Shown piece after piece: positions 1-64,000 of a stretch of 64,000 nt of DNA (positions are counted from its first letter, which is position 1; every line of letters begins with the position of its first letter). The position numbers and the translations under genes were made by a program. Below the pieces are notes generated by a model that made no database searches, was not told where the DNA came from, and saw only the letters and a program-made list of their open reading frames with translations. The DNA is taken from the NCBI GenBank assembly GCA_016934395.1, contig JAFGSZ010000049.1, positions 1-64,000 of the forward strand, read 5' to 3'. The stretch comes from Bacteroidales bacterium. GTDB taxonomy: Bacteria; Bacteroidota; Bacteroidia; Bacteroidales; UBA10428.

Positions 1-34
1 ATATAATATTTTTATATTCTATAATTATTCTCTC

Positions 35-240
35 TATCGGGTGGGGAGATTACTCCCTCTGGTCGTGAGCTCGTCGTCGCTTTGCTTTGACTATGTTACT
101 CCCTTCGGTCGTGAACTTGTCGTCGTACCTCCTCCTCGGTTCGAACTCCCGACACCGGAGTTTACCCCGCATAAAGGCGGTGGTCCCGAATCCCGAGCGG
201 TCGGGACTAGTCTGGCTGCGCCTGCCAGCCGGCAGGCAGC
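35..240. repeat. GC-rich direct repeats and palindromes (1-371 has no gene)
   Basis: This block is far richer in G and C than the AT-rich DNA around it. A 30-base unit at 50-79 recurs at 96-125 with four mismatches (46-base period). It is followed by two strong hairpins: GTCCCGA at 183-189 with TCGGGAC at 201-207, and GCCTGCC at 220-226 with GGCAGGC at 231-237, loop agcc. Short open frames cross the block in several registers, but none has a recognisable product, so I treat it as non-coding. Palindromes of this kind are often dispersed repeats in Bacteroidota genomes, but copy number cannot be judged from one window. The rest of 241-371 is AT-rich and shows nothing clear. Confidence 0.6.
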
Positions 241-371
241 TCGACCCCGAAATTATTGACCTATATTTTTATTGAATCATTGATTCATTTACCAGACAAC
301 AAAAATAAAAATATTCTGCTTACTAAAGATTATTTTTAATATGTTTTATATCTTCTCTCCCGGTTTTATTA

Positions 372-1367
372 TTATTTCGGAAACTGAATGTTTTCTTCCA
401 GCAACATTTCAGGTGTAATCGGCACCACACCTACTTTTTCGCAAACTAATCCTCCTGCCAGATTCGAAAGATAAGCAATAGTTTTTGGCGGAAGTCCGGC
501 AGCAAGACACAGGGCCGCCATGCTGATTACGGTATCTCCGGCGCCTGAAACATCAGCAATATCCCGTATCTCTGCCGGTATCTGATGATAATAATTATTA
601 TCGCTAATTAACACGCCTAACTCTGACAACGTAACCATAACATAATCGATGCTGTTCTCATTATGGATAAACTTTGCTGCTTTATATACGGATTGGATGT
701 CGTTTTTTTCTATTTCAATATTTAAGCCCTCTACCAATTCCTTAAAATTCGGTTTAAAGAAGGTAACATTTTTATACTGATTAAAATTCCGTTTTTTGGG
801 ATCCACCAGGGTCGGAATTCCTTTTTCTTTTGCCATGGCTGTGATTTCCGCTATAATTTCGGGAGTGATCACACCCTTATCATAGTCCTGAAAAATTATG
901 GCTTGTACCGGTTGTTTGTCGGTAATTTTACGGATACGTTCTATCAGTTGTGCCTGCAATTCCAAATCGATATAATCAAGGGTTTCATGATCCACGCGGA
1001 GTAATTGCTGGCTGCCGCTTATGATCCGTGTTTTTGCGGTAGTAACCCTTTTGGAACTTTCAATAATTCCTTCCCGGGTCACTTTATTTTGATCCAGCAG
1101 CTCTTTAAACGCTACCCCGTATTCATCTTTGCCGATTACCGAACAGATAATTGGTTTTGCCCCAAGAGCATGAATGTTTTTTACTACATTGGCCGCTCCG
1201 CCCAGTCGGTTTTCCCTGGTTTTACTCAGCACCACAGGAACCGGGGCCTCAGGTGAAATCCGTGTTACTTTTCCCCAGATGTAGGAATCCACCATTACAT
1301 CACCTATGATTAATACACTGAAATTTTTAAAATCGTCCAGTAATTGCTGTATGTCTTTGTATTTCAT
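372..1367 (-). CDS. rfaE1: D-glycero-beta-D-manno-heptose-7-phosphate kinase (RfaE domain I, PfkB family)
   Basis: Predicted cytoplasmic sugar kinase that phosphorylates C1 of heptose 7-phosphate in the ADP-heptose pathway for LPS core. The 331-residue protein starts with a DVMVDSY substrate-binding stretch, has SPEAPVPV and GGAANV as in RfaE/HldE kinases, and carries the C-terminal PfkB signature DVSGAGDT with the catalytic Asp. The cytidylyltransferase half of bifunctional HldE is absent, so this is a stand-alone kinase. The frame extends seven codons upstream to a TTG; I prefer the ATG because it begins right at the conserved region and sits 28 bases after a consensus Bacteroidota promoter. 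Gene stands alone, divergent from the sulfatase maturase. Family certain; exact substrate inferred. Confidence 0.88.
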   Translation of the reverse strand: MKYKDIQQLLDDFKNFSVLIIGDVMVDSYIWGKVTRISPEAPVPVVLSKTRENRLGGAANVVKNIHALGAKPIICSVIGKDEYGVAFKELLDQNKVTREGIIESSKRVTTAKTRIISGSQQLLRVDHETLDYIDLELQAQLIERIRKITDKQPVQAIIFQDYDKGVITPEIIAEITAMAKEKGIPTLVDPKKRNFNQYKNVTFFKPNFKELVEGLNIEIEKNDIQSVYKAAKFIHNENSIDYVMVTLSELGVLISDNNYYHQIPAEIRDIADVSGAGDTVISMAALCLAAGLPPKTIAYLSNLAGGLVCEKVGVVPITPEMLLEENIQFPK

Positions 1368-1395
1368 TTTCTTATGAATTCTGCACAAATTTTCA

Positions 1396-1426
1396 CAAAG
1401 ATATAATAATTATCAGCCCCGGCAAA
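1396..1426 (-). promoter_or_regulatory. Bacteroidota-type promoter of rfaE1
   Basis: On the minus strand, TTTG (1423-1426) is followed after exactly 19 bases by TATCTTTG (1396-1403), matching the TTTG-N19-21-TAnnTTTG pattern of the Bacteroidota primary sigma factor. It ends 28 bases before the chosen ATG of rfaE1. This is the best promoter match in the window. Confidence 0.75.
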
Positions 1427-1524
1427 TACCCGGGTTTAATCGATAACAATATCCAATATAAATCAATAATTGACAGACACGGGTTTTCATAAAAAAAATT
1501 ACTTTTATATAAAACTTCTATAGC

Positions 1525-2757
1525 ATGCTTTCTTTCAACCAGCCGGTTGCATTTCATATTATGGCCAAACCTTATGGTCCGGTGTGCAATTTAAATTGCA
1601 CCTATTGTTATTACCTGGAAAAGAAAAAATTGTATCCCCAACAGGGCAATTTCAGGATGGATGATAGTATTTTGGAGGAGTATATCAAACAATTTATAGA
1701 ATCACAGGATGTTCCTGTGGTAAGTTTTACCTGGCAGGGTGGTGAGCCTACTATGCTGGATCTCGGTTTTTTCAAAAATGTTATCGCCTTACAGAAAAAA
1801 TACAGGGGCGCTAAAACTATAGAAAATGCATTTCAAACCAATGGTACCCTTATAGATGCCGACTGGTGCAAATTTCTTCACGATAATAATTTCCTTGTCG
1901 GGATTTCTGTCGACGGCCCCCAACATATTCATGATAAATACCGGGTATATAAATCCGGAGGCCTTTCTTTCGGTAAAGTTATTGAGGCTGTCAATCTGCT
2001 AAAGCAATACCGGGTTGAATTTAATACCCTCACCGTTGTGCATAATGAAAGCACACAATATCCTCTGGAAATTTATGATTTTCTGAAATCCACCGGAAGC
2101 GGGTATATCCAGTTTATCCCCATAGTGGAAAGAATTAAAGAAGATAGCCGGGAACTGAAGCTGGTTGGGCCGGAGTATGAAAACGCCAGGATTACACCCT
2201 GGTCGGTAAACCCGGAAGCCTATGGTAAATTTCTGATTACCATTTTTGATGAATGGGTGCGAAAGGATGTATCCCGGATATTTGTCCAACTGTTTGACGT
2301 TACCCTGGCTAACTGGACCGGACAACCATCCGGGTTGTGTGTGTTCGACGAAACCTGTGGTAATGCCATGGTGCTGGAACATAACGGAGATTTGTATTCC
2401 TGTGATCATTATGTGTATCCGAAACATCTGCTGGGAAACATTCAGACAACTTCATTAAAAAACATGGCTTTATCGACAAAACAATATGTTTTCGGGCAGG
2501 ATAAACTGTTAGGACTACCGGCTTATTGTATGGATTGTGAATACCGCTTTGCCTGTCATGGCGAATGCCCCAAACACCGTTTTGAAAAAACGCCTGACGG
2601 GGAACGGGGCCTCAACTACCTGTGTAAGGCATATAAAATGTTCTTTTCTTATGTGCATCCCTACATGCAATTTATGGGAGATGAACTGGCTGCCAGGCGG
2701 CCTCCGGCGAATGTAATGCAATGGGCGCAGCGACTGAAAAGTTATCATTCAAAATGA
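1525..2757 (+). CDS. anaerobic sulfatase-maturating enzyme (radical SAM, SPASM)
   Basis: Radical SAM enzyme that oxidises the active-site Cys or Ser of type I sulfatases to formylglycine. The 410-residue protein has CxxxCxxC at C21, C25 and C28 for the SAM-binding [4Fe-4S] cluster, a WQGGEPT motif typical of this family, a DGPQHIHD stretch, and a C-terminal SPASM cysteine set (CDHYVYP, then CMDCEYRFACHGECP) for auxiliary clusters. Length matches characterised anSME proteins of Clostridium and Bacteroides. It faces three Cys-type sulfatases across a shared terminator, so those are its probable substrates, after or during translation in the cytoplasm before export. Translation starts at an ATG. 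Confidence 0.93.
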   Translation: MLSFNQPVAFHIMAKPYGPVCNLNCTYCYYLEKKKLYPQQGNFRMDDSILEEYIKQFIESQDVPVVSFTWQGGEPTMLDLGFFKNVIALQKKYRGAKTIENAFQTNGTLIDADWCKFLHDNNFLVGISVDGPQHIHDKYRVYKSGGLSFGKVIEAVNLLKQYRVEFNTLTVVHNESTQYPLEIYDFLKSTGSGYIQFIPIVERIKEDSRELKLVGPEYENARITPWSVNPEAYGKFLITIFDEWVRKDVSRIFVQLFDVTLANWTGQPSGLCVFDETCGNAMVLEHNGDLYSCDHYVYPKHLLGNIQTTSLKNMALSTKQYVFGQDKLLGLPAYCMDCEYRFACHGECPKHRFEKTPDGERGLNYLCKAYKMFFSYVHPYMQFMGDELAARRPPANVMQWAQRLKSYHSK

Positions 2758-2792
2758 ATATCCTTTAATTCTAAATGATTTTGAGGTTGTTG

Positions 2793-2846
2793 AAAAAAAT
2801 CAAAAAGGTCCAAGTGGATACTTGAACCAGTTTTTGATTTTTTTTA
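2793..2846. terminator. bidirectional terminator between maturase and sulfatases
   Basis: A-rich arm AAAAAAATCAAAAA (2793-2806) pairs with the T-rich arm ending near 2846; the inner part (ggtccaagt against acttgaacc) pairs with small bulges around a ggat loop. A and T tracts flank both sides, so it can act on both convergent transcripts. Confidence 0.65.
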
Positions 2847-2866
2847 AAGAATTACGAATTACTTTA

Positions 2867-4438
2867 TTACATTGCTATAGGCAAATACTTTTGCAATAAT
2901 GAATCGCTATCATGGTACTTTGTTCTCAGCTTTTCAAGCTCTCCATGCAGGTTTAGTTTTATCTCACCATAGGCAGTATCGTTATATACATTGTTCATTT
3001 CATGCGGGTCGTTTTCCAGGTCAAACAATTCCCATTCGTCGATATCGTAATAAAAATGGATTAGTTTATACCGGTCTGTAGTAATTCCGTAATGCCGTTT
3101 TACCATATGCCAGCCCGGGTATTCGTAATAATGGTAATAATGTTCCGACCTCCATTTTTTTGGTGTTTTTCCTTTTAACACCGGAAGCAGGCTATGCCCC
3201 TGCATATCGTCAGGTATTTTTGCACTGGCAACATCAATAAAAGTTTCCGCAAAATCAAGATTTGAAACCATATTGTTGTTTCTGCTACCCGGGTCAATTT
3301 TTTCAGGCCACATCACCAGCAAAGGAGTGCGTAAAGATTCCTCAAACATCCAGCGTTTATCAAACCAGCCATGTTCTCCCAGGTAAAATCCCTGATCGGA
3401 AGTATAAATCACCATAGTATTTTTATCCAATCCGTTTTTTTTCAAAAAATCGAGTACCTCACCAACGCTTTTATCAACAGCTGCAATACAGGCAAGGTAA
3501 TCTCTTAAATACCGCTGAAATTTATACCGCGTTAACGCTTCGCCAGTCAGGCTATCCTCGTAAAATTTTTGAATGATGGGGTTGTATATCGAATCCCATG
3601 CCCTCGACTGATCAGGAGTAAGCGTTTTCCCATGATTACCAATCCAGGGATACCCTTCTTTGGAAAGTTTAAGATCCTTTTCCGGTATCATGGTTTTTGA
3701 GATGGTCATATCCTGCTCATGTTCCGCTCTTCCGCGGTTGGAATAATCATCAAACAGGGAGGCCGGTTCCGGGAAAGTAACATTTTCATACATCCCCAGT
3801 TCATTGGGGCCCGGTTCCCACTCCCGGTGCGGGGCTTTATGGTGCATCATCAGCATAAAGGGTTTATCGGAATCTTTAGCTTTTGACAACCAATCCAGGC
3901 ATTTTTTTGTAATAATTTCAGTAACATACCCGGTTTCATTGTGCTGCCCTTCCGGTGAAAGAAAATCAGGATTATAATAATTTCCCTGATCGGGAAGCAC
4001 ATCCCAGAAATCAAATCCGGTGGGTAAAGACTTGAGATGCCATTTACCAATTACAGCCGTTTGATAACCCGTTTCCTGAAGTATTTTTGGAAAAGTTTGT
4101 TGACTACTATCAAACTTTGTTTCGGGTTTATTATCAGTAAAGCCGTTTAAATGACTGTATTTTCCCGTAAGGATTGTTGCCCTGGATGGCCCGCAAATCG
4201 AGTTGGTTACCAGACAGCGGTCAAAACGTATACCTCCATCTGCTATGCGGTCAATATTTGGCGTAGGGGCCAGTCTGGCCAGCTCTCCGCCATATGCGCT
4301 GATTGCCTGAAAAGCATGATCATCGCTCATGATAAAAATAATATTGGGGGGATCACTTTTTTGTCCGGCAAACCAGGTACATCCGGTAAGGGAAGTCCCC
4401 ATACCCAACATGGTTAAAAATCGAAGCTTTAAGTCCAT
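2867..4438 (-). CDS. lipoprotein sulfatase, formylglycine type (S1 family)
   Basis: Hydrolyses sulfate esters, probably on host or algal glycans, at the cell envelope. The 523-residue protein has a lipoprotein signal with lipobox LTGC (C20), then [10 protein letters not shown] with metal-binding acidic residues, and the core motif CGPSR with the predicted formylglycine Cys at residue 82, followed by [24 protein letters not shown] and [12 protein letters not shown] are typical of sulfatases acting on N-acetylglucosamine 6-sulfate or similar sugars, but the exact SulfAtlas subfamily cannot be assigned by eye. It is last of three sulfatase genes, 23 bases after the previous one, and requires the maturase encoded at 1525-2757. 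Confidence 0.9.
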
Positions 4439-4461
4439 AAAATATTTCTTTTACTATATGA

Positions 4462-5904
4462 CTATTCTATAAAAGCAGCTGTTCTCAAATTTTTCCCTAT
4501 TTTCCCGGTAACGTTATCCCCCAGATCTTCCCTGGCCTCTTCTGCCATCTGTAAAAGTTTTTCCACCATTTCGGGATATAAATCTTTTACATCATGATCT
4601 TCGCCCGGATCAAGCGACAAATTGTATAATGCCAAAGGTACATTTACCTGTTCCATAATACCCGGAAAACCATCCTTTCCCTGGAGGGCTGAATAACTTT
4701 GTGACGAGTGGGGCAACACAAGCTTCCAGTGCTTGTACCTTATGCCTTCAAGATTGGGTGGCCCCTTATAACTAAAGTAATAATAAAATACCTCCCTGGG
4801 TCCTTCTTTTGTTTCCCCGAGCCAAACCGGTAAAAAATTAATGCCGTCAATCTTTTTTTGGGGTAATGACGCACCGGCAGCATCAACTATAGTAGGTAAA
4901 ATATCCATATTGGTCATCATACTGCTGTTTATGGAAGCTGCTTCAATCCTGCCCGGCCATCGGACATAACAGGGCACCCTGTTCCCGCCATCCCAGGTAG
5001 TGCTTTTTCCTTCCCTGAAACCACCTGTTGATCCAGCGTGGTTCCCGAAATTTTTCCAGGGCCCGTTATCGCTGGTAATAATCAAGAGGGTATTTTCAGA
5101 AATTCCGGCTTCATCAATTGCTTTTAAAATTCGCCCTACAGACCAGTCCAGTTCCATAATTACATCTCCAAAAAGTCCGAGCTCACTTTTTCCTTCAAAC
5201 TTTTCCGAAACTGCAAGAGGAACATGAGGCATTGAATGTGCCAGATACAGAAAAAAAGGACCCGATGTATTTAATTGAATAAACTCAACAGCCTTTTCAG
5301 TATACAAGGTGGTCAAAGCCGACTGATCATCAAGAGTTTTTAATGTATCCACAGGAAGATCACCATTATATAAAGTTAGCGGAGGCCAGGTATACCGATT
5401 ATTATCCACACTTACAGGATTTCCCGAATAATCCACAGGCCACATATCATTGGAATACTTTAAGCCAAAATAACTGTCAAATCCATAATGGATGGGGAAA
5501 TAAGGCACTTTATTACCCAAATGCCATTTCCCGATCATAGCCGTTTTATAACCTGCATTTTTTAATAATGAAGCAATGGTTTCTTCCTCCGGGTTGAGCG
5601 CTATTTTCCCATCAGGCATAATGGCCCCGGATATACCCACCCTGTTAGAATAACAACCGGTTAACAACGCTGCCCTTGAAGCAGAACAAATTGGCTGGGC
5701 AGCCATAAAATGGGTTAAACGTAAACCCTGTTGTGCTACCAGATTAAAATTAGGTGTCGGGATACCGGTCATCCCGTAAGGTTCCGTATCGCCATAACCC
5801 ATATCATCGATATTAATAAGGATAATATTGGGCTTTTTTTGCGCCCTTACAAGATAACATAAGCTTATTGAAAAAAGAGCTGCAGTAATAAACTTATAAT
5901 TCAT
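4462..5904 (-). CDS. secreted arylsulfatase-type sulfatase (S1 family)
   Basis: 480-residue sulfatase with a Sec signal (cleavage probably after VRA, near residue 21) and NIILINIDDMGYGD, the arylsulfatase A type metal-binding start. The core motif is CSASR with the predicted formylglycine at C73; the middle Pro of the usual CxPxR is Ala, a variant that Cys-type anaerobic maturases are known to accept. KTAMIGKWHLG and ITSDNGPW give further catalytic residues. It resembles N-acetylgalactosamine 6- or 4-sulfatases more than heparan sulfatases, but substrate is not settled. Middle gene of the sulfatase set, 42 bases after the upstream one; apparently periplasmic rather than lipid-anchored. Confidence 0.9.
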   Translation of the reverse strand: MNYKFITAALFSISLCYLVRAQKKPNIILINIDDMGYGDTEPYGMTGIPTPNFNLVAQQGLRLTHFMAAQPICSASRAALLTGCYSNRVGISGAIMPDGKIALNPEEETIASLLKNAGYKTAMIGKWHLGNKVPYFPIHYGFDSYFGLKYSNDMWPVDYSGNPVSVDNNRYTWPPLTLYNGDLPVDTLKTLDDQSALTTLYTEKAVEFIQLNTSGPFFLYLAHSMPHVPLAVSEKFEGKSELGLFGDVIMELDWSVGRILKAIDEAGISENTLLIITSDNGPWKNFGNHAGSTGGFREGKSTTWDGGNRVPCYVRWPGRIEAASINSSMMTNMDILPTIVDAAGASLPQKKIDGINFLPVWLGETKEGPREVFYYYFSYKGPPNLEGIRYKHWKLVLPHSSQSYSALQGKDGFPGIMEQVNVPLALYNLSLDPGEDHDVKDLYPEMVEKLLQMAEEAREDLGDNVTGKIGKNLRTAAFIE

Positions 5905-5946
5905 GAGTATTTTTTTATTAAAGTAAGTAAAAGAAAAATCCCTGTT

Positions 5947-7854
5947 TTATTTATTGTATGCCGTATTGTTCCATTTATTCAGCAACCACTCACACATTAA
6001 CATATCATAGGCATTATATCGTGCTTCGCTTTTGAGTACATCCCTGTTTTTTTCATAAAGTTGTTGAACAGCAGTTCTTACTTCAGAACTGTTTTCGTTT
6101 ACCGCATCAATACTGTTCAAAACAAAATTTCTGTCGGTCATATGGTAAGTCAACGTATCTTGCAGAATGCGGATATAAATATTTCGGGCGGTATCTTTTT
6201 CACCCAAGCCATATAAAGCTTCAGCAACAAGGGTTGCCACAGCTGCAGATTTATCTCCGGCTGCTGCTTTCAGATTTGGGATTGCAGATTCCGCTTCATT
6301 CTTGAGAATTAATAAACCTGTAGCTCCCCAGTACCGGATGGTGCTGTTTTCATTTTTCAGATACCCGGTATATGTCTGCAAATCCTTTTTATCTCCAAGT
6401 GTGGCAATATCAGCAGCTGCGAGAATTTCTTCAAAAGGACAAGCCTCAGAAATCATATAATCATACATTGATTTGTTTTCCGAAAGTATATTGTATTCCG
6501 TTTCAGGAACCAGTCCGGCATCTTTTACCTCAATCATCCAGTTGTGTAAAGCATCCCGCATTCTTACCAGCACATCCTGGTATTCCGGGTTATTGGCAAG
6601 GTTATTTATTTCCCATGGATCACTTTCAAGCTTATAGAGTTCTTCAACAGGTTTGGTATTCCAGAATACACGTTGCAAATCATTACATTTTCCCTCCTGG
6701 TAAGCCGCTTCCCATGATCGGGCAGATGGCGCCCTGAACAAATAATCCAGATGTTGCCCGTAAATCCGGAAAGGCATATAGTTTCTGATATATCTGTATT
6801 CCTGGTCTCTTACAGCCCGGGAAAGATCAAATCGTTCATCCATTCTGCTCCGGGTCATAAAAGCATATTCCGGGTTCCTTGCTTTTTGTTTCCCAAGAAA
6901 AGCTTTGCCCTGTATGTAATCAGGGATGGGGATATCAACAATACTTAAAAGTGTTGGAGCAAGATCGACAAAACTTACAAGGCGTTCTACCTTTTTTCCG
7001 GGTGTTTTTTCGGGGAAAAGGGATTTATATTTTTCTGGAATACGAATTACCAGGGGAATCCGGGTCCCCGATTCATAAACATAACGTTTGCTGCGGGCCA
7101 GAATACCCCCATTATCACCATAATAGAAAACGATGGTATTTTCTGCTTCACCGCTTTCTTCCAGTTCTTTAAGTAACCGGCCCACCTGGGCATCCATATC
7201 CTCAACCTTATCATAATACTGAGCATAGTCGTGGCGCATTTCTTTGGTATCCGGGTGATAGGCTGCTAAAACAACTTTTTCAGGGTCGTGCCGGAGTTGT
7301 TCTCCGGGGATTGACTCATGAATACAACTTTCGTGACTGGTGGTTAAATTAAAAACAGCAAAAAATGGTTTATTTGCCGGCCTGTTCTTATAATGAGCCG
7401 CAGAGCTGCATTCGTCCCATATTTTATCCGGATCGATACTTTGAGTATTGTAATCGGTTTTGGAATTATTGGTGCAATAATATCCGGCTTCACGTAAAAA
7501 TTCCGGATACACGCGGGTTTGTTCCGGCTTTTTATACCGGCTCCGCATAGGTTCATTGCCGTTTGAAGCAGCGTACATTCCGGTGATGATGGAATTTCGT
7601 GCCGGAGCACAAACCGGACTGTTGGCATATGCATGGGTATATAAAAAACCCTGATTGGCCAGCTTATCTATATTGGGAGTGGTAGCAAAAGTATTCCCGT
7701 AACAATTTGTAAAATAGGCACTATTGTCTTCGCTGGTAATCCAAAGTATATTAGGCAATTCTTCGGGTACCTTTGATTTCACACATGATAAGGGAAGTAC
7801 GGATACAGCAGCTAGTCCAATTGTAGAATACAGGCTTAGACCTTCAATTTTCAT
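5947..7854 (-). CDS. lipoprotein sulfatase with C-terminal HEAT-like repeats
   Basis: 635-residue sulfatase of the heparan N-sulfatase-like type. From the ATG at 7854 it has a lipobox LPLSC (C24), then NILWITSEDNSAYF, and core motif CAPAR with the predicted formylglycine at C82. YYGDNGG and SGTRIPLVIRIP follow. About the last 120 residues leave the sulfatase fold and show HEAT-like helices (IRYWGATGLLIL, then SAAVATLVAEALYGLG), a known extension in some Bacteroidota sulfatases that may bind long glycans or protein partners. A longer frame reaches a TTG at 7905 but would put 17 polar residues before the signal peptide, so the ATG is preferred. First gene of the trio, 85 bases after priA. Confidence 0.88.
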   Translation of the reverse strand: MKIEGLSLYSTIGLAAVSVLPLSCVKSKVPEELPNILWITSEDNSAYFTNCYGNTFATTPNIDKLANQGFLYTHAYANSPVCAPARNSIITGMYAASNGNEPMRSRYKKPEQTRVYPEFLREAGYYCTNNSKTDYNTQSIDPDKIWDECSSAAHYKNRPANKPFFAVFNLTTSHESCIHESIPGEQLRHDPEKVVLAAYHPDTKEMRHDYAQYYDKVEDMDAQVGRLLKELEESGEAENTIVFYYGDNGGILARSKRYVYESGTRIPLVIRIPEKYKSLFPEKTPGKKVERLVSFVDLAPTLLSIVDIPIPDYIQGKAFLGKQKARNPEYAFMTRSRMDERFDLSRAVRDQEYRYIRNYMPFRIYGQHLDYLFRAPSARSWEAAYQEGKCNDLQRVFWNTKPVEELYKLESDPWEINNLANNPEYQDVLVRMRDALHNWMIEVKDAGLVPETEYNILSENKSMYDYMISEACPFEEILAAADIATLGDKKDLQTYTGYLKNENSTIRYWGATGLLILKNEAESAIPNLKAAAGDKSAAVATLVAEALYGLGEKDTARNIYIRILQDTLTYHMTDRNFVLNSIDAVNENSSEVRTAVQQLYEKNRDVLKSEARYNAYDMLMCEWLLNKWNNTAYNK

Positions 7855-7939
7855 GGGGTTTGCTTTTATTATCTGAAATTTACTGTATTTTATATTCAGA
7901 ATCAATTTAAAAAAGCATACAAAACAGGTGAAAATTCAT

Positions 7940-10423
7940 CTACATTGGATCAACATCGTTGATAACCAACACAGATTTAAACTCCTGCATTGAGAGAAGA
8001 ATGTTAACCTGATCCTGAATAAAAATTTTTATCTGACTAATCGACTTATTCCTGTCGAGTTTTAATAAAATACACTTCTGATACCAGTTTTGTACCCTGC
8101 TAACCAGCGGAAATTCCGGCCCCACTACCCTTTTCCCCAGTTTTGTCCTGAGTTGTCCGGCCAATTGCCCGGATGCCTGGTTTACCACATCCCTGTTTTT
8201 ATGTTTTACAGTCAATTTGATCAGCCGGTTAAAAGGGGGATAAAAAAAAGTTTTTCTTTCAGCCAGTTGTTCCCTGTACATTGAAATAAAATCGTTTTTT
8301 ACAACATGTTGCAGAATACTGTGTCCGGGTTCTGAAGTCTGGATATATACTACACCCCTTCCGGTTTTTCGTCCGGCCCTTCCGCTAACCTGTGCCATAA
8401 GCTGGAAAGCCCTTTCAAAAGAACGGAAATCGGGAAAATTCAGCATGTTGTCGGCATCTAAAATCCCCACGATTTTAACATTATTAAAATCCAGCCCTTT
8501 GGAAACCATTTGTGTTCCGACAAGGATATTTACATTCCCGGTTTCAAATTCAGAAATTATTTGTTCATACGACTTTTTTTTCCGCGTACTGTCAAGGTCC
8601 ATGCGGGCAATTTTAGCCTCAGGAAAAAACAGGGATATTTCATCTTCAATTTTTTCTGTTCCGAATCCCCTGGTCAAAAGATCGGCAGATCCGCAGGCGC
8701 TGCATGTAATAAGGTTTCTCAGGGTAAATCCGCAATAATGGCATACCAGCTGATTCTGATATTTATGGTAAGTAAGGCTCACATCGCAGTGTTTGCATTT
8801 TGGAATCCATCCGCAGGTTTCGCATTGCATGTAGGGTGAAAATCCCCTGCGGTTCTGAAACAGAATAACCTGTTCGTTTTTTTTCAGCGCCTCAGAAATG
8901 CCATCTATCAATGGAGGAGAGAAAAAGGACTTCATTTGTTTTTTTCTCCGGGCTTCTTTAACATCTACAACTCTTATCTCTGGCAATTCCATATCGAGGT
9001 ATCGCTCATTTAATAGAACCCGGGCATATTTACCGTTAGAGGCATTATTGTAAGATTCCAGCGAAGGTGTTGCCGTGCCCAGTAAAACTTTTGCCCCGTG
9101 AAGCCCGGCAAGCACAATGGCAGCATCACGCGCATGATACCGGGGTGCCGGATCGAATTGCTTGTACGTGTTTTCATGTTCTTCATCCACAATAATTAAT
9201 CCCAGGTTTTCGTAAGGAAGAAAAACAGAAGACCGCACCCCAAGAATTACCTCATAGCGATTTGAACCGGAAATTTTTTCCCCCAGTAGATTATACCATA
9301 TTTCAACCCTTTCTGCATCGCTGAATTTTGAGTGATAGACCCCTACTTTTTTTCCGAAAATATGCTGCAGGCGCTGAATAATCTGTGTGGTTAATGCAAT
9401 TTCAGGAAGCAGGTAAAGTACCTGTTTTTTTTGTTTTAGCTGTTCTTCAATTAAATGAATATAAATTTCTGTTTTGCCGCTTGAGGTTATCCCGTGTAAT
9501 AATACAACATCGTGCTTTTCAAATCCCGCAAGAATTTCATGATATGCCTGATGCTGGGATTTGTTTAAAGAAACGGGTGCATTTATATCTCCTGAAGCAG
9601 AAGATAATCGTCCGGTCTCTTTTTCTTCAATAAGAAATACACCTTTTTTTTCGAGTGCCTGCAGGACAGTTGAATTAGCCCCGGCTTTTTTTATCACTTC
9701 AGCAGCTTTAACTTCTCCATACTTTTTCCCGGAAGAATAACCAGCCAACATCATATAACTCAAAACCAGCTCCAGTTGTTTTGGTGCACGTTTTAACTGA
9801 TCGAACAAGGTATTCAAACTTTCATCCGAAGAAATAGAAGCGTGAAGTTTGATATATCGTTCCGTTCGGACAGTATAAGCTTCTTTAAGTTGCTCATTAA
9901 AAAGAATATGCCCTTTTTCATGCAATGATTTTAATACAGGCATTATATCTTTTTTGTCGGTAATCACCGACAGGCTCCGCACATCCATTATGTTTTCTTT
10001 TTCAAGAATATCCAATACCAGTGTTTCCGTTTCATTTAAAAACTCGGTAACCTCTTTTTCCCTGTAAATTACACGGGTTTCACTTTCGAGTTTTAATCCG
10101 GACGGTACGGCTGCTTTAAAAACTTCACCCTGCGTACACATATAGTACCCTGCAATCCATTCCCAGAACGCTAACTGAATACCATTCACAATGGGTTTTT
10201 CATCGAGGACTGATAGAATTTTTTTTGTTTCGTAATCTGCAGGCGCCTTTTGATGAACTTTTTTCACCAGGGCAGCATACAATTTTTTTTTGCCGAATTG
10301 AACGGAAACACGGATTCCCGGAACAATGTTTTTGCTAAAAAGAGTATCCCCAACTTCATAAGTATACAAATTGGGCAAAGGCAGGGGAAGAATTACATCA
10401 ACAAAGTTCCGGGTGTTTTTCAT
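7940..10423 (-). CDS. priA: primosomal protein N' (PriA replication-restart helicase)
   Basis: 3'-to-5' DNA helicase that recognises stalled forks and reloads the replisome. The 827-residue protein has the N-terminal 3'-end-binding region, a Walker A motif (GITSSGKTE), the DEEH box of motif II (IIVDEEHENTYK), the paired zinc-binding cysteines of PriA (CETCGWIPKCKHC and CHYCG, then CSACGS), and helicase motifs MVSKGLDF and QVSGRAGR. It is longer than the enterobacterial protein (about 730 residues), as usual in this phylum. Starts at ATG; a TACATTTG element lies five bases upstream. The sulfatase genes follow on the same strand but are unlikely to be functionally linked. Confidence 0.96.
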   Translation of the reverse strand: MKNTRNFVDVILPLPLPNLYTYEVGDTLFSKNIVPGIRVSVQFGKKKLYAALVKKVHQKAPADYETKKILSVLDEKPIVNGIQLAFWEWIAGYYMCTQGEVFKAAVPSGLKLESETRVIYREKEVTEFLNETETLVLDILEKENIMDVRSLSVITDKKDIMPVLKSLHEKGHILFNEQLKEAYTVRTERYIKLHASISSDESLNTLFDQLKRAPKQLELVLSYMMLAGYSSGKKYGEVKAAEVIKKAGANSTVLQALEKKGVFLIEEKETGRLSSASGDINAPVSLNKSQHQAYHEILAGFEKHDVVLLHGITSSGKTEIYIHLIEEQLKQKKQVLYLLPEIALTTQIIQRLQHIFGKKVGVYHSKFSDAERVEIWYNLLGEKISGSNRYEVILGVRSSVFLPYENLGLIIVDEEHENTYKQFDPAPRYHARDAAIVLAGLHGAKVLLGTATPSLESYNNASNGKYARVLLNERYLDMELPEIRVVDVKEARRKKQMKSFFSPPLIDGISEALKKNEQVILFQNRRGFSPYMQCETCGWIPKCKHCDVSLTYHKYQNQLVCHYCGFTLRNLITCSACGSADLLTRGFGTEKIEDEISLFFPEAKIARMDLDSTRKKKSYEQIISEFETGNVNILVGTQMVSKGLDFNNVKIVGILDADNMLNFPDFRSFERAFQLMAQVSGRAGRKTGRGVVYIQTSEPGHSILQHVVKNDFISMYREQLAERKTFFYPPFNRLIKLTVKHKNRDVVNQASGQLAGQLRTKLGKRVVGPEFPLVSRVQNWYQKCILLKLDRNKSISQIKIFIQDQVNILLSMQEFKSVLVINDVDPM

Positions 10424-10424
10424 G

Positions 10425-10438
10425 ATACAAATGTATCT
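10425..10438 (-). promoter_or_regulatory. palindrome overlapping a -7-like element at priA
   Basis: GATACAAATGTATC is a perfect inverted repeat with 6-base arms. Read on the minus strand it contains TACATTTG (10428-10435), a match to the -7 consensus TAnnTTTG, only five bases from the priA ATG. No TTTG lies at the right distance upstream. If used, the transcript would be almost leaderless; a regulator site is an alternative. Confidence 0.3.
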
Positions 10439-10594
10439 AAAAAACTTTCAGAATTTATGCCGTTATCTATTGATGATAGTTTTTATGCGACTTCTCAGAA
10501 GTGTAAAAATAAATTTTCCTGAGAAATTAATGATGAAATTATTTAGGATGAATTGTAACGATGAAGCTTGATATTACATTTTAACAATAAAAAA

Positions 10595-11569
10595 CTACTG
10601 CAGCATATCCACAATTTTCATCAGGTCCCGGTCGATATCCTTATGTAACTTTACAGTTTTATTAATAGGCACATGTACAATTTCGTTTTGCATAATGCCA
10701 ACCATAATACTTTGCTGGTCATCGAGTAATGCTTCCACGGCAGCCACACCCAGCCGGCTGGCATTTACCCTGTCCACAGCCGAGGGGGATCCTCCCCGTT
10801 GTATATGGCCAAGGATTGTGGTACGAATGTCGAAATCCGGGAATTCTTTTTGAAATCTAGCAGCAATATCAATCGCCCGGCCCTCATCTTCCCCTTCAGC
10901 CACCAGAATAATACTTGATTTAAATTCTTTGCTTCGCTGTACAAGATAAACACGCAATTTATCCAACTGCCCTTTAACTTCGGGTATTAAAATACCTTCG
11001 GCGCCACAAGCGATTCCACTGTGAAGGGCCACAAACCCGGCTTCTTTCCCCATAACCTCTACAAAAAACACCCGGTTAAGTGAACTGGCCGTATCGCGGA
11101 TTTTATCAACAGCGCTTACAATAGTATTCAGCGCAGTATCGTAACCGATGGTATATTCAGTTCCATACAGGTCATTATCAATTGTTCCCGGAATACCAAT
11201 AAAAGGGATATCGTATTCTCGCGACATTAGGGTTGCCCCGGTAAAAGACCCGTCACCTCCAATTACAATAACTCCATTAATATTAAATTTTTTTAGCTGA
11301 TCGTAGGCTTTTTTTCGCCCTTCAGGAGTCCGGAATTCTGCACACCTTGCAGTTTTAAGTATTGTACCGCCTTTCTGAAGAATACCGCTCACGGCCAATG
11401 AATCCAGTTTTACAATGTCTCCTTCTATCATTCCCTGGTATCCTCTTTTAATCCCATACACTTCCATTCCATGATGAATAGCAGTGCGGGTAACGGCACG
11501 AATCGCAGCATTCATACCCGGAGCATCACCCCCTGAAGTTAAAACACCGATCCTTTTTATTGTATCCAT
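10595..11569 (-). CDS. pfkA: ATP-dependent 6-phosphofructokinase
   Basis: Converts fructose 6-phosphate to fructose 1,6-bisphosphate in glycolysis. The 324-residue protein matches bacterial PfkA in length and motifs: TSGGDAPGMN at the N-terminus, GGDGS for nucleotide binding (Gly rather than the second Asp of PPi-dependent enzymes, so ATP is the predicted donor), GTIDND with the catalytic Asp, and LGHIQRGG near the C-terminus. Starts at ATG; the next gene upstream (ispH) ends 77 bases away, so it may have its own promoter. A TATACTTTG sequence at about 11586-11594 on the minus strand is one base too widely spaced to match the consensus. Confidence 0.96.
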   Translation of the reverse strand: MDTIKRIGVLTSGGDAPGMNAAIRAVTRTAIHHGMEVYGIKRGYQGMIEGDIVKLDSLAVSGILQKGGTILKTARCAEFRTPEGRKKAYDQLKKFNINGVIVIGGDGSFTGATLMSREYDIPFIGIPGTIDNDLYGTEYTIGYDTALNTIVSAVDKIRDTASSLNRVFFVEVMGKEAGFVALHSGIACGAEGILIPEVKGQLDKLRVYLVQRSKEFKSSIILVAEGEDEGRAIDIAARFQKEFPDFDIRTTILGHIQRGGSPSAVDRVNASRLGVAAVEALLDDQQSIMVGIMQNEIVHVPINKTVKLHKDIDRDLMKIVDMLQ

Positions 11570-11646
11570 AAAATATATTATTAACTAATTCTACACAAAG
11601 TATATATTATTTCTCCAGATTTGAAAATACTGAAATTGCAGTTTAT

Positions 11647-12528
11647 TCAATCTGATTCTTTTAGCTGCCTGATAAATTCTGCCACTTTGACCATTAACCA
11701 TTGAGGAGTTGAGGTTGCTCCGCAAACACCAATCTTACCGGCATTCTCAAACCAATTTTTTTGAATATCTTCAATATCAGAAACAAAATAACTGTTTGGA
11801 TTCACCAGTTTGCATTCCCCATATAAAAATTTTCCATTTGAACTTTTTTTACCACTTACAAAAATAATAACATCATGGGTGCGACTAAATTCAATCAACC
11901 TTGGAGCCCGGTTAGTAACCTGTCCGCATATGGAATGGGAACATTTAAAAGATTCTGCCTTGCCTCCTGTACTTTCGATTCTGTGTTTTATTTCCGATTC
12001 AATTTGAGCATAAATTTTTTTATCCTGGGTGGTTTGAGAATATAAATGAATGGGGCGGGTATAATCCAGTTTATCCAGATCACCCGGAGATTCGATAATA
12101 ATTGCCAGGTGATTAGCCTGACCTGAAAGCCCTTCTACCTCTGCATGTCCCTTTTTACCGTAAATTACTACCTGCCCGTTGCTGGATTTAATTTCGTTGT
12201 AACTAAGCTCGATCCGGTCCTGCAATTTTAAAACCACAGGACAGGTTCCATCAATTAATTCGATATTATTTCTGTAGGCAGTTCGGTAAGTCTCTGGCGG
12301 CTCACCGTGTGCACGAATCAGCACTTTACAATCGTGAAGTGTATTAAATTTTTCCCTAGAAATGATTTTTAACCCCAGCAAGATTAATCGCTCTACTTCT
12401 TTTTCGTTATGAACAATATCACCAAGGCAATACAGTGTTCCTTCTCCTGAAAGTATCTCCTCAGCCTTTCGAATGGCATTGACCACGCCAAAGCAAAAAC
12501 CTGAATTTTTGTCAATTGTTACTTCCAT
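11647..12528 (-). CDS. ispH: 4-hydroxy-3-methylbut-2-enyl diphosphate reductase
   Basis: Last enzyme of the MEP isoprenoid pathway, an iron-sulfur reductase making IPP and DMAPP. The 293-residue protein has the three cluster-ligand cysteines in GFCFGV (C12), DGTCPVV and HSICGQ, the GHAE motif with the catalytic His and Glu, and a C-terminal CGATSTPQW in place of the GASAP form, which is common in this phylum. It lies 12 bases after cmk, so the two are almost certainly cotranscribed, an arrangement seen in other Bacteroidota. Confidence 0.96.
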   Translation of the reverse strand: MEVTIDKNSGFCFGVVNAIRKAEEILSGEGTLYCLGDIVHNEKEVERLILLGLKIISREKFNTLHDCKVLIRAHGEPPETYRTAYRNNIELIDGTCPVVLKLQDRIELSYNEIKSSNGQVVIYGKKGHAEVEGLSGQANHLAIIIESPGDLDKLDYTRPIHLYSQTTQDKKIYAQIESEIKHRIESTGGKAESFKCSHSICGQVTNRAPRLIEFSRTHDVIIFVSGKKSSNGKFLYGECKLVNPNSYFVSDIEDIQKNWFENAGKIGVCGATSTPQWLMVKVAEFIRQLKESD

Positions 12529-12540
12529 TAACTATGGCGG

Positions 12541-13236
12541 TTAATTTAACTTTTCAAGCAGACGTTCAAACCAGATCATTTGTTCTTCAGGAGACATAAA
12601 AGAATTATCCAGTTCAATGGCATCAACAGCTTTTTTTAAAGGGCTTATTTCACGATGTATATCAAGCCGGTCACGTTCTTCAATGTTTTTCTTAATTTCA
12701 TCATACGAAACCTGTATTCCTTTGGCCAGGAGTTCATCGTAACGCCTTTTTGCCCGGATTCCGGGATTAGCAGTCATAAATATTTTAATTTCAGCATCAG
12801 GAAAAACAACCGAGCCGATATCCCTGCCATCCATAACAATCCCTTTGTTTTTACCAATACTTCGCTGAAGGGAAACCATCTTCTCCCGAACCTCTTTAAT
12901 TTTACTAATAGTACTCACTACATTTGATACTTCAACACTACGAATTTTTTCTTCCACATTTTCCCCGTTTAAACAGGTTTCATAGGTATTGTTTTTTTTA
13001 TTCTTTATAAAAGCTATAGTTATTGTCTTCAGGCTATTTATTAAATCCTTTTCGTGCACTTTACCATTAAGAATTAATTGGTTTTTTATGCAAAATAAAG
13101 CTACGGCCCGATACATAGCGCCACTGTCGATGTACAAATAATCAAGAGAATGTGCAATAGCCTTTGCGAATGTACTTTTCCCGCAAGAAGAAAAACCATC
13201 AACAGCAATCGTTATTTTTTGATCCGGAATTTTCAT
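12541..13236 (-). CDS. cmk: cytidylate kinase
   Basis: Phosphorylates CMP and dCMP with ATP. The 231-residue protein opens with the P-loop DGFSSCGKST, followed by YIDSGAMYRA, a CMP-binding segment, and later GRDIGSVVFPDA and a basic lid region (RAKRRYDEL). Length and order fit CMP kinase. The start is an ATG, 24 bases after a TAACTTTG element. First gene of a cmk-ispH pair; the T9SS gene porQ lies upstream on the same strand at 71 bases. Confidence 0.95.
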   Translation of the reverse strand: MKIPDQKITIAVDGFSSCGKSTFAKAIAHSLDYLYIDSGAMYRAVALFCIKNQLILNGKVHEKDLINSLKTITIAFIKNKKNNTYETCLNGENVEEKIRSVEVSNVVSTISKIKEVREKMVSLQRSIGKNKGIVMDGRDIGSVVFPDAEIKIFMTANPGIRAKRRYDELLAKGIQVSYDEIKKNIEERDRLDIHREISPLKKAVDAIELDNSFMSPEEQMIWFERLLEKLN

Positions 13237-13259
13237 GAATTTTCAGCCGCTTTGCATGC

Positions 13260-13267
13260 CAAAGTTA
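13260..13267 (-). promoter_or_regulatory. -7 element upstream of cmk-ispH
   Basis: Minus-strand TAACTTTG matches TAnnTTTG and ends 23 bases before the cmk ATG. No clear TTTG was found at 19-21 bases further upstream, so this is a half-site call. Confidence 0.45.
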
Positions 13268-13307
13268 CTAATTGTTCGGAGAGTATGTTTAACATCAGAA
13301 AAAAAGC

Positions 13308-14393
13308 CTAAAACTTTTTATTTAGCTCATAAAGATTGGTGCTGATTGAGAAATGGTTGGATGCCCCGGCCAGGTGATAGGTAGCCCTTCCATAGCTGAT
13401 ATGAAATTTTGAAATTTTTAATCCGAATCCCCATGAAAATCCGGCCATGGCTGTTTTTGATTCAATCTTCATTTCCTGGCGCCGTTTGTAATTATAACCA
13501 AAACGCAGCATAAAACTGTTTAATGGAACAAATTCCACTCCTACAATAAAATGCCTTAACAGATTATCAAAAAAAACATCTACCGTATTCTCTTTTACAG
13601 TTTCACCGGTAAATGGGTCAATTTCATCCTCCAAGTCCTTTTCGGTTTTATAAGTAAGATCCCATTTTTCAAGGTTCTGGGCCACAACAGAAAACCTGAA
13701 AGGGGCATATTGTAATTTCTGTGAAATCCCAGCCTGGATCTCAAACGGCAAAGGTTCTCGTTCTCCGTTTTGACAATATGTAGAAAGCTGCATTCCCATA
13801 TTCTTTAACACCAGGGCTGCAGTAAACAATTTTTCAGGATTATGGTATGTAATACCTGCATCTATGGCAATGCCCGTTGATTTATATGCTTCAAGATGGG
13901 AAAATATAGGTTTTACATTTATACCAAAATGTAACAGACTATCAATTTTATGCGAATATATTAAGTTAAATGCATATTCAGCAGCTCTGAACATACCGGT
14001 AATCTCTCCCGAAGAATTCGCTTCGATAAAGGAACCATAATTCAGGTAATGCAGTCCTATTGCAAAATTACCGATACTGTCAAGATCTTTGGCATAAGAT
14101 ACATACCCGTAATTAATCCCGGCAAAATAATTTACATAATTTAACACCAGATTTTTATCCATGGTGGCATTCAGCAATGCCGGGTTATGAAAGGGCATGT
14201 TCAGATCATCATCGTAAATGCTTATACTTTTGCCTCCCAATGCAGCAACCCGTGCTGAATTGGTAAGATTCAGAAAATCATAGGTATTATTTCCTCCTGA
14301 TTGCGAATACACAGATGTGCCACATAAATACAGGATAACTAATCCGTAAAATATTTTAATTCTGAAATTCTGTCCTGCTTTACTAAATATCAT
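13308..14393 (-). CDS. porQ: type IX secretion system protein PorQ
   Basis: Outer-membrane beta-barrel of the PorV/PorQ family associated with the T9SS attachment complex that anchors cargo to the cell surface. Starting at the ATG at 14393 the 361-residue protein has a signal peptide ending around SVYSQ, followed by the PorQ hallmark NSARVAALGGKSISIYDDD and FHNPALLN, then many alternating beta strands and a final aromatic-rich segment ending in Phe, as in outer-membrane barrels. A frame extension to a TTG at 14429 would add 12 residues before the signal and is unlikely. Adjacent to cmk. The T9SS cargo domain on the protein at 31005-33380 agrees with a functional system in this genome. Confidence 0.85.
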   Translation of the reverse strand: MIFSKAGQNFRIKIFYGLVILYLCGTSVYSQSGGNNTYDFLNLTNSARVAALGGKSISIYDDDLNMPFHNPALLNATMDKNLVLNYVNYFAGINYGYVSYAKDLDSIGNFAIGLHYLNYGSFIEANSSGEITGMFRAAEYAFNLIYSHKIDSLLHFGINVKPIFSHLEAYKSTGIAIDAGITYHNPEKLFTAALVLKNMGMQLSTYCQNGEREPLPFEIQAGISQKLQYAPFRFSVVAQNLEKWDLTYKTEKDLEDEIDPFTGETVKENTVDVFFDNLLRHFIVGVEFVPLNSFMLRFGYNYKRRQEMKIESKTAMAGFSWGFGLKISKFHISYGRATYHLAGASNHFSISTNLYELNKKF

Positions 14394-14545
14394 TATTTTC
14401 AGCCATCCGGCAAAGGTGAATATCTTCAAGTTTTTTAAATTTATCGTATCGGTCCGGAATTTAAAAACCCGATTAATAAAAAACGAAGATAGTTAAAATG
14501 TAGTATGCTAAAATGGGGTTGGCTAATTTTTAGAAGTCAGACAAT

Positions 14546-15052
14546 TTATGAATTCTGATAAATTTTTTTTAATCCATCCACAATTTGGTTAACCCCCGGG
14601 CAAATAAAAGTATTTAAATAGGTTTTTTTCAGTACCTGGTAAAATCTTTTTTGGTCTGTATGCGGATACTCCCTGCAAGACTTTGGCCTTTGGTGGTATA
14701 CTAAACAATTATTTTCTGTATCAAGCATCGGACAAGGAGTTTCTTTAAAAACATAATCGTTATCCTCATCAATGGTTACATATTTTTCAACAAATTCGGA
14801 ATACCTGATTTTTAATATGCCGGCTATCCGCTCCATATCAGAGGGATATAAAATGGGGCTAATGGATTTGCAGCAATTGGCACATTGAAGGCAGTCAATC
14901 TTTGAAAATGTTTCATTATGAAGCTTCAACACGACGTTGTCTAAATCCCTCGGTCGCTTATTTTTCAATTTGTCCAGTAGATTTTTATTCACCCGGCTCT
15001 GACTTTCCGCCAATTCTTTATTTCGTCTGAGAACTTCAGGATCTATTAGCAT
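14546..15052 (-). CDS. YkgJ-type cysteine cluster protein
   Basis: 168-residue soluble protein with the zinc- or iron-chelating cysteine cluster of the YkgJ/CxxCxxCC family: CLQCANCC, then a later CPML, a further C in NNCLVY, and CREYPH. The biochemical role of the family is not firmly known; it is often called a putative Fe-S or zinc oxidoreductase. The frame reaches a TTG at 15082, but the ATG at 15052 fits better and gives a 17-base overlap with the upstream transporter gene, which points to translational coupling. Confidence 0.8.
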   Translation of the reverse strand: MLIDPEVLRRNKELAESQSRVNKNLLDKLKNKRPRDLDNVVLKLHNETFSKIDCLQCANCCKSISPILYPSDMERIAGILKIRYSEFVEKYVTIDEDNDYVFKETPCPMLDTENNCLVYHQRPKSCREYPHTDQKRFYQVLKKTYLNTFICPGVNQIVDGLKKIYQNS

Positions 15053-15962
15053 ATCGTGTAATAAATTTTGGGATGAGACCAATATTTTTAGCCTGGGATA
15101 AAAATAAACCGGCTATTACAATACCGATGCCGGACATTTTAAAAATATTCATGTTTTCCCGAAGCACATAAAAAGCAAATAGTGCTGTAAATACAGGTAT
15201 GGTATTGGTAAAAACTGTGGCTTTGGCAACTCCCAGTTGGTTAACTCCGATTGTAAATAGTAAAAATGCTATAGTTGATGCAAAAACAGCCAGCTTCATT
15301 AATGGAATAAGCATCTCTATACTAATAGAGAAAAGATTTATTCCACTAAAATCGGTTAAAATAAATACCGGAAGAAAATAAATGACCCCAAGTGAATTTT
15401 GATAGGTAACTATGGTAAAAGGATTGTATTTCTCAGATAATCGTTTTACCATCACAGTATACCCGATGGCTCCAAAAACAGCTAAAAACATAAGCATCAT
15501 ACCCGCTATTTTTGAGCCACCGTTCGTCGGATCGTTAGACACCACCATAATTACCCCTATAATTGAAATCAAAATCCCCAGGTAATTGCTTTTTGATAAT
15601 TTTTCCTTATAAAAATAATATCCCGCAACAGGAGCAAATAAAGGGATTGTGGCAATGATTATTGAAGCCAGTGAAGATGAAATTATCCGTACACCAAAAC
15701 TTTCGCCCAGAAAATATAAAAAAGGTTCAAAAAATGCCAATAGTAAGAAAGGAAGAATATCTGCTTTCTGAACAGGTTGAAGTTTTCTCATAATAAGCGA
15801 GAAAACTGCAAGCAGTACAGATGAGATTAACAATCGAAAAAAGGCAGTGGAAACCGGATTAAAAAATACATATACTTCTTTGTACCATACAAAACTCAAT
15901 CCCCAAAACGCCATTGCAAATACTACACCCAGATAAATCCAGAAACGGTTTTTCATCAACAT
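15036..15962 (-). CDS. EamA/DMT-superfamily transporter
   Basis: 308-residue inner-membrane protein with about ten hydrophobic helices arranged as two EamA repeats: first from WGLSFVWYKEVYVFFNP, with a conserved PVSTAFFRLL segment, second from the middle, ending GIVIAGLFLSQ. Family members export amino acids, nucleobases or other small metabolites; the substrate cannot be read from sequence. Overlaps the cysteine-cluster gene downstream, so they are probably cotranscribed. A second EamA gene lies at 26955-27851; the two are not close copies. Confidence 0.85.
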   Translation of the reverse strand: MLMKNRFWIYLGVVFAMAFWGLSFVWYKEVYVFFNPVSTAFFRLLISSVLLAVFSLIMRKLQPVQKADILPFLLLAFFEPFLYFLGESFGVRIISSSLASIIIATIPLFAPVAGYYFYKEKLSKSNYLGILISIIGVIMVVSNDPTNGGSKIAGMMLMFLAVFGAIGYTVMVKRLSEKYNPFTIVTYQNSLGVIYFLPVFILTDFSGINLFSISIEMLIPLMKLAVFASTIAFLLFTIGVNQLGVAKATVFTNTIPVFTALFAFYVLRENMNIFKMSGIGIVIAGLFLSQAKNIGLIPKFITRYANRS

Positions 15963-16261
15963 TCAATTATACATTCTGGCGGCAAAATAAACTATTTTCA
16001 TTTAATAATCAGTAATATTAATACGCTTATTTCCAATCCCTCAATTTTTACAATATCTGATTTTACTATTCCATAAATTAAGTTTTTACGATCTATATTA
16101 TTTTTATTTTGATTTAATAAATATTTTCCTTATTTTAATTTTAATTATTTCGCTTTCAGTGTAATAATCTCAATACTTTTTTTTATAACCATCACAACAT
16201 TTTATATAAATAAATGTTATATGGATGGTATTATTATTTAGATTAAAAATTTGTTGGAATC
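15963..16261. other. AT-rich intergenic region upstream of rpoD
   Basis: 299 bases between divergent genes, strongly AT-rich. It must hold promoters for both directions, but I see no convincing TAnnTTTG element in the right place on either strand, and no ORF or stable hairpin. Confidence 0.4.
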
Positions 16262-17122
16262 ATGAGGCAGTTAAAAATAACAAAATCAATTACAAACAGA
16301 AATAGTGATTCATTAGAAAAATACCTTCACGATATTGGTAAAGAAGATCTTATTTCTCCTGAAATGGAAGTTGAATTGGCGCGCAGAATCAAACAGGGTG
16401 ACCAGGAAGCGCTTGAAAAGCTTACAAAAGCAAATCTGCGTTTTGTGGTATCTGTAGCAAAACAATATCAACATCAGGGTTTAAGTTTACCCGATTTAAT
16501 TAATGAAGGCAATCTTGGATTAATAAAAGCGGCAAAGAAGTTTGATGAAACCAAAGGATTCAAATTTATTTCTTATGCTGTTTGGTGGATACGCCAATGT
16601 ATTTTACAAGCCCTGGCAGAACAATCACGAATTGTTCGTTTGCCATTAAATAAAATTGGCGCTCTGAATAAGATAAATAAAGCTTTTTCTCGTTTGGAAC
16701 AGGAACATGAACGTGATCCCTCTCCCAATGAAGTAGCAGAAATTCTGGAACTTCCGGAAGATAAAATCGCCAGCACTCTGGAGCTTTCAGGAAAACATCT
16801 ATCCGTAGATGCTCCCTTTCATGAAGGAGAAGATAATAGTCTTTTGGATATTTTACATAATCCTGAAACTCCGCATACTGATGAAAAACTTATGAGCGAA
16901 TCGCTTAGTCAGGAAATTGAACGTACATTAAATACACTGCCCGAAAAAGAAAGTAATGTAATCCGGTCATTTTACGGAATCGGGAAAAAAGCCATGTCGC
17001 TTGAAGAAATTGGAGATTCTATTGGCATATCGCGTGAAAGAACACGTCAAATTAAAGAGAAAGCGATAAAACATTTACGTCAGCGTACAAAAAATAAATT
17101 ATTACGCACTTATTTAGGCTAA
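16262..17122 (+). CDS. rpoD: primary RNA polymerase sigma factor (RpoD/SigA type)
   Basis: 286-residue sigma-70, the short form that serves as primary sigma in Bacteroidota and recognises TTTG/TAnnTTTG promoters. Region 1.2 ([19 protein letters not shown]), region 2 with [26 protein letters not shown] and the -10 reading helix [11 protein letters not shown], region 3, and region 4.2 ([19 protein letters not shown]) are all complete. The long region 1.1 and non-conserved region of proteobacterial RpoD are missing, as expected. Starts at ATG, monocistronic, with a strong terminator after the stop. Several promoters proposed in this window fit its known specificity. Confidence 0.95.
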
Positions 17123-17142
17123 AGAGAAAAATTTATAACCTT

Positions 17143-17176
17143 AAAAACCAGCCATATATGAGCTGGTTTTTTTATT
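17143..17176 (+). terminator. rho-independent terminator of rpoD
   Basis: AAAAACCAGC (17143-17152) pairs perfectly with GCTGGTTTTT (17162-17171), loop of nine, followed by a T run. Confidence 0.9.
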
Positions 17177-17289
17177 TTATTTTTTTTTCAGATGATATTA
17201 AACCTCGGCCATTTGTTTTCGTCTAAAAAAGCAAACCACAAAAATTCAGGTTTGAGAGTTACTTAATTCATTAACAAAACAAAAATGCT

Positions 17290-18186
17290 ATGAGAACAAA
17301 AAAAATTGAAATCATTGTATGGGGAGTAGCGATAATATTTGCTTTTTTTATGACCTCATGTGAAAAAACTGACCTGGTAAAATCCATATCAGAAAGTGAT
17401 ACCGAACTTGCAACCAGCGAAGCATTTGCCGATGTCGTGTATGAAAATGTTGACCAGATTACTAATGAAGTTTTAATTAATCTTGATGCCAATTCATACA
17501 GCAACACCGGCTTAAAATCTACTGATGATAATGTTTGCCGTGTGGTAACTGTTGATCACCCGGATACAACCTGGTTCCCTAAAGTAATTACCATTGATTA
17601 TGGTGACGGGTGTACCACTATTATTAATCATGATACGATTACCATAAAAGGAATAATTCAGATTACAATTACCGGAAGATATTTTGTGGAAGGATCTCAG
17701 CGAATCGTTGAACTTATTGACTACTATGTGAACGATGTAAAAATTGAAGGCACACGAACTATTACCAACCTTGGATTAAACGATAACGGTAACCTTGAAT
17801 TACAAACAGAGTTAACTAACGGTAAAATAATTGTAAATGATACACTATTTATGACCCGTGAAGCTTTATATACCAGAGAATGTATTTTTGGGGATTCGTT
17901 TGATATGGCTGACGATGAATTTTATATTACCGGCGGGGCCCAGGGAATAAATTTCTTTGGTGAACAATACGCCCGTACCATTACTAATCCGCTACACAAA
18001 ACCTCGTGTTTGTTTTTCGTAAGCGGAACCATCGTATCGGAGGTTGAAGGACAATCTGCAGTAACTCTGGATTATGGTGACGGAGAATGTGATAATATCG
18101 CAACCCTTACCAAAGATGGAGAAACAATTGAAATTATTCTGGGATACCATTATCGATTACGTCATAGAAATAGAATTATCAGATAA
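17290..18186 (+). CDS. putative lipoprotein with paired DYGDG motifs, unknown function
   Basis: 298-residue predicted lipoprotein (lipobox MTSC, C24), otherwise unrecognised. After a 60-residue linker the chain is mostly beta-strand. The motif ITIDYGDGC near residue 100 is echoed by VTLDYGDGEC near residue 260, so the protein may consist of two related beta-rich halves, each with a Cys beside an acidic loop that could bind a cation. It sits between rpoD and dapD as a single gene with its own terminator. No enzyme motif is visible. Likely an exported surface or periplasmic protein of the phylum. Confidence 0.75.
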   Translation: MRTKKIEIIVWGVAIIFAFFMTSCEKTDLVKSISESDTELATSEAFADVVYENVDQITNEVLINLDANSYSNTGLKSTDDNVCRVVTVDHPDTTWFPKVITIDYGDGCTTIINHDTITIKGIIQITITGRYFVEGSQRIVELIDYYVNDVKIEGTRTITNLGLNDNGNLELQTELTNGKIIVNDTLFMTREALYTRECIFGDSFDMADDEFYITGGAQGINFFGEQYARTITNPLHKTSCLFFVSGTIVSEVEGQSAVTLDYGDGECDNIATLTKDGETIEIILGYHYRLRHRNRIIR

Positions 18187-18207
18187 TCACAAATATTAAA
18201 AAATAGT

Positions 18208-18237
18208 AAAAGAGGGCTATATAGTCCTCTTTTTTTT
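18208..18237 (+). terminator. terminator of the DYGDG lipoprotein gene
   Basis: AAAAGAGG (18208-18215) pairs with CCTCTTTT (18226-18233), loop gctatatagt, followed by more T. Confidence 0.85.
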
Positions 18238-18393
18238 AAATCTATTGCACTTTCAATAAGAAATTATGCAGGATATATAAACCTTAAAACACCTTAAATC
18301 GAATTCTTATAGCTGTGGTGTAACTGAGATTTAGGTTTAACTATCATAATTCGTTCAATATTTTACTTTCAAAAGAAAATAAGAAAATAGTTC

Positions 18394-18401
18394 TATTTTT
18401 G
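18394..18401 (+). promoter_or_regulatory. -7 element upstream of dapD
   Basis: TATTTTTG matches TAnnTTTG and ends 28 bases before the dapD ATG. A TTTC lies 23 bases upstream, longer than the preferred 19-21 spacing. Confidence 0.45.
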
Positions 18402-18429
18402 CAGTACAAGACAACCAAGAAAACAAAAT

Positions 18430-19248
18430 ATGTACGAAGAACTTAGAACTATTATTGAAAAAACCTGGGATGATAGAAACTTATTAAAAGATAAAGAATC
18501 TCAAGGAGCCATAAGAGAAGTTATTGAACTGCTGGATAAAGGAAAAATAAGGGTTGCTGAACCAACAACAGATAGATGGAAAGTTAATGAATGGATAAAG
18601 AAAGCTGTTATTCTTTATTTTCCTATACAGAAAATGGAAGTAATAAAAGTTGGCCCTCTTGAATTTCATGATAAAATAGCATTAAAATCAGAATACGATA
18701 AGCTGGGTGTGAGGGTAGTTCCCCATGCAGTTGCCCGATACGGAGCCTACCTGGCCAAAGGAGTAATTATGATGCCCTCGTATGTAAATATAGGCGCTTA
18801 TGTTGATTCCGGGACTATGGTTGATACATGGGCTACTGTGGGTTCCTGTGCACAAATTGGCAAAAACGTTCATTTAAGCGGTGGAGTTGGTATCGGAGGG
18901 GTTCTTGAACCCGTGCAAGCGGCACCTGTAATTATCGAAGATGATTGTTTTATTGGTTCCCGATGTATAGTGGTTGAAGGGGCACATTTAGAAAAAGAAG
19001 TAGTACTTGGCGCCAATACGGTAATCACCAAATCCACCAAAGTAATTGATGTATCATCGGAAGAACCAATAGAATATCGTGGTTTTGTTCCGGCTCGTTC
19101 TGTTGTTATTCCAGGAAGTATCAGAAAAAAATTTCCTGCAGGTGAATATAATGTACAAGCTGCACTGATTATTGGAAAAAGAAAAGAATCTACCAACCTC
19201 AAAACATCACTCAATGATGCCTTGCGGGAATATAATGTAGATGTATAA
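18430..19248 (+). CDS. dapD: 2,3,4,5-tetrahydropyridine-2,6-dicarboxylate N-succinyltransferase
   Basis: Transfers a succinyl group from succinyl-CoA in the lysine and meso-diaminopimelate pathway. The 272-residue protein has a helical N-terminal domain followed by a left-handed beta-helix of hexapeptide repeats (from about residue 95: PHAVARYGAYLAKGVIMMP, VNIGAYVDSGTMVDTWATVG, IGGVLEPVQAAP, IEDDCFIGSRC), with the DapD signature GGVGIGGVLEP. Length equals the usual family length. The N-acetyl variant DapH would be shorter and lacks this N-terminal domain. Starts at ATG; monocistronic. Confidence 0.96.
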   Translation: MYEELRTIIEKTWDDRNLLKDKESQGAIREVIELLDKGKIRVAEPTTDRWKVNEWIKKAVILYFPIQKMEVIKVGPLEFHDKIALKSEYDKLGVRVVPHAVARYGAYLAKGVIMMPSYVNIGAYVDSGTMVDTWATVGSCAQIGKNVHLSGGVGIGGVLEPVQAAPVIIEDDCFIGSRCIVVEGAHLEKEVVLGANTVITKSTKVIDVSSEEPIEYRGFVPARSVVIPGSIRKKFPAGEYNVQAALIIGKRKESTNLKTSLNDALREYNVDV

Positions 19249-19318
19249 TATTCACAATATATTGTTACATTACCCAGACAGAAAAAGCATGTAACCGGGT
19301 ATTGATATTATTTAGCCT

Positions 19319-20302
19319 GTGAAAAAAATTCTTATTATACAGACTGCGTTTTTAGGAGATGTTGTTCTTGCTACTCCTGTAATTGAAAATCTTCGTATAA
19401 AATATCCTGAGGCTCGTATCGATTTTTTGTTGCGAAAGGGCAATGAAAGTCTGTTTGAAAACTCTCCCCGAATTGATACCCTGCTGATATGGGACAAAAA
19501 AAAGAATAAGTACAAAAACCTGTTTAAGATTATCCGGAAAATCAGGAAAACCCGGTACAATAGAGTAATAAACCTCCAGCGGTTTTTTTCTACAGGATTT
19601 ATAACATGGCTGTCCGGGGCCAGAGAAAAGGCTGGATTCGACAAAAATCCTTTCTCGTTTTGTTATACCCTAAAGGTTAAACACGAAATAGGAAACAACA
19701 TTCATGAAGTAGAACGAAACTTAAAATTAATCACAGATATTGCAGATCCCATTTCCATAAGACCTGTTTTATATCCTTCAAAAGGTCAATTTGATAATAT
19801 CAAACCTTATCAAAACGGACCTTATATTTGTATTGCTCCCACATCGGTATGGTTTACCAAACAATACCCACCCGAAAAGTGGAATGAACTGATTCGTCAG
19901 CTGGATCAAAAATATACTGTGTATTTATTGGGAAGTAAAGCTGACTATATAGCCTGCGAAAATCTGAAAAATCTCAGCACCCGGGAAAATCTAATAAACC
20001 TGAGTGGCGCCCTAAATCTTCCTGAATCGGCTGCACTGATGAAAGATGCGGCTATGAATTATGTAAACGATTCTGCTCCCCTGCATTTGGCCTCAGCAGT
20101 AAATGCCAAAACTACAGCCATTTTTTGTTCTACTGTTCCTGAATTTGGTTTTGGCCCGCTCTCTGACAATAAAAAAATCGTTCAGGTAAATTATCCGCTT
20201 GAATGCAGACCATGCGGACTTCATGGTTTAAAAAAATGTCCCGAAAACCATTTTAAATGTGCTATGGATATTTCTACCAGTGATTTATTATTTGAAGAAT
20301 GA
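19319..20302 (+). CDS. glycosyltransferase family 9 (heptosyltransferase-like)
   Basis: 327-residue GT-B fold glycosyltransferase of family 9, which adds heptose or related sugars to the LPS core at the inner membrane. Seen: N-terminal KILIIQTAFLGDVVLATP, the acceptor-side loop, the ADP-heptose binding region around APTSVWFTKQYPPEKW, NDSAPLHLASAVN, and the C-terminal CRPCGLHGLKKCPENHFKC typical of Bacteroidota members. The start codon is GTG. It overlaps the downstream TsaC gene by four bases (ATGA). With rfaE1 at the left end it supports a heptose-containing core, although the sugar is inferred. Confidence 0.88.
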   Translation: MKKILIIQTAFLGDVVLATPVIENLRIKYPEARIDFLLRKGNESLFENSPRIDTLLIWDKKKNKYKNLFKIIRKIRKTRYNRVINLQRFFSTGFITWLSGAREKAGFDKNPFSFCYTLKVKHEIGNNIHEVERNLKLITDIADPISIRPVLYPSKGQFDNIKPYQNGPYICIAPTSVWFTKQYPPEKWNELIRQLDQKYTVYLLGSKADYIACENLKNLSTRENLINLSGALNLPESAALMKDAAMNYVNDSAPLHLASAVNAKTTAIFCSTVPEFGFGPLSDNKKIVQVNYPLECRPCGLHGLKKCPENHFKCAMDISTSDLLFEE

Positions 20303-20862
20303 CAGAAGAAATTAAAAAAACAATTCAGGTTTTAAATGAGGGCGGGATTATATTATATCCCACAGACACGATCTGGGGTATTGGCTGCGATGCCACCAAT
20401 CCCGAGGCTGTAAAAAAGATCTATAGTATAAAACAACGTGAAGATACCAAGAGCATGCTGGTACTGTTAGATTCTGAAAACCGGTTATCCCAATATGTTC
20501 GGGAAATTCCTGAAATCGCGTGGGAAATACTCGAAGTATCAGATAAACCCCTTACTATTATTTATCCGGGGGCAAAAAATTTTGCGGCAAATCTAATTGC
20601 CGAAGACGGATCGATTGGAATACGGATAGTACGCGATGATTTCTGCAGTAAATTAATTAGCCGGTTTAGGAAACCATTAGTATCCACCTCAGCTAACATA
20701 AGCGGAAAACCTGCTCCTGCCAATTTTTCAGAAATCGATAATGCGGTTATACATGCTGTAGACTATGTAGTGCAATGGCGACAAGATGACCTGAGTAAAT
20801 CACAAGCTTCCGGAATTATAAAACTTGAAGTAAATGGGGAGGTAAAAATAATAAGGGAATAA
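20299..20862 (+). CDS. tsaC: L-threonylcarbamoyladenylate synthase (TsaC/Sua5/YciO)
   Basis: Makes threonylcarbamoyl-AMP from threonine, bicarbonate and ATP, the first step of the t6A modification of ANN-decoding tRNAs. The 187-residue protein is a single YrdC domain: GGIILYPTDTIWGIGCDA, the basic patch KKIYSIKQRED, and the SANISGKPAP nucleotide-binding segment. The C-terminal Sua5 domain is absent, so it is the short form. Translationally coupled to the GT9 gene by an ATGA overlap. YciO paralogues look alike; the conserved TDT and SAN motifs favour the functional enzyme. Confidence 0.88.
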   Translation: MTEEIKKTIQVLNEGGIILYPTDTIWGIGCDATNPEAVKKIYSIKQREDTKSMLVLLDSENRLSQYVREIPEIAWEILEVSDKPLTIIYPGAKNFAANLIAEDGSIGIRIVRDDFCSKLISRFRKPLVSTSANISGKPAPANFSEIDNAVIHAVDYVVQWRQDDLSKSQASGIIKLEVNGEVKIIRE

Positions 20863-20901
20863 ACGGAAATTTGTTTGGTATTATTCCGTTTAATTCCCCT
20901 A
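20853..20901. terminator. bidirectional terminator after tsaC
   Basis: AAGGGAAT-AAACGGAA (from 20853, overlapping the stop codon) pairs with TTCCGTTT-AATTCCCCT (to about 20900) with one bulged base. It separates convergent genes and could serve both. Confidence 0.6.
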
Positions 20902-20917
20902 TATAATGCAAAGGTTA

Positions 20918-21649
20918 CTATAATGAAATTGTTTTTCCAGATCCTGTGGATGAAGCATTAATTAAAGGCTGTCCTTTATAATAAACACTGCCGCTTCCGG
21001 TTATCCGGGTATCCAGTTTATCAGTAACAAATACTTTCGCCTTGCCTGAACCTGTAATTGTGACATCAGCTTCCTTAGCAGATAGTTGTGTGCTGTTAAA
21101 ATCACCGGAACCGGTAATATTTACATCCAGATCTTCTACTGAATCTCCATTGCCGGAAAGTGAGATATTTCCTGAACCTGTAATCGTTGACTCAACATTT
21201 TCTGCTGCCAGTTTTTCAAAACTTATAGAGCCACTCCCGCTAACAACAAGGTCTAATCCAGATGTTAAAATTTTTCCCTGAGATATAACATCGCCGGAAC
21301 CAGAAACATTAATGGATTCAATTTTTGGAGTAGTAACATAAATGGTAACTTTCCCATTCCAGTTACCCGACCAGCTTTTTGATTTAATTACGAGCCGGTT
21401 GCCTGAAACCCTGGTTTCAATATTTTCCAGAGCCGATTCACTGCCTTCGATTATTAATTCATACTTATCGCCCTGGGTAAGATACAAATTCCCTGATATA
21501 GAAAGACTGATTGCATCAAATGCAGAGACATCACGATTTTCTTTTTTATCCTGCAATTCAGAGGTAAATGAATCGCAAGCATAAAGATTAACGAATGAAA
21601 GCAGAGTTAATCCAATTAACATTGAGGTTAAATAATAATTTTTCTTCAT
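20918..21649 (-). CDS. head GIN domain protein (DUF2807), exported
   Basis: 243-residue exported protein made almost entirely of a GIN domain, a right-handed beta-helix with repeated SGSG turns (VSGSGDV, VSGSGS, ITGSGN, ITGSGD, ITGSGK, ITGSGS). Such proteins are common in Bacteroidota and have been called putative adhesins, although no function is proven. The signal peptide ends near NLYACDS, where a lipobox-like LYAC could give a lipoprotein. I use the ATG at 21649; the frame extends to a TTG at 21685 but that adds basic residues ahead of the signal. Single gene, convergent with tsaC. Confidence 0.82.
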   Translation of the reverse strand: MKKNYYLTSMLIGLTLLSFVNLYACDSFTSELQDKKENRDVSAFDAISLSISGNLYLTQGDKYELIIEGSESALENIETRVSGNRLVIKSKSWSGNWNGKVTIYVTTPKIESINVSGSGDVISQGKILTSGLDLVVSGSGSISFEKLAAENVESTITGSGNISLSGNGDSVEDLDVNITGSGDFNSTQLSAKEADVTITGSGKAKVFVTDKLDTRITGSGSVYYKGQPLINASSTGSGKTISL

Positions 21650-21917
21650 AATATTAAGTTTTAATTTGACCAGACTTTTTTTCAAAGACGGCTCGAATTT
21701 CTAATCGTTGCATATTTTCAAATATTTCTGAAAATCTTTTTAAACAATAGGGTTATCCTGATGGATAGGGAAATTAAAATATAATACACTTGTTATTTAA
21801 AACTAATCTTAAGAAAAATTGTACGTGTATACTGGTATATTTGGAAGAAACTGCAATTATTTTCCCTAAAATCCTTAATTTGTGAGTTTAACCATTTCTT
21901 TTAAACCACTGTAATTA

Positions 21918-22475
21918 ATGAAAATAGCCAGATACAACCGTCGAAACTTTGTGAAATTATCGTTGACCGGTATGGGAAGTATTTTACTTTTGCCCCGGTG
22001 TGCCCAACCTCAATCGAAGTGGAGATTTTTTAGCGATAATGAAGCCAAAACGATCGAGGCAATTACAGAACAGATAATTCCTGCTGATGAAGATGCCGGC
22101 GCCAAAGAAGCCAATGTAATTAATTTTATAGACAAACAACTTGTTGGGTATTACAAAAATCACCAGGAAATTTATCGCAAAGCTGTGGTTGGAGTGAATG
22201 AAACCAGTACAATCATGTTTAATAAAGAATTTATTCAATTAACCTGGGAGGCACAAACAAGCGTATTAAAAACATTAGAATCCGGGGAAGCCCCGGGGGA
22301 TACATGGAAAATCATTTCTTCTTCCGGATTTTTTAATCTAATCAGAGACCATAGTATGCAGGGATTTTATGGTAGTCCCAGGCACGGAGGAAATAAAAAC
22401 TACGTGAGTTATAAAATGCTCAATCTGGATTATCCCTATTACCTGGGGCGAAATAAATACAATCTAAATACTTAA
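21918..22475 (+). CDS. gluconate 2-dehydrogenase subunit 3 family protein (Tat-exported)
   Basis: 185-residue small subunit of a membrane dehydrogenase of the gluconate dehydrogenase type. It begins with a twin-arginine-like signal (RRNFVKLSL followed by a hydrophobic stretch and RCA), and the mature part has the family pattern ETIEAITEQIIPADEDAGA, ending with a YVSYKMLNLDYPYY segment. In the known complexes this subunit helps export and assemble the flavoprotein, which lacks its own signal; the same applies here because the GMC gene 18 bases downstream begins directly at the FAD fold. Substrate not known. Confidence 0.85.
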   Translation: MKIARYNRRNFVKLSLTGMGSILLLPRCAQPQSKWRFFSDNEAKTIEAITEQIIPADEDAGAKEANVINFIDKQLVGYYKNHQEIYRKAVVGVNETSTIMFNKEFIQLTWEAQTSVLKTLESGEAPGDTWKIISSSGFFNLIRDHSMQGFYGSPRHGGNKNYVSYKMLNLDYPYYLGRNKYNLNT

Positions 22476-22493
22476 TCCGCAAAATTCTCTTAA

Positions 22494-24146
22494 ATGGCAA
22501 ATAAACATGTGAATGTAGTTGTAATTGGCGCCGGAGCAGGCGGAGGTATTGTTGCCAAAGAATTGAGTGTTGCCGGTCTTAGTGTAATACTCTTTGAACG
22601 TGGAAAATGGCAGACTTTTTTCGATCACGATAACGATGAACTGATATCCCAGCGGTCCTTTCCTTTAAAATGCGCATATGGTCCGGATAATGAAAGGTAC
22701 TGGCGGGTTGTTCAGTCCGGAATAGATTCCTGGCGAATTGCCTATCCCAATGAATGGCCCTATGGAAATAATGCAGCCTGCGTTGGCGGCGGCACACTGA
22801 GTTATGGCGCTATGGCGTGGAGGTTTATGCCCGAAGATTTTACTCTTCGTTCCACATACGGCCATGTTGAAGGATCAACTATCGAAGACTGGCCCCTAAC
22901 GTATGAAGACCTTGAACCTTATTATGAAAGAGCCGAATATGAAATCGGAGTGTCCGGAGATGAAGGTAGCAATGTTTTTGGTCCCCCAAGAAAAAAACCG
23001 TTTCCGATGCCTGCCTTTAGTTTAAATAAAGAAGGTGAAATCCTGGAAAAAGCTGCCTTATCATTGGGGTACCATCCCTTTCCAATTCCCATGTTGCGCA
23101 ACTCTGTATCTTACGGCGGAAGACCTGCATGCATCAGAATGCGCACCTGCGTGGGATTTGCATGCCCGGTAAACGCAAAATGCGGAACACAGAATACAGT
23201 ATTGCCCATCGCTTTAAAAACTGGGAATTGTGAGTTACGCACAGAATCTAAAGTAAGCGAAATACTGTTAGATGATACGGGACGGGCCAGGGGTATTAAA
23301 TATTTCGATAAAAACGATAAACAGCAAACACAAACCTCAGACATAGTTGTACTGTGTTGCTCTGCTACCGAAACAGCAAGATTATTATTAAACTCAAAAT
23401 CAAAATTATTCCCTAATGGCGCCGGCAATTCCAATGGCTGGGTAGGCCATAATCTGCAGGATCATACATATTGTGGTGCCGAAGGTTTATTTGAAGATGA
23501 AGTATATGATGATGTAGGTCCGGGAGCTTGTATTGCCATAAAAGATTTTGTACATAATAATCCGGGTATAATTGGTGGCGCCATGTTAGCCAATGAATTT
23601 ATCCGTATGCCGTATTTATATGCCAACGACCGGCCGCCGGGAGCACCTTCATGGGGAATAGAGCATAAACAATTTCAAAAGAACTATTTTAAAAAAAATA
23701 TTTCTGTTAAAGGTCCGGTTCAGGAAATGCCTGTATTTGAGAACATGGTTGAAATTGATCCGAAAGTTAAAGATTACTGGGGTATCCCTGTTCTGAGGGT
23801 ATCTGGTTACAGGCATGAAAATAATTTTATTGCCGGACGTTATGTTGCTGAAAAAGCTGAAACCTGGTTAAAAAAAGCAGGTGCCAAAGTAACCTGGCAA
23901 ACCATTCCCGGACAATATGCGGGAGCATCTCAACACCAGGCAGGAACCTGCCGTATGGGTAACGATCCGAAAACCTCTGTAACCAATAGATACGGTCAAT
24001 TACACGAAGTAGACAATATATTTGTGGCTGATGGCAGCCTGCATGTTACAAACGGGGGATTTAACCCGGCGCTTACGATTATGGCGCTTGCCTATTGGGT
24101 ATCAGATTATATTAACGATCAGTGGAAGGGTTCAAAATTTAAGTAG
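22494..24146 (+). CDS. GMC-family FAD-dependent oxidoreductase
   Basis: 550-residue flavoprotein that oxidises a sugar or alcohol group. The N-terminus carries the dinucleotide fold VVIGAGAGGGIVAKEL, followed by FERGKW; the middle has VGGGTLSYGAMAWR, and the C-terminal GMC domain has HQAGTCRMG with the likely catalytic His, and DGSLHVTNGGFNPALTIMALA. It fits the large subunit of gluconate or sorbitol dehydrogenase type enzymes. No signal peptide, so it is probably carried through Tat with the subunit encoded just upstream. A multihaem cytochrome gene follows after 13 bases as the apparent electron acceptor. Confidence 0.9.
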   Translation: MANKHVNVVVIGAGAGGGIVAKELSVAGLSVILFERGKWQTFFDHDNDELISQRSFPLKCAYGPDNERYWRVVQSGIDSWRIAYPNEWPYGNNAACVGGGTLSYGAMAWRFMPEDFTLRSTYGHVEGSTIEDWPLTYEDLEPYYERAEYEIGVSGDEGSNVFGPPRKKPFPMPAFSLNKEGEILEKAALSLGYHPFPIPMLRNSVSYGGRPACIRMRTCVGFACPVNAKCGTQNTVLPIALKTGNCELRTESKVSEILLDDTGRARGIKYFDKNDKQQTQTSDIVVLCCSATETARLLLNSKSKLFPNGAGNSNGWVGHNLQDHTYCGAEGLFEDEVYDDVGPGACIAIKDFVHNNPGIIGGAMLANEFIRMPYLYANDRPPGAPSWGIEHKQFQKNYFKKNISVKGPVQEMPVFENMVEIDPKVKDYWGIPVLRVSGYRHENNFIAGRYVAEKAETWLKKAGAKVTWQTIPGQYAGASQHQAGTCRMGNDPKTSVTNRYGQLHEVDNIFVADGSLHVTNGGFNPALTIMALAYWVSDYINDQWKGSKFK

Positions 24147-24159
24147 CATTTTTGTATCT

Positions 24160-25221
24160 ATGAAAAAAAGAAAGTTTATTATTTATCTTGTAATACTCAT
24201 GGTTATTCTTCTGCTGAGTTTTTTATCACTTGGAGGAGTTTATGTGTATTGGAATAATTCCAGTCCGGCCAAAACATGTTATTCCTGCCATGAAATTCAG
24301 CACTCCTATACATCATGGTCAGCATCTGCCCACCGCGAACTCCACTGTATATCTTGTCATGGAACTGCATTAAGTAGTGGATTTCATAGTCTAAAAGAAA
24401 AATCACGCATGGTGATGTCACATTTTTTAAAAAACTACCCTGAAGATATCCGTTTAAATGAGCAACAAGTAGTAACTATGACAGAACGCTGCAAAACATG
24501 TCACCAGCAGGAATATGCACAATGGCTTTCCAGTGGCCATTCCCTTAGTTATGCAGATGTTTTTTTAAATGAAAAACAAAACAGCAAGGAGCAGCTAAAT
24601 GAAGATTGTTTGCGGTGTCACGGAATGTTTTATGAAGGAAATATTGCCAGCCTGGTTGAACCTGTTTCTGTTATAGGCCCCTGGAAACTGCTTTCAGAGA
24701 ATCACTTCGTAATGCCGGTTATTCCTTGCCTAAGTTGTCACAGTAATCATATACAGGGATATCCGAAAATTTCGCCCGAATATAATGCTCCTGATAAAGT
24801 ATTTTATAATAAGCCTGATCCCTATTCCAAAATCGGAATATTTAACAGGCAGGAGAAAAAATTTATCCTGGTTGATTATCTGCCACAACCAAAAATTTTC
24901 GCCGGAAAACGCCAGGTAAATACTTCTCAGGATCCCGTTGTGCGAAACTGTAAACAATGCCATGCTCCGAATGTCTGGCACCAGTCAGGAAGCAGTGATG
25001 ACCGGACACCAACCGGTGTGCATGAGGGGATTTCATGTATGGCTTGTCATGAAAAACATTCGAACAATTCTAAAAGGAGTTGTAAATCCTGCCATCCTGC
25101 CATTTCAAATTGTGGATTAGATGTAACTACCATGAATACCAGCTATGCCAGCCCTGAAAGTAAGAATAATATTCATTTTGTGAGTTGTGAAAGTTGCCAC
25201 GCAGATAAATTCATGAATTAA
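24160..25221 (+). CDS. membrane-anchored nonahaem cytochrome c
   Basis: 353-residue protein with one N-terminal membrane helix (about residues 7-30) and nine CxxCH haem c motifs in this order: CYSCH, CISCH, CKTCH, CLRCH, CLSCH, CKQCH, CMACH, CKSCH, CESCH. The first two with nearby His residues resemble the NapC/NrfH-like quinol-interacting start; the rest is like octahaem cytochrome modules. It lies 13 bases after the GMC oxidoreductase. In classical gluconate dehydrogenases the third subunit is a tri-haem cytochrome, so this larger one is a replacement. A frame starting earlier inside the GMC gene exists, but the ATG at 24160 directly precedes the membrane anchor. Partner assignment is inferred from gene order. 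Confidence 0.88.
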   Translation: MKKRKFIIYLVILMVILLLSFLSLGGVYVYWNNSSPAKTCYSCHEIQHSYTSWSASAHRELHCISCHGTALSSGFHSLKEKSRMVMSHFLKNYPEDIRLNEQQVVTMTERCKTCHQQEYAQWLSSGHSLSYADVFLNEKQNSKEQLNEDCLRCHGMFYEGNIASLVEPVSVIGPWKLLSENHFVMPVIPCLSCHSNHIQGYPKISPEYNAPDKVFYNKPDPYSKIGIFNRQEKKFILVDYLPQPKIFAGKRQVNTSQDPVVRNCKQCHAPNVWHQSGSSDDRTPTGVHEGISCMACHEKHSNNSKRSCKSCHPAISNCGLDVTTMNTSYASPESKNNIHFVSCESCHADKFMN

Positions 25222-25431
25222 TTTTTAAAAGATAAAACTTTTCTATTTATTTGGCGTGAAATTATTTTCAGGACTGGCCTGTGTTTAACAAATACCAGCA
25301 GAGTTTTAATTTATGGATCAATATGACACATTTTCATATTTTTTAAATAAAATGTGCCAAAATCAAATTGGTACGATTTATGTATGCAAATGTCTACATA
25401 TGTTAATTTATAAAATAATGAATTCCGGAAA

Positions 25432-26022
25432 ATGAATACGATTGTAAAAATTCATTCTTATGAAGAGTTGACAAGTACTCTTGCACAAAACAAAAAGACG
25501 TATCTGCTTTTATATAAAAGCGGAACAGAAAAAAGTGATTGTGCTTTGGATCATCTTGCAAAAGGAACTCATGATATCAATAATGTTCAGGTTCTTTCGG
25601 CAGATGTAAACCAGGTTAAAGATATTCACGGCCAATATTCAATTACTTCAGTACCATCACTGCTCGAATTTAATGAATCCCGGTTTATAAATGTGATAAA
25701 GGGGTGCCACGATACTACATATTATCATGCAGTTCTGGAAAACGCGGTGTATATGGTCGAATCAAAAAACAGTGATAAACCGCGTAAAAGTGTAACGGTT
25801 TATTCAACGCCTACCTGTTCATGGTGTAATACACTTAAAAGTTACCTGAGAAAGAATAGGATAATATTTACAGACATTGATGTTTCAAGAGACGAGCAGG
25901 CAGCCAAAGACATGGTAAACAAAAGTGGGCAGCAAGGTGTTCCCCAAATGCTTGTGGATGGTGAATTAATTGTTGGTTTCGACCAGAAAAAAATTAACAG
26001 ATTATTAGAAATTAATGCTTAA
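25432..26022 (+). CDS. thioredoxin-like plus glutaredoxin fusion protein
   Basis: 196-residue cytoplasmic protein of two thioredoxin-fold domains. Residues 1 to about 105 look like thioredoxin (ITSVPSLLEF is the cis-Pro segment), but the CxxC pair is replaced by SGTEKSDC, leaving one Cys. Residues about 118-196 are a glutaredoxin or NrdH-like domain with active site CSWC, GVPQMLVDGE as the cis-Pro segment, and VGFD at the end. The N-terminal half may bind or position a client while the second reduces it. Next genes follow at 10 and 19 bases: a lipoprotein thioredoxin and a GroES, so the three probably form one transcript. Confidence 0.82.
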   Translation: MNTIVKIHSYEELTSTLAQNKKTYLLLYKSGTEKSDCALDHLAKGTHDINNVQVLSADVNQVKDIHGQYSITSVPSLLEFNESRFINVIKGCHDTTYYHAVLENAVYMVESKNSDKPRKSVTVYSTPTCSWCNTLKSYLRKNRIIFTDIDVSRDEQAAKDMVNKSGQQGVPQMLVDGELIVGFDQKKINRLLEINA

Positions 26023-26032
26023 ATTTTATATT

Positions 26033-26572
26033 ATGAAAAAGTTTTTATTTAGTGTCGCAATTTTAGCATCAGTTATGGCTATAAGCTGTAACAGCCAGAC
26101 TTCTAAAAACGAAAAGTCTGCTCCAAAAATTGAAAAACAATCAGAGACAAAAAGCACAGATCAGAAAATTGTAAATACAAAACCTGTAAGGTTAACAAAA
26201 CAGGATTTCTTAGCCAAAGTAATGGACTATGAAAGTAATCCTTCTGAATGGAATTTCAGAGGTGAATTGCCCTGTGTTATTGATTTTTATGCAGACTGGT
26301 GCGCTCCCTGCCGGATGACTTCACCCATACTGGAAGAACTGGCAGCCGAATATGCCGGTAAAATAAATGTTTATAAAATAGACGTGCAAAAAGAACAGGA
26401 ATTAGCAGCAGTTTTTGGCATACAGGGTATTCCTGCATTTTTATACTGTCCTGTGGAAGGAAATCCCAGTATGTCTTCGGGCATAGCTCGTTCAAAAGAA
26501 GAAACCAAACAAATGTTTATTGATCAGATTGAGAATGTGCTGTTAAAAAATAATACGAATACAAACCTTTAA
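26033..26572 (+). CDS. thioredoxin-fold lipoprotein
   Basis: 179-residue lipoprotein (lipobox AISC, C19) with a polar Lys/Ser/Glu linker and then a thioredoxin domain with active site WCAPCRM and cis-Pro segment GIQGIPAF. Likely a periplasm-facing disulfide reductase or cytochrome-maturation type thioredoxin tethered to a membrane. The frame extends six codons upstream to overlap the previous gene, but the ATG at 26033 directly precedes the signal peptide. Members with a nearby multihaem cytochrome gene could keep haem-binding cysteines reduced; that link is inference. Confidence 0.88.
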   Translation: MKKFLFSVAILASVMAISCNSQTSKNEKSAPKIEKQSETKSTDQKIVNTKPVRLTKQDFLAKVMDYESNPSEWNFRGELPCVIDFYADWCAPCRMTSPILEELAAEYAGKINVYKIDVQKEQELAAVFGIQGIPAFLYCPVEGNPSMSSGIARSKEETKQMFIDQIENVLLKNNTNTNL

Positions 26573-26591
26573 CAATTAATGTTTTTTAACA

Positions 26592-26879
26592 ATGAAAGAG
26601 TTACAACCAGTAAATCAAAATGTATTATTAGATATTACAGAAACTGAAAAAGAATTTAAAACTGCCGGTGGAATAATTATTCCCGATTCGGCAAAAGAAA
26701 AATCAAATATTGCCAGGGTAACCGGAATCAGCAGCATTGATAATCCGGAAGTAGCTGTTGGCGATACGGTATTATATAAAGGTTATTCGGGTACAGAAAC
26801 AGAATTTGAGGGCAAAAAATTTCTGGTATTGCCTTATGCAGATATTCTGGCAAAAATAGTGGAAACTGATGAAATATAA
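26592..26879 (+). CDS. groES: solitary GroES-type co-chaperonin
   Basis: 95-residue GroES family protein: NVLLDITETEKEFKTAGGII with the mobile loop, then ARVTGIS, VGDTVLYKGYSGTETEFEG, and ADILAKI as the C-terminal edge strand. It is the usual length of GroES, but no groEL is adjacent, and it lies third in a redox-protein operon rather than a heat-shock one. It could be a paralogue of a standard GroES elsewhere in the genome. Mobile-loop residues after GGII differ from the classical VLTGSA form. Confidence 0.85.
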   Translation: MKELQPVNQNVLLDITETEKEFKTAGGIIIPDSAKEKSNIARVTGISSIDNPEVAVGDTVLYKGYSGTETEFEGKKFLVLPYADILAKIVETDEI

Positions 26880-26906
26880 TTTTCCTGATTTAATAAGGAT
26901 TCATTA

Positions 26907-26930
26907 AGAAGGGGCTCCTGGCCCCTTTTT
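26907..26930 (+). terminator. terminator after groES
   Basis: AAGGGGC (26909-26915) pairs with GCCCCTT (26921-26927), loop tcctg, followed by T run. GC-rich and clear. Confidence 0.9.
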
Positions 26931-26954
26931 ATGTTAATTTATGAATATACTTTT

Positions 26955-27851
26955 TTAGATAAAAAACAGAAATACTCCTGCTACACTAATTATTGCACCA
27001 ATAACTTCTTTTACTGTAACTTTTTGGTGAAAAAACAAGGCTGCAGGAGCAATAATTAAAACCGGTACTATTGCCATAATAGTAGATGCTACACCGGCTT
27101 TTGCATGCTGCACTGCAAATAAAGAGAATGAAACGCCAAGAAAGGGGCCAAAAAAAGAACCAATCCATATACCGCGCATACCTTCTTTATTTTTTATTGC
27201 TTTACCTACCCTGTCCCATTTTCTGAAAAAGCTAACAATAATTCCAAAACCAAAAATTCCGGCAATAATCCTGATTTGTGTGGATGCAAAGGCATCGTAA
27301 GTTCCCATTCCCAGTTTACTAATTACAAGACCAAGCGCCTGTCCCACTGCTCCGCCAAAAGCAAATAATAGTCCTTTCAGGGGATGATTTAATTTAAATT
27401 TATCCTGCTTTGTTTTTCGGCTGAATATGGCAAGGGAGATTCCGGTAAAGGTAAGTGCCATACCTAAAAAATTCAATAATGTTAGCGTTTCTCCCAAAAT
27501 AATCCAGCCCGCTAATGCTGCAATGGGCGGGACAAGAGTCATTACCAGCATAGAAATCCGTGAACTAATAATAGTATAGGATTTAAATAAAAAAAGATCA
27601 CCAAAGACAAATCCGATTAAGCCCGATAAAGAAAGCCAGAACCAGGCAGATGGTGGTGCATCTAAAGGGATAGGACTACCCAAACGTATCCAGGTAAAAA
27701 TTCCAAGAAAAATAAATGCAAAAACCAACCTCAGAATATTCACCGACAAAGAACCGACGCGAATACTGGCAGACTCAAAAGCCAATGCTGTAATTGTCCA
27801 GAAAAAAGCAGTCAGAAGGGCTGCAAATTCACCTACATGAGATTGAACCAT
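26955..27851 (-). CDS. EamA/DMT-superfamily transporter
   Basis: 298-residue inner-membrane protein with about ten helices in two EamA repeats; LTAFFWTITALAFESASIRVG at its N-terminus includes the conserved first-helix pattern and IFSRKTKQDKFKLN is the central cytoplasmic loop. Substrate cannot be deduced. Single gene on the minus strand, convergent with groES and divergent from the next gene. It is only distantly similar to the EamA protein at 15036-15962. Starts at ATG with a TACATTTG element 18 bases upstream. Confidence 0.85.
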   Translation of the reverse strand: MVQSHVGEFAALLTAFFWTITALAFESASIRVGSLSVNILRLVFAFIFLGIFTWIRLGSPIPLDAPPSAWFWLSLSGLIGFVFGDLFLFKSYTIISSRISMLVMTLVPPIAALAGWIILGETLTLLNFLGMALTFTGISLAIFSRKTKQDKFKLNHPLKGLLFAFGGAVGQALGLVISKLGMGTYDAFASTQIRIIAGIFGFGIIVSFFRKWDRVGKAIKNKEGMRGIWIGSFFGPFLGVSFSLFAVQHAKAGVASTIMAIVPVLIIAPAALFFHQKVTVKEVIGAIISVAGVFLFFI

Positions 27852-27868
27852 AAGATCAAATTAAAAAA

Positions 27869-27876
27869 CAAATGTA
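27869..27876 (-). promoter_or_regulatory. -7 element upstream of the EamA gene
   Basis: Minus-strand TACATTTG matches TAnnTTTG, 17 bases before the ATG at 27851. No -33 TTTG at the right spacing. Confidence 0.35.
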
Positions 27877-27911
27877 AAATAAACATTTAATGAATCCTGT
27901 TGTAAATTCTG

Positions 27912-27942
27912 TTTTATTAGTGAATTTTACTCACTAAATTTG
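27912..27942 (+). promoter_or_regulatory. promoter of the C_GCAxxG_C_C gene
   Basis: TTTT (27912-27915), 19 bases, TAAATTTG (27935-27942): a full -7 match with an imperfect -33. It ends 21 bases before the chosen ATG and excludes the TTG at 27940 as start. Confidence 0.5.
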
Positions 27943-27963
27943 TTTATACCAATAACCAAAATT

Positions 27964-28404
27964 ATGTCAGCCTCCCAATCAGCAAAAAATTATTTCCTTG
28001 AAGGATATAATTGTAGCCAGTCTGTTGTTGTAGCTTTTTCAGATCAGTATGGACTTGATAAAAATACTGCGCTTCGTTTAGCCAGTGGTTTTGGAAGCGG
28101 AATGAATGAAGGAGAATTTTGTGGTGCAGTTACAGGAGCTTTAATGATCCTGGGACTTCGGTATGGTTATATAAATTCAGAAGATCCGGAAGCTAAAGCT
28201 AAAATAAAGGAAGCTACCGAGAAGTTCAAATATGAATTCAGGAAAAGTTTTGGTTCTTTAAAATGTAAAAAACTTTTAAATATTGACGTTACCAAAGATT
28301 ACGGAAAGAAAATAGCAATAGAAAAAGAATTATTCAGAACTCAATGCCCAAAATTTGTAGAAACAGCAGCCCGCATTCTGGAAAAAATTGAACATGAAGA
28401 ATAA
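27964..28404 (+). CDS. C_GCAxxG_C_C family protein
   Basis: 146-residue protein of the redox-associated C_GCAxxG_C_C family: GYNCSQSV, FGSGMNEGEFCGAVTGALMILG with the family pattern Cys-Gly-Ala, then LKCKKLL and TQCPKF. The family is thought to bind iron-sulfur or metal centres with four Cys but has no assigned reaction; it is common in anaerobes. The longer TTG-started frame overlaps the proposed promoter, so the ATG at 27964 is used. Single gene. Confidence 0.88.
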   Translation: MSASQSAKNYFLEGYNCSQSVVVAFSDQYGLDKNTALRLASGFGSGMNEGEFCGAVTGALMILGLRYGYINSEDPEAKAKIKEATEKFKYEFRKSFGSLKCKKLLNIDVTKDYGKKIAIEKELFRTQCPKFVETAARILEKIEHEE

Positions 28405-28493
28405 CCATAGTATGTTCCGGTAACTTCATAAATAAAATTTTCCGGTATATTTTGGAACATCTATTATTCTATTCTTACAGAAAGTAGTTATTA

Positions 28494-28538
28494 CTTCCCA
28501 CTAAAAATAATTCAATGTTTCATTGCTTTTTAGGGAAG
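28494..28538. other. long imperfect hairpin upstream of ECF sigma gene
   Basis: CTTCCC (28494-28499) pairs with GGGAAG (28533-28538), TAAAAA (28502-28507) with TTTTTA (28527-28532), and CAATG (28513-28517) with CATTG (28521-28525). That gives 17 pairs with a two-base bulge, a small internal loop, and a three-base top loop. There is no T run after it, so it is not a standard terminator. The rest of 28405-28670 is AT-rich and shows no gene. Confidence 0.5.
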
Positions 28539-28679
28539 AATTAATATTATTCTGGTATTTTACAGCAATTAGATTTATTTATCTGTCTGCATTGTAATTT
28601 GTATAATAATAAAAATAAAAAAAAGTTTTATCTTTTACGGGAACTTTTACTCATTTCAACTGTCTAATAATTGTCTGTT

Positions 28680-29303
28680 GTGATCTCAGAAGAAATTCTT
28701 ATACGGGAGTGTAAAAAGCATAACAGGATTGCTCAAAAAGAGCTGTATGAAACATATACTCCGGTAATGTTTGGCATATGTATCAGATATGCCGTTAATG
28801 ATGCTGAAGCAAAAGACATTATGCAGGAAGGATTTATTAAAATCTTTTCACACATAAAACAATTTAAGGGGAAAGGGACTTTTGAAGGATGGATGAAGCG
28901 AATAATGATTAATACAGCCATTACGCATTATCATAAAACCAGAAAAAGCAGGACCAACCGCAATATTGATGAAGTAGATGCTACAAGCATTCATGAGGAA
29001 ACGCAGCAGCAAAATGAAATTAGTGACGGCATTGACCGAACAGATATAGATGAGAAAAATATAAATTTTGATATTGTTGAGCAGGCCGGATTAAATGTTA
29101 ACGATCTTTTAAGTGCATTAAATACTATACCGGAAGCTTTTAAATTAGTATTTAACCTGTATTGCATTGAAGGATATAAACATAAAGATATTTCTGAAAT
29201 GCTTAGGATTGATGAAAAAACATCACGAACAAGACTTTCAAGAGCACGAAACTTGTTGCAAAAAAAAATATATGAATTAAGTATTAAAAAGGTTGGCAAA
29301 TAG
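28680..29303 (+). CDS. ECF-type RNA polymerase sigma factor
   Basis: About 207 residues. Region 2 has AQKELYETYTPVMFGICIRY, then DIMQEGFIKIFSHIKQF and GTFEGWMKRIMIN; after a polar linker longer than usual (about residues 100-135), region 4 reads HKDISEMLRIDEKTSRTRLSRARNLL as a helix-turn-helix. Between them there is no ATG start in the frame; GTG at 28680 and TTG at 28671 are both possible and I prefer GTG. It overlaps the next gene (TAG and GTG share a base), so a cotranscribed regulator is expected. Probably responds to envelope state through the membrane protein downstream. Confidence 0.85.
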   Translation: MISEEILIRECKKHNRIAQKELYETYTPVMFGICIRYAVNDAEAKDIMQEGFIKIFSHIKQFKGKGTFEGWMKRIMINTAITHYHKTRKSRTNRNIDEVDATSIHEETQQQNEISDGIDRTDIDEKNINFDIVEQAGLNVNDLLSALNTIPEAFKLVFNLYCIEGYKHKDISEMLRIDEKTSRTRLSRARNLLQKKIYELSIKKVGK

Positions 29304-29905
29304 TGAGTAGAGAAGAATTAAATATTGAACAATTATATCAGGACGCTTTTAAGAATTATAAGCCTGAAAGAAATGATTTATCCTGGTTTGATATAGATAG
29401 TAAGGTAGCGCGCGTAAACTTTTTTAAATTTAGCCTTACTTCATTCAATATTTATTATGCTGCATTAGTTGTAACTACTTTTACACTGGCATCATTTTTA
29501 ACTGTAAACCAAATCACCGGTAATTCTGAAAAGATACCCTCATCACCCGATAAGGAATTGTTTTTACCGGTTGTCAATCCATCCGCAGATGATAATTTAC
29601 AGGTATTCGAAAACGAATCTGTTGTTTCAGAAGATGAAACCTCAGACAATCTAACAGGTAAAGAAAAATTAAGCAAAGAGCAATCTGCAGAAAAATCCCC
29701 CGGAATAGAAAGTTCGACGGGTAAAAATAAAATTCCGGCGATTAGGAAAATTGACAGTTCATTATTAAACTCTCCCGAAATTAGTATTGTACATGAAGAC
29801 CTTGCACCTGATTCTACAATAATTCTTAAAGAGGATGATGTAATTGTAAGGGATACAATATTAAGATTTGAAAAATCTTCACGTTCTAAAAGGAAAAAAC
29901 GCTAA
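29303..29905 (+). CDS. single-pass membrane protein, possible anti-sigma factor
   Basis: 200-residue protein, not recognised by family. About 45 N-terminal residues are cytoplasmic (EQLYQDAFKNYKPERNDLSWFDI), then one membrane helix (about residues 46-66, SFNIYYAALVVTTFTLASFL), then an acidic, Ser-rich extracytoplasmic tail ending in a lysine/arginine cluster. The start is GTG, overlapping the sigma stop codon. Gene order and topology fit a membrane anti-sigma factor controlling the ECF sigma upstream, but there is no ZAS or FecR motif, so this is inference. Confidence 0.7.
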   Translation: MSREELNIEQLYQDAFKNYKPERNDLSWFDIDSKVARVNFFKFSLTSFNIYYAALVVTTFTLASFLTVNQITGNSEKIPSSPDKELFLPVVNPSADDNLQVFENESVVSEDETSDNLTGKEKLSKEQSAEKSPGIESSTGKNKIPAIRKIDSSLLNSPEISIVHEDLAPDSTIILKEDDVIVRDTILRFEKSSRSKRKKR

Positions 29906-29938
29906 ATTTGGTTATCCGAAAACCAAGCTTCCTTCAGG

Positions 29939-30847
29939 ATGGCCAGATTGTATTTTTTCAATTTTCTGTTTTTCTGTTGTGTAATTCACGCATACAGCAT
30001 TCCTGATACTTATTTTTCCAATGCTGTTCCAAATGATACGGTAATTATCAAAGCCGATACAATTCACCTTACCGATACAGTTTATATTTATATTGAAGAG
30101 GAATCGAAATGGCAAATGAGTTTTGAACTCTATATGAAACCTATTTTCCCAATTGGTAAGTATGGGGCTGTTTCACCTTTAAATGAAGAACTAACCAGCT
30201 ACTATAATAAAGAACGAACCGGAATGGCTTCTGTTGGATTAGGAGTCAATTTCGGAATTGAGTATCTTAACTGGAACATTCGTCTTGGATTAACCTATTC
30301 AAATTATAAAGAAAAAGTAGCGCACGAACCCACAAATGTGGTAACAGAAAATAAAACGCTGGTAGAAATTATTACTTTCCCTCCTTATCCGGTGGTTTAT
30401 CATGGAGATACAACCTGGTATTATCCGGAACAGCGCAGGGAATATCAATCGGAGGTTACAACCTATCTTAACAAACCCTATACAAATAGTTATTTATTTT
30501 TTGAAATACCCTTTTCTATTGGATATCATTTTAGATTTACAAAATTTTCTTATTTAATCAATACCGGCTTTAGCCCCGGATTTTATATTCGACGTGTTAC
30601 TAATAAAAATATTGCACTTTTTGAAGAAGATAACCTTCAGTATATTGACGAACAAAATGATATGAAAATATTCAATTTGTCTGTTTTTGTAAGTGTTGAT
30701 ATCAATTATTATCATTCCGAAAAACTTGATTTTTTTATCGAACCCTATTTTCGACAACATTTGAATTCTTTTTTTAAAAGTACTTACATGTACCAGTATT
30801 TACCTGCATCTGTCGGTATAAACCTGGGCATTAAATACTATTTTTAA
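29939..30847 (+). CDS. predicted outer-membrane beta-barrel protein
   Basis: 302-residue exported protein: signal peptide (FFNFLFFCCVIHAYS), a short Asp/Thr-rich stretch with repeated DTV segments, then a beta-barrel-like alternation of polar and aromatic residues (ASVGLGVNFGIEYLNWNIRLG, SYLFFEIPFSIGYHFRF, SVGINLGIKYYF). The C-terminal residue is Phe, as for BAM substrates. It follows the ECF sigma and membrane protein by 33 bases, and may be the regulated target or the sensor of envelope state. No specific family recognised; PorT-like barrels are one possibility. Confidence 0.72.
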   Translation: MARLYFFNFLFFCCVIHAYSIPDTYFSNAVPNDTVIIKADTIHLTDTVYIYIEEESKWQMSFELYMKPIFPIGKYGAVSPLNEELTSYYNKERTGMASVGLGVNFGIEYLNWNIRLGLTYSNYKEKVAHEPTNVVTENKTLVEIITFPPYPVVYHGDTTWYYPEQRREYQSEVTTYLNKPYTNSYLFFEIPFSIGYHFRFTKFSYLINTGFSPGFYIRRVTNKNIALFEEDNLQYIDEQNDMKIFNLSVFVSVDINYYHSEKLDFFIEPYFRQHLNSFFKSTYMYQYLPASVGINLGIKYYF

Positions 30848-30955
30848 CATATTAAAAGAATGCCATAATTAAAATTATAACTTAAATTATTTACGGAAAA
30901 TTAAGGGGATTTTTAATAATTCCCATACAGTAAAAAACTTAAAATAAAATTACTA

Positions 30956-30963
30956 TAACTTTG
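30956..30963 (+). promoter_or_regulatory. -7 element upstream of the beta-helix gene
   Basis: TAACTTTG matches TAnnTTTG and ends 41 bases before the ATG at 31005. No -33 TTTG at the proper distance. Confidence 0.45.
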
Positions 30964-31004
30964 AAATAATAAATTACAACAAATTATTGTATCCCTCAAA
31001 AACT

Positions 31005-33380
31005 ATGAATATCAGAATAGTTATATTTTTTGTTTCACTCTCTTTAACGGGATATAATACGTTTATATTTTGTTCTGATCCTGAGCCCGGTAATTTAATC
31101 AATACCTCAACAGCCATAATCCCGGGTAATCTGGTGATAAACTCCGATACAACCTGGAATTCGGATACAATTAAAGCCTTTGGAAACATTACAGTCAGTT
31201 CAGGTTTCTCATTAACCATAAGTAAGGGTGTTTTTATTGAATTCCAGGGATATTATGCGATTATTGTCCAGGGAAAATTAAATAGTTATGGAGCAATTGA
31301 TGAGCCTGTAACTATAACTATAAACGACACCACAGGATTCTCAAACTGGAGTTCTCAAACCGGCGGATGGCAGGGTTTAAGATTTCAGAACAATGTTTCG
31401 GCAAAATCAGTGGTTCAATATACTATTATAGAATATGCAAAAGCTACCGATCAGCCTTTTCTTGGCCTTGGCGGAGGTATATATATCAGCGATTATAAAA
31501 ATGTTGAAGTCAGCAATTGTATTATAAGGAATAATTATGCCAGAATCGGCGCGGGTTTATTTTGTAATAATACCGAAGCTGAAATTTCACATAATCTTAT
31601 TCATTCAAACCGATCGGATGATGGAGGCGGAGGTATTTTTTGCGTAAATGCAAATACTAAAATTCTGAATAATGTAATTGTAAAAAATATATCCTCAAAA
31701 GGGGCGGGATTGTTTTTTCAAAATTCGGTTAGCCCAAAATTATACAACAATACTATATGTGAGAATACTGCCTCCGAATTTGGCGGAGGAATTTACTTTT
31801 ACCAGGGATCAAATCCTACTCTAAGAAATAACATTTTTTGTAGCAATACGGCCGATGTAAAAGGAAACCAGGTTTACATTCTTCCGGATTCCAGACCATC
31901 GTTTTATAATTGCAATATACAAGGTGGCTTAAATGAACTATTTGAACCTCCGGATACTGCATATCCCGGAACGGCAGTAAATATTATCAATGTGCCTTCA
32001 GATTTTGTAAAAGAAACTGAATTTGATTACAGTCTGTCTGAAACCAGCCAATGTATTGATGCAGGTGATAATACCGATATTAATTATGATCTCGATTTTC
32101 AGCACAATATCCGGATTTGGGACGGAAATATGAACGATACTGCAATAGTCGATATCGGAGCTTATGAATTCGGTGCCCCGCTGGGTTTACGGGTAACCTA
32201 TAAAGTTAAAGATGTAACCGTAGAGGGAGCAAGCAACGGAGAACTTACTATTAATATTGAAGGTGGTGTGCCTCCATATCGTCTTCTGGTGACCGGCTTG
32301 TTGTTTTCAGAAAATTTTGACGATCTGGATACCAATGAAGTATTCATTGATAACCTTAAAACAGGGAAATATACGATCAGGGTTTGGGATAACAGTGACT
32401 TCTATTTTATTACTGATGCCTACATTGATTTTAACGGTATTGTTGATTTTTCTATCTCCGGAAATGTTTACACTCGAAACGGCCCTCTGGATAACGGAAT
32501 GGTAATAGCCTTTTTAAAAAATAACAATAATTATATCCCAACAGATATTGTGCAGGTTTACAAAGGTGAATACCTGTTTGAAAATATTGATTCGGCACAA
32601 TACATTTTATATGCAATTCCTAATCCCTATATATATCCCGAACATTTACCCACATTTTTTCCGAATACACTCTACTGGGATGCTGCTAATGTTATTAAAG
32701 CCTACGGAAATGCATACAATGTAGACATATATCTGGAATACTTTGTTGCCCAGACCACCGGATCAGGAGAAATAGGCGGATCTTCAGTGTTTGAAGATAC
32801 CTTGAGCTACGAGACCCCTATATTTAAAATTCCCTGGTTTGGGTCAGAAATTACCAATCCAATAAATACCGAAGACGCAGCCCGGAATATACCGGTAATC
32901 ATTTTCCAGGAAAATAAACCTGTGGGTTGGGCTTTATCTGATGAATATGGGGATTTTGGATTAAAGAACCTTCCGGAAGGTACCTATCATCTGATTATTC
33001 AAAAACCCGGCCTTCCCATGTACAACACCCCTACATTTGACCTAAATGAAGAAAATCCGGATGAAAAGACCATCAAAATCTTTATACGTTCTCGTGACAT
33101 TTTTACCAGTATTGAAAAATTTAAAACGGATTGGTTTATTGAAATAGGTCCAAATCCGGTAAAAAACTCACTGAACATCGATTTAAATCATTACGATGGA
33201 CTTTTTGTAAATCTGCGACTTACAAATATGCTGGGACAGATAATTTATCAAAACAATTATTATAAACCACAGGGAGTAACTAATTTGCAAATTTACCTTG
33301 GAAATCTGGTGAGCGGAGTATATTACCTGGGTATTGATGTGGAAAATTATTCTGACGCATTTAAAATTATTAAAGAATAA
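31005..33380 (+). CDS. T9SS cargo: beta-helix, SprB-like and carboxypeptidase-regulatory-like domains
   Basis: 791-residue secreted protein. Domains by rough residue: signal peptide 1-25; right-handed beta-helix 90-330 (repeated GGGIYI and NNIF turns); choice-of-anchor-Q-like segment ending GAYEFG near 387; SprB-like repeat 392-468 (GGVPPYRLLV, LKTGKYTIRVWD); two beta-sandwich domains of the carboxypeptidase regulatory type, about 478-565 and 618-695; and a type IX sorting domain 712-791 (GPNPVKNSLNIDL, LTNMLGQIIYQ, VSGVYYLGI). It is therefore predicted to be sorted by T9SS to the surface or medium. Catalytic residues are not visible; it may bind or cleave a polysaccharide. A TTG upstream is ignored in favour of the ATG. 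Confidence 0.85.
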   Translation: MNIRIVIFFVSLSLTGYNTFIFCSDPEPGNLINTSTAIIPGNLVINSDTTWNSDTIKAFGNITVSSGFSLTISKGVFIEFQGYYAIIVQGKLNSYGAIDEPVTITINDTTGFSNWSSQTGGWQGLRFQNNVSAKSVVQYTIIEYAKATDQPFLGLGGGIYISDYKNVEVSNCIIRNNYARIGAGLFCNNTEAEISHNLIHSNRSDDGGGGIFCVNANTKILNNVIVKNISSKGAGLFFQNSVSPKLYNNTICENTASEFGGGIYFYQGSNPTLRNNIFCSNTADVKGNQVYILPDSRPSFYNCNIQGGLNELFEPPDTAYPGTAVNIINVPSDFVKETEFDYSLSETSQCIDAGDNTDINYDLDFQHNIRIWDGNMNDTAIVDIGAYEFGAPLGLRVTYKVKDVTVEGASNGELTINIEGGVPPYRLLVTGLLFSENFDDLDTNEVFIDNLKTGKYTIRVWDNSDFYFITDAYIDFNGIVDFSISGNVYTRNGPLDNGMVIAFLKNNNNYIPTDIVQVYKGEYLFENIDSAQYILYAIPNPYIYPEHLPTFFPNTLYWDAANVIKAYGNAYNVDIYLEYFVAQTTGSGEIGGSSVFEDTLSYETPIFKIPWFGSEITNPINTEDAARNIPVIIFQENKPVGWALSDEYGDFGLKNLPEGTYHLIIQKPGLPMYNTPTFDLNEENPDEKTIKIFIRSRDIFTSIEKFKTDWFIEIGPNPVKNSLNIDLNHYDGLFVNLRLTNMLGQIIYQNNYYKPQGVTNLQIYLGNLVSGVYYLGIDVENYSDAFKIIKE

Positions 33381-33543
33381 AAATTCTTTGCTATAATCAG
33401 GTTGTTTTCGTTTTAAAAAATTTTCCAAACTTATCAACATCTCTGTTTTTTTGATCCGGATTGAAGTAAATTTATCCACCTAAACTTAGTTTGTATTAGC
33501 TTTAATGTACTTCACTAATTTCTAACGACTTATTCAGCTGTTC

Positions 33544-36500
33544 ATGTATCTTATTTTCGACACAGAAACTACAGGATTACCAAAAAATTCATTTGCCCCA
33601 ATTACAGACTTTGATAATTGGCCCCGTATGGTGCAATTAGCCTGGGAAGTACATGATAAACTCGGAAACCTTATTGAAGCTAAAAACTACATTATTAAAC
33701 CTGATGGTTATACAATCCCTTATTCTGCTGAAAAAATTCATGGTATATCCACTGAAAAGGCAATGAATGACGGGCTTGATCTGATATGGGTGCTGAAAGA
33801 ATTTAATCAGTCTCTCGATCGTTCCGAGGTTTTAATCGGCCATAATATTGAATTTGACATTAAAATTTTAGGAGCAGAATTTAAAAGAACAAAAACTCAA
33901 ACAACTTTTTTTGAAAAAGTAACGATATGCACCAAAGAAGAAAGTACAGAATTTTGCGCCCTTCCCGGAGGAAAAGGGGGGAAATTCAAATGGCCAAATC
34001 TTTTTGAACTGCATAACAAACTTTTTAATGAAGGATTTAGTGAAGCCCATAATGCTTCTGCCGACGTAGCAGCTACCGCAAGATGTTTTCTCGAGCTTAT
34101 GAGGCTTGGTGTTGTCACTCCGGAAAAGTTAAAAATTGATGGTGAAACATATACAGCCTTTTTAACCAAAAATACCGGGCCTTTCCCCCCCATTGATATT
34201 AAAATTGAATCCAATAAATCCCTGAATTCTTCAATGGATTTATCCTCTTCTATTGAAGATGCAAAGATCAGTTCTGATCTTAATAAAAATATTCCCTTTA
34301 CTCATTTGCATATTCATACCCAATATTCTATTCTGGACGGAGCTGCAGATATTTCAGGATTAATAAATAAGGCCAAAAATTACGGAATGACTGCCCTGGC
34401 CATTACCGATCATGGAAACATGTTTGGTGTTAAAGAATTTCATAATATAGCGCTAAAGAACAAAATAAAACCCATTTTGGGCTGTGAGGTATATATTGCC
34501 CGGCGCTCAAGATTCGATAAATCAGATAAATCAGATGGCGGTGGATATCATATGGTTCTTTTGGCTAAAAATGCAGAAGGATATCATAACCTTGTAAAAC
34601 TGGTATCTTATGGCTGGACCGAAGGTTTCTACTATAAACCCCGAATCGATAAAGAACTTCTGAAAAAATTTGCAACAGGTTTAATTGCTACCTCAGCATG
34701 CCTTAACGGAGAAATTCCATATATTATAAGAAACGAAAATAAAAACGAAGCTAAAAAGGCCATCGAGGAATATAAATCAATTTTTGGAGAAGACTTCTAC
34801 CTGGAATTGCAGCGACATCCTTCGGGTGATCCGGAAATGGACAAAGAAGTATACGATGACCAGGTTTTTGTAAATAAACAGATACTGGAACTTGCTGTTG
34901 AAACGCATACAAAATATATTGCCACCAACGATGTGCATTTTATAAATAAAGAAGATGCTGCTGCACATGATCGGTTATTGTGTATAAGTACAGCTTCTGA
35001 TGTGGACGATCCTAACAGGCTAAGATATACACAGCAGGAATGGTTTAAGACACAACAGGAGATGGCCGAATTATTTTCCGATGTTCCTGAAGCATTGTCT
35101 ACAACGCAGGAAATTAGCGATAAAATAGAAATTTATGAGTTGAATTCTAATCCGATAATGCCCGACTTTCCTATTCCCGAAGGATTTGAGGATGAAGATT
35201 CGTACCTTAGACATATTACCTATGAAGGGGCGAAAAAACGCTACCCGGAGCTTCCGGATAACATAAAGGATCGGATTGAATTTGAGCTGGAAACCATTAA
35301 AAAGATGGGATTCCCGGGCTATTTTCTGATTGTCTGGGATTTTATAAAAGCAGCACGCGAAATGGATGTTTCCGTCGGCCCCGGTAGAGGATCGGCCGCA
35401 GGATCGGTTGTTGCTTATTGCCTTAAAATTACAGATATTGATCCGATAAAATATAATTTACTGTTTGAACGATTTCTTAATCCCGACAGGATATCCATGC
35501 CTGATGTAGACATTGATTTTGATGAAGACGGACGGGATAAGGTACTCCAATGGGTGGTAGAAAAGTATGGGAAAAAGAGGGTAGCCCATATCATTACCTT
35601 CGGTACCATGGCGCCAAAAATGGCTATCCGTGATGTGGCCAGGGTCCAGAAACTGGAACTTCAGGAAGCAGACCGGCTCGCTAAACTTGTACCGGAGCGT
35701 CCCGGAACAAGTTTTGAAAAAGCCTATAAAGAAGTTCCTGAATTGTCGGAAGAAAGGAATTCCCCAAATGCCCTGATTTCATCCACATTAAAATATGCTG
35801 AAGTACTGGAAGGTTCTGTTAGACAAACCGGAATTCATGCCTGTGGAATAATAATCGGTAAGGATAATCTGGAAAATTATATTCCCATTAGTACAAATAA
35901 GGATGCCGAATTATATGTTACCCAGTATGACGGGAAACATATTGAGGCAGTGGGTATGCTAAAAATGGATTTCCTCGGGTTAAAAACATTATCCATCATT
36001 AAAGACACTGTTGATAACATAAAAGTTTCTAAAGGGATTATTATCGATATTGACAATCTCCCTCTGGATGATGCTGATACCTTTGAACTTTACAGTCGTG
36101 GGGAAACCACAGGCCTGTTTCAGTTTGAATCTGACGGGATGAAAAAACACCTCCGTGCTTTAAAACCCAACCGTTTTGAGGATCTTATTGCCATGAATGC
36201 CCTTTACCGTCCGGGACCAATGGAATATATCCCGCATTTTATCGATCGAAAACACGGCAAAGAAAAGATTGAATATGACCTGCCCGAGATGGAAGAATTC
36301 CTGAAAGACACTTACGGAATTACCGTTTACCAGGAACAGGTGATGTTACTTTCTCAAAAACTTGCAGGATTTTCGAAAGGTATGGCGGATTCGTTAAGAA
36401 AGGCCATGGGGAAGAAGATTAAATCGATGATGGACGATTTAAAAGAAAAATTTGTTGAAGGTTGCAGAAACAATGGCTACGAAGAAAATAAGATCATTAA

Positions 36501-37776
36501 AATATGGCGCGACTGGGAAGCCTTTGCCCAGTATGCCTTTAATAAATCGCATTCCACATGCTATGCGTATGTAAGTTATCAGACTGCGTATTTAAAAGCA
36601 CACTTCCCGGCAGAATTTATGGCTGCCGTATTGAGCAGGAACCTGAATGATATTAAAAAAGTATCATTCTTTATGGATGAATGCAAAAGAATGGGATTAA
36701 AAGTCCTTGTTCCAGATATAAATGAGAGTTATTTGCGTTTTACTGTTAACAAAGCCGGAAATATCCGGTTTGGGCTCGCAGCCATAAAAGGCGTGGGAGA
36801 AGCGGCAGTGGAACATATTATTACTGAAAGGCAAACCAATGGAGCTTTTAAAAATATTTTCGATTTCGTAGAAAGGGTTAACCTGAGCACGGTAAATAAG
36901 CGTAGTTTCGAAGCCATTATTATGGCCGGGGGATTCGATAGTTTTGAAGAAATACAGCGACACCAGTTTTTTGAACAAAATGACAAAGAAGAACCCTTTT
37001 TAGAAAGTCTGATTAAGTATGGAAATAAAATTCAGAATGAAAGTAATTCGGCACCCACGCTATTTGGCGATATCGTGGATATAGAAATTGCCATACCCAC
37101 AATTCCCATTTGTGAGGAATGGCCTCATCTGGTAAAATTAAATAAAGAAAAAGAGGTTATAGGCATATACCTCTCAGCCCATCCCCTTGATGATTTTAAA
37201 CTGGAAATCGATACTCTTTGTAATACTTCCCTTACTGAACTTAAAGATCTGCCCGAACTTAAAGACAAAGAAATATGTGTTGCCGGAATTGTGAGTAGTG
37301 CCAATCATGCGATTTCCAAAAAGGGCAATCCATACGGTGTTATCACACTCGAAGATTATTCAGATTCGTTTCGAATGACTCTGTTTGGAAGGGATTATGA
37401 ACAGTTTAGAAACTATATGTACCCGGGATATTCATTATTATTAAAAGGTAGTGTTCAACAAAAATCCTGGCCAAAAGACAATCCTGAACTTGAATTTAGA
37501 ATAAAAAGCATTGCTATGCTTTCAAGCGCAAAAGAAGAATTAATAAAAAGTATTCTGATCCGTGTACCCCTTGAGAATCTTACAGGAGATTTAATAGAAA
37601 ATCTGCAAAATTATATCCCGGAAAACGGAGGAAAAATCGATTTAAAATTTTACATTTATGATAAATCGGAAGGCATAAGCATTGAGATGTTCTCCCGAAA
37701 CCGGAGGATTGCTTTAACAGATCAATTGGTTGATTTTTTAAAAAGAACTCCTGAACTGGATTTTAAACTAAATTAA
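33544..37776 (+). CDS. dnaE: DNA polymerase III alpha subunit with fused DEDDh exonuclease
   Basis: 1410-residue replicative polymerase. Residues 1-190 form a proofreading exonuclease of the DnaQ type with all DEDDh residues visible: D6 and E8 (FDTETTG), D105 (GHNIEFD), H169 and D174 (AHNASAD). A linker leads to the PHP domain from about 252 (FTHLHIHTQYS, AITDHGN). The catalytic palm has PDVDIDFDEDGRD near 653-665 and the fingers segment YGITVYQEQVM. An OB fold starts near 1241. Most DnaE proteins are about 1150-1250 residues and take proofreading from separate epsilon. Here it is in the same chain, N-terminal to PHP. Starts at ATG; thioredoxin follows. Confidence 0.95.
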   Translation: MYLIFDTETTGLPKNSFAPITDFDNWPRMVQLAWEVHDKLGNLIEAKNYIIKPDGYTIPYSAEKIHGISTEKAMNDGLDLIWVLKEFNQSLDRSEVLIGHNIEFDIKILGAEFKRTKTQTTFFEKVTICTKEESTEFCALPGGKGGKFKWPNLFELHNKLFNEGFSEAHNASADVAATARCFLELMRLGVVTPEKLKIDGETYTAFLTKNTGPFPPIDIKIESNKSLNSSMDLSSSIEDAKISSDLNKNIPFTHLHIHTQYSILDGAADISGLINKAKNYGMTALAITDHGNMFGVKEFHNIALKNKIKPILGCEVYIARRSRFDKSDKSDGGGYHMVLLAKNAEGYHNLVKLVSYGWTEGFYYKPRIDKELLKKFATGLIATSACLNGEIPYIIRNENKNEAKKAIEEYKSIFGEDFYLELQRHPSGDPEMDKEVYDDQVFVNKQILELAVETHTKYIATNDVHFINKEDAAAHDRLLCISTASDVDDPNRLRYTQQEWFKTQQEMAELFSDVPEALSTTQEISDKIEIYELNSNPIMPDFPIPEGFEDEDSYLRHITYEGAKKRYPELPDNIKDRIEFELETIKKMGFPGYFLIVWDFIKAAREMDVSVGPGRGSAAGSVVAYCLKITDIDPIKYNLLFERFLNPDRISMPDVDIDFDEDGRDKVLQWVVEKYGKKRVAHIITFGTMAPKMAIRDVARVQKLELQEADRLAKLVPERPGTSFEKAYKEVPELSEERNSPNALISSTLKYAEVLEGSVRQTGIHACGIIIGKDNLENYIPISTNKDAELYVTQYDGKHIEAVGMLKMDFLGLKTLSIIKDTVDNIKVSKGIIIDIDNLPLDDADTFELYSRGETTGLFQFESDGMKKHLRALKPNRFEDLIAMNALYRPGPMEYIPHFIDRKHGKEKIEYDLPEMEEFLKDTYGITVYQEQVMLLSQKLAGFSKGMADSLRKAMGKKIKSMMDDLKEKFVEGCRNNGYEENKIIKIWRDWEAFAQYAFNKSHSTCYAYVSYQTAYLKAHFPAEFMAAVLSRNLNDIKKVSFFMDECKRMGLKVLVPDINESYLRFTVNKAGNIRFGLAAIKGVGEAAVEHIITERQTNGAFKNIFDFVERVNLSTVNKRSFEAIIMAGGFDSFEEIQRHQFFEQNDKEEPFLESLIKYGNKIQNESNSAPTLFGDIVDIEIAIPTIPICEEWPHLVKLNKEKEVIGIYLSAHPLDDFKLEIDTLCNTSLTELKDLPELKDKEICVAGIVSSANHAISKKGNPYGVITLEDYSDSFRMTLFGRDYEQFRNYMYPGYSLLLKGSVQQKSWPKDNPELEFRIKSIAMLSSAKEELIKSILIRVPLENLTGDLIENLQNYIPENGGKIDLKFYIYDKSEGISIEMFSRNRRIALTDQLVDFLKRTPELDFKLN

Positions 37777-37780
37777 TCTG

Positions 37781-37811
37781 TTGCAGTGCTGGCTTAATTT
37801 TTATAATTTTG
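37781..37811 (+). promoter_or_regulatory. promoter of trxA
   Basis: TTG (37781-37783), 20 bases, TAATTTTG (37804-37811). Good -7 match, weaker -33, 44 bases before the ATG. Confidence 0.55.
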
Positions 37812-37855
37812 GCAGCGTAAATATTAAATACTAATTATTTTTAAAAATAAATGTT

Positions 37856-38173
37856 ATGACAATAGAATTGACTGATGCCAATTTTGATGAAGTGGTTCTA
37901 AAATCAGACAAGCCGGTAATTGTTGATTTCTGGGCCGAATGGTGTGGGCCATGCCGTATGGTGGGTCCGATTGTGAAGGAAATTGCAGAGGAATATAAAG
38001 AAAAGGTAGTGGTAGGGAAACTTGATGTAGACAGCAATCCCGGGGTATCAGCAAAATTTGGTATCCGTAATATTCCCACATTATTATTTTTTAAAAACGG
38101 TGAAGTTGCAGATAAACAGGTAGGAGCAGTTCCTAAATCAAATATTTTAAAAAAACTGGAAGTACTATTTTAA
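37856..38173 (+). CDS. trxA: thioredoxin
   Basis: 105-residue cytoplasmic thioredoxin with active site WCGPCRM, buried Asp in DFWAEWCG, cis-Pro segment IRNIPTLLFF, and C-terminal helix. All features and length match housekeeping TrxA. Separate from the dnaE transcript by a predicted promoter and followed by a strong terminator, so it is monocistronic. It provides reductant for ribonucleotide reductase and other enzymes. Confidence 0.96.
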   Translation: MTIELTDANFDEVVLKSDKPVIVDFWAEWCGPCRMVGPIVKEIAEEYKEKVVVGKLDVDSNPGVSAKFGIRNIPTLLFFKNGEVADKQVGAVPKSNILKKLEVLF

Positions 38174-38185
38174 GTTTTGAACTTT

Positions 38186-38222
38186 AAAAAAAAGCACAAG
38201 AAAAAATCTTGTGCTTTTTTTA
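38186..38222 (+). terminator. terminator of trxA
   Basis: AAAAAGCACAAG pairs perfectly with CTTGTGCTTTTT; loop aaaaaat; T run continues to 38222. Confidence 0.93.
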
Positions 38223-38262
38223 TTTGATTTTCCATAATCAAAATTCCATAACAACATTTCTG

Positions 38263-39249
38263 ATGTTAATAAGACTTTTTAAAAGCAATAATCCTTTAGC
38301 CTATCTTATTATATTTTTAATCGTTATTGTTTCCTGGATTCCATCGATAATACAGCATCAATGGATGTTTTTTCACTTTGACTACTCTCCCGGAATTTTA
38401 TATAAAAATATTCAGCCCTTTTTATTCTTACATAAAGATTTTAGTATTGTTTTTACTTTTATTTTAGTAATAAGTATCTCGTTTCTCTTAGTTCGGCTGA
38501 ATATTCAATTCTTTTTTATAAATGTTCGTACTCAGTTGCCTGCCCTTTTTTACCTGGTTCTTGTGTGCGCATTTTTTCCCCTGAATCGTGCAAATCCGGC
38601 CTTATTGGCTTCTTTATTTATAATCATTGCACTGTTTAAGATATTTAATTCCTATAAACAGGACCAATTATCCTACCAGTATTTTGATAGTGCAATTTTA
38701 ATTTCAACAGGAAGTTTATTTTATTTTAACCTTATATTTTTTATTCCTTTATTATGGACAGGACTTGCAATTTTAAGAAACTTTAAATGGAGAGAGTGGG
38801 TATTTACGCTTGTTGGGGTATCTTTGCCGTATGTTTTTTTATTTTCCTACTACTATCTTACCGATAGAAGATTATTTATTTTATGGGAAAATCTATATGC
38901 ACAACTTACTGAAGAAAATATAAATTATAATTTCAGTACCTACTTTCAATTGTATTTATTGTTTTTGCTGGTTTTAGCAGCAGTGGCCAGTTTTATGATG
39001 ATCCGTAAATTTGGAAGTAAAAAAATTCAGGCTAGAAAATATTTCACTTTTTTACTTTTTTTCTTCATTAATTCAGTATTGATATATTTCCTTGTTCCTT
39101 CGGCAGGAATTGAAATCATTTATTTTTCAGGAATACCCCTTACCTATTTATTCTCGCATTATTTTATTAATGTACAAAATAATCTTATCAATAATTTCTT
39201 CTTCGCAATAACTGTTTTTGGGGTAATTATTTTCCGGTTTATGTTTTGA
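38263..39249 (+). CDS. polytopic membrane protein (DUF6427-like)
   Basis: 328-residue inner-membrane protein with about ten hydrophobic segments, rich in Phe, Tyr and Leu. N-terminal LIRLFKSNNPLAYL, then the first helix with VSWIPSIIQHQ, and a conserved FPLNRANPALLASLF are like DUF6427 proteins, which are common and uncharacterised in Bacteroidota. I start at the ATG at 38263; the longer frame begins inside the trxA terminator. No active-site motif; possible roles in envelope lipid or glycan flipping cannot be tested from sequence. Confidence 0.75.
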   Translation: MLIRLFKSNNPLAYLIIFLIVIVSWIPSIIQHQWMFFHFDYSPGILYKNIQPFLFLHKDFSIVFTFILVISISFLLVRLNIQFFFINVRTQLPALFYLVLVCAFFPLNRANPALLASLFIIIALFKIFNSYKQDQLSYQYFDSAILISTGSLFYFNLIFFIPLLWTGLAILRNFKWREWVFTLVGVSLPYVFLFSYYYLTDRRLFILWENLYAQLTEENINYNFSTYFQLYLLFLLVLAAVASFMMIRKFGSKKIQARKYFTFLLFFFINSVLIYFLVPSAGIEIIYFSGIPLTYLFSHYFINVQNNLINNFFFAITVFGVIIFRFMF

Positions 39250-39267
39250 AACGTGTAAGTCGCTAAA

Positions 39268-39292
39268 TAAAAAAACCGGCGTTTAACCGGTT
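39268..39292 (-). terminator. terminator at the end of the signalling locus
   Basis: AACCGG (39274-39279) pairs with CCGGTT (39287-39292); on the minus strand it is followed by a run of seven T. It ends the minus-strand transcript 24 bases after the last gene. Confidence 0.75.
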
Positions 39293-39315
39293 AGTCAGAG
39301 TTTGAAAAATTCTCA

Positions 39316-39756
39316 TTATAGTTTTTTCACGAAAGACAGAATACCCACACAATCTCCGGGTTTGCCGTCTTTGAAAGATATAAATACATGATAAACGCCC
39401 GTTTTCTGGCATTTAAAATCGAAAAAAGGATAGTCTTTTCCAGTAGCAGTCATAAAACTGCTACCCAGCATATTATTCATTTCCCATAATTGCAATACTC
39501 CTTCACCTTCTGAACTTGGAGATGTACAAATGGAAAATCTATACACTGTACTTTTACTTAATACCATTGAAAATTTCGCTGTAGGAGCTTTTCCTCCGGG
39601 CGTGCCGGCATCCAGCTTAACAACAAAATCTTTTAAATATGTAACATTACCTGCATTAGCAGCACACTGGGCAACGAGTTGTGCATTATCTTGTGCCGAC
39701 AGGTTTACACCAAAAATGATTAATAATATTACAATTAATTTAATAGTAAGTTTCAT
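39316..39756 (-). CDS. small secreted protein, unknown function
   Basis: 146-residue exported protein with signal peptide cleaved near LSAQ. The mature part holds four Cys (QCAANAG, ICTSPSSEGEG, KCQKTGVYHVFI, GDCVGIL), which could give two disulfides, and is beta-rich. The pattern TGVYHVFISFKDGKPG looks like a carbohydrate- or ligand-binding beta-sandwich, but no family is recognised. Two bases after the upstream lipoprotein gene, so they are made together. It ends the long minus-strand locus. Confidence 0.72.
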   Translation of the reverse strand: MKLTIKLIVILLIIFGVNLSAQDNAQLVAQCAANAGNVTYLKDFVVKLDAGTPGGKAPTAKFSMVLSKSTVYRFSICTSPSSEGEGVLQLWEMNNMLGSSFMTATGKDYPFFDFKCQKTGVYHVFISFKDGKPGDCVGILSFVKKL

Positions 39757-39758
39757 AT

Positions 39759-40664
39759 TTATAAGTTAATTAACCTATTTCGAATTTCTTCAGTTTTATT
39801 TATTATGCTCTTTAAGCGTTCATCCGTTATATGAACAATACTTACATCATTTTGCACAATTACCAGCATTCCGTCTTCTTCTATTGCTTCCGGCTCACCC
39901 TTTTCAATGGTAATGGTAACATCTTTAAACTCATCTTTGATAACTTTTAGGTCGTCAATCAGAGCTTTAAACTGTTTATCGCTTTTATAATTTTCCAGGA
40001 TAAGAATCAGGTCGTTTAAAAGAATCTTTTGGTCGCCAATACGTTCAGCCAGTTGAGGATGAGGGGCTTCTTTTGCAACCTGGGTAGCAAGGTATAAACC
40101 TTCCATCCAAACCCCCGCAACAATTAAAGCGCTAAGATTGCTGCGGTTATTTGTTCTTAAATATTTATCCATCTGGTTAAAGCTATGAACAGAAATGTAC
40201 ATTAGCGAATCAAGGTTTTGATTATTCTGTGCCAGCCTTTTTAAAGTAGTAAAATCAAAAAACTGCCCTACCTTTAATGCATCCGATAAAACCTTTATCG
40301 ATGAAATATAATCAATTACAATACTGGTTTTATTATACATATTCAGGTACCCAAGATCAGCTCCGTATATTCCCAGGTTAAAAGCTTGCTTAAAGCTGTT
40401 ATTCATATCTTCCAGATTGTCGGTTGGGGACAGATATTTATTTGAAAAAGGCACCCCGAGTTCCTTAACAAGATAAGCCATTTCAACCGGTGAAGATATA
40501 TTCTGCACTATATCCTGCATTACTTCTTCGGATATTTCCAAAACACCTTCATTTAATACAGAATCAGGAATTTCAAGTAAAGAATCCTGAGGTTTTTCTC
40601 CTCCTGATCTGCACGAGTATAATACTGTTATACCAATTAGGATGTAAAAAATTCTTTTTATCAT
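39759..40664 (-). CDS. alpha-helical lipoprotein, unknown function
   Basis: 301-residue lipoprotein (lipobox VLYSC, C18), otherwise strongly alpha-helical with no named domain. Features include VEMAYLVKELGVPFSNKYL, FNLGIYGADLGYLNMYN and several long amphipathic helices, the type seen in exported alpha-helical bundle lipoproteins of the phylum. The ATG at 40664 directly precedes the signal; the frame extends to a TTG at 40694. A -7-like element lies 28 bases upstream, so it may be a separate unit from the ABC gene, 71 bases away. Probably periplasmic partner of the small secreted protein. Confidence 0.75.
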   Translation of the reverse strand: MIKRIFYILIGITVLYSCRSGGEKPQDSLLEIPDSVLNEGVLEISEEVMQDIVQNISSPVEMAYLVKELGVPFSNKYLSPTDNLEDMNNSFKQAFNLGIYGADLGYLNMYNKTSIVIDYISSIKVLSDALKVGQFFDFTTLKRLAQNNQNLDSLMYISVHSFNQMDKYLRTNNRSNLSALIVAGVWMEGLYLATQVAKEAPHPQLAERIGDQKILLNDLILILENYKSDKQFKALIDDLKVIKDEFKDVTITIEKGEPEAIEEDGMLVIVQNDVSIVHITDERLKSIINKTEEIRNRLINL

Positions 40665-40691
40665 AATGATGATAATTTTTTTCGATGTTAA

Positions 40692-40699
40692 CAAAAATA
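40692..40699 (-). promoter_or_regulatory. -7 element upstream of the lipoprotein gene
   Basis: Minus-strand TATTTTTG matches TAnnTTTG, 27 bases before the ATG at 40664. No clear -33 element. It suggests that the two envelope genes can be transcribed without the rest of the locus. Confidence 0.4.
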
Positions 40700-40735
40700 A
40701 GAATTTATATAAAGATATTAAAATCTAGTTCAAAC

Positions 40736-43700
40736 TTAACTTCTCTTTTTCAGATTTTGCCCAATACTCAACAATTTATTCAGTGCATTAAGGTATAATG
40801 TAATGTAAAACATTAGCGTAAGTACCCATACTACCAGAATATTAAAGGTATAGGTGTCAAAATATCGCCCTAAGAAATACTTCTTGGGTGCAAAAAAATG
40901 AGCTCTGAAATTAAAGTAACCGGTTCCGATCGGATCGAGATAAATCGGATCGATATGTTGAATCAGCTGATGATTATATTCCAGGATCTTATCTTTTTCG
41001 TAAACCTTTTTAACAATATCAGCAATTCCTTCATTATGATATTGGTCCCTGTACTCCTTGTACACTTCCGGCCTTTTATCAAGTAAAAAATTAATCTTAT
41101 TTTCCTTTTTCCGGTTTGCTACCTGAAACTGATTGGTATAAAATGCATCCAGATCGTCCAGGAACTGATATAATTTTCTTGCAATATCCTGATTATAATC
41201 ACGGGGATTCAGCTGATCAAGGTATTCAAATTCTAAAGTAGGAACATACCAGTTTTCTTTGGCTATTTCGTTAGCAAGAAGCTTCAAATCATCTGCTTTG
41301 TTATTTACCGATCCCGTGGTATGCAATTCATTATTTACCCGTTCGAGCCTTTCCCGCATTTCGGGTAAAAAATATACCTTTTTAAAATCTGCCTGGCTTT
41401 CGAGCTGTTCCAGTTCATAAAAAGGTGCGTTATATTTGTTGTCTTTAAACTGCCGAACCATAAGGGCTTCGTAAGTCCAGCGGGTTACCATAAATTCTGC
41501 GATAGCAGGTACCTTATCAATCCTTCCAATAGTCCGGTTCATTTTATCGAAACTAAACATCGCACCGCTTAATATCATCATCGGGATCATCAATAGCGGA
41601 ATGAGTATGTAGATTGTTACAGCTGAATTAAATGATGCGGAAATATTTAATCCAAGAATATTGGCAAAAGCAGCTGTTGAGAACATTGCCAGCCAATACG
41701 AAAAATACATTCCTTTTATGCCTAAAATAGTATTGGCAATAATTACAAACAAAAAAGCCTGAACAGCTGAAATAAAAAATAAAATAATTATTTTGGACAA
41801 TAAATAGCTCGACCGGCTAAGGTTTAGAAACGCTTCGCGTTTTAATATTTTTCTGTCTTTAAATATTTCTTCTGCGCTTACCATAAATCCCAAAAACAGG
41901 GCAACAATAAGAGACATGAAGATGTAAATATGGATATTTTCGTTTTCTCTGAACAGATAAACATTGGAGTTGGGATCGGCAATAAAATAAATGATGTAGG
42001 AAAGGATAAAACCCAGTACGGGGGCTTCCAGAAGATTTAATGCCACATACTGTTTGTTTTTAATTTTTGAAATAAAATCCCGTATCGAATAAATATAGAA
42101 CTGTTTTAACCATCCGGGTATATTTAAGTTTTTAGGCGGCGATTCTTTAACAAGATCAATTTCTTTATATTTTATCTCGTTTTGAAAATATTCTTCCCAT
42201 TTTTCCGGAGACACCTTACGTGAATCTGTATAATTGCCGAATTCGTCAACAACCTTAGCCTCTATAATATTAAATATTAATTCCGGATTTACATTTCCAC
42301 ATGTTGGGCATTCGCCAACTTCGCTGTTAATCTGAGCATCAAGCTTTTTAAAATACATTACGCTTTCTACGGGATTCCCATAATAAATCATATATCCTCC
42401 CGTATCGAGAATAATCATCCGGTCGAACATTTTGTATATTTCGGATGAGGGCTGATGAATGACCACAAAAATTAGTTTTCCCTTAAGCGTAAGTTCCCGC
42501 AGTAAGTCCATAACATTTTCCGAGTCGCGTGATGAAAGTCCTGAAGTGGGTTCGTCAACGAATAAAATAGCCGGTTCACGAATAAGTTCCAGTGCAATAT
42601 TTAAACGTTTGCGCTGGCCTCCGCTTATTGTTTTTTTAAGTGGATTCCCTACCTTCAAATCACGTTTATCAAAAAGGCCCAGATTAGTAAGTGTTTTATT
42701 TACCAGCGCAGTAATTTCCTCTTCCGACTTATTTTTAAAGCATAATTTTGCATTATAATAAAGGTTTTGAAAAACTGTAAGTTCCTCAATAAGTAAATCG
42801 TCCTGAGGAATTAAACCAATAGCTCCTTCAAGCTTGTCTTTCTCTTTATGTAAATCTATCCCATTAATCAGTACTTCGCCCTTAGAGGGGCTGTCAACTC
42901 CTGAAAGCACATTCAACAAAGTTGTTTTTCCTGCACCGCTTGCACCCATTATACCAATCAGTCTTCCGTGTCCTTCGGAAAAACTAATATTCCTGAATCC
43001 CATATTCCCGTTAGGAAATTCAAATTCAATCTTTCTTGCTACATAAGAAACTTTGCTGGCAGAAATATCCACCATAAAGTGAGCTACCACGTCACTATAA
43101 TACACGGGGGCTCCTTTAGCAAGCTTTACTGCACCACCACTGGCAAATGTGTAAATTCTTGCATTGTTAATAGGAAGACCGTTGAGAAATAAATCTTCAT
43201 TACCTGTATATTTTAAGAAATAAAGATCTACACTCTGAATTCGTAAAATAAAGATATTGGTATCGAGGCGCTTGGTATGAATATATTTGGCGTGTTTATA
43301 CTTAGTATTTTTATCATCAATAATAAGTATGTTACTGTTATCAAGTTCCTCAGGGCTGTTTTTAATCACAAAAGACTCAATACTTTCAAATTCTTCCTTT
43401 GTAACCTTAAATACATCAGCCACAGTATTAATAATAGCCATGCGCTGGTCAGTAAATTTCCGATCAGCGTTTACAATCTCGAATAACCGAACCAGAACAA
43501 CAATTTTCTGCTTTTGAGTAAGAGTTTTATTAATTTTTTTACATAAACCCAGAATCCTTACCGAATCTTTTACAGAAGTTAACCGACCTGTTTTTTTTTC
43601 TTCATCCGAGTCGTTTAACGCTGCATGTTCTTCAAAAAGTGAAAAATATTCTTTTACCTCATTTTCGCCCAGTTGCTGGTTAAGAAAATTCCGTACATAC

Positions 43701-43786
43701 TCTATCTGTGTATTCTCAACCCCTTCATCTTGTTTTGCAATAATTGCAAACAATTGCATCAGGGCCTTTAATATTTCTTCACTCAT
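40736..43786 (-). CDS. ABCG-type ABC transporter with N-terminal TerB-like and FHA-like regions
   Basis: 1016-residue fused ABC exporter. Residues about 1-140 form a helical region like TerB (QLFAIIAKQDEG, then VLVRLFEIVNADRKFTDQR), about 165-245 looks FHA-like (FLNGLPINNARIYTF, VKLAKGAPVYYSD), then the nucleotide-binding domain about 258-490 has Walker A GASGAGKTT, signature ISGGQRKR, Walker B ILFVDEPTSGLS and the H-loop VIHQPSSEI. This arrangement (NBD before membrane domain) is of the White/ABCG class. An ABC2-type membrane domain follows, interrupted by a long extracytoplasmic segment before the last helix. A CPTCG pair lies after the NBD. Substrate is unknown. It follows siaC-like gene by 56 bases. 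Confidence 0.9.
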   Translation of the reverse strand: MSEEILKALMQLFAIIAKQDEGVENTQIEYVRNFLNQQLGENEVKEYFSLFEEHAALNDSDEEKKTGRLTSVKDSVRILGLCKKINKTLTQKQKIVVLVRLFEIVNADRKFTDQRMAIINTVADVFKVTKEEFESIESFVIKNSPEELDNSNILIIDDKNTKYKHAKYIHTKRLDTNIFILRIQSVDLYFLKYTGNEDLFLNGLPINNARIYTFASGGAVKLAKGAPVYYSDVVAHFMVDISASKVSYVARKIEFEFPNGNMGFRNISFSEGHGRLIGIMGASGAGKTTLLNVLSGVDSPSKGEVLINGIDLHKEKDKLEGAIGLIPQDDLLIEELTVFQNLYYNAKLCFKNKSEEEITALVNKTLTNLGLFDKRDLKVGNPLKKTISGGQRKRLNIALELIREPAILFVDEPTSGLSSRDSENVMDLLRELTLKGKLIFVVIHQPSSEIYKMFDRMIILDTGGYMIYYGNPVESVMYFKKLDAQINSEVGECPTCGNVNPELIFNIIEAKVVDEFGNYTDSRKVSPEKWEEYFQNEIKYKEIDLVKESPPKNLNIPGWLKQFYIYSIRDFISKIKNKQYVALNLLEAPVLGFILSYIIYFIADPNSNVYLFRENENIHIYIFMSLIVALFLGFMVSAEEIFKDRKILKREAFLNLSRSSYLLSKIIILFFISAVQAFLFVIIANTILGIKGMYFSYWLAMFSTAAFANILGLNISASFNSAVTIYILIPLLMIPMMILSGAMFSFDKMNRTIGRIDKVPAIAEFMVTRWTYEALMVRQFKDNKYNAPFYELEQLESQADFKKVYFLPEMRERLERVNNELHTTGSVNNKADDLKLLANEIAKENWYVPTLEFEYLDQLNPRDYNQDIARKLYQFLDDLDAFYTNQFQVANRKKENKINFLLDKRPEVYKEYRDQYHNEGIADIVKKVYEKDKILEYNHQLIQHIDPIYLDPIGTGYFNFRAHFFAPKKYFLGRYFDTYTFNILVVWVLTLMFYITLYLNALNKLLSIGQNLKKRS

Positions 43787-43842
43787 TTATATCCGTTGGA
43801 TTATAATCTGAATAATGATACTATGGCAAAAATCTGAGAAAA

Positions 43843-44223
43843 TTATCCTGAATAGGCCACTTGCTCAAATGGTACATCTACTATATCGGAATATTCTTCA
43901 CCAGCTTCTTCCATATCTTCGTCGTCTTCCGGATAATGCCAGCGAATAAGAACATCATTTCCATTTTCATACATCTCTTCAAGCTTCATAAGAATGTCGA
44001 GCAGAATCTTCGAAGAAGCAGTATTAAAGTATGTAAGTTTAAAATTTACAACTGTTTTTTTATTTGGATTCTTTTCATATTCAGACAGCCATGTTAATAC
44101 AGGTTCATAAAACGATGCCACATCTTCCGGCAACGATCTTCCTGCAATTTCCATAATTTCGTTGTCTGCATCTAAAATTATCTTTGGTGTATCTTCTGTT
44201 CCTTGAATTTTTATTGTTTCCAT
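43843..44223 (-). CDS. SiaC-like regulatory phosphoprotein (DUF1987)
   Basis: 126-residue cytoplasmic protein of the SiaC family. Its sequence LTYFNTASSK places Thr at residue 68, the position phosphorylated by SiaB and dephosphorylated by SiaA in Pseudomonas aeruginosa. In that system unphosphorylated SiaC binds and stimulates the diguanylate cyclase SiaD. The C-terminus here has an unusually acidic stretch (PEDDEDMEEAGEE). Seven bases separate it from the siaB-like gene. No SiaD homologue is present in the window, so its downstream target is not known; the next gene is an ABC transporter. Confidence 0.88.
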   Translation of the reverse strand: METIKIQGTEDTPKIILDADNEIMEIAGRSLPEDVASFYEPVLTWLSEYEKNPNKKTVVNFKLTYFNTASSKILLDILMKLEEMYENGNDVLIRWHYPEDDEDMEEAGEEYSDIVDVPFEQVAYSG

Positions 44224-44230
44224 AGTGTTA

Positions 44231-44812
44231 TTATTTAAATTCTCTAGGTATTGTTGATGTTAATAAAAAGAACGATGTATCGTCTGATATTGGGAGAAAG
44301 TGATATTCAAGTTCTTTACCTGTTTTTCTCTTTATATCAATAAAACCAAGCCCGGCGCCTCCCTTTTCAGAAAGTCTGCCTTCTTTCATTTGTTTTTTAT
44401 ACAATTGTTTTAACTCTTCCTTATCCATCCTGTTAATGGTTTCAAGAATATCTGTAAGTTCTTCAATCCTGTCGTTCTCAACAGCATTACCGGTAGTAAC
44501 ACTATATTCGTTATCGCCTTTACTTACGAGAAAAATTCCTCTGCCCGAGAACAAATAATTTTGCGAGGTAAAGTCATCGGCATGTTTGCTAATATTTTGC
44601 AAACATTCTACCATAACGTGAAAGACTTTCCTTTGAACGCTGCCAGATTCATCATCCTTGGCCATATTTGATTCCGTTAAGGACGTAAAGGCCTTAGTAA
44701 TCTGATGGGTAATTTCACCTTCATAGACTAAGGTTATCTCGTGGGCTTTCATAGATTTATAGAACTCATAGACAAATTCCAAAAAACCCTTTACATCTTT
44801 TTTATTGTCCAT
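44231..44812 (-). CDS. SiaB-like protein kinase (GHKL fold)
   Basis: 193-residue protein of the SiaB family (DUF6272), a HATPase-like serine/threonine kinase without a dimerisation domain. ATP-binding motifs: VMVECLQNISKHAD (N box, with Glu, Asn and His) and GGAGLGFIDIKRK (G box). Predicted to phosphorylate Thr68 of the SiaC-like protein encoded seven bases downstream, in a partner switch like SpoIIAB/SpoIIAA. The SpoIIE-type phosphatase gene lies 35 bases upstream. Function by analogy with Pseudomonas; direct data for this phylum are not known to me. Confidence 0.87.
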   Translation of the reverse strand: MDNKKDVKGFLEFVYEFYKSMKAHEITLVYEGEITHQITKAFTSLTESNMAKDDESGSVQRKVFHVMVECLQNISKHADDFTSQNYLFSGRGIFLVSKGDNEYSVTTGNAVENDRIEELTDILETINRMDKEELKQLYKKQMKEGRLSEKGGAGLGFIDIKRKTGKELEYHFLPISDDTSFFLLTSTIPREFK

Positions 44813-44847
44813 ATTATGCTAATTTATATTTATTATATTAATTTTTT

Positions 44848-47466
44848 TTAAAATTCAATTCCAATTAATAACACATCATCAATTTGTTTATGTGATCCTC
44901 TCCAATTTTCAAAATCATTATAAAAAAACTCATTTAGTTCTTCCATAGTTAAATTATTCTGCTCAACAATAGCTTCTTTAATCCTTTTAGGGGAGTATTT
45001 TTTCATATCTTCTCCTCCCAGCTGATCGGGTAATCCATCAGAGAAAAAGAAGATCCGGTCGCCACGTTTATACTTTACTACGTGATTTGTGAATTCTTGT
45101 TCCGGTTTTTTTCTATGAGGAATACCTCCAATGGCTTTTCTGTCGCCCTTAAATTCTTCCAGCTCTCCGTTATTAATGTAATATAAAGGCCGGTGTGCAC
45201 CTGCAAACTGCACTTCTTTCTTTTTGTGATTAATTTTACACAAAGCGATATCCATTCCATCACGTGCTTCTGCGTCGTCCCGGTCTTGTTTTAATGTTTT
45301 TCTTACATTATAATGCAGCTGGTTGCATACACTGGCTGCAGTTTGTTCTGTATTATGATCGGCAATATTGTTTAGAAGGAAATATCCGATAAATGAAAGC
45401 AAAGCTCCCGGAACACCATGGCCGGTACAGTCAACCACGGCAATATATATTTCATCATCTTTTTTGAAAAACCAGGGGAAATCGCCGCTTACCACATCTC
45501 TTGGTTTATAGTAAATAAATGATTTTGGCAGGTGTTCCCGGATTATTTTATTATCAGGAAGTATTGAGGTCTGGATGCGTTCGGCATAATTAATAGAGTC
45601 TTCAATTTTTCGGTTCTTATCCTGTATTTCAAGCTCGATACGTTTTGCTTCTGTAATATCATGGCCTACAAACAGAATTGTTTCCAGTTCGTTTTCATTA
45701 AATTCCGGGATTGCATTAAAGCTCATGATCCGTTCCTGCCCTTCATCCTGCATCCGCACCGGAATAGTAATTTCAGCATTCAATTTTTTGGGTGAAGCTT
45801 TTATTTCATTTATGGTGGATTTAAAATAATTAAGCAACACCGCAGATATTTTTATATCTGATAATGTTTTATTAATAATATCTTTAGGTTCGTATCGAAG
45901 AAACTGTTCTACCACGGGATTGGCATAAAAAAACTGGCCTGCCGTGCTTAACCGGATAATCATATCGAGAGAGTTTTCTGAAAGCGCCTGCATTTTACTT
46001 TTCATTCGCTCCTCTTTCTCGGCCCTCTTTCGTTCTGTGATATCTGTAGAATTTACTATTATTCCATTAATGGCTTTATCTTCGAGAAGGTTTCTTCCGG
46101 TTGATTCCATAAAAATCTTCTGACCATTCTTTTTCATATAGGTATATTGAATGGTAATCGGCGTTGAAGGATCTTCAAACAACTGTTTAAATAAATTTTT
46201 AAAACTGAGTTCTCCTTTTCGAGTCAGCCGGTCAATATCCTTTCCGGTCATCATTTCCTCAGGAGTATATCCAAGTATTTTAGTTACCGAAGGACTTTCG
46301 TAAACCATCTGCTGTTTTTCATTGTAAATAGAGATAATCTCAGAGGCATTTTCAAGAAGGGAATATAATCTTTTCTGGGCATTTTCAACTTCCTGAATTT
46401 TGGATTCAAGCTGCTCGTTAGAATTTCGCAGTTCTTCCTGTGTAGCCCTCATTTCTTCAGCATTTTGCTGAAGTTCTTCTTCGTTTTCCTTCAGTTCCTG
46501 GGTCATCATCTGAGATTCCTTCAGCAACTGCTCCGTTCTTTGGTTAACTTTTAAATTAAAAACGGTACGGGCAATAATTTCACCCAGCTCCTTAAGATAT
46601 CGAATGGTTAATTCGGGTATTTCGGGTTGAATGGTAGCAAATTCAATTACTCCCTGCAATTTTTCATCTGTGATAAGCGGAACAAGTAAAATACTTTGTG
46701 GTTTCTGATCACCAAGAATTCCTGAAGTAATGGATACATAATCATCAGGAATTTCTGTACGGTAAATATAATCCATCTCATATGCACATTCACCGATAAG
46801 TCCGTAGCCAACCTTAAATTCCTGGTTTATATATTTCTTTCTATTGTATGCATATGTGGCCACATTTCGAAGTAATTGATTTTCTTCGTCGTATATGTAA
46901 AGGGCACCCTGTGTTACGTTTATATATTTAACCAGTGAAGCAATTACCTGATCGGATAATTCATCAATTTTATTATTAATGCGAAGTATATTAGATATAA
47001 TATCTTTCCCTTCGGTAATCCATCCCTGTTCGGATTCTTTTTGGAAATTATTTCTTAAATTTTCCCTCATTAACAATAATGACTGGGCCAAAACATCATT
47101 ATTGGAACGAATATCAAGATGTGTTTCGTAATTTCCTTCTCCTATTTGTTTGGCAAAATCTGCCATTTTATTTAGCCTGGCATCTCTTTCTTCAATCTGT
47201 TTATCAAAAGCCTTTTGTTCCTGTAAATGTTTTCGGGACGTTAAATAAACACTCAACACAAATATTAACGGCATAAAATCCATAATCCACAATACAGGAT
47301 TATCTTTATGTAACTGAAGAAGACCGGCAAATGTTATATGAGCATTACTGTGGAATATGGTTATCAGCCACGAAATTATCGGAAAAAACAACCCTAACAA
47401 AAAAGCTTTTACGGCTGTATTTGATTCAAAAATCTTAAAAATTCTATTTCCTAATATTTTAGCCAT
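44848..47466 (-). CDS. membrane GAF-PAS-PAS-SpoIIE phosphatase (SiaA-like)
   Basis: 872-residue sensor phosphatase. Two membrane helices (about 19-41 and 56-78), a GAF domain (about 165-310), a Glu/Gln-rich coiled coil (about 312-372), PAS (about 373-490), second PAS (about 495-615), and a PP2C-type SpoIIE domain (about 640-872) with metal-binding Asp in SGDFPW, VDCTGHGVPGA, FFSDGLPDQ and IDDVLLIG. It should dephosphorylate the SiaC-like protein when its sensors are active. Pseudomonas SiaA has an extracytoplasmic dCACHE-type sensor instead of GAF/PAS, so input here is different. Directly abuts the GAF gene upstream with no gap. Confidence 0.88.
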   Translation of the reverse strand: MAKILGNRIFKIFESNTAVKAFLLGLFFPIISWLITIFHSNAHITFAGLLQLHKDNPVLWIMDFMPLIFVLSVYLTSRKHLQEQKAFDKQIEERDARLNKMADFAKQIGEGNYETHLDIRSNNDVLAQSLLLMRENLRNNFQKESEQGWITEGKDIISNILRINNKIDELSDQVIASLVKYINVTQGALYIYDEENQLLRNVATYAYNRKKYINQEFKVGYGLIGECAYEMDYIYRTEIPDDYVSITSGILGDQKPQSILLVPLITDEKLQGVIEFATIQPEIPELTIRYLKELGEIIARTVFNLKVNQRTEQLLKESQMMTQELKENEEELQQNAEEMRATQEELRNSNEQLESKIQEVENAQKRLYSLLENASEIISIYNEKQQMVYESPSVTKILGYTPEEMMTGKDIDRLTRKGELSFKNLFKQLFEDPSTPITIQYTYMKKNGQKIFMESTGRNLLEDKAINGIIVNSTDITERKRAEKEERMKSKMQALSENSLDMIIRLSTAGQFFYANPVVEQFLRYEPKDIINKTLSDIKISAVLLNYFKSTINEIKASPKKLNAEITIPVRMQDEGQERIMSFNAIPEFNENELETILFVGHDITEAKRIELEIQDKNRKIEDSINYAERIQTSILPDNKIIREHLPKSFIYYKPRDVVSGDFPWFFKKDDEIYIAVVDCTGHGVPGALLSFIGYFLLNNIADHNTEQTAASVCNQLHYNVRKTLKQDRDDAEARDGMDIALCKINHKKKEVQFAGAHRPLYYINNGELEEFKGDRKAIGGIPHRKKPEQEFTNHVVKYKRGDRIFFFSDGLPDQLGGEDMKKYSPKRIKEAIVEQNNLTMEELNEFFYNDFENWRGSHKQIDDVLLIGIEF

Positions 47467-48255
47467 TTACAATAATTTACTTAAATAATTTCCGGCTTTT
47501 TTGCATAGCTCCGAAATAGTATCTATCGTATTTTTATCAACAGTTTTAAATGATGCCAGTTCAATAATTCCAATTACTTGTTTATTCAATAATATTGGAG
47601 ATATAATTAAATATTTAGGGGCCACTTTTCCCAAACCCGATTCTATCTTGAAATAATTTTCAGGAATTTCTTCAACAATAATAGGCTCCCTGGATTTAGC
47701 CACCTGTCCGGTTAACGCTTCACCCAATTTGAAGTTTTTTGGTTCTTCTTCTCCCGTATATGCAAACCTTGCAAGACATGTATAATTTTGGCTCCGGGAT
47801 TTTTTGCCATAAAACAGTCCCTGAACAAATCCGTATCTGTTTGCTATTTTTTTCAATAATTTTTCACCAAACTCGCTATTGGTTTTAGTAGATTTTATCT
47901 CTTTAAGCACCAAATCAATAAATTCGGCTATATCGGATTCCTCTTCAGATTCTTTCTCTACTTCATCATTTTCTGTCATTTGGGCAAGAATTTCTGATTT
48001 TTCAATTTCAACTTTTTCATGAATTATAGCTGAAATCTTGCCCGAATCTGATGTTACCAGTGAAGAATAAAATATTAAAATAACAAGGGCTAACATTAAA
48101 ATGGTAAAAATAATCAGCCAAAATTTATTTTTGATTTCTCCTCCATCTGCCTGTTGATTCCATGCAATGGCAAAAAAGATAAATGAAATTATCAGAAACA
48201 GTATAAAACTTATAATTGCTATTTTTCGATATTTATTATATAATTCCATTGACAT
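47467..48255 (-). CDS. membrane-anchored GAF domain protein
   Basis: 262-residue protein with two N-terminal membrane helices (about 10-31 and 42-65), a charged linker (about 70-115) and one GAF domain (about 115-260). The GAF has the pattern GEALTGQVA, IPENYFKIESGLG and IIGIIELAS, closely related to GAF domains in its two neighbours. No output domain is present. It may bind a small ligand or act as a membrane scaffold or dimer partner for the phosphatase encoded directly downstream. One base separates it from the cheB gene upstream. Confidence 0.8.
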   Translation of the reverse strand: MSMELYNKYRKIAIISFILFLIISFIFFAIAWNQQADGGEIKNKFWLIIFTILMLALVILIFYSSLVTSDSGKISAIIHEKVEIEKSEILAQMTENDEVEKESEEESDIAEFIDLVLKEIKSTKTNSEFGEKLLKKIANRYGFVQGLFYGKKSRSQNYTCLARFAYTGEEEPKNFKLGEALTGQVAKSREPIIVEEIPENYFKIESGLGKVAPKYLIISPILLNKQVIGIIELASFKTVDKNTIDTISELCKKAGNYLSKLL

Positions 48256-48256
48256 C

Positions 48257-48814
48257 TTATAGTTTTAGCAAAAAGCTGATAATCTGATCGGTGGTATATA
48301 CGTAATCAACCGGGGTAAGTTGCAGTGCCGATTGTGTCATAGCTTTAACTTCACATTCAGCCGGATCCTGCACAATAGCAACACCTCCATTGTCGTGAAC
48401 TTTTTTTAAACCAAAGGCTCCGTCTCTATTTGCTCCAGAAAGTATGATGCCGATTAATTTATCACGATAGGCATTTGCAGCAGTGATAAACGACAGGTCT
48501 ATTGATGGCCTGGAATGATTTAACGGATCTTCAGTGGATAAGGCTATTCTATTAGATAATTCAACAAACATGTGGTAATTTGCAGGAGCAAGATAAGCCT
48601 TACCGGATTTTAATATATCCTTATCATAGGGTTCTTCAATTGGTATATTCGACTTAATGGATAAAGCTTCGACAAAACCAGATCGAACATGCTTTAATCT
48701 GTGTAAACATAATAATACGGGCATTGGAAAATCCTTAGATAAAGAATTCAGAATTTTCGTTACTACCTGAAAACTCCCGGCTGATCCTCCAATAATTATT
48801 GCTTTATACTGCAT
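48257..48814 (-). CDS. CheB-type protein-glutamate methylesterase, no receiver domain
   Basis: 185-residue CheB catalytic domain only. The triad is intact: S11 in GGSAGS, H38 in LCLHR, D131 in SGANRDGAFG. The usual N-terminal receiver, which keeps CheB inactive until phosphorylated by CheA, is absent, so activity would not be phosphorylation-gated in the normal way. The Gly-rich SGANRDG differs from the common TGMGxDG. It follows the second CheR gene by three bases and precedes the GAF gene by one. Removes methyl groups from glutamates, probably on a helical sensor region, but no chemoreceptor is encoded here. Confidence 0.9.
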   Translation of the reverse strand: MQYKAIIIGGSAGSFQVVTKILNSLSKDFPMPVLLCLHRLKHVRSGFVEALSIKSNIPIEEPYDKDILKSGKAYLAPANYHMFVELSNRIALSTEDPLNHSRPSIDLSFITAANAYRDKLIGIILSGANRDGAFGLKKVHDNGGVAIVQDPAECEVKAMTQSALQLTPVDYVYTTDQIISFLLKL

Positions 48815-48817
48815 TTT

Positions 48818-49642
48818 TTAAAGCTTCTTTTTATACACCCTTTCGAATTCATTTATTATTTCAAAACCCTTATAGGTTGAAGATTCTCGAATCTTTTCCC
48901 GAATCCCGATAATCAGCAATCCTGTAGCGGAAAGGTTTTCATACATATTTGCTAAAACCTTTTCCTGAAGAGTAGGATTATAGTATATTAAAGAATTTCG
49001 AAATATAATAAGCTTCACATTAATAGGTGAATCATCAAAATTAATATTTTGTCTTCGAAATTCAACATTATTAATTAACGACTTATTACGAATAGCAAAA
49101 TACCTGTCGATGGTATAATAGGATTGAAAACTCCCGCTTCCCTGAAATCTTTTATAATTTTCGGCAGAAATTTCAATTTTTTTCAGATCGTAACTTCCGT
49201 TTTTTATGTTGATAATATTTGCTTCGCTCGCACTTGATGCAATAATTTTTACCTTATTCAGTAACCCGATCTCATGCAATAAAATACAAAGGCTATAGAG
49301 TTCGCCTCCGGAAACACAATTGGGCAGCCAAATTTTATAATTCATCAAATCATGATCACTCAAATTTGCAAAATGCACTTCTCTAAGCCATCTCCAAAGT
49401 GAAGGATCCCGAAACATCTCTGAAGACGGAACAGATATTTCGTGTAAAAAAGTATCAAATTCTTCCGGGTGTTCTTTTAACTTTTTTAGTAAGCCATTTG
49501 CATCAATAAGGCTATTACGGATGATAAACTTTTCAAGACGTTGCTTTAAGGAAGTCAAAGCATAATTAGAAAAATCATACTTATATTTTGTTTGAATCGT
49601 CTTTAAAATTTCGCGTATGTCAACAATACCTAAATCTATCAT
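48818..49642 (-). CDS. CheR-like protein with degenerate SAM-binding motif
   Basis: 274-residue CheR family protein with both parts: the helical N-terminal domain (YDFSNYALTSLKQRLEKFI) and the Rossmann-type domain. The SAM motif that reads AGCSTGQE in the first CheR of this locus is PNCVSGGE here, the following acidic strand (ASDINSDV) is ASSASEAN, and the CRNVIIYF catalytic-site segment is FRNSLIYY. The acidic residue expected to hold the SAM ribose is thus missing. It may be inactive and act as a binding partner or regulator. Coupled to cheB by a three-base gap. Confidence 0.85.
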   Translation of the reverse strand: MIDLGIVDIREILKTIQTKYKYDFSNYALTSLKQRLEKFIIRNSLIDANGLLKKLKEHPEEFDTFLHEISVPSSEMFRDPSLWRWLREVHFANLSDHDLMNYKIWLPNCVSGGELYSLCILLHEIGLLNKVKIIASSASEANIINIKNGSYDLKKIEISAENYKRFQGSGSFQSYYTIDRYFAIRNKSLINNVEFRRQNINFDDSPINVKLIIFRNSLIYYNPTLQEKVLANMYENLSATGLLIIGIREKIRESSTYKGFEIINEFERVYKKKL

Positions 49643-49654
49643 GTAATTGCCGTA

Positions 49655-51838
49655 CTAATTTTGAATATTTTCAGTAATATCTGTGGCCAAATTAAAAATT
49701 CTTGATTCCCGGCCTGATTTTTCTTTTATTATTGTAAAATATTCCTTCAGGAATATTTTTTTATTTTTTATTTTAAATTCCTCAATAATAGATACATCAG
49801 ATCCTGATTTTAATTTTTTTAATACTGAACTTTCAAATTTTTCAAAAGACCCAGAAGTTGTTAAATCGGAGTGTTTTTTCCCTTTGATTTCTTCCTGATT
49901 TTTCCCCAGAAGTTTTAAAAACTTTTGATTTGCTTTTATTATTTTACCTTCCAGATCGTATTCCATTACATGGGCAACGCTATTCACAGCGTCAATTGTG
50001 ATCGCCATTTCATCTTCCCTTCTTGTTGAATCTTCTTGTGTAGCCTGTAATTCTTCCATGTTCTGACGCATTTCTTCTTCCTGTTCCTGCATCACCGCTG
50101 CCTGGCGCTGGGTTTTTTCAAGCAATTCACTGGTTTTTGTATTATTCTGGGATATTTTAATAGAAGAGGCCATAGAATTGGCCACCTGTTGTACTAAATT
50201 TAGTTGAAAATCAGTAAAGGCTTTTAAAGAGGCTATTTCCAGCACACCTAATACCTGTTCATCTTCCAGCATTGGAACAAGCAAAAGGTGGTTTGGCGGT
50301 GCATCTCCAAGCCCGGAAGTAATAATAATATATTCCGGGGGAACATCTTCAATTTTAATAATTTTCTTTTCAATTGCGCAGGTACCAACAAGTCCCTCTC
50401 CAAACATTATAGATTTGGTGATATATTTTTTACGGTTATATGCAAAGGCGGCTTTTAACTCAAGAGTATTATTCTGGTCTTCGTTAATAAGATATAATCC
50501 GCCTTGTACTGATTCTGTATATTTAACCAATTCACGAATAAATACATCAGTAAGCTGTTGAATATTATTACTATTATTGTTGATTATTTCAGAGAATTTT
50601 GCAATCCCTTCATTAATATATCTTCTTATTTCATTCTCTTTCGAATATTCAACATGTTCTTTCAGGGTAATATTTATTTTATCCTTAAGTTTCAATAGAT
50701 TTATTCCCAACTGGTCTTCCTCATTAACTTTTAACTCTGCATTAACATCATCTTCAACAAGTTTCTGTGTAAATAGATTTTTTTCCTGTAATCCTTCAGA
50801 CAGGATATTAATGCTGTCTGCAATAGTATCATATTCAATTGTAGATTTATTAAGTTCAATTTTATCATCAATAATTCCGAGACTTATATTGGAAATATAT
50901 TTCAACAAAAATTTTACAGGCTCAACAAAAACAGTTCTTACAGATCTAAAATAACCAATAACTAAAAAACATATTATCACAAATACGATTATCAGGCCTA
51001 TAGCGGCAAAATTTCTCCTGGAAATTTTTTGATTTTCAACAACAGCAAGTAAATTATCCGAGGCTTCTAAAAGTTTGCTATCAGACAATTCTAACGCGGC
51101 AAGGTCTCCATCAATGGTGTTTCTGCCTAATTTATTATATAAATCGGTAAGTTGCTGCCCGATATTTGTATATAAATAAATGTTCTCGTTAAGTTCAATG
51201 CTGGAAAAATCGTCAGAATTTATATTAGATAAACTATATTGAAGGTTATTCAATTGATCTGAAATATCCTCCATTATAGAAGTCTGCCCATGAACTAAAA
51301 ATTTGTTTTCTAATATCCTGATTTTTGAAAATTCCAGAATCAATTTCTCATTTTGAATATTTATTATTTGATTTTCAAGCTTATCTCCTGTTTCAATCCA
51401 ATCGGAAATCAGGCCAAAATCTATATTCCCAATCTGTTTGTATGCGTAAATAACTCCCTGAAAAATATCCTTATTTTTAGTCAAATCCAGAATAATTTCT
51501 TCGGCAAGTGTATCTGATTTTTTAAGATACCGGGATGAAAACACGGATAAAGATTCGGTTATATCCTGATATTCTTTTTGATAGATTTCAAGATAATTGG
51601 TTTCTCCTTTTAAAAATAATTTAATGTCTTTATCGGCATTTAATAAAAATTCAGCCTGCAAAACCTGAAGCTTATCCATCTTGGATGTAATGGCAATTGC
51701 ATCAACTCTTGATTTTTCGTAAGAATAATAATTACGAACTATTAAAATTATAAGTATAGACGATAAAAGAAAAATGAATAGTGAAACAAAAATAAGGTTA
51801 AAAAAATGCCTTCCAATTGTTTTTTTGTTACTTTTCAT
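49655..51838 (-). CDS. membrane sensor: periplasmic helical region, GAF, coiled coil, PAS, no output domain
   Basis: 727-residue membrane protein. TM1 about 12-34, an extracytoplasmic helical region about 35-277, TM2 about 278-299, a HAMP-like linker, then GAF about 400-560 (GEGLVGTCA, IIITSGLGDAPPNHLLLVP, VLGVLEIAS), a coiled coil near 565-605 (ELLEKTQRQAAVMQEQEEEM) and a C-terminal PAS about 610-727. There is no kinase, cyclase, phosphatase or chemoreceptor hairpin. The layout up to the linker resembles a chemoreceptor, and the coiled-coil Glu/Gln pairs are possible CheR/CheB methylation sites. It sits between two cheR genes (25 and 12 bases). Confidence 0.83.
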   Translation of the reverse strand: MKSNKKTIGRHFFNLIFVSLFIFLLSSILIILIVRNYYSYEKSRVDAIAITSKMDKLQVLQAEFLLNADKDIKLFLKGETNYLEIYQKEYQDITESLSVFSSRYLKKSDTLAEEIILDLTKNKDIFQGVIYAYKQIGNIDFGLISDWIETGDKLENQIINIQNEKLILEFSKIRILENKFLVHGQTSIMEDISDQLNNLQYSLSNINSDDFSSIELNENIYLYTNIGQQLTDLYNKLGRNTIDGDLAALELSDSKLLEASDNLLAVVENQKISRRNFAAIGLIIVFVIICFLVIGYFRSVRTVFVEPVKFLLKYISNISLGIIDDKIELNKSTIEYDTIADSINILSEGLQEKNLFTQKLVEDDVNAELKVNEEDQLGINLLKLKDKINITLKEHVEYSKENEIRRYINEGIAKFSEIINNNSNNIQQLTDVFIRELVKYTESVQGGLYLINEDQNNTLELKAAFAYNRKKYITKSIMFGEGLVGTCAIEKKIIKIEDVPPEYIIITSGLGDAPPNHLLLVPMLEDEQVLGVLEIASLKAFTDFQLNLVQQVANSMASSIKISQNNTKTSELLEKTQRQAAVMQEQEEEMRQNMEELQATQEDSTRREDEMAITIDAVNSVAHVMEYDLEGKIIKANQKFLKLLGKNQEEIKGKKHSDLTTSGSFEKFESSVLKKLKSGSDVSIIEEFKIKNKKIFLKEYFTIIKEKSGRESRIFNLATDITENIQN

Positions 51839-51863
51839 ACTAAAATTGACTTAGTTGGTGTTT

Positions 51864-52703
51864 TTATACTTTATAATATGCGTATCCTTTTTTACTAAAT
51901 TTTACACTATGGGGGCCAAGTATAGTTTCATGCATTCCCAAAATCACACTTCCGCTATCATACAGGTTACTATGAAATAATTCGAAAATCCGGTTCTGCA
52001 AATCATAGTTAAAATAAATAATAACATTTCTGCATAAAATTAAATCAAATTTAACATACATGGTATTCCCGTCCTTCACCAGGTCATGCTTTTTAAATAT
52101 TGGTTTATCCCGTAGAAATTTATGCATTTTAATTGTATCTTTTGTTTTATCGATACTAAAATATTTATCATACGGAATATCATAATATTCTTCGTAATTA
52201 TAAGGATTTTCTTTTACAACTTTATCAAAATTATCGAGATAACCTATATTAAACCTGAATTTATAGGTACCATTGGCTGCCGCATTTAAAACATCTGAAT
52301 TAATATCTGAGGCATATAATTTTGTTTTCTCAAGAATTCCCATCTCGTTAAGAAGAATCATCATGGAATATACTTCCTGGCCTGTGGAACATCCGGCATG
52401 CCAAATATTAATTACAGGATTATTTTTTAATTTCGATAAAATAGAATACCTGATGTATTGCCATACCTGTGGATCTCTGAATAATTCTGTAGTATTAACC
52501 GTGATATCCTTTATTGTCCGTTCTACAAAATCACTATCTTCTTTTATCTTTTTAATGAAGCTGGTAACATTAGTGTTATTATCTATAAGAACTTTAGTTA
52601 ATCTCCGCTTTAATGATTTTTCAGAATATTGGCTAAAATCATAATTTGAAGAGGTTTTTAGGGTATAAATAAACAACTGAAAGTCCTGTTCCGAAACCGT
52701 CAT
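51864..52703 (-). CDS. CheR-type protein-glutamate methyltransferase
   Basis: 279-residue CheR with complete motifs: N-terminal helical domain (YDFSQYSEKSLKRRL), VNTTELFRDPQVW, SAM-binding AGCSTGQEVYS, acidic ASDINSDVL, and LCRNVIIYFN. It should methylate glutamates using S-adenosylmethionine. First gene of the long minus-strand locus. No chemoreceptor, CheA, CheW or CheY occurs in the window, and the first protein downstream is a sensor with a coiled coil. No pentapeptide docking tail was seen in neighbours. Starts at ATG. Confidence 0.9.
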   Translation of the reverse strand: MTVSEQDFQLFIYTLKTSSNYDFSQYSEKSLKRRLTKVLIDNNTNVTSFIKKIKEDSDFVERTIKDITVNTTELFRDPQVWQYIRYSILSKLKNNPVINIWHAGCSTGQEVYSMMILLNEMGILEKTKLYASDINSDVLNAAANGTYKFRFNIGYLDNFDKVVKENPYNYEEYYDIPYDKYFSIDKTKDTIKMHKFLRDKPIFKKHDLVKDGNTMYVKFDLILCRNVIIYFNYDLQNRIFELFHSNLYDSGSVILGMHETILGPHSVKFSKKGYAYYKV

Positions 52704-53164
52704 ACATCAATAATTAACAAACTATCTATCTTTACCTGAAATATCTTTATTAAATCTATTAAAAGTTCCTGAATTTAAAAAAAAATAAATGAATAACATT
52801 ACCAATGAATAATCTTATCCTAGAAATTAATGATTTTAAAGACCTAAACAATTTAATGTTTCCAGTCTACGTACACGATCATGTTTGGTTATATTTTTAG
52901 AAAGTAAAATATGTAAATATATGCCATGAGATAGGATTTGGGGAATTAAAAATGATTTTATATTTTTTACTGACTATATTAGTCTTTAAAAAATGCCCAT
53001 TTCAGAATCAGATTTATTTAAATTTTGATTTTTTTACTACAGATTAATTCATTAAAAAAATAATACTCTGTTAAATCTGTATTTTAAAGTATACGGGGTA
53101 TATTTTCATAAAATTTCTTTATTCTAAAAGATGTAATTAATTTTACACGATAATAAATTATAAT
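52704..53164. other. 461-base AT-rich divergent intergenic region
   Basis: Separates the CheR/Sia locus from the nitroreductase gene. It carries the likely nitroreductase promoter at 53114-53145. Near 52720 the minus strand reads ATAGTTTG, one base off the TAnnTTTG spacing, and could be the start signal of the signalling locus. No ORF of interest, tRNA or strong hairpin was found. Confidence 0.4.
53114..53145 (+). promoter_or_regulatory. possible promoter of the nitroreductase gene
   Basis: TTTC (53114-53117), 20 bases, TAATTTTA (53138-53145): correct spacing, one mismatch in each element; 19 bases before the ATG. Confidence 0.4.
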
Positions 53165-53782
53165 ATGGAATTATCCGACGCTATTAAAAGCCGTACAAGT
53201 ATTCGAAGTTTTACAGATGAAAAGATCAATCTGGAAGACATTAAAAACATTATAAATCTGGCCGGTTATGCTCCAAGTGTAAATAATTATCAGCCATGGA
53301 AGTATATTGTAATTACCAATCATGAACTCATGCAAAACATGGCAGGTCTGGTAATAAAAAAAATTACCCAAATTCCGTTAAAAAAAAGTATAGCTGCTGA
53401 AAATCTCCGTTCGCAGGTTACCTGGTATTCTACTTTTTTTAAAGATGCTCCTGCAATTATTGCTTTAGCAATTATTCCTGATGAAACCGTATTAGAAAAG
53501 GCTGTTCAGTTATCGCATGAGGAAATAAATAAAATTCGAAACTACCCTGATATCCAAAGTGCAGGTGCAAGCATACAAAATCTTCTGCTTGCAGCAACAG
53601 AAAAAGGATATGGGACGTGTTGGCTAAGCGGGCCGATGTTTGCAAAAACAGAAATTGAAACCATGCTGAACATTACGGCTCCCTGGAGCTTATTAACATT
53701 TGTAGCTATTGGAAAAGCAAAGAATATTCCCAAACTTAAAGAAAAACTTAACCTTGCCGATTCAATTGAAATTTTTGATTAG
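53165..53782 (+). CDS. nitroreductase family flavoprotein
   Basis: 205-residue FMN-dependent oxidoreductase of the nitroreductase fold. SRTSIRSFTDEKI with the conserved FMN-phosphate-binding Arg, GYAPSVNNYQPWKYIVI with the flavin contact Asn/Gln, SAGASIQNLLLAATEKGYGTCW, and a C-terminal FVAIGKA. Natural substrate is unknown; members reduce quinones, nitro groups or flavin. Single gene, ending 11 bases from the convergent histidine kinase gene. Confidence 0.9.
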   Translation: MELSDAIKSRTSIRSFTDEKINLEDIKNIINLAGYAPSVNNYQPWKYIVITNHELMQNMAGLVIKKITQIPLKKSIAAENLRSQVTWYSTFFKDAPAIIALAIIPDETVLEKAVQLSHEEINKIRNYPDIQSAGASIQNLLLAATEKGYGTCWLSGPMFAKTEIETMLNITAPWSLLTFVAIGKAKNIPKLKEKLNLADSIEIFD

Positions 53783-53793
53783 AAAACCGGAAA

Positions 53794-55812
53794 TTATTTT
53801 TTTTTCAAATACTTTTCCAGAATCTCCTGAAGCTTTTCGATTTTTAAAGGTTTTTCAATATAATCATCGCAACCGGCCTGTAAACATTTATTTTTTTCAT
53901 CTTCGCTGGCATATGCCGTTTGCGCAATAACCGGCAATTTTTTTTGAATTGATTTAATTTTAGCTGTGGCAGTATATCCGTCAATATCCGGAAGCTTAAT
54001 ATCCATTAATACCATATCGATATTTTTACTATTTTTCACAATTTGGATAGCTTTCAGTCCATCGGATGCATGCAAAAGTTTAATTTTTTTATCCTCGAAC
54101 AGGGTTTCTAGCAACTGGTAGGAAAACTCATCGTCTTCAACCACTAAAATTTTTTTATCTTCCCAATTAATAGATATCTGAGAAATATCTAACGGGGATT
54201 CTGCTGGTTTCTGACCTGGAATGAAAGGAACAGTAAACCAAAACGTAGATCCTTTATTAGTTTTAGATTCCACCCATATTTCCCCTTCAAGCAATTCTAT
54301 CAGACCCTTGGATATAGCCAGGCCCAGGCCGGTACCCCCGTATTCTCTAGCATATGAGCTGTCTACCTGGCGGAATCTTTCAAAAATTTCTGACTGAAGC
54401 TTTTCTTTTATTCCTATCCCGGTATCTTTAACAAAAAATGTTAAGTTTTGATCAATCCGTTCACAGCCAAAAATAATTGATCCCCTATTTGTGAATTTCA
54501 TTGCATTTGATAAGAGATTTATTAGTACCTGCTTAATTCTCAGTTCATCAGAAACAATAAATGTGTCCAATTCAGATAATGTTTTTTTCAGTTCTAAATA
54601 AATTCCTGTTTTCTTTTGTCTAACCAATTCTTCTTTAAAATAAACATACAGTTGATTTAATAAATTATTCAAACTGAAACTATTGCAATTAAGTCTTAGT
54701 TGCCCGGAATCAATTTTCGATATATCTATAATATCATTTATTAGTCCCAGGAGCTGATTGCCACTCGACAGGATAATATCCAGATACCTGTTTTTTTTAT
54801 CTACGGAAAGATCTTTATTTCTAAGAAACTGGGAAAATCCCAGTATTCCATTTAATGGTGTACGAATCTCATGGCTCATGTTTGCCAGGAACGAAGATTT
54901 AAGTTGATCGGCTTTCTCTGCCAGTCTTTTGGCCTTTTTTAGTTTTCTTTGTTCTTCTTTTAAATCAGTAATATCAAGTCCAATTCCAATAATTCCAATA
55001 ACATTTCCATTTTCATCAAACCAGGGCATTTTTGAAGTGGAATACCATCTGATGCGTCCCTTTTTGGATATCAATTTTTCTTCCATATTTATTTTGGGAT
55101 GCCCGGTTCGAATAATCTCCTGTTCGTCGTCGTAAAGTTTTTTTGCGGTTTTCTGCGGAAAATAATCAAAATCAGATTTACTAATCAGCTCTTCTGGATA
55201 CAAATGCCCCAGTTGTTGTGCCATTGATTTGTTAACATATATAAACTGACTATTGATATCTTTTACATAAATATTTTCCGGAATACTGTTTATTAAATAG
55301 TTTAATAACTCTTTATCTTTTTTATTCTTCTCTTCAGATTTTTTTATGTCGCTAATAGAATGAATTTGTGCAAGATAAACATCCTTCCCTGATTGGTTTT
55401 TTTCAATTTTTGATATGCTTACTATGCACCATATCAATTTTGAATCCTTTCTTTTTAACCTCACTTCATGCAAATTGGTATTTGCTTTATTATGAGTACT
55501 TTCAATTCCCATTAATTCACCGGTAAATTTATCTGTAAGCAAGCTGTTAAAATTTAACTCAACCAACTCATGTTTTGAATATAAAGTAAGGCTTTCAAAA
55601 GCTTTATTCACAAGCAATATTTTCCCATATTCATCCATAACAAATGTACCTGCATATAATGCATCGAATAAATATTTATAATCTATGATTTCGCTGTTGT
55701 TTGTTTCGTTAATCTGATGGGTCGACGATTCAGAAACATAGTCTGAAGATCCGCCAATTACTGTCGTTTTCTTCGTTGATGTTTTGGAAGATTTTTTTTG
55801 TTCCTTATGCAT
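53794..55812 (-). CDS. soluble hybrid histidine kinase, PAS-PAS-HisKA-HATPase-REC
   Basis: 672-residue cytoplasmic hybrid sensor kinase. Two PAS domains (about 45-165 and 170-290; the second has YVNKSMAQQLG and FDENGNVIGIIGIGLDITD), HisKA with phosphoacceptor H314 (NMSHEIRTPLNG), HATPase_c with N, G1 and G2 boxes (NLLSNAMKFT, VKDTGIGI, GGTGLGLAISKGL), and a receiver about 552-670 with acceptor D604 (VLMDIKLPDIDG). No membrane helix, so it senses a cytoplasmic signal such as redox or ligand. No cognate response regulator gene is adjacent. A His phosphotransfer protein elsewhere is expected. Confidence 0.93.
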   Translation of the reverse strand: MHKEQKKSSKTSTKKTTVIGGSSDYVSESSTHQINETNNSEIIDYKYLFDALYAGTFVMDEYGKILLVNKAFESLTLYSKHELVELNFNSLLTDKFTGELMGIESTHNKANTNLHEVRLKRKDSKLIWCIVSISKIEKNQSGKDVYLAQIHSISDIKKSEEKNKKDKELLNYLINSIPENIYVKDINSQFIYVNKSMAQQLGHLYPEELISKSDFDYFPQKTAKKLYDDEQEIIRTGHPKINMEEKLISKKGRIRWYSTSKMPWFDENGNVIGIIGIGLDITDLKEEQRKLKKAKRLAEKADQLKSSFLANMSHEIRTPLNGILGFSQFLRNKDLSVDKKNRYLDIILSSGNQLLGLINDIIDISKIDSGQLRLNCNSFSLNNLLNQLYVYFKEELVRQKKTGIYLELKKTLSELDTFIVSDELRIKQVLINLLSNAMKFTNRGSIIFGCERIDQNLTFFVKDTGIGIKEKLQSEIFERFRQVDSSYAREYGGTGLGLAISKGLIELLEGEIWVESKTNKGSTFWFTVPFIPGQKPAESPLDISQISINWEDKKILVVEDDEFSYQLLETLFEDKKIKLLHASDGLKAIQIVKNSKNIDMVLMDIKLPDIDGYTATAKIKSIQKKLPVIAQTAYASEDEKNKCLQAGCDDYIEKPLKIEKLQEILEKYLKKK

Positions 55813-56000
55813 CAGGAAGTATATTAATTATAATTTATAAAACTACAACAACCAAAAAATAATGATAGTTGAGAAAGTATGAAGATAATAACAAATTAGT
55901 CAATATTTTATCTCCGGATTCAAACCAATAATAGATGAATAAAATTACAAGTTTATTCTGTTAAGTTGATTTTTTAATAAATACTATTTCAGTTAAAGGA

Positions 56001-56651
56001 TTAAATATTTTCCTGTAAGGCCTTTATATTTAGTTTATATTGTGTACCCTTATCCGATAATTCAACAGATATTATATCAAGAGTAGCCAGATTTATTAAT
56101 GTGCGTTCCGCTCTATATCTTCTGATATTAGCTATTTTCATAAACTTAGAAAGAGATACCGACTCATATGTGCGAAGATAATCCAGTAAAATTTGCTCTA
56201 TTTTCCCGTACCGTAAAAGCACACCCTTTTTACTTTTTTTCTTTTTCCAAACTTCAAGAAGAATTCTATTTGCTAAAAGATTCTGATCGCCTTTACGAAT
56301 ATAAACCATCCATTTGTCTCGGGTGTCTTTTGCAGAATGGGGCATTTTTTCGCTTTTAGGAATGGCGATTTCAAGAACCGATTTTCGATCAATTATCCAT
56401 CGGTTTGTTACAAAGTTTACCGGCGGTTTACAATACAAATGTGCGGCCAGCTCAACCATATAAATTTCTTCTTCGGTTCTAACGCCGGCAATTACACCAT
56501 TATCTTTTACACCAATTAATAGTTTTCCCCCATCCGTATTTGCAAAGGCAGCTATGGTTCGTGCAATTTTTTTTGCATCGGAAATTTCGAATTTAAAATC
56601 AAGCTGCTGATTTTCTCCCTGATGAATCAGATTTTTAATATAAGTACTCAA
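56001..56651 (-). CDS. AlbA_2 (Schlafen-like) domain protein with C-terminal winged helix
   Basis: 216-residue protein. Residues about 8-115 form an AlbA_2 domain (QLDFKFEISDAKKIARTIAA, ANTDGGKLLIGVKDNG, then a strand VLEIAIPKS), which in this group is linked with DNA or RNA binding. The C-terminal 75 residues look like a winged helix (LLDYLRTYESVSLSKFMK, RYRAERTLINLATLDII). Probably a transcriptional regulator. The only upstream start in frame is TTG at 56651, directly before the conserved helix; the next Met is too far in, so I accept TTG. Single gene next to tRNA-Ala. Confidence 0.78.
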   Translation of the reverse strand: MSTYIKNLIHQGENQQLDFKFEISDAKKIARTIAAFANTDGGKLLIGVKDNGVIAGVRTEEEIYMVELAAHLYCKPPVNFVTNRWIIDRKSVLEIAIPKSEKMPHSAKDTRDKWMVYIRKGDQNLLANRILLEVWKKKKSKKGVLLRYGKIEQILLDYLRTYESVSLSKFMKIANIRRYRAERTLINLATLDIISVELSDKGTQYKLNIKALQENI

Positions 56652-56741
56652 AGGATTGAGAATTTCTTGTATTACAAGCAGCGAAGTGCACTCAATTCAG
56701 AAGTGTACAGTCTAATATCCTGTCGATTTCTGAAAAAAAAG

Positions 56742-56815
56742 TGGAGACTAGGGGAGTCGAACCCCTGACCTTTTGGCTGCCAGCCAAACGCTCTAGCCAA
56801 CTGAGCTAAGCCCCC
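56742..56815 (-). tRNA. tRNA-Ala (anticodon GGC)
   Basis: 74 bases on the minus strand fold as a full cloverleaf: acceptor GGGGGCT with AGTCTCC, D arm GCTC/GAGC, anticodon stem TTTGG/CCAAA with loop CTGGCAG (anticodon GGC), T arm AGGGG/CCCCT with TTCGACT. The G3-U70 wobble pair, the identity element of alanine tRNA, is present, and the discriminator is A. The CCA end is not encoded. A TATTTTTG promoter element lies 10 bases upstream. Confidence 0.95.
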
Positions 56816-56824
56816 ATCTGACGA

Positions 56825-56832
56825 CAAAAATA
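56825..56832 (-). promoter_or_regulatory. -7 element of the tRNA-Ala promoter
   Basis: Minus-strand TATTTTTG, consensus TAnnTTTG, 9 bases before the tRNA 5' end, an apt distance for a start just ahead of it. No TTTG at the -33 position. Confidence 0.5.
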
Positions 56833-56960
56833 TTAAAAAATATTGAATTTAATCTTTTTCTCAGAATAATTTAAAAAAACAGATCTATATAAACACAAAC
56901 AAAACAAAAAACAAAACATTTTTGCTTTGGAAAAATATTTTATATTGATTCAATTTTTGT

Positions 56961-56992
56961 TTTGTCAATTCAAGCATTATTACTTAACTTTA
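56961..56992 (+). promoter_or_regulatory. promoter of the TonB gene
   Basis: TTTG (56961-56964), exactly 20 bases, then TAACTTTA (56985-56992), one mismatch from TAnnTTTG. It ends 25 bases before the ATG. Confidence 0.6.
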
Positions 56993-57017
56993 TGCGCTTA
57001 AAAAATTTTTCGAAACT

Positions 57018-57698
57018 ATGGAGACCAAAAAATCAAAAAAAGCAGACCTTGAAAATAAGCGTGGGTTGTTTTTGGAATTAGGTATGGTTATCGTTTTATC
57101 AATTGTTCTGATTGCATTTGAATGGACAAGCAGGCCATCTAATACAAACTCACTGGGTCAACTTGATGACTTGAATCTTGAAGAAGAAATTATACCAATC
57201 ACCAGGCAACAACAGGATCAACCACCACCACCACCTCCTCCTCCACAGGTTATTGATGTGCTAAACATTGTAGAAGATGATGTTGAATTAGACGAAGAAC
57301 TTGATTTGGGAGATATGGATGCCGATCAGAATCTTTCTTTGGAAATTGTTCCTTTCGAAGAAGAAGAAGCCGGAGATGAAACCGTATTTTTTATTGTTGA
57401 AGATATGCCTACTTTCATGGGTGGCGGTCAGGACGAGTTCCGGGTTTGGATACAGAAAAATTTACGCTATCCTGAAATTGCCGCTGAAAACGGTATTAGT
57501 GGACGTGTATTTGTTCAGTTTGCAGTAAATTCAAGAGGTGAAGTAGTAGATGTGAAAGTTGTCCGTGGTGTCGATCCTGCATTGGATGCAGAAGCAGTTC
57601 GGGTTATTAAATCTTCTCCCAAATGGTCGCCTGGTAAACAAAGAGGAAAACCTGTAAAAGTACAGTTTACTTTCCCGATAATTTTTGTGTTGCAGTAA
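57018..57698 (+). CDS. tonB: TonB family energy transducer
   Basis: 226-residue TonB-like protein. Short cytoplasmic start, one membrane helix (about 16-34), an Asp/Glu-rich periplasmic linker with a run of eight prolines at about residues 69-76, and a C-terminal TonB domain from about 130 (FRVWIQKNLRYPEIAAENG, GRVFVQFAVNSRGEV, SSPKWSPGKQRGKPV). Transfers proton-motive energy from ExbBD to outer-membrane transporters. The acidic linker after the prolines (EDDVELDEELDLGD) is typical of Bacteroidota paralogues. Stand-alone gene; no exbBD in the window. Clear terminator follows. Confidence 0.92.
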   Translation: METKKSKKADLENKRGLFLELGMVIVLSIVLIAFEWTSRPSNTNSLGQLDDLNLEEEIIPITRQQQDQPPPPPPPPQVIDVLNIVEDDVELDEELDLGDMDADQNLSLEIVPFEEEEAGDETVFFIVEDMPTFMGGGQDEFRVWIQKNLRYPEIAAENGISGRVFVQFAVNSRGEVVDVKVVRGVDPALDAEAVRVIKSSPKWSPGKQRGKPVKVQFTFPIIFVLQ

Positions 57699-57716
57699 TT
57701 TATATAAAATATGTTC

Positions 57717-57751
57717 AAAAAACCCTGGTTAAATTAACCAGGGTTTTTTTA
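57717..57751 (+). terminator. terminator of tonB
   Basis: AAAAAACCCTGGTT pairs with AACCAGGGTTTTTT, loop aaatt, T run continues. Confidence 0.93.
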
Positions 57752-57816
57752 TTTTTATAACCTTATTGATATTTTTTCCGTATTTCCCTTAAATTTATTA
57801 ATTAATATGAGGTGCC

Positions 57817-58989
57817 ATGAAGATCAAAAATTTAACTTATTTATTAATTATATTATTAGTATCATGTACTTCTTCAGAAAAGCTTGTAAGAAAAGGCAAT
57901 TATGATGCAGCTATAAATAAAGCTGTAAAGAAGATTATGAAGAATCCAAATTCAACCGATGATATTGAAATGCTGGATAAGGCATACAAATTAGCAAATG
58001 GCAGAGACCAGGAAAGAGTTAAATATTTAAGGCTTGAAGGAAATCCGAATACCTGGGACGAAGTATTTATGTTGTATTCGAACCTGAAAAACCGTCAATC
58101 CATGGTTCAGAAAGTATTACCCATGAACCTGAATGGAAGAACGATTACCTACGATTATATTGATTACGACAGGGAAATTGTTGAAGCTAAAGGCAAAGCT
58201 GCAGATTATTATTATGCCCATGGACAACAATTAATGAATGAAGGCACAAAAGAAGGCTATCGTCAGGCATATTATGATTTTGTTAAAGCAAGTGAATATA
58301 AAGGCGGATCTTACCAGAATATAAACTCACTGATAGAAGAGGCCAGACTTAAAGGTATTAGCAGGGCGCTGATTGATGTAGTTAATAAAACCCCGATCCG
58401 GCTAACGGAGGATTTTATTGATAATATTCTTACTATAAATACTGATCAGCTAAACAACGATTGGGTTGAATTTCATCTGAAGCATGTTAACGATGCAATT
58501 GAATATGATTATTATATTGACGTAGTTTTGAATATTATCGATGTGTCTCCCGAAATTGTTGAACAGAAAGAAACCTTGCGGAAAAAGACCGTGGAGAATG
58601 GTTTTGATTATGCTATCGATGCCCGGGGAAATGTAATGAAAGATACCAGTGGTAACGATATAAAAATAATAAAGTATAAAGATTTGCAGTGTACGCTGAT
58701 TGAAAAGCACCAGAAAAAATCAGCCAGGATTGAAGGTGAAGTTGATATTTATTCTGAAAATCCACGCCGTTTACTTAAGAAAGAACCTATTGGTGCATCT
58801 TCTAATTTTGAACATGTTTCAGGCAAGGCAATTGGCGATCTCGAAGCTCTTAAGCCGGAAGATAAACAAATTATTGAAATTGAAGCAGTACCATTTCCTG
58901 ACGATTTTATGCTGGTACAAGAATGTTCAGAAGCTTTAAGAGGAGCAATAGCAGGGGCAATAAGACAAAACAGGATTCATATAAAATAA
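57817..58989 (+). CDS. TPR-like lipoprotein, unknown function
   Basis: 390-residue lipoprotein (lipobox LVSC, C17). The first 60 residues look like a tetratricopeptide-type helix pair (GNYDAAINKAVKKIMKNPN), and helical repeats continue to about 180 (YYYAHGQQLMNEGTKEGYRQAYYDFVKA). A second, beta-rich part has KSARIEGEVDIYSENPRRLL and a conserved ending with SEALRGAIAGAIRQNRIH. A conserved unknown in Bacteroidota, probably facing the periplasm. No partner gene; single gene between tonB and hflX, with terminators on each side. Confidence 0.78.
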   Translation: MKIKNLTYLLIILLVSCTSSEKLVRKGNYDAAINKAVKKIMKNPNSTDDIEMLDKAYKLANGRDQERVKYLRLEGNPNTWDEVFMLYSNLKNRQSMVQKVLPMNLNGRTITYDYIDYDREIVEAKGKAADYYYAHGQQLMNEGTKEGYRQAYYDFVKASEYKGGSYQNINSLIEEARLKGISRALIDVVNKTPIRLTEDFIDNILTINTDQLNNDWVEFHLKHVNDAIEYDYYIDVVLNIIDVSPEIVEQKETLRKKTVENGFDYAIDARGNVMKDTSGNDIKIIKYKDLQCTLIEKHQKKSARIEGEVDIYSENPRRLLKKEPIGASSNFEHVSGKAIGDLEALKPEDKQIIEIEAVPFPDDFMLVQECSEALRGAIAGAIRQNRIHIK

Positions 58990-59005
58990 TTTAAATACTG
59001 TAATT

Positions 59006-59033
59006 TAAAACCGGTCATGTACCGGTTTTTTAT
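59006..59033 (+). terminator. terminator of the TPR-like lipoprotein gene
   Basis: AAAACCGGT pairs with ACCGGTTTT, loop catgt, then T run. Confidence 0.92.
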
Positions 59034-59046
59034 TTGCATAAATACC

Positions 59047-59054
59047 TATCTTTG
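59047..59054 (+). promoter_or_regulatory. -7 element upstream of hflX
   Basis: TATCTTTG matches TAnnTTTG and is identical to the rfaE1 element; 26 bases before the ATG. The -33 position falls in the preceding terminator and has no TTTG. Confidence 0.45.
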
Positions 59055-59080
59055 TCAGCCTATTTGAACGGATAAGTTAC

Positions 59081-60271
59081 ATGGCTGAATATATTACCGG
59101 AATAGAACCAGAGAAAGCAATTCTTGTAGGAATTATTACCCAGAATCAGGAGGAACGGGAGGTACAGGACTACCTTGATGAATTATCTTTCTTAACTGAA
59201 ACAGCAGGAGCCATTCCTGTTGCCTCATTTACACAACATCTTGATGTGCCCAATCCGCGAACATTTGTGGGTACAGGGAAACTTGAAGAGATTAAACAAT
59301 ATGTTCAGATACACGAGATTGACATTGTTATTTTTGATGATGAATTAACCCCAAGCCAGTTAAGAAATATAGAAAGAGAACTTAATTGCCGTATTCTTGA
59401 CCGGACAAACCTAATTCTTGATATTTTCGCAACCCGGGCAAAAACAGCACACGCTAAAACACAGGTTGAGCTTGCCCAATATCAATACCTGCTTCCAAGG
59501 CTTACTCGCATGTGGACCCATCTTGAAAGACAACGTGGAGGTATTGGCTTACGCGGACCGGGCGAGACAGAAATCGAAACAGACAGAAGAATTATTCGCG
59601 ACAGAATTTCAAAGCTAAAAGCTCAACTGGTAAAAATTGACAAACAAAAAGCCACTCAGCGTAAAAACCGCGGACAACTTGTAAGGGTTGCCCTTGTCGG
59701 ATATACTAATGTAGGAAAATCAACCCTTTTGAATCTAATTAGTAAATCGGATGTATTTGCAGAAAATAAACTTTTTGCCACCCTTGATACTACAGTTCGA
59801 AAAGTGGTTATCGGCAATTTGCCCTTTTTACTTTCAGATACTGTAGGCTTTATCAGAAAACTTCCTCATCATTTAATTGAGTCTTTTAAATCTACGCTTG
59901 ATGAAGTAAGGGAGTCAGATATATTAGTGCATGTGGTAGATATTTCGCATCCTAATTTCGAAGAACAACTCAATATTGTAAACCAAACCCTCGTAGATAT
60001 TAAAGCTTCGGATAAAACAACGATTAATATTTTTAATAAAATTGATGCTTACACCTATATCAAAAAAGAAGAAGATGATCTTACACCAAAAACCATTGAT
60101 AATTTTACTCTTGAGGAATTAAAAAACAGTTGGATAGCACAAACCAATTCATCGTGTATATTTATTTCTGCTAAAGAAAAGGTAAATATTGAAGAATTTA
60201 AAACCATGCTTTACAACCTGATAAAAAAAGTTCATATTTCACGTTATCCATATGATAACCTTTTATATTAA
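59081..60271 (+). CDS. hflX: ribosome-associated GTPase HflX
   Basis: 396-residue GTPase that binds the 50S subunit and can split stalled ribosomes. N-terminal HflX domain with DNPRTFVGTGK-like segment (NPRTFVGTGKLEEI), glycine-rich linker (RGGIGLRGPGETEIETDRR), then the G domain with G1 GYTNVGKST, G3 DTVGFIRKLP and G4 NKID. Length is within the normal family range. Single gene with its own promoter element. Confidence 0.95.
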   Translation: MAEYITGIEPEKAILVGIITQNQEEREVQDYLDELSFLTETAGAIPVASFTQHLDVPNPRTFVGTGKLEEIKQYVQIHEIDIVIFDDELTPSQLRNIERELNCRILDRTNLILDIFATRAKTAHAKTQVELAQYQYLLPRLTRMWTHLERQRGGIGLRGPGETEIETDRRIIRDRISKLKAQLVKIDKQKATQRKNRGQLVRVALVGYTNVGKSTLLNLISKSDVFAENKLFATLDTTVRKVVIGNLPFLLSDTVGFIRKLPHHLIESFKSTLDEVRESDILVHVVDISHPNFEEQLNIVNQTLVDIKASDKTTINIFNKIDAYTYIKKEEDDLTPKTIDNFTLEELKNSWIAQTNSSCIFISAKEKVNIEEFKTMLYNLIKKVHISRYPYDNLLY

Positions 60272-60607
60272 ATTTCTATTTTCTTTATCAAAAGAATGTG
60301 ACAAAATCCATCGCAATTTAATTATACACATTATTAATGAAGCTCTGTTATTGATACCCCATTAAAATGTTGTTTTTAAACAGCTACGGTGAATAATTAT
60401 TTCGCATACACTCGAATGTATTTTATATATTTTCAAGAATTTTACCTTCATATATATTTTATACCAGAATAAATTTAGATTTTCTTAATGGATATCAGAA
60501 AAACCAATTTTTCATCAAAAACACTTTTATTCATGAATATTTTATCCGGGATATATAGTTTGAACTATAACCTTCCATAAATTGTTAATTTCACATACTC
60601 GGTAACA
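60272..60607. other. 336-base AT-rich leader or intergenic region
   Basis: No ORF of note. One small palindrome, ATAGTT-tg-AACTAT (60555-60568), lies 40 bases before the next ATG and could be a regulator site or part of a promoter. No terminator with T run follows hflX. Otherwise nothing seen. Confidence 0.35.
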
Positions 60608-61498
60608 ATGAGAAACTTTGATTTTAATGAAAAATATGTAAAAAGCCATTGGAAGGAATTATCACTTAAGAATTCTGATGAACTGAAAGAATCATTTAAT
60701 ATTGTTCATCATGCTATCCAGTTCCTTGCGATATCCGGAAAGTATTTATTACCTCCCAGGGCCGATGACAGCCATACTTCTATTGAATGGATATCAAAGC
60801 ATGAAGTTTTTGCAGGAGAATGGATTCATGCTGATAAAACATTTCGCGTGAGTTTAGAACCCAAAAAACTACTTCTGAAATTATACGATTATGGATGGAA
60901 TTGTATTGATGAATTATTAATGGTTAACAAAACCAGTGGAGATATTTATGGCCTGTTAAAATCAAAATTAATTAAACTGGGAGCCGATGTTTCAAAACTT
61001 TCCTTTGATCTGCATTACGATATCCCTTCACATCCCACAGACAATGGCGGAATTTATTTATTAACAGATCCCATGCAGTTTAATGAAATTGCCAATTACT
61101 ACAGTAATGCAAATCTAATACTATCTCATTTAAAAGCTAATATATGGGATTCGGGAACTGTACGTTGCTGGCCACATCATTTTGATCTTTCGTTTCCTAT
61201 TCATATCCCTGATAAAAACAATAATCCTGCAGATGTACTATCCGTTGGATTTGCTCCGCCGGATATGTATTGCCCCGATCCATATTATTTTATTAATACA
61301 ACATTTAAGAAAAATTTTAATAATACCTCCCTTACAAAACTCGAACATGGTACGTGGATAAATAAGGAATGGCTGGGAATTATTTTACCTGCTTCAAAAA
61401 TTTTACAAGCCAATAATATTAACGATCAGGTTGAAATTCTCCTGTCATTTTTAAGAGCCGGTTTAAAAACCATGCATAACCAGGTGTTACAGGTATAA
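60608..61498 (+). CDS. conserved hypothetical protein, faint DUF5996 resemblance
   Basis: 296-residue soluble protein with no signal or membrane helix. Two features are reminiscent of DUF5996 proteins: RCWPHHFDLSF near residue 200 and VGFAPPDMYCPDPYYFINT about 25 residues later. The His pair followed by Asp could bind a metal. The N-terminal half (VHHAIQFLAISGKYLLPPR) has further His residues. I am not sure of the family. Single gene, preceded by a long AT-rich stretch, and convergent with the M3 peptidase across a terminator. Starts at ATG. Confidence 0.65.
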   Translation: MRNFDFNEKYVKSHWKELSLKNSDELKESFNIVHHAIQFLAISGKYLLPPRADDSHTSIEWISKHEVFAGEWIHADKTFRVSLEPKKLLLKLYDYGWNCIDELLMVNKTSGDIYGLLKSKLIKLGADVSKLSFDLHYDIPSHPTDNGGIYLLTDPMQFNEIANYYSNANLILSHLKANIWDSGTVRCWPHHFDLSFPIHIPDKNNNPADVLSVGFAPPDMYCPDPYYFINTTFKKNFNNTSLTKLEHGTWINKEWLGIILPASKILQANNINDQVEILLSFLRAGLKTMHNQVLQV

Positions 61499-61530
61499 TT
61501 TTCAGGATTTTTTGGGCAATGATTTATAAT

Positions 61531-61565
61531 AAAAAAAGATGCCTGGACAGATCAGGCACCTTTTT
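61531..61565. terminator. bidirectional terminator
   Basis: TGCCTG (61540-61545) pairs with CAGGCA (61553-61558); an A run on the left and T run on the right let it serve both convergent genes. Confidence 0.8.
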
Positions 61566-61585
61566 GAAAAATCTAAAAAAAAATA

Positions 61586-63697
61586 TTATAAATTAATCCC
61601 TCTTCTTTTAAGCAGTGGATCAATATTCGGTTCAGCTCCCCTGAATTGAACATACAATTTCATAGGATCATCGGTTCCCCCTTTTTCGAGGATATTCTTC
61701 CTGAAAGCGAGAGCATATGACTGATCAAACAAACTGGTTTCCTTAAATGCGTGAAAAGCATCTGCATCCAGCACTTCAGCCCAGATATAACTATAATAAC
61801 CTGATGAATATCCCCCGCTAAAAATATGCTGGAAATACGTGCTTCTATAGCGAACGATAATTTCAGGAATAAGACCAATCTGATTCAGTGCATCAGTTTC
61901 AAACTCCTCAACATCAAGTTCCTTTGGTTCGGTTAATGTATGATAATTCATATCGAGAAATGATGCCGCCAGATATTCGGTTAGCTCAAAACCCTGATTA
62001 AAGAACCTGGCGTTACTTATTTTCTCAATAAGTTCATCAGGAATGGGTTCGTCTGTTTTGTAATGTTTTGCATATACTTTCATCACTTCTGGTTCGGTAG
62101 CCCAGTTTTCCATAATCTGAGAGGGAAGTTCAACAAAATCGCGTGCAACAGAAGTACCCGAAAGACTGTTGTATTTACAATTGGATAATAATCCATGCAG
62201 GGCATGTCCAAATTCATGAAATGTAGTAGTTACTTCTTCCAGACTGAGTAAAGCAGGTTTGCCCTCTGTTGGTTTTGAAAAATTAAAAACATTGGTAATA
62301 ACAGGTGTAATTTTAGTCTCTCCATCAAAACGCTGTTTTCTGTAACTGCTCATCCATGCTCCTGCTCTTTTGCTTGATCTTGGGAAAAAATCCATATATA
62401 AAATCCCTATGTGAGATCCATTTGCCTCCTGAACTTCAAAAACTTTCACATCTTCCTGGTAGGTGGGAATATCTGTTCTCGGGACAAAGGTTAATCCATA
62501 TAGTTTATTTACCACATAAAAAACACCATCTATTACATTATTAAGCTGGAAATATGGACGAAGTGACTCTTCATCAAGATCATATTTTTCTTTTTTAAGT
62601 TTTTCGGCATAATACCACCAATCCCATGAAGCCAGTTTAAAATCACCGCCTTCTTTATCGATCAGTTTTTGTAATTCTGCAGCCTCGGCTTTTGCATTTG
62701 GCAATGCTGCATCCCACAACCGGTCAAGAAGTTGATATACATTTTTAGGTTCTTTTGCCATGTTATCCGAAAGAATAAATGCAGCATGACTTTCATATCC
62801 AAGCAATTTTGCACGTTCCAATCGCAAATTTGCCATTTTTGACAATACCTCTTTATTATCGTAATTGTTATTATTATCTCCTCTGCTATAATAAGCTTTG
62901 AATATTTTTTCACGCAAATCCCTCTTTTTAGAAAACTGCAGGAACGGGATCATACTTGGTTTGTGCAGGGTAAACACCCATTTACCTTCGAGACCGGCTT
63001 CCTTTGCCGCTTCTGATGCTCCTGCAACAACTGATTCCGGAAGGCCTGCAAGATTTTCCTCATCCTCAATTACTAATTTATAATCGTTTGTTTCAGCCAG
63101 TACATTTTCTCCAAACCTGAGTGATAGAATTGATAGTTCTTCGTTAATTTTTCGGAGTTTGTTTTTGTCCTCATCTGAAAGATTTGCTCCCCCTCTTACA
63201 AAACTTTTATATGTTTCTTCGAGCAATTTATTTTGCTCTGGTGAAAGAGATAGCTGATCCTTTCTATCATTCACTATTTTAACTTTATTAAACAATTCCT
63301 CATTCATTAGAATATCATCCTGGAGTTTCGACAATAATGGTGCTATTTGTTTAGCAATTTCCTGAATTTCTTCATTCGTATTTGCTGAATTCTGATTATA
63401 AAAAACAGAGGTTACATTATCCAGCATCCTGCCAGTTTTTTCAAGCGCTTCGATAGTATTTGCAAAATCAGGTTCATCCTGATTACTAACGATATTTTCT
63501 ACTTCTTTTTCCTGTTGCCTGATTCCTTCTTCTATTGCCGGCAAATAGTGCTGGTTTTTAATCTTGTCGAATGCAGGAACCTGAAAAGGCGTGTTGTAAT
63601 CCGTATAAAAGGGATTATCCGATTCATTTTTAGATTTCATATTACAAGAACCGATTAGAATACCTGTTAGAATAAAAAGACTAAGATATTTTTTCAC
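61586..63697 (-). CDS. M3 family metallopeptidase, lipoprotein (Dcp-like)
   Basis: About 703-residue zinc peptidase of the thimet oligopeptidase family, likely a peptidyl-dipeptidase like Dcp. Lipobox IGSC (C18), so it is tethered to a membrane on the periplasmic side. The zinc site is HEFGHALH with downstream Glu in FVELPSQ. DFVELPSQIMENWATEP is characteristic of the family, as is the C-terminal SGGYSSGYYSYIWAEVLDADA. Full length; many enterobacterial Dcp are cytosolic, so lipidation is a phylum feature. The frame has TTG at 63703 and GTG two codons later; GTG sits directly before the KKYLSLFIL signal and is preferred, with low certainty. Confidence 0.93.
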   Translation of the reverse strand: MKKYLSLFILTGILIGSCNMKSKNESDNPFYTDYNTPFQVPAFDKIKNQHYLPAIEEGIRQQEKEVENIVSNQDEPDFANTIEALEKTGRMLDNVTSVFYNQNSANTNEEIQEIAKQIAPLLSKLQDDILMNEELFNKVKIVNDRKDQLSLSPEQNKLLEETYKSFVRGGANLSDEDKNKLRKINEELSILSLRFGENVLAETNDYKLVIEDEENLAGLPESVVAGASEAAKEAGLEGKWVFTLHKPSMIPFLQFSKKRDLREKIFKAYYSRGDNNNNYDNKEVLSKMANLRLERAKLLGYESHAAFILSDNMAKEPKNVYQLLDRLWDAALPNAKAEAAELQKLIDKEGGDFKLASWDWWYYAEKLKKEKYDLDEESLRPYFQLNNVIDGVFYVVNKLYGLTFVPRTDIPTYQEDVKVFEVQEANGSHIGILYMDFFPRSSKRAGAWMSSYRKQRFDGETKITPVITNVFNFSKPTEGKPALLSLEEVTTTFHEFGHALHGLLSNCKYNSLSGTSVARDFVELPSQIMENWATEPEVMKVYAKHYKTDEPIPDELIEKISNARFFNQGFELTEYLAASFLDMNYHTLTEPKELDVEEFETDALNQIGLIPEIIVRYRSTYFQHIFSGGYSSGYYSYIWAEVLDADAFHAFKETSLFDQSYALAFRKNILEKGGTDDPMKLYVQFRGAEPNIDPLLKRRGINL

Positions 63698-64000
63698 AGT
63701 CAAAAATTTTAAGTTAAACGTATATATATATATAATTTTCGAAGTTAGTAAATCAGTTAATAATAAAAATGATATGTTTCAGTGTTTTAAAATATTCGAA
63801 TACTAATGAAATAATTACAAACGTATTAAATTCTTGATAATGAAAAGTATATCCGATTATAACCGTTTACAACCGGATATTAAACGGAATCAAACGGCTA
63901 ACATACGAATAATTTGATTGATAGGGCTTTACTTTGTTTCGTCAATCTGAGTTCAGAGGCAATTTAGAAATCACTATTAATTTAAAATTTGTTATCATGA
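63698..64000. other. right-end intergenic stretch with interleaved inverted repeats
   Basis: No gene. ATATCCG (63849-63855) matches CGGATAT (63874-63880), while CCGTTTA (63863-63869) matches TAAACGG (63881-63887). The two stems interleave in the order A, B, A', B', so both can form only as a pseudoknot, or one at a time. A second AAACGG copy follows at 63892-63897. An ATG lies at 63997-63999, too close to the edge to assess. The start of this interval is the upstream region of the M3 peptidase. Confidence 0.45.

Follow-up and report, generated by a model that had tools for sequence, protein, structure and literature searches.

Organization of the locus

The window analysed here, a stretch of 64,000 nucleotides at the start of a Bacteroidales contig, contains eleven minus-strand genes at positions 39316-52703, which are separated by intergenic gaps of only 0-56 bases. 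This gene run had been proposed in a first-pass annotation made from the DNA letters, and all eleven genes were recovered in place, with their domains confirmed by Pfam and NCBIfam. The gene order is CheR1-(SENS)-CheR2-CheB-TM-GAF-SiaA-SiaB-SiaC-TerB/ABCG-lipoprotein-secreted protein, and the genes and the two sites discussed below are as follows.

51864..52703 (-): CheR1, predicted protein-glutamate methyltransferase (PF01739, 124.6 bits; closest solved relative, CheR of 5ftw)
49655..51838 (-): SENS, receptor (GAF_2, 58.2 bits; PAS_9, 33 bits; two hydrophobic segments by hydropathy)
50039..50056 (-): candidate methyl-accepting site E595-E596-L-Q-A-T in the SENS coiled coil (EELQAT)
48818..49642 (-): CheR2, CheR-like protein (PF01739, 84.7 bits; aligned to 5ftw)
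48257..48814 (-): CheB methylesterase domain without receiver (REC) (PF01339, 160.6 bits; aligns to 3sft)
47467..48255 (-): TM-GAF membrane protein (GAF_2, 40.9 bits)
44848..47466 (-): SiaA, SpoIIE/PP2C phosphatase (SpoIIE, 67.2 bits; C-terminal match to NF038263)
46441..46458 (-): candidate methyl-accepting site E337-E338-M-R-A-T in the SiaA coiled coil (EEMRAT)
44231..44812 (-): SiaB-family kinase, HATPase-like, DUF6272 (NF038262, 175.8 bits, cut-off 85)
43843..44223 (-): SiaC phosphoprotein, by family (PF09345, 145.7 bits, cut-off 24.5)
40736..43786 (-): fusion of TerB, a middle domain and an ABCG half-transporter, presumed output (TerB, 38.8; ABC_tran, 111.1; ABC2_membrane, 77.8 bits)
39759..40694 (-): all-alpha lipoprotein, conserved partner of the exporter (lipoprotein signal by eye)
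39316..39756 (-): secreted beta-sandwich protein, last gene (AF2 pLDDT 90.6; signal peptide by eye)

Directly 3' of the last cluster gene, a hairpin followed by a T tail resembles a terminator (39292-39274, minus strand); by itself it is not significant, because nine such structures were found in the region versus 8.3 in shuffled sequences. The promoter scan was uninformative (66 found versus 66.5 in shuffles).

The first-pass annotation had also reported the absence of chemoreceptors, CheA and CheW, which holds for the cluster but fails for the genome, where all three occur on other contigs. Contig C133 encodes CheB, CheR, two CheW, one MCP and a 685-residue protein that ends in a CheW domain and was read by eye as CheA, while contig C147 encodes two further MCP-domain proteins. 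The genome has three MCPsignal profile matches (C133 and C147), none of them on C79 or any contig with one of the five other motif carriers described below, and three CheW-domain matches, all on C133 and hence none in the cluster. Within the che operon of C133 there is a separate CheR, and its CheB is long enough to include a receiver. A search of the eleven cluster proteins with the GGDEF profile, as would mark SiaD, gave no match.

Domains and active-site residues of the cluster proteins

The catalytic motifs of CheR1 (HAGCSTGQE, SDIN and CRN) are intact, and residues S106, G108, E110, D133 and C224-R225-N226 were kept in 58/58 aligned rows; having the SAM motif, the acidic residue and the CRN of active CheR methyltransferases, CheR1 is predicted to be such an enzyme. 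The second CheR had initially been taken for an enzyme as well, but it looks catalytically dead: the acidic SAM-site residue is lost in 72/73 rows, with Asp in the remaining one, and motif I is degenerate, so that CheR2 is probably a pseudo-methyltransferase. The Ser-His-Asp triad of CheB is kept in all rows covering each position (S11, 72/72; H38, 73/73; D131, 74/74). TM-GAF was considered as a methylation substrate and rejected, since none of 77 sequences has a consensus site.

SiaA consists of two hydrophobic segments followed by GAF, coiled coil, PAS, PAS and SpoIIE/PP2C domains, and the metal-site Asp residues of the PP2C domain (SGD, DxTGHG, DG, DD) are present in 86/86 rows. The N-box residues E69 and N73 of SiaB are kept in 97/97 rows, and Thr68 of SiaC, which aligns to T68 of Pseudomonas aeruginosa (LLYLNTSSIK), in 96/96. 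These intact residues support the Sia-type switch of the original interpretation; all three proteins score below the equivalog cut-offs (SiaA, 182.5 versus 700 bits for NF038263; SiaB, 84.3 versus 225 for kinase_SiaB; SiaC, 90.5 versus 150). The genome encodes 10 SiaC copies.

The ATPase and the ABC-2 permease of the exporter form a single chain, as in the ABCG type. For an FHA domain, a reader of phosphothreonine, in this protein the sole PDB match was a weak one (E = 0.13) to the MEK1 entry 5yyx, in a part that we take to be the FHA domain of MEK1, and Pfam FHA matched 0/24 exporters and 0/3 paralogues. A paralogous exporter in the same genome is convergent to another SiaB-SiaC pair (L055). 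The lipoprotein has no Pfam match, and its AF2 model (pLDDT 82) gave no PDB fold match at E <= 0.001; at the same threshold the secreted protein gave seven weak fold matches, including PPC/collagen-binding domains and PliG.

Conservation of the cluster

Conservation in related genomes had been set by the first-pass annotation as a test of its reading, and the cluster was found to recur in many Bacteroidales families across the order of the window, and in a second order. It is not a chance neighbourhood. The order sample comprised 119 genomes of 118 families, 43 with CheR1 (CheR1+) and 76 without (CheR1-). Orthologues of the exporter, defined by a score of at least 1141 bits plus a partial copy in G044 (931 bits, 64% identity), were present in 38/119 genomes; CheR1 was present in 38/38 of these, and the exporter in 0/76 CheR1- genomes. 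Some exporter relative at 1e-60 was detected in 51/119 genomes, CheR1- ones among them, whose exporter relatives are paralogues.

SiaC lies directly upstream of the exporter orthologue in 30/31 order-sample loci and in 53/59 named loci with enough flanking sequence. Where 4.8 kb or more of sequence was available upstream of the exporter, 29/32 order-sample and 48/53 named loci contain SiaA, and 19/32 and 47/53, respectively, contain CheB. The presence of the lipoprotein at the named loci is by construction, because it was used to find them. Salinivirgaceae is one of the named families represented. SiaA and TM-GAF are steadier cluster partners than SENS, an optional member that is missing from many clusters. 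CheR1 accompanies the SiaABC-exporter core also where it is unlinked: in 15 core genomes the Che module was read at a place apart from SiaA, and in 12 of them CheR1-CheR2-CheB-TM-GAF form one separate group (L152-L155, L158-L163, L165 and L166, with CheB missed by the ORF caller counted from profile-match positions), and L156, L157 and L164 lack one member of that group. TM-GAF adjoins CheB in 13 of the 15. No CheB of the length expected without REC was found in core genome G007, and at two named loci (L147 and L151) CheR1 adjoins the exporter without SiaABC or CheB. The second order (f126; L263-L265) has the arrangement CheR-CheB-TM-GAF-SiaA-SiaB-SiaC-ABC-lipo-small, in which the single CheR is catalytically intact and the motif described below is present in SiaA.

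Receptors and the candidate methylation site

SENS has two hydrophobic segments followed by GAF, coiled coil and PAS, and an output domain was not found in it. Its GAF-coil region is homologous to that of SiaA (37% identity over 200 residues). The coiled coils, read from sequence, carry EELQAT in SENS and EEMRAT in SiaA, both of which match the published methylation consensus of the MCP Tsr; in SENS, residue pairs stand at 588/589, 595/596 and 602/603 (E-D). Heptad-spaced Glu pairs alone were rejected as the mark of a methylation helix: the same spacing occurs in the post-GAF coils of CheR1- genomes (QQEELRVTNEELEEQ), a coil form that is presumably common in GAF histidine kinases, and EExxA[ST] was therefore taken as the sole criterion. 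Only the Ala-Ser/Thr sets the motif apart from other post-GAF coils with Glu pairs seven residues apart.

Besides SENS, the genome encodes five further dispersed carriers of the GAF-coil motif. Carriers were read in one protein per genome (n = 27), covering 35 of 60 motif loci (all but L206-L230), with L189 dropped because its motif has Phe; five were SiaA and 22 were receptor-like without an output domain. The chains of these 22 end 25-411 residues past the motif without HK, GGDEF or SpoIIE signatures, and Pfam analysis of 10 of them, together with the five from the window's own genome, found no catalytic output domain. The sensor domains of such receptors include beta-propeller/Y_Y_Y, dCache, HAMP, PAS and hemerythrin.

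At the corresponding SiaA columns, the exact consensus is present in 60/73 loci with linked CheB (56/67 without six duplicates) and missing in the other 13/73. Where SiaA has no Che linkage it is found in 1/11 loci, versus 56/67 of those linked (p = 3e-6), a count that leaves out L105 and L079, whose contigs begin inside SiaA. These figures suggest that the SiaA motif tracks Che linkage; paired and independent contrasts were not significant, because the tree has only three linkage changes.

Association of the motif with CheR1

In the order sample, EExxA[ST] outside CheB-CheR hybrids was found in 33/43 CheR1+ versus 0/76 CheR1- genomes (p = 7e-21), treating G026, G090, G098, G103 and G107 as hybrid-only, with hybrids placed by position. 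The one other match in a CheR1- genome (G103, C1:199549, EEFAASQED) lies in a protein that is peptidase-like by eye and was taken as chance; counting it gives 33/43 versus 1/76 (p = 2e-19). The motif is missing outside hybrids in 10/43 CheR1+ genomes and altogether in 8/43; the matches listed include none from G080 or G093, whose SiaA nevertheless carries the site. The difference persisted among genomes with 4-9 GAF_2 matches (10/13 CheR1+ versus 0/18 CheR1-, p = 6e-6; counting 1/18, p = 6e-5).

When GAF domains were picked regardless of the motif, EExxA[ST] was present in the following coil of 16/39 from CheR1+ and 0/14 from CheR1- genomes (p = 0.005), leaving 23/39 CheR1+ coils without it. 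This comparison left out the window's own sensor (CheR1+) and G027:C57 (CheR1-), G035 supplied several of its rows, and three CheR1- rows scored slightly above the CheR1+ band. With a closer score band and the misframed row L322 dropped, the CheR1- count was 0/11 (p = 0.01), and the redone comparisons ranged from p = 0.005 to 0.02. The link between CheR1 and the motif in the order sample may simply reflect shared ancestry; in the phylum sample the link is largely built in, because most matches lie inside CheB-CheR hybrids by position.

Of the matches listed for the order sample, 139 were placed, with G082 and three CheR1- genomes excluded; 116 of them, from 28 genomes, fall outside the cluster as judged by position alone.

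Proposed mechanism and alternative explanations

These data point to a partner switch that is equipped for adaptation. In the reading that we prefer, with a probability of about 0.55 judged from the sequence evidence, CheR1 and CheB would adapt non-MCP receptors whose output is the SiaA phosphatase, which would set the phosphorylation of SiaC-Thr68 and, through it, probably control the exporter. Membrane receptors with a GAF domain and a methyl-accepting coil (SENS and the five dispersed proteins) would sense signals without an output domain of their own, and SiaA would probably serve mixed receptor complexes as their output subunit, the role that CheA has in chemotaxis. CheR1 is predicted to methylate the second Glu of the EExxA[ST] sites (SENS E596 and SiaA E338), and the REC-less CheB to strip the methyl groups, which we infer would reset phosphatase activity after a sustained stimulus; the non-catalytic CheR2 probably tethers or restrains CheR1. 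SiaA would take the phosphate off SiaC-Thr68 and SiaB would put it back, and the phosphorylation state of SiaC may gate the adjacent TerB-ABCG exporter, which would work with the lipoprotein and the secreted beta-sandwich protein. Methylation of GAF sensors, as first proposed, gains from the consensus in SENS and SiaA and its co-occurrence with CheR1, and has to be amended in that the GAF sensor is optional and SiaA is itself a candidate substrate. Methylation may thus be a direct input to the phosphatase; control of PPM phosphatases through coiled-coil linkers has been reported (available text of PMC12143880).

Other targets of the methylation enzymes were weighed against this reading. That CheR1 and CheB serve the ordinary chemoreceptors of C133 and C147, with SiaABC adjacent through motility/surface co-regulation and the GAF coils unmethylated, would fit a genome that encodes CheA, CheW and three MCP-domain proteins, and CheR is able to act in trans; but the che operon there has its own CheR and CheB, CheR1 occurs in every genome with the SiaABC-exporter core (38/38) even when unlinked, and the methylation consensus sits in GAF coils. 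This explanation is considered very unlikely. The enzymes could instead restrict methylation to receptors separate from SiaA, namely SENS and the dispersed GAF-coil proteins, which would then act on SiaA by contact, the SiaA motif being a structural remnant, as the many matches outside the cluster and the loss of the exact SiaA motif in 10/11 unlinked loci, most of whose genomes keep the motif elsewhere, would suggest. The retention of the exact SiaA site in most linked loci and in the second order, and the clusters that lack SENS, speak against it, and it is considered rather improbable. Somewhat less probable still is that the EExxAT coil serves as a structural linker specific to the lineage and co-inherited with CheR1, while CheR1 and CheB target another protein, such as TM-GAF, or CheR1 and CheR2 are mainly scaffolds. 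TM-GAF does stay by CheB in displaced modules, CheR2 is retained despite its lost catalytic residues, and shared ancestry could account for the link between motif and CheR1; but TM-GAF lacks consensus sites, the residues kept in the coils are those of the CheR consensus and differ in the coils of CheR1- relatives, and the active sites of CheR1 and CheB are invariant in the rows read.

The output end of the pathway is contested more seriously. SiaC might leave the exporter alone and activate a diguanylate cyclase or another unlinked protein, as in Pseudomonas, with the exporter merely co-expressed. The known target of SiaC is SiaD (available text of PMC8457831), the genome has 10 SiaC copies, and the exporter occurs without SiaABC at L147 and L151. 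Against this stand the position of SiaC directly upstream of the exporter orthologue at nearly all loci of both sets, the paralogous exporter that is convergent to another SiaB-SiaC pair, and the absence of a GGDEF match from the eleven cluster proteins; an unlinked target is nevertheless a real possibility, at less than even odds.

A broader version of the adaptation reading is advanced only tentatively: a second methylation-adapted array in Bacteroidales, in which diverse receptors would pool their signals in mixed complexes onto SiaA, CheR1 and CheB would reset it and the exporter would be controlled. In such an array, the GAF domain with its methyl-accepting coil would replace the MCP hairpin, and signalling of the chemotaxis kind would run on a Ser/Thr partner switch without CheA, CheW and CheY.

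Methylation by CheR and CheB is the memory of chemotaxis and is built into MCPs, and the cassette points to a receptor family that is possibly methylated though its members are not chemoreceptors. If GAF-coil receptors and a PP2C phosphatase are both modified by CheR and CheB, sensory adaptation would be a transferable module that also fits Ser/Thr phosphorylation, and a function could be assigned to Bacteroidales receptors that have sensor but no output domains. The reading predicts the modified residues (SENS E596 and SiaA E338) and gives a lead to what TerB-ABCG exporters respond to. Among the matches listed from the open PMC literature, which does not extend to subscription papers, no paper dealt with CheR/CheB together with SpoIIE/SiaABC or with GAF-coil methyl acceptors.

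Comparison with known systems

The SiaABCD system of P. aeruginosa likewise has a PP2C phosphatase, a SiaB-family kinase and SiaC in one operon-like run (available text of PMC7647112). The cluster keeps SiaC Thr68, the SiaB N-box and the PP2C metal-site residues, but it lacks SiaD, its SiaA has GAF-coil-PAS-PAS before the PP2C domain, it is tied to an exporter and to CheR/CheB, and its SiaA, SiaB and SiaC fall below the equivalog cut-offs. Compared with MCP/CheA/CheW chemosensory adaptation, its receptors have no MCP signalling domain, CheA and CheW are missing, the output domain, in the carrier that has one, is that of a phosphatase, and CheB has no receiver.

Elsewhere in Bacteroidota, CheR-CheB pairs stand beside large GAF-type sensors (most of L267-L280) of about 1130-1450 residues that are matched by the SENS, SiaA or TM-GAF profile and that we take to be hybrid histidine kinases. 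A REC-less CheB and a stand-alone CheR are shared with the cluster at most of these loci, but SiaABC and the exporter are not, and six of them (L272 and L276-L280) show the other form of the coil. The CheB-CheR-PAS hybrids carry a similar 16-residue coil (EEMQNTVEEMQTSQEE) after the CheR domain of the same chain (C60 of the window's own genome); unlike the cluster, they are one polypeptide, the phylum matches listed mostly have Thr-Ser or Ser-Ser in place of Ala-Thr, and the hybrid locus L054 has no SiaABC linkage. RsbU-type PPM phosphatases differ in that RsbU is controlled by RsbT binding, covalent adaptation not being mentioned in the available text of PMC12143880, and according to the same text they resemble the cluster in that sensor domains, a coiled coil and a PPM phosphatase feed a partner switch.

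Gene Content of the Cluster and Its Genomic Setting

The gene list of the first-pass annotation was borne out in its places and, by Pfam/NCBIfam, in its domains. The cluster and its two upstream neighbors, the latter named by eye from their translations, are:

39316-52703, minus strand: cluster of 11 genes with intergenic gaps of 0-56 bases
53165-53782, plus strand: divergent nitroreductase-like gene
53794-55812, minus strand: PAS hybrid histidine kinase with receiver

Pfam and NCBIfam supported a CheR (CheR1), a GAF/PAS sensor (SENS, a GAF-coil-PAS receptor), a second CheR (CheR2), a receiver-less CheB, a TM-GAF protein, a GAF-PAS-PAS-SpoIIE phosphatase (SiaA), a SiaB-family kinase, SiaC and a TerB-ABCG fusion (the exporter); the last two genes, encoding a lipoprotein and a secreted protein, matched no family of either database at useful score. 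SENS and SiaA each contain two strongly hydrophobic segments. The predicted lipoprotein is largely alpha plus a minor beta portion (pLDDT 82), its model having no PDB match at E ≤ 0.001, and the secreted protein is a predicted beta-sandwich (pLDDT 90.6) that weakly resembles pre-peptidase C-terminal and related domains. One domain in the middle of the exporter may resemble FHA; the sole PDB match of that domain, a weak one, was a MEK1 entry (E = 0.13), and Pfam disagrees with FHA.

The draft assembly comprises 4.53 Mb in 155 contigs. Contig C133 encodes a receiver-length CheB, a CheR, two CheW, an MCP and a protein that is CheA-like by eye, and contig C147 encodes two MCP-domain proteins; MCP, CheA and CheW, which had been listed as absent, are thus missing from the cluster but not from the cell. 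The genome holds 10 SiaC copies, and relatives hold up to 21.

Conservation of the Neighborhood

The order sample comprised 119 genomes from 118 families. An exporter orthologue, called at ≥1141 bits plus one truncated copy that scored 931 bits with 64% identity, was present in 38, and besides the window the neighborhoods of 34 of these were read, together with 80 named loci centered on the lipoprotein gene. Where at least 4.8 kb was available upstream of the exporter, SiaB, SiaA, TM-GAF, CheB, and CheR2 were found, respectively, in 31, 29, 21, 19, and 19 of 32 order-sample loci and in 49, 48, 46, 47, and 46 of 53 named loci, counted after dropping six that duplicate order-sample loci. With enough flank, SiaC lay directly upstream of the exporter in 30/31 order-sample and 53/59 named loci, and the lipoprotein and secreted protein lay downstream in 29/31 and 58/59, the latter partly by construction; SENS was an optional member. 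Named loci with the cluster came from MAGs of Bacteroidales or Bacteroidota, Salinivirgaceae (order Bacteroidales) among them, and the exporters of several were identical to those of order-sample loci; the sampled order is accordingly taken to be Bacteroidales. In the exporter tree, one record titled Chlorobiota bacterium (L138) grouped with loci from Bacteroidales and is perhaps a mislabelled MAG.

Three genomes of family f126, which belongs to a second order (L263-L265), carried CheR-CheB-TMGAF-SiaA-SiaB-SiaC-exporter-lipoprotein-secreted protein. The neighborhood, for which conservation in relatives had been proposed as a check, is conserved across the order sample, the named loci and f126, and the cluster is real.

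Conservation of active sites was also high, in row counts that include some duplicate loci: motif I, D133, and CRN of CheR1 were kept in 58/58 rows, the metal-site Asp of SiaA in 86/86, the N-box of SiaB in 97/97 and T68 of SiaC in 96/96, and S, H, and D of CheB were invariant wherever rows cover them. T68 aligned with T68 of Pseudomonas SiaC, a residue described as phosphorylated by SiaB and dephosphorylated by SiaA (PMC7647112). CheR2 had Asp at the acid position in 1/73 rows. Since the sole CheR of the f126 cluster has intact motifs and scored best to the CheR2 profile, Bacteroidales CheR2 may, judging from sequence, be the older enzyme, retired once CheR1 arose.

The Che Genes as a Portable Module

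CheB was missing from the genes leading up to the exporter in 13/32 order-sample loci. The displaced Che genes were read in 15 core genomes, and CheR1, CheR2, CheB, and TM-GAF stood together in 12, a count that includes known CheB positions where ORF calling missed CheB; the incomplete modules were L156 (without CheR1) and L157 and L164 (without TM-GAF). In one named locus (L101), both halves of the cluster are adjacent and convergent. CheR1 scores split cleanly (≥287 versus ≤238 bits), giving CheR1 in 43/119 genomes, including 38/38 with the exporter; no exporter orthologue occurred in the 76 CheR1-less genomes, some of which have exporter paralogues. Two results count against the proposed mechanism: in L147 and L151, CheR1 accompanies the exporter in the absence of SiaABC and CheB, and in genome G007, which carries both core and CheR1, the sole CheB is of receiver-containing length.

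In L151 (4848-11340) and L147, CheR1 lies directly 5' of the exporter, lipoprotein and secreted protein and is preceded by a gene of about 352 residues with no assigned identity; the L147 lipoprotein gave a tblastn match, yet no open frame from ORF calling. In L117 and L121, two unassigned genes (243 and 353-358 residues) replace SiaABC before the exporter, lipoprotein and secreted protein. A GAF-coil receptor motif was located at most ~2 kb downstream of a receiver-length CheB in G065:C62, G064:C12, G024:C1, and G097:C24.

A Candidate Methylation Consensus Co-occurs With CheR1

Candidate methylation sites (EExxA[ST]) were found in the coil right after GAF in SENS (E595-E596-L-Q-A-T) and SiaA (E337-E338-M-R-A-T), whose GAF-coils share 37% identity across 200 residues; TM-GAF had no such site. 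A search of order-sample DNA for EE[LMIVF]x[AST][ST]QE[ED], covering Ser codons in part, matched 38/119 genomes (reversed control, 2 matches in total), and 35 of the 38 have CheR1. By position, the CheR1-less G098 and G107 matched only inside a CheB-CheR hybrid protein, and G103 had a hybrid match and one chance match. Outside hybrids, matches occurred in 33/43 genomes with CheR1 and 0/76 without (p = 7e-21; 1/76 and p = 2e-19 counting the chance match). Among genomes with 4-9 GAF_2 matches the proportions were 10/13 and 0/18 (p = 6e-6; 1/18 and p = 6e-5 with the chance match). Against the association count eight CheR1 genomes without the motif and two more with it in hybrids only.

These statistics ignore kinship, and part of the association may be explained by shared ancestry. 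GAF_2 rows taken in listing order from 74 bits downward, blind to the motif, had EExxA[ST] within 75 residues in 16/39 rows from CheR1 genomes and 0/14 from the others (p = 0.005; 0/11 and p = 0.01 in a closer score band with one misframed row dropped). Several of the 23/39 rows without it were relatives whose coil has decayed; others were of another type or ended after GAF; similar coils in CheR1-less genomes had another form, without Ala-Ser/Thr. The exact SiaA site was present in 60/73 loci with linked CheB (56/67 without duplicates) and 1/11 with unlinked CheB, but because the exporter tree shows just three changes of linkage, the contrast does not count as independent evidence. In the phylum sample (296 genomes), 39 of 41 matching genomes had a CheR domain versus 187/296 overall (p = 9e-7; exceptions G150 and G409), a link largely built in, since by position most matches belong to CheB-CheR hybrids and carry Thr-Ser or Ser-Ser. 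Beyond the order, the form with Ala-Ser/Thr was seen in the three cluster-bearing f126 genomes and in G335 (once, about 0.6 kb after the CheR domain of a hybrid); f126 genomes G194, G229, G312, and G390 lacked the motif, G194 and G229 also lacking CheR.

Motif-Bearing Receptors

Among the order-sample matches listed and placed (n = 139), 116 in 28 genomes lay outside the cluster, 19 inside and 4 in hybrids. Reading 35/60 motif loci, one per genome (L171-L205), gave 34 proteins, 27 with Ala-Ser/Thr. Five of these were SiaA; the other 22 ended 25-411 residues past the motif and had no histidine-kinase, GGDEF, or SpoIIE signature, and Pfam on 10 of them returned sensor-type domains only (GAF, PAS, HAMP, dCache, hemerythrin). 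The window's genome has five further carriers: three combine beta-propeller/Y_Y_Y with GAF, one is HAMP-GAF and one is dCache-GAF-PAS. The flanking stretches read, two of them truncated by contig ends, contain neither Sia nor Che genes.

The motif-bearing GAF-coil-PAS receptors of L172 and L177 end in a hemerythrin domain, possibly an oxygen or redox sensor. A 1095-residue protein at G000:C147:12816-16103 (L053:2817-6104) has a C-terminal MCP signalling domain (83.9 bits) and N-terminal propeller-like repeats, read by eye rather than by Pfam, and is an MCP counterpart to the propeller-GAF-coil receptors.

Proposed Mechanism and Comparison With Known Systems

Read most simply, these proteins would form a receptor set with a common GAF-coil, in which SiaA would be the enzyme-carrying member and CheR1/CheB would serve as the adaptation pair. 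Methylation of the coil would alter SiaA phosphatase output; coiled-coil linkers are reported or proposed to govern PPM phosphatases as well as diguanylate cyclases and kinases (PMC12143880), which offers a route for such an effect. To the boldest reading, an array of receptors that is adapted by methylation and uses neither MCP nor CheA, we give a probability of roughly one in three. A non-MCP protein, PhoP, is reported as a CheR methylation target, with mass spectrometry placing the site at Arg112 without detection of the Glu sites (PMC8546571).

SiaC might then act on the exporter, as suggested by their adjacency and by a second SiaB-SiaC/exporter pair in the same genome, where a paralogous TerB-ABCG exporter is convergent to another SiaB-SiaC pair (L055, G000:C143:28000-44000). 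That layout recurs, by position, beside high-scoring SiaC copies in several genomes, and an exporter relative of 38% identity lies on a Parabacteroides distasonis plasmid (NZ_OY725823.1:202163-205081). In Pseudomonas, unphosphorylated SiaC is described as binding SiaD (PMC8457831). The open literature searched held no description of the cluster, which joins two known kinds of system: the adaptation step of chemosensory signalling and the partner switch of SiaABC.
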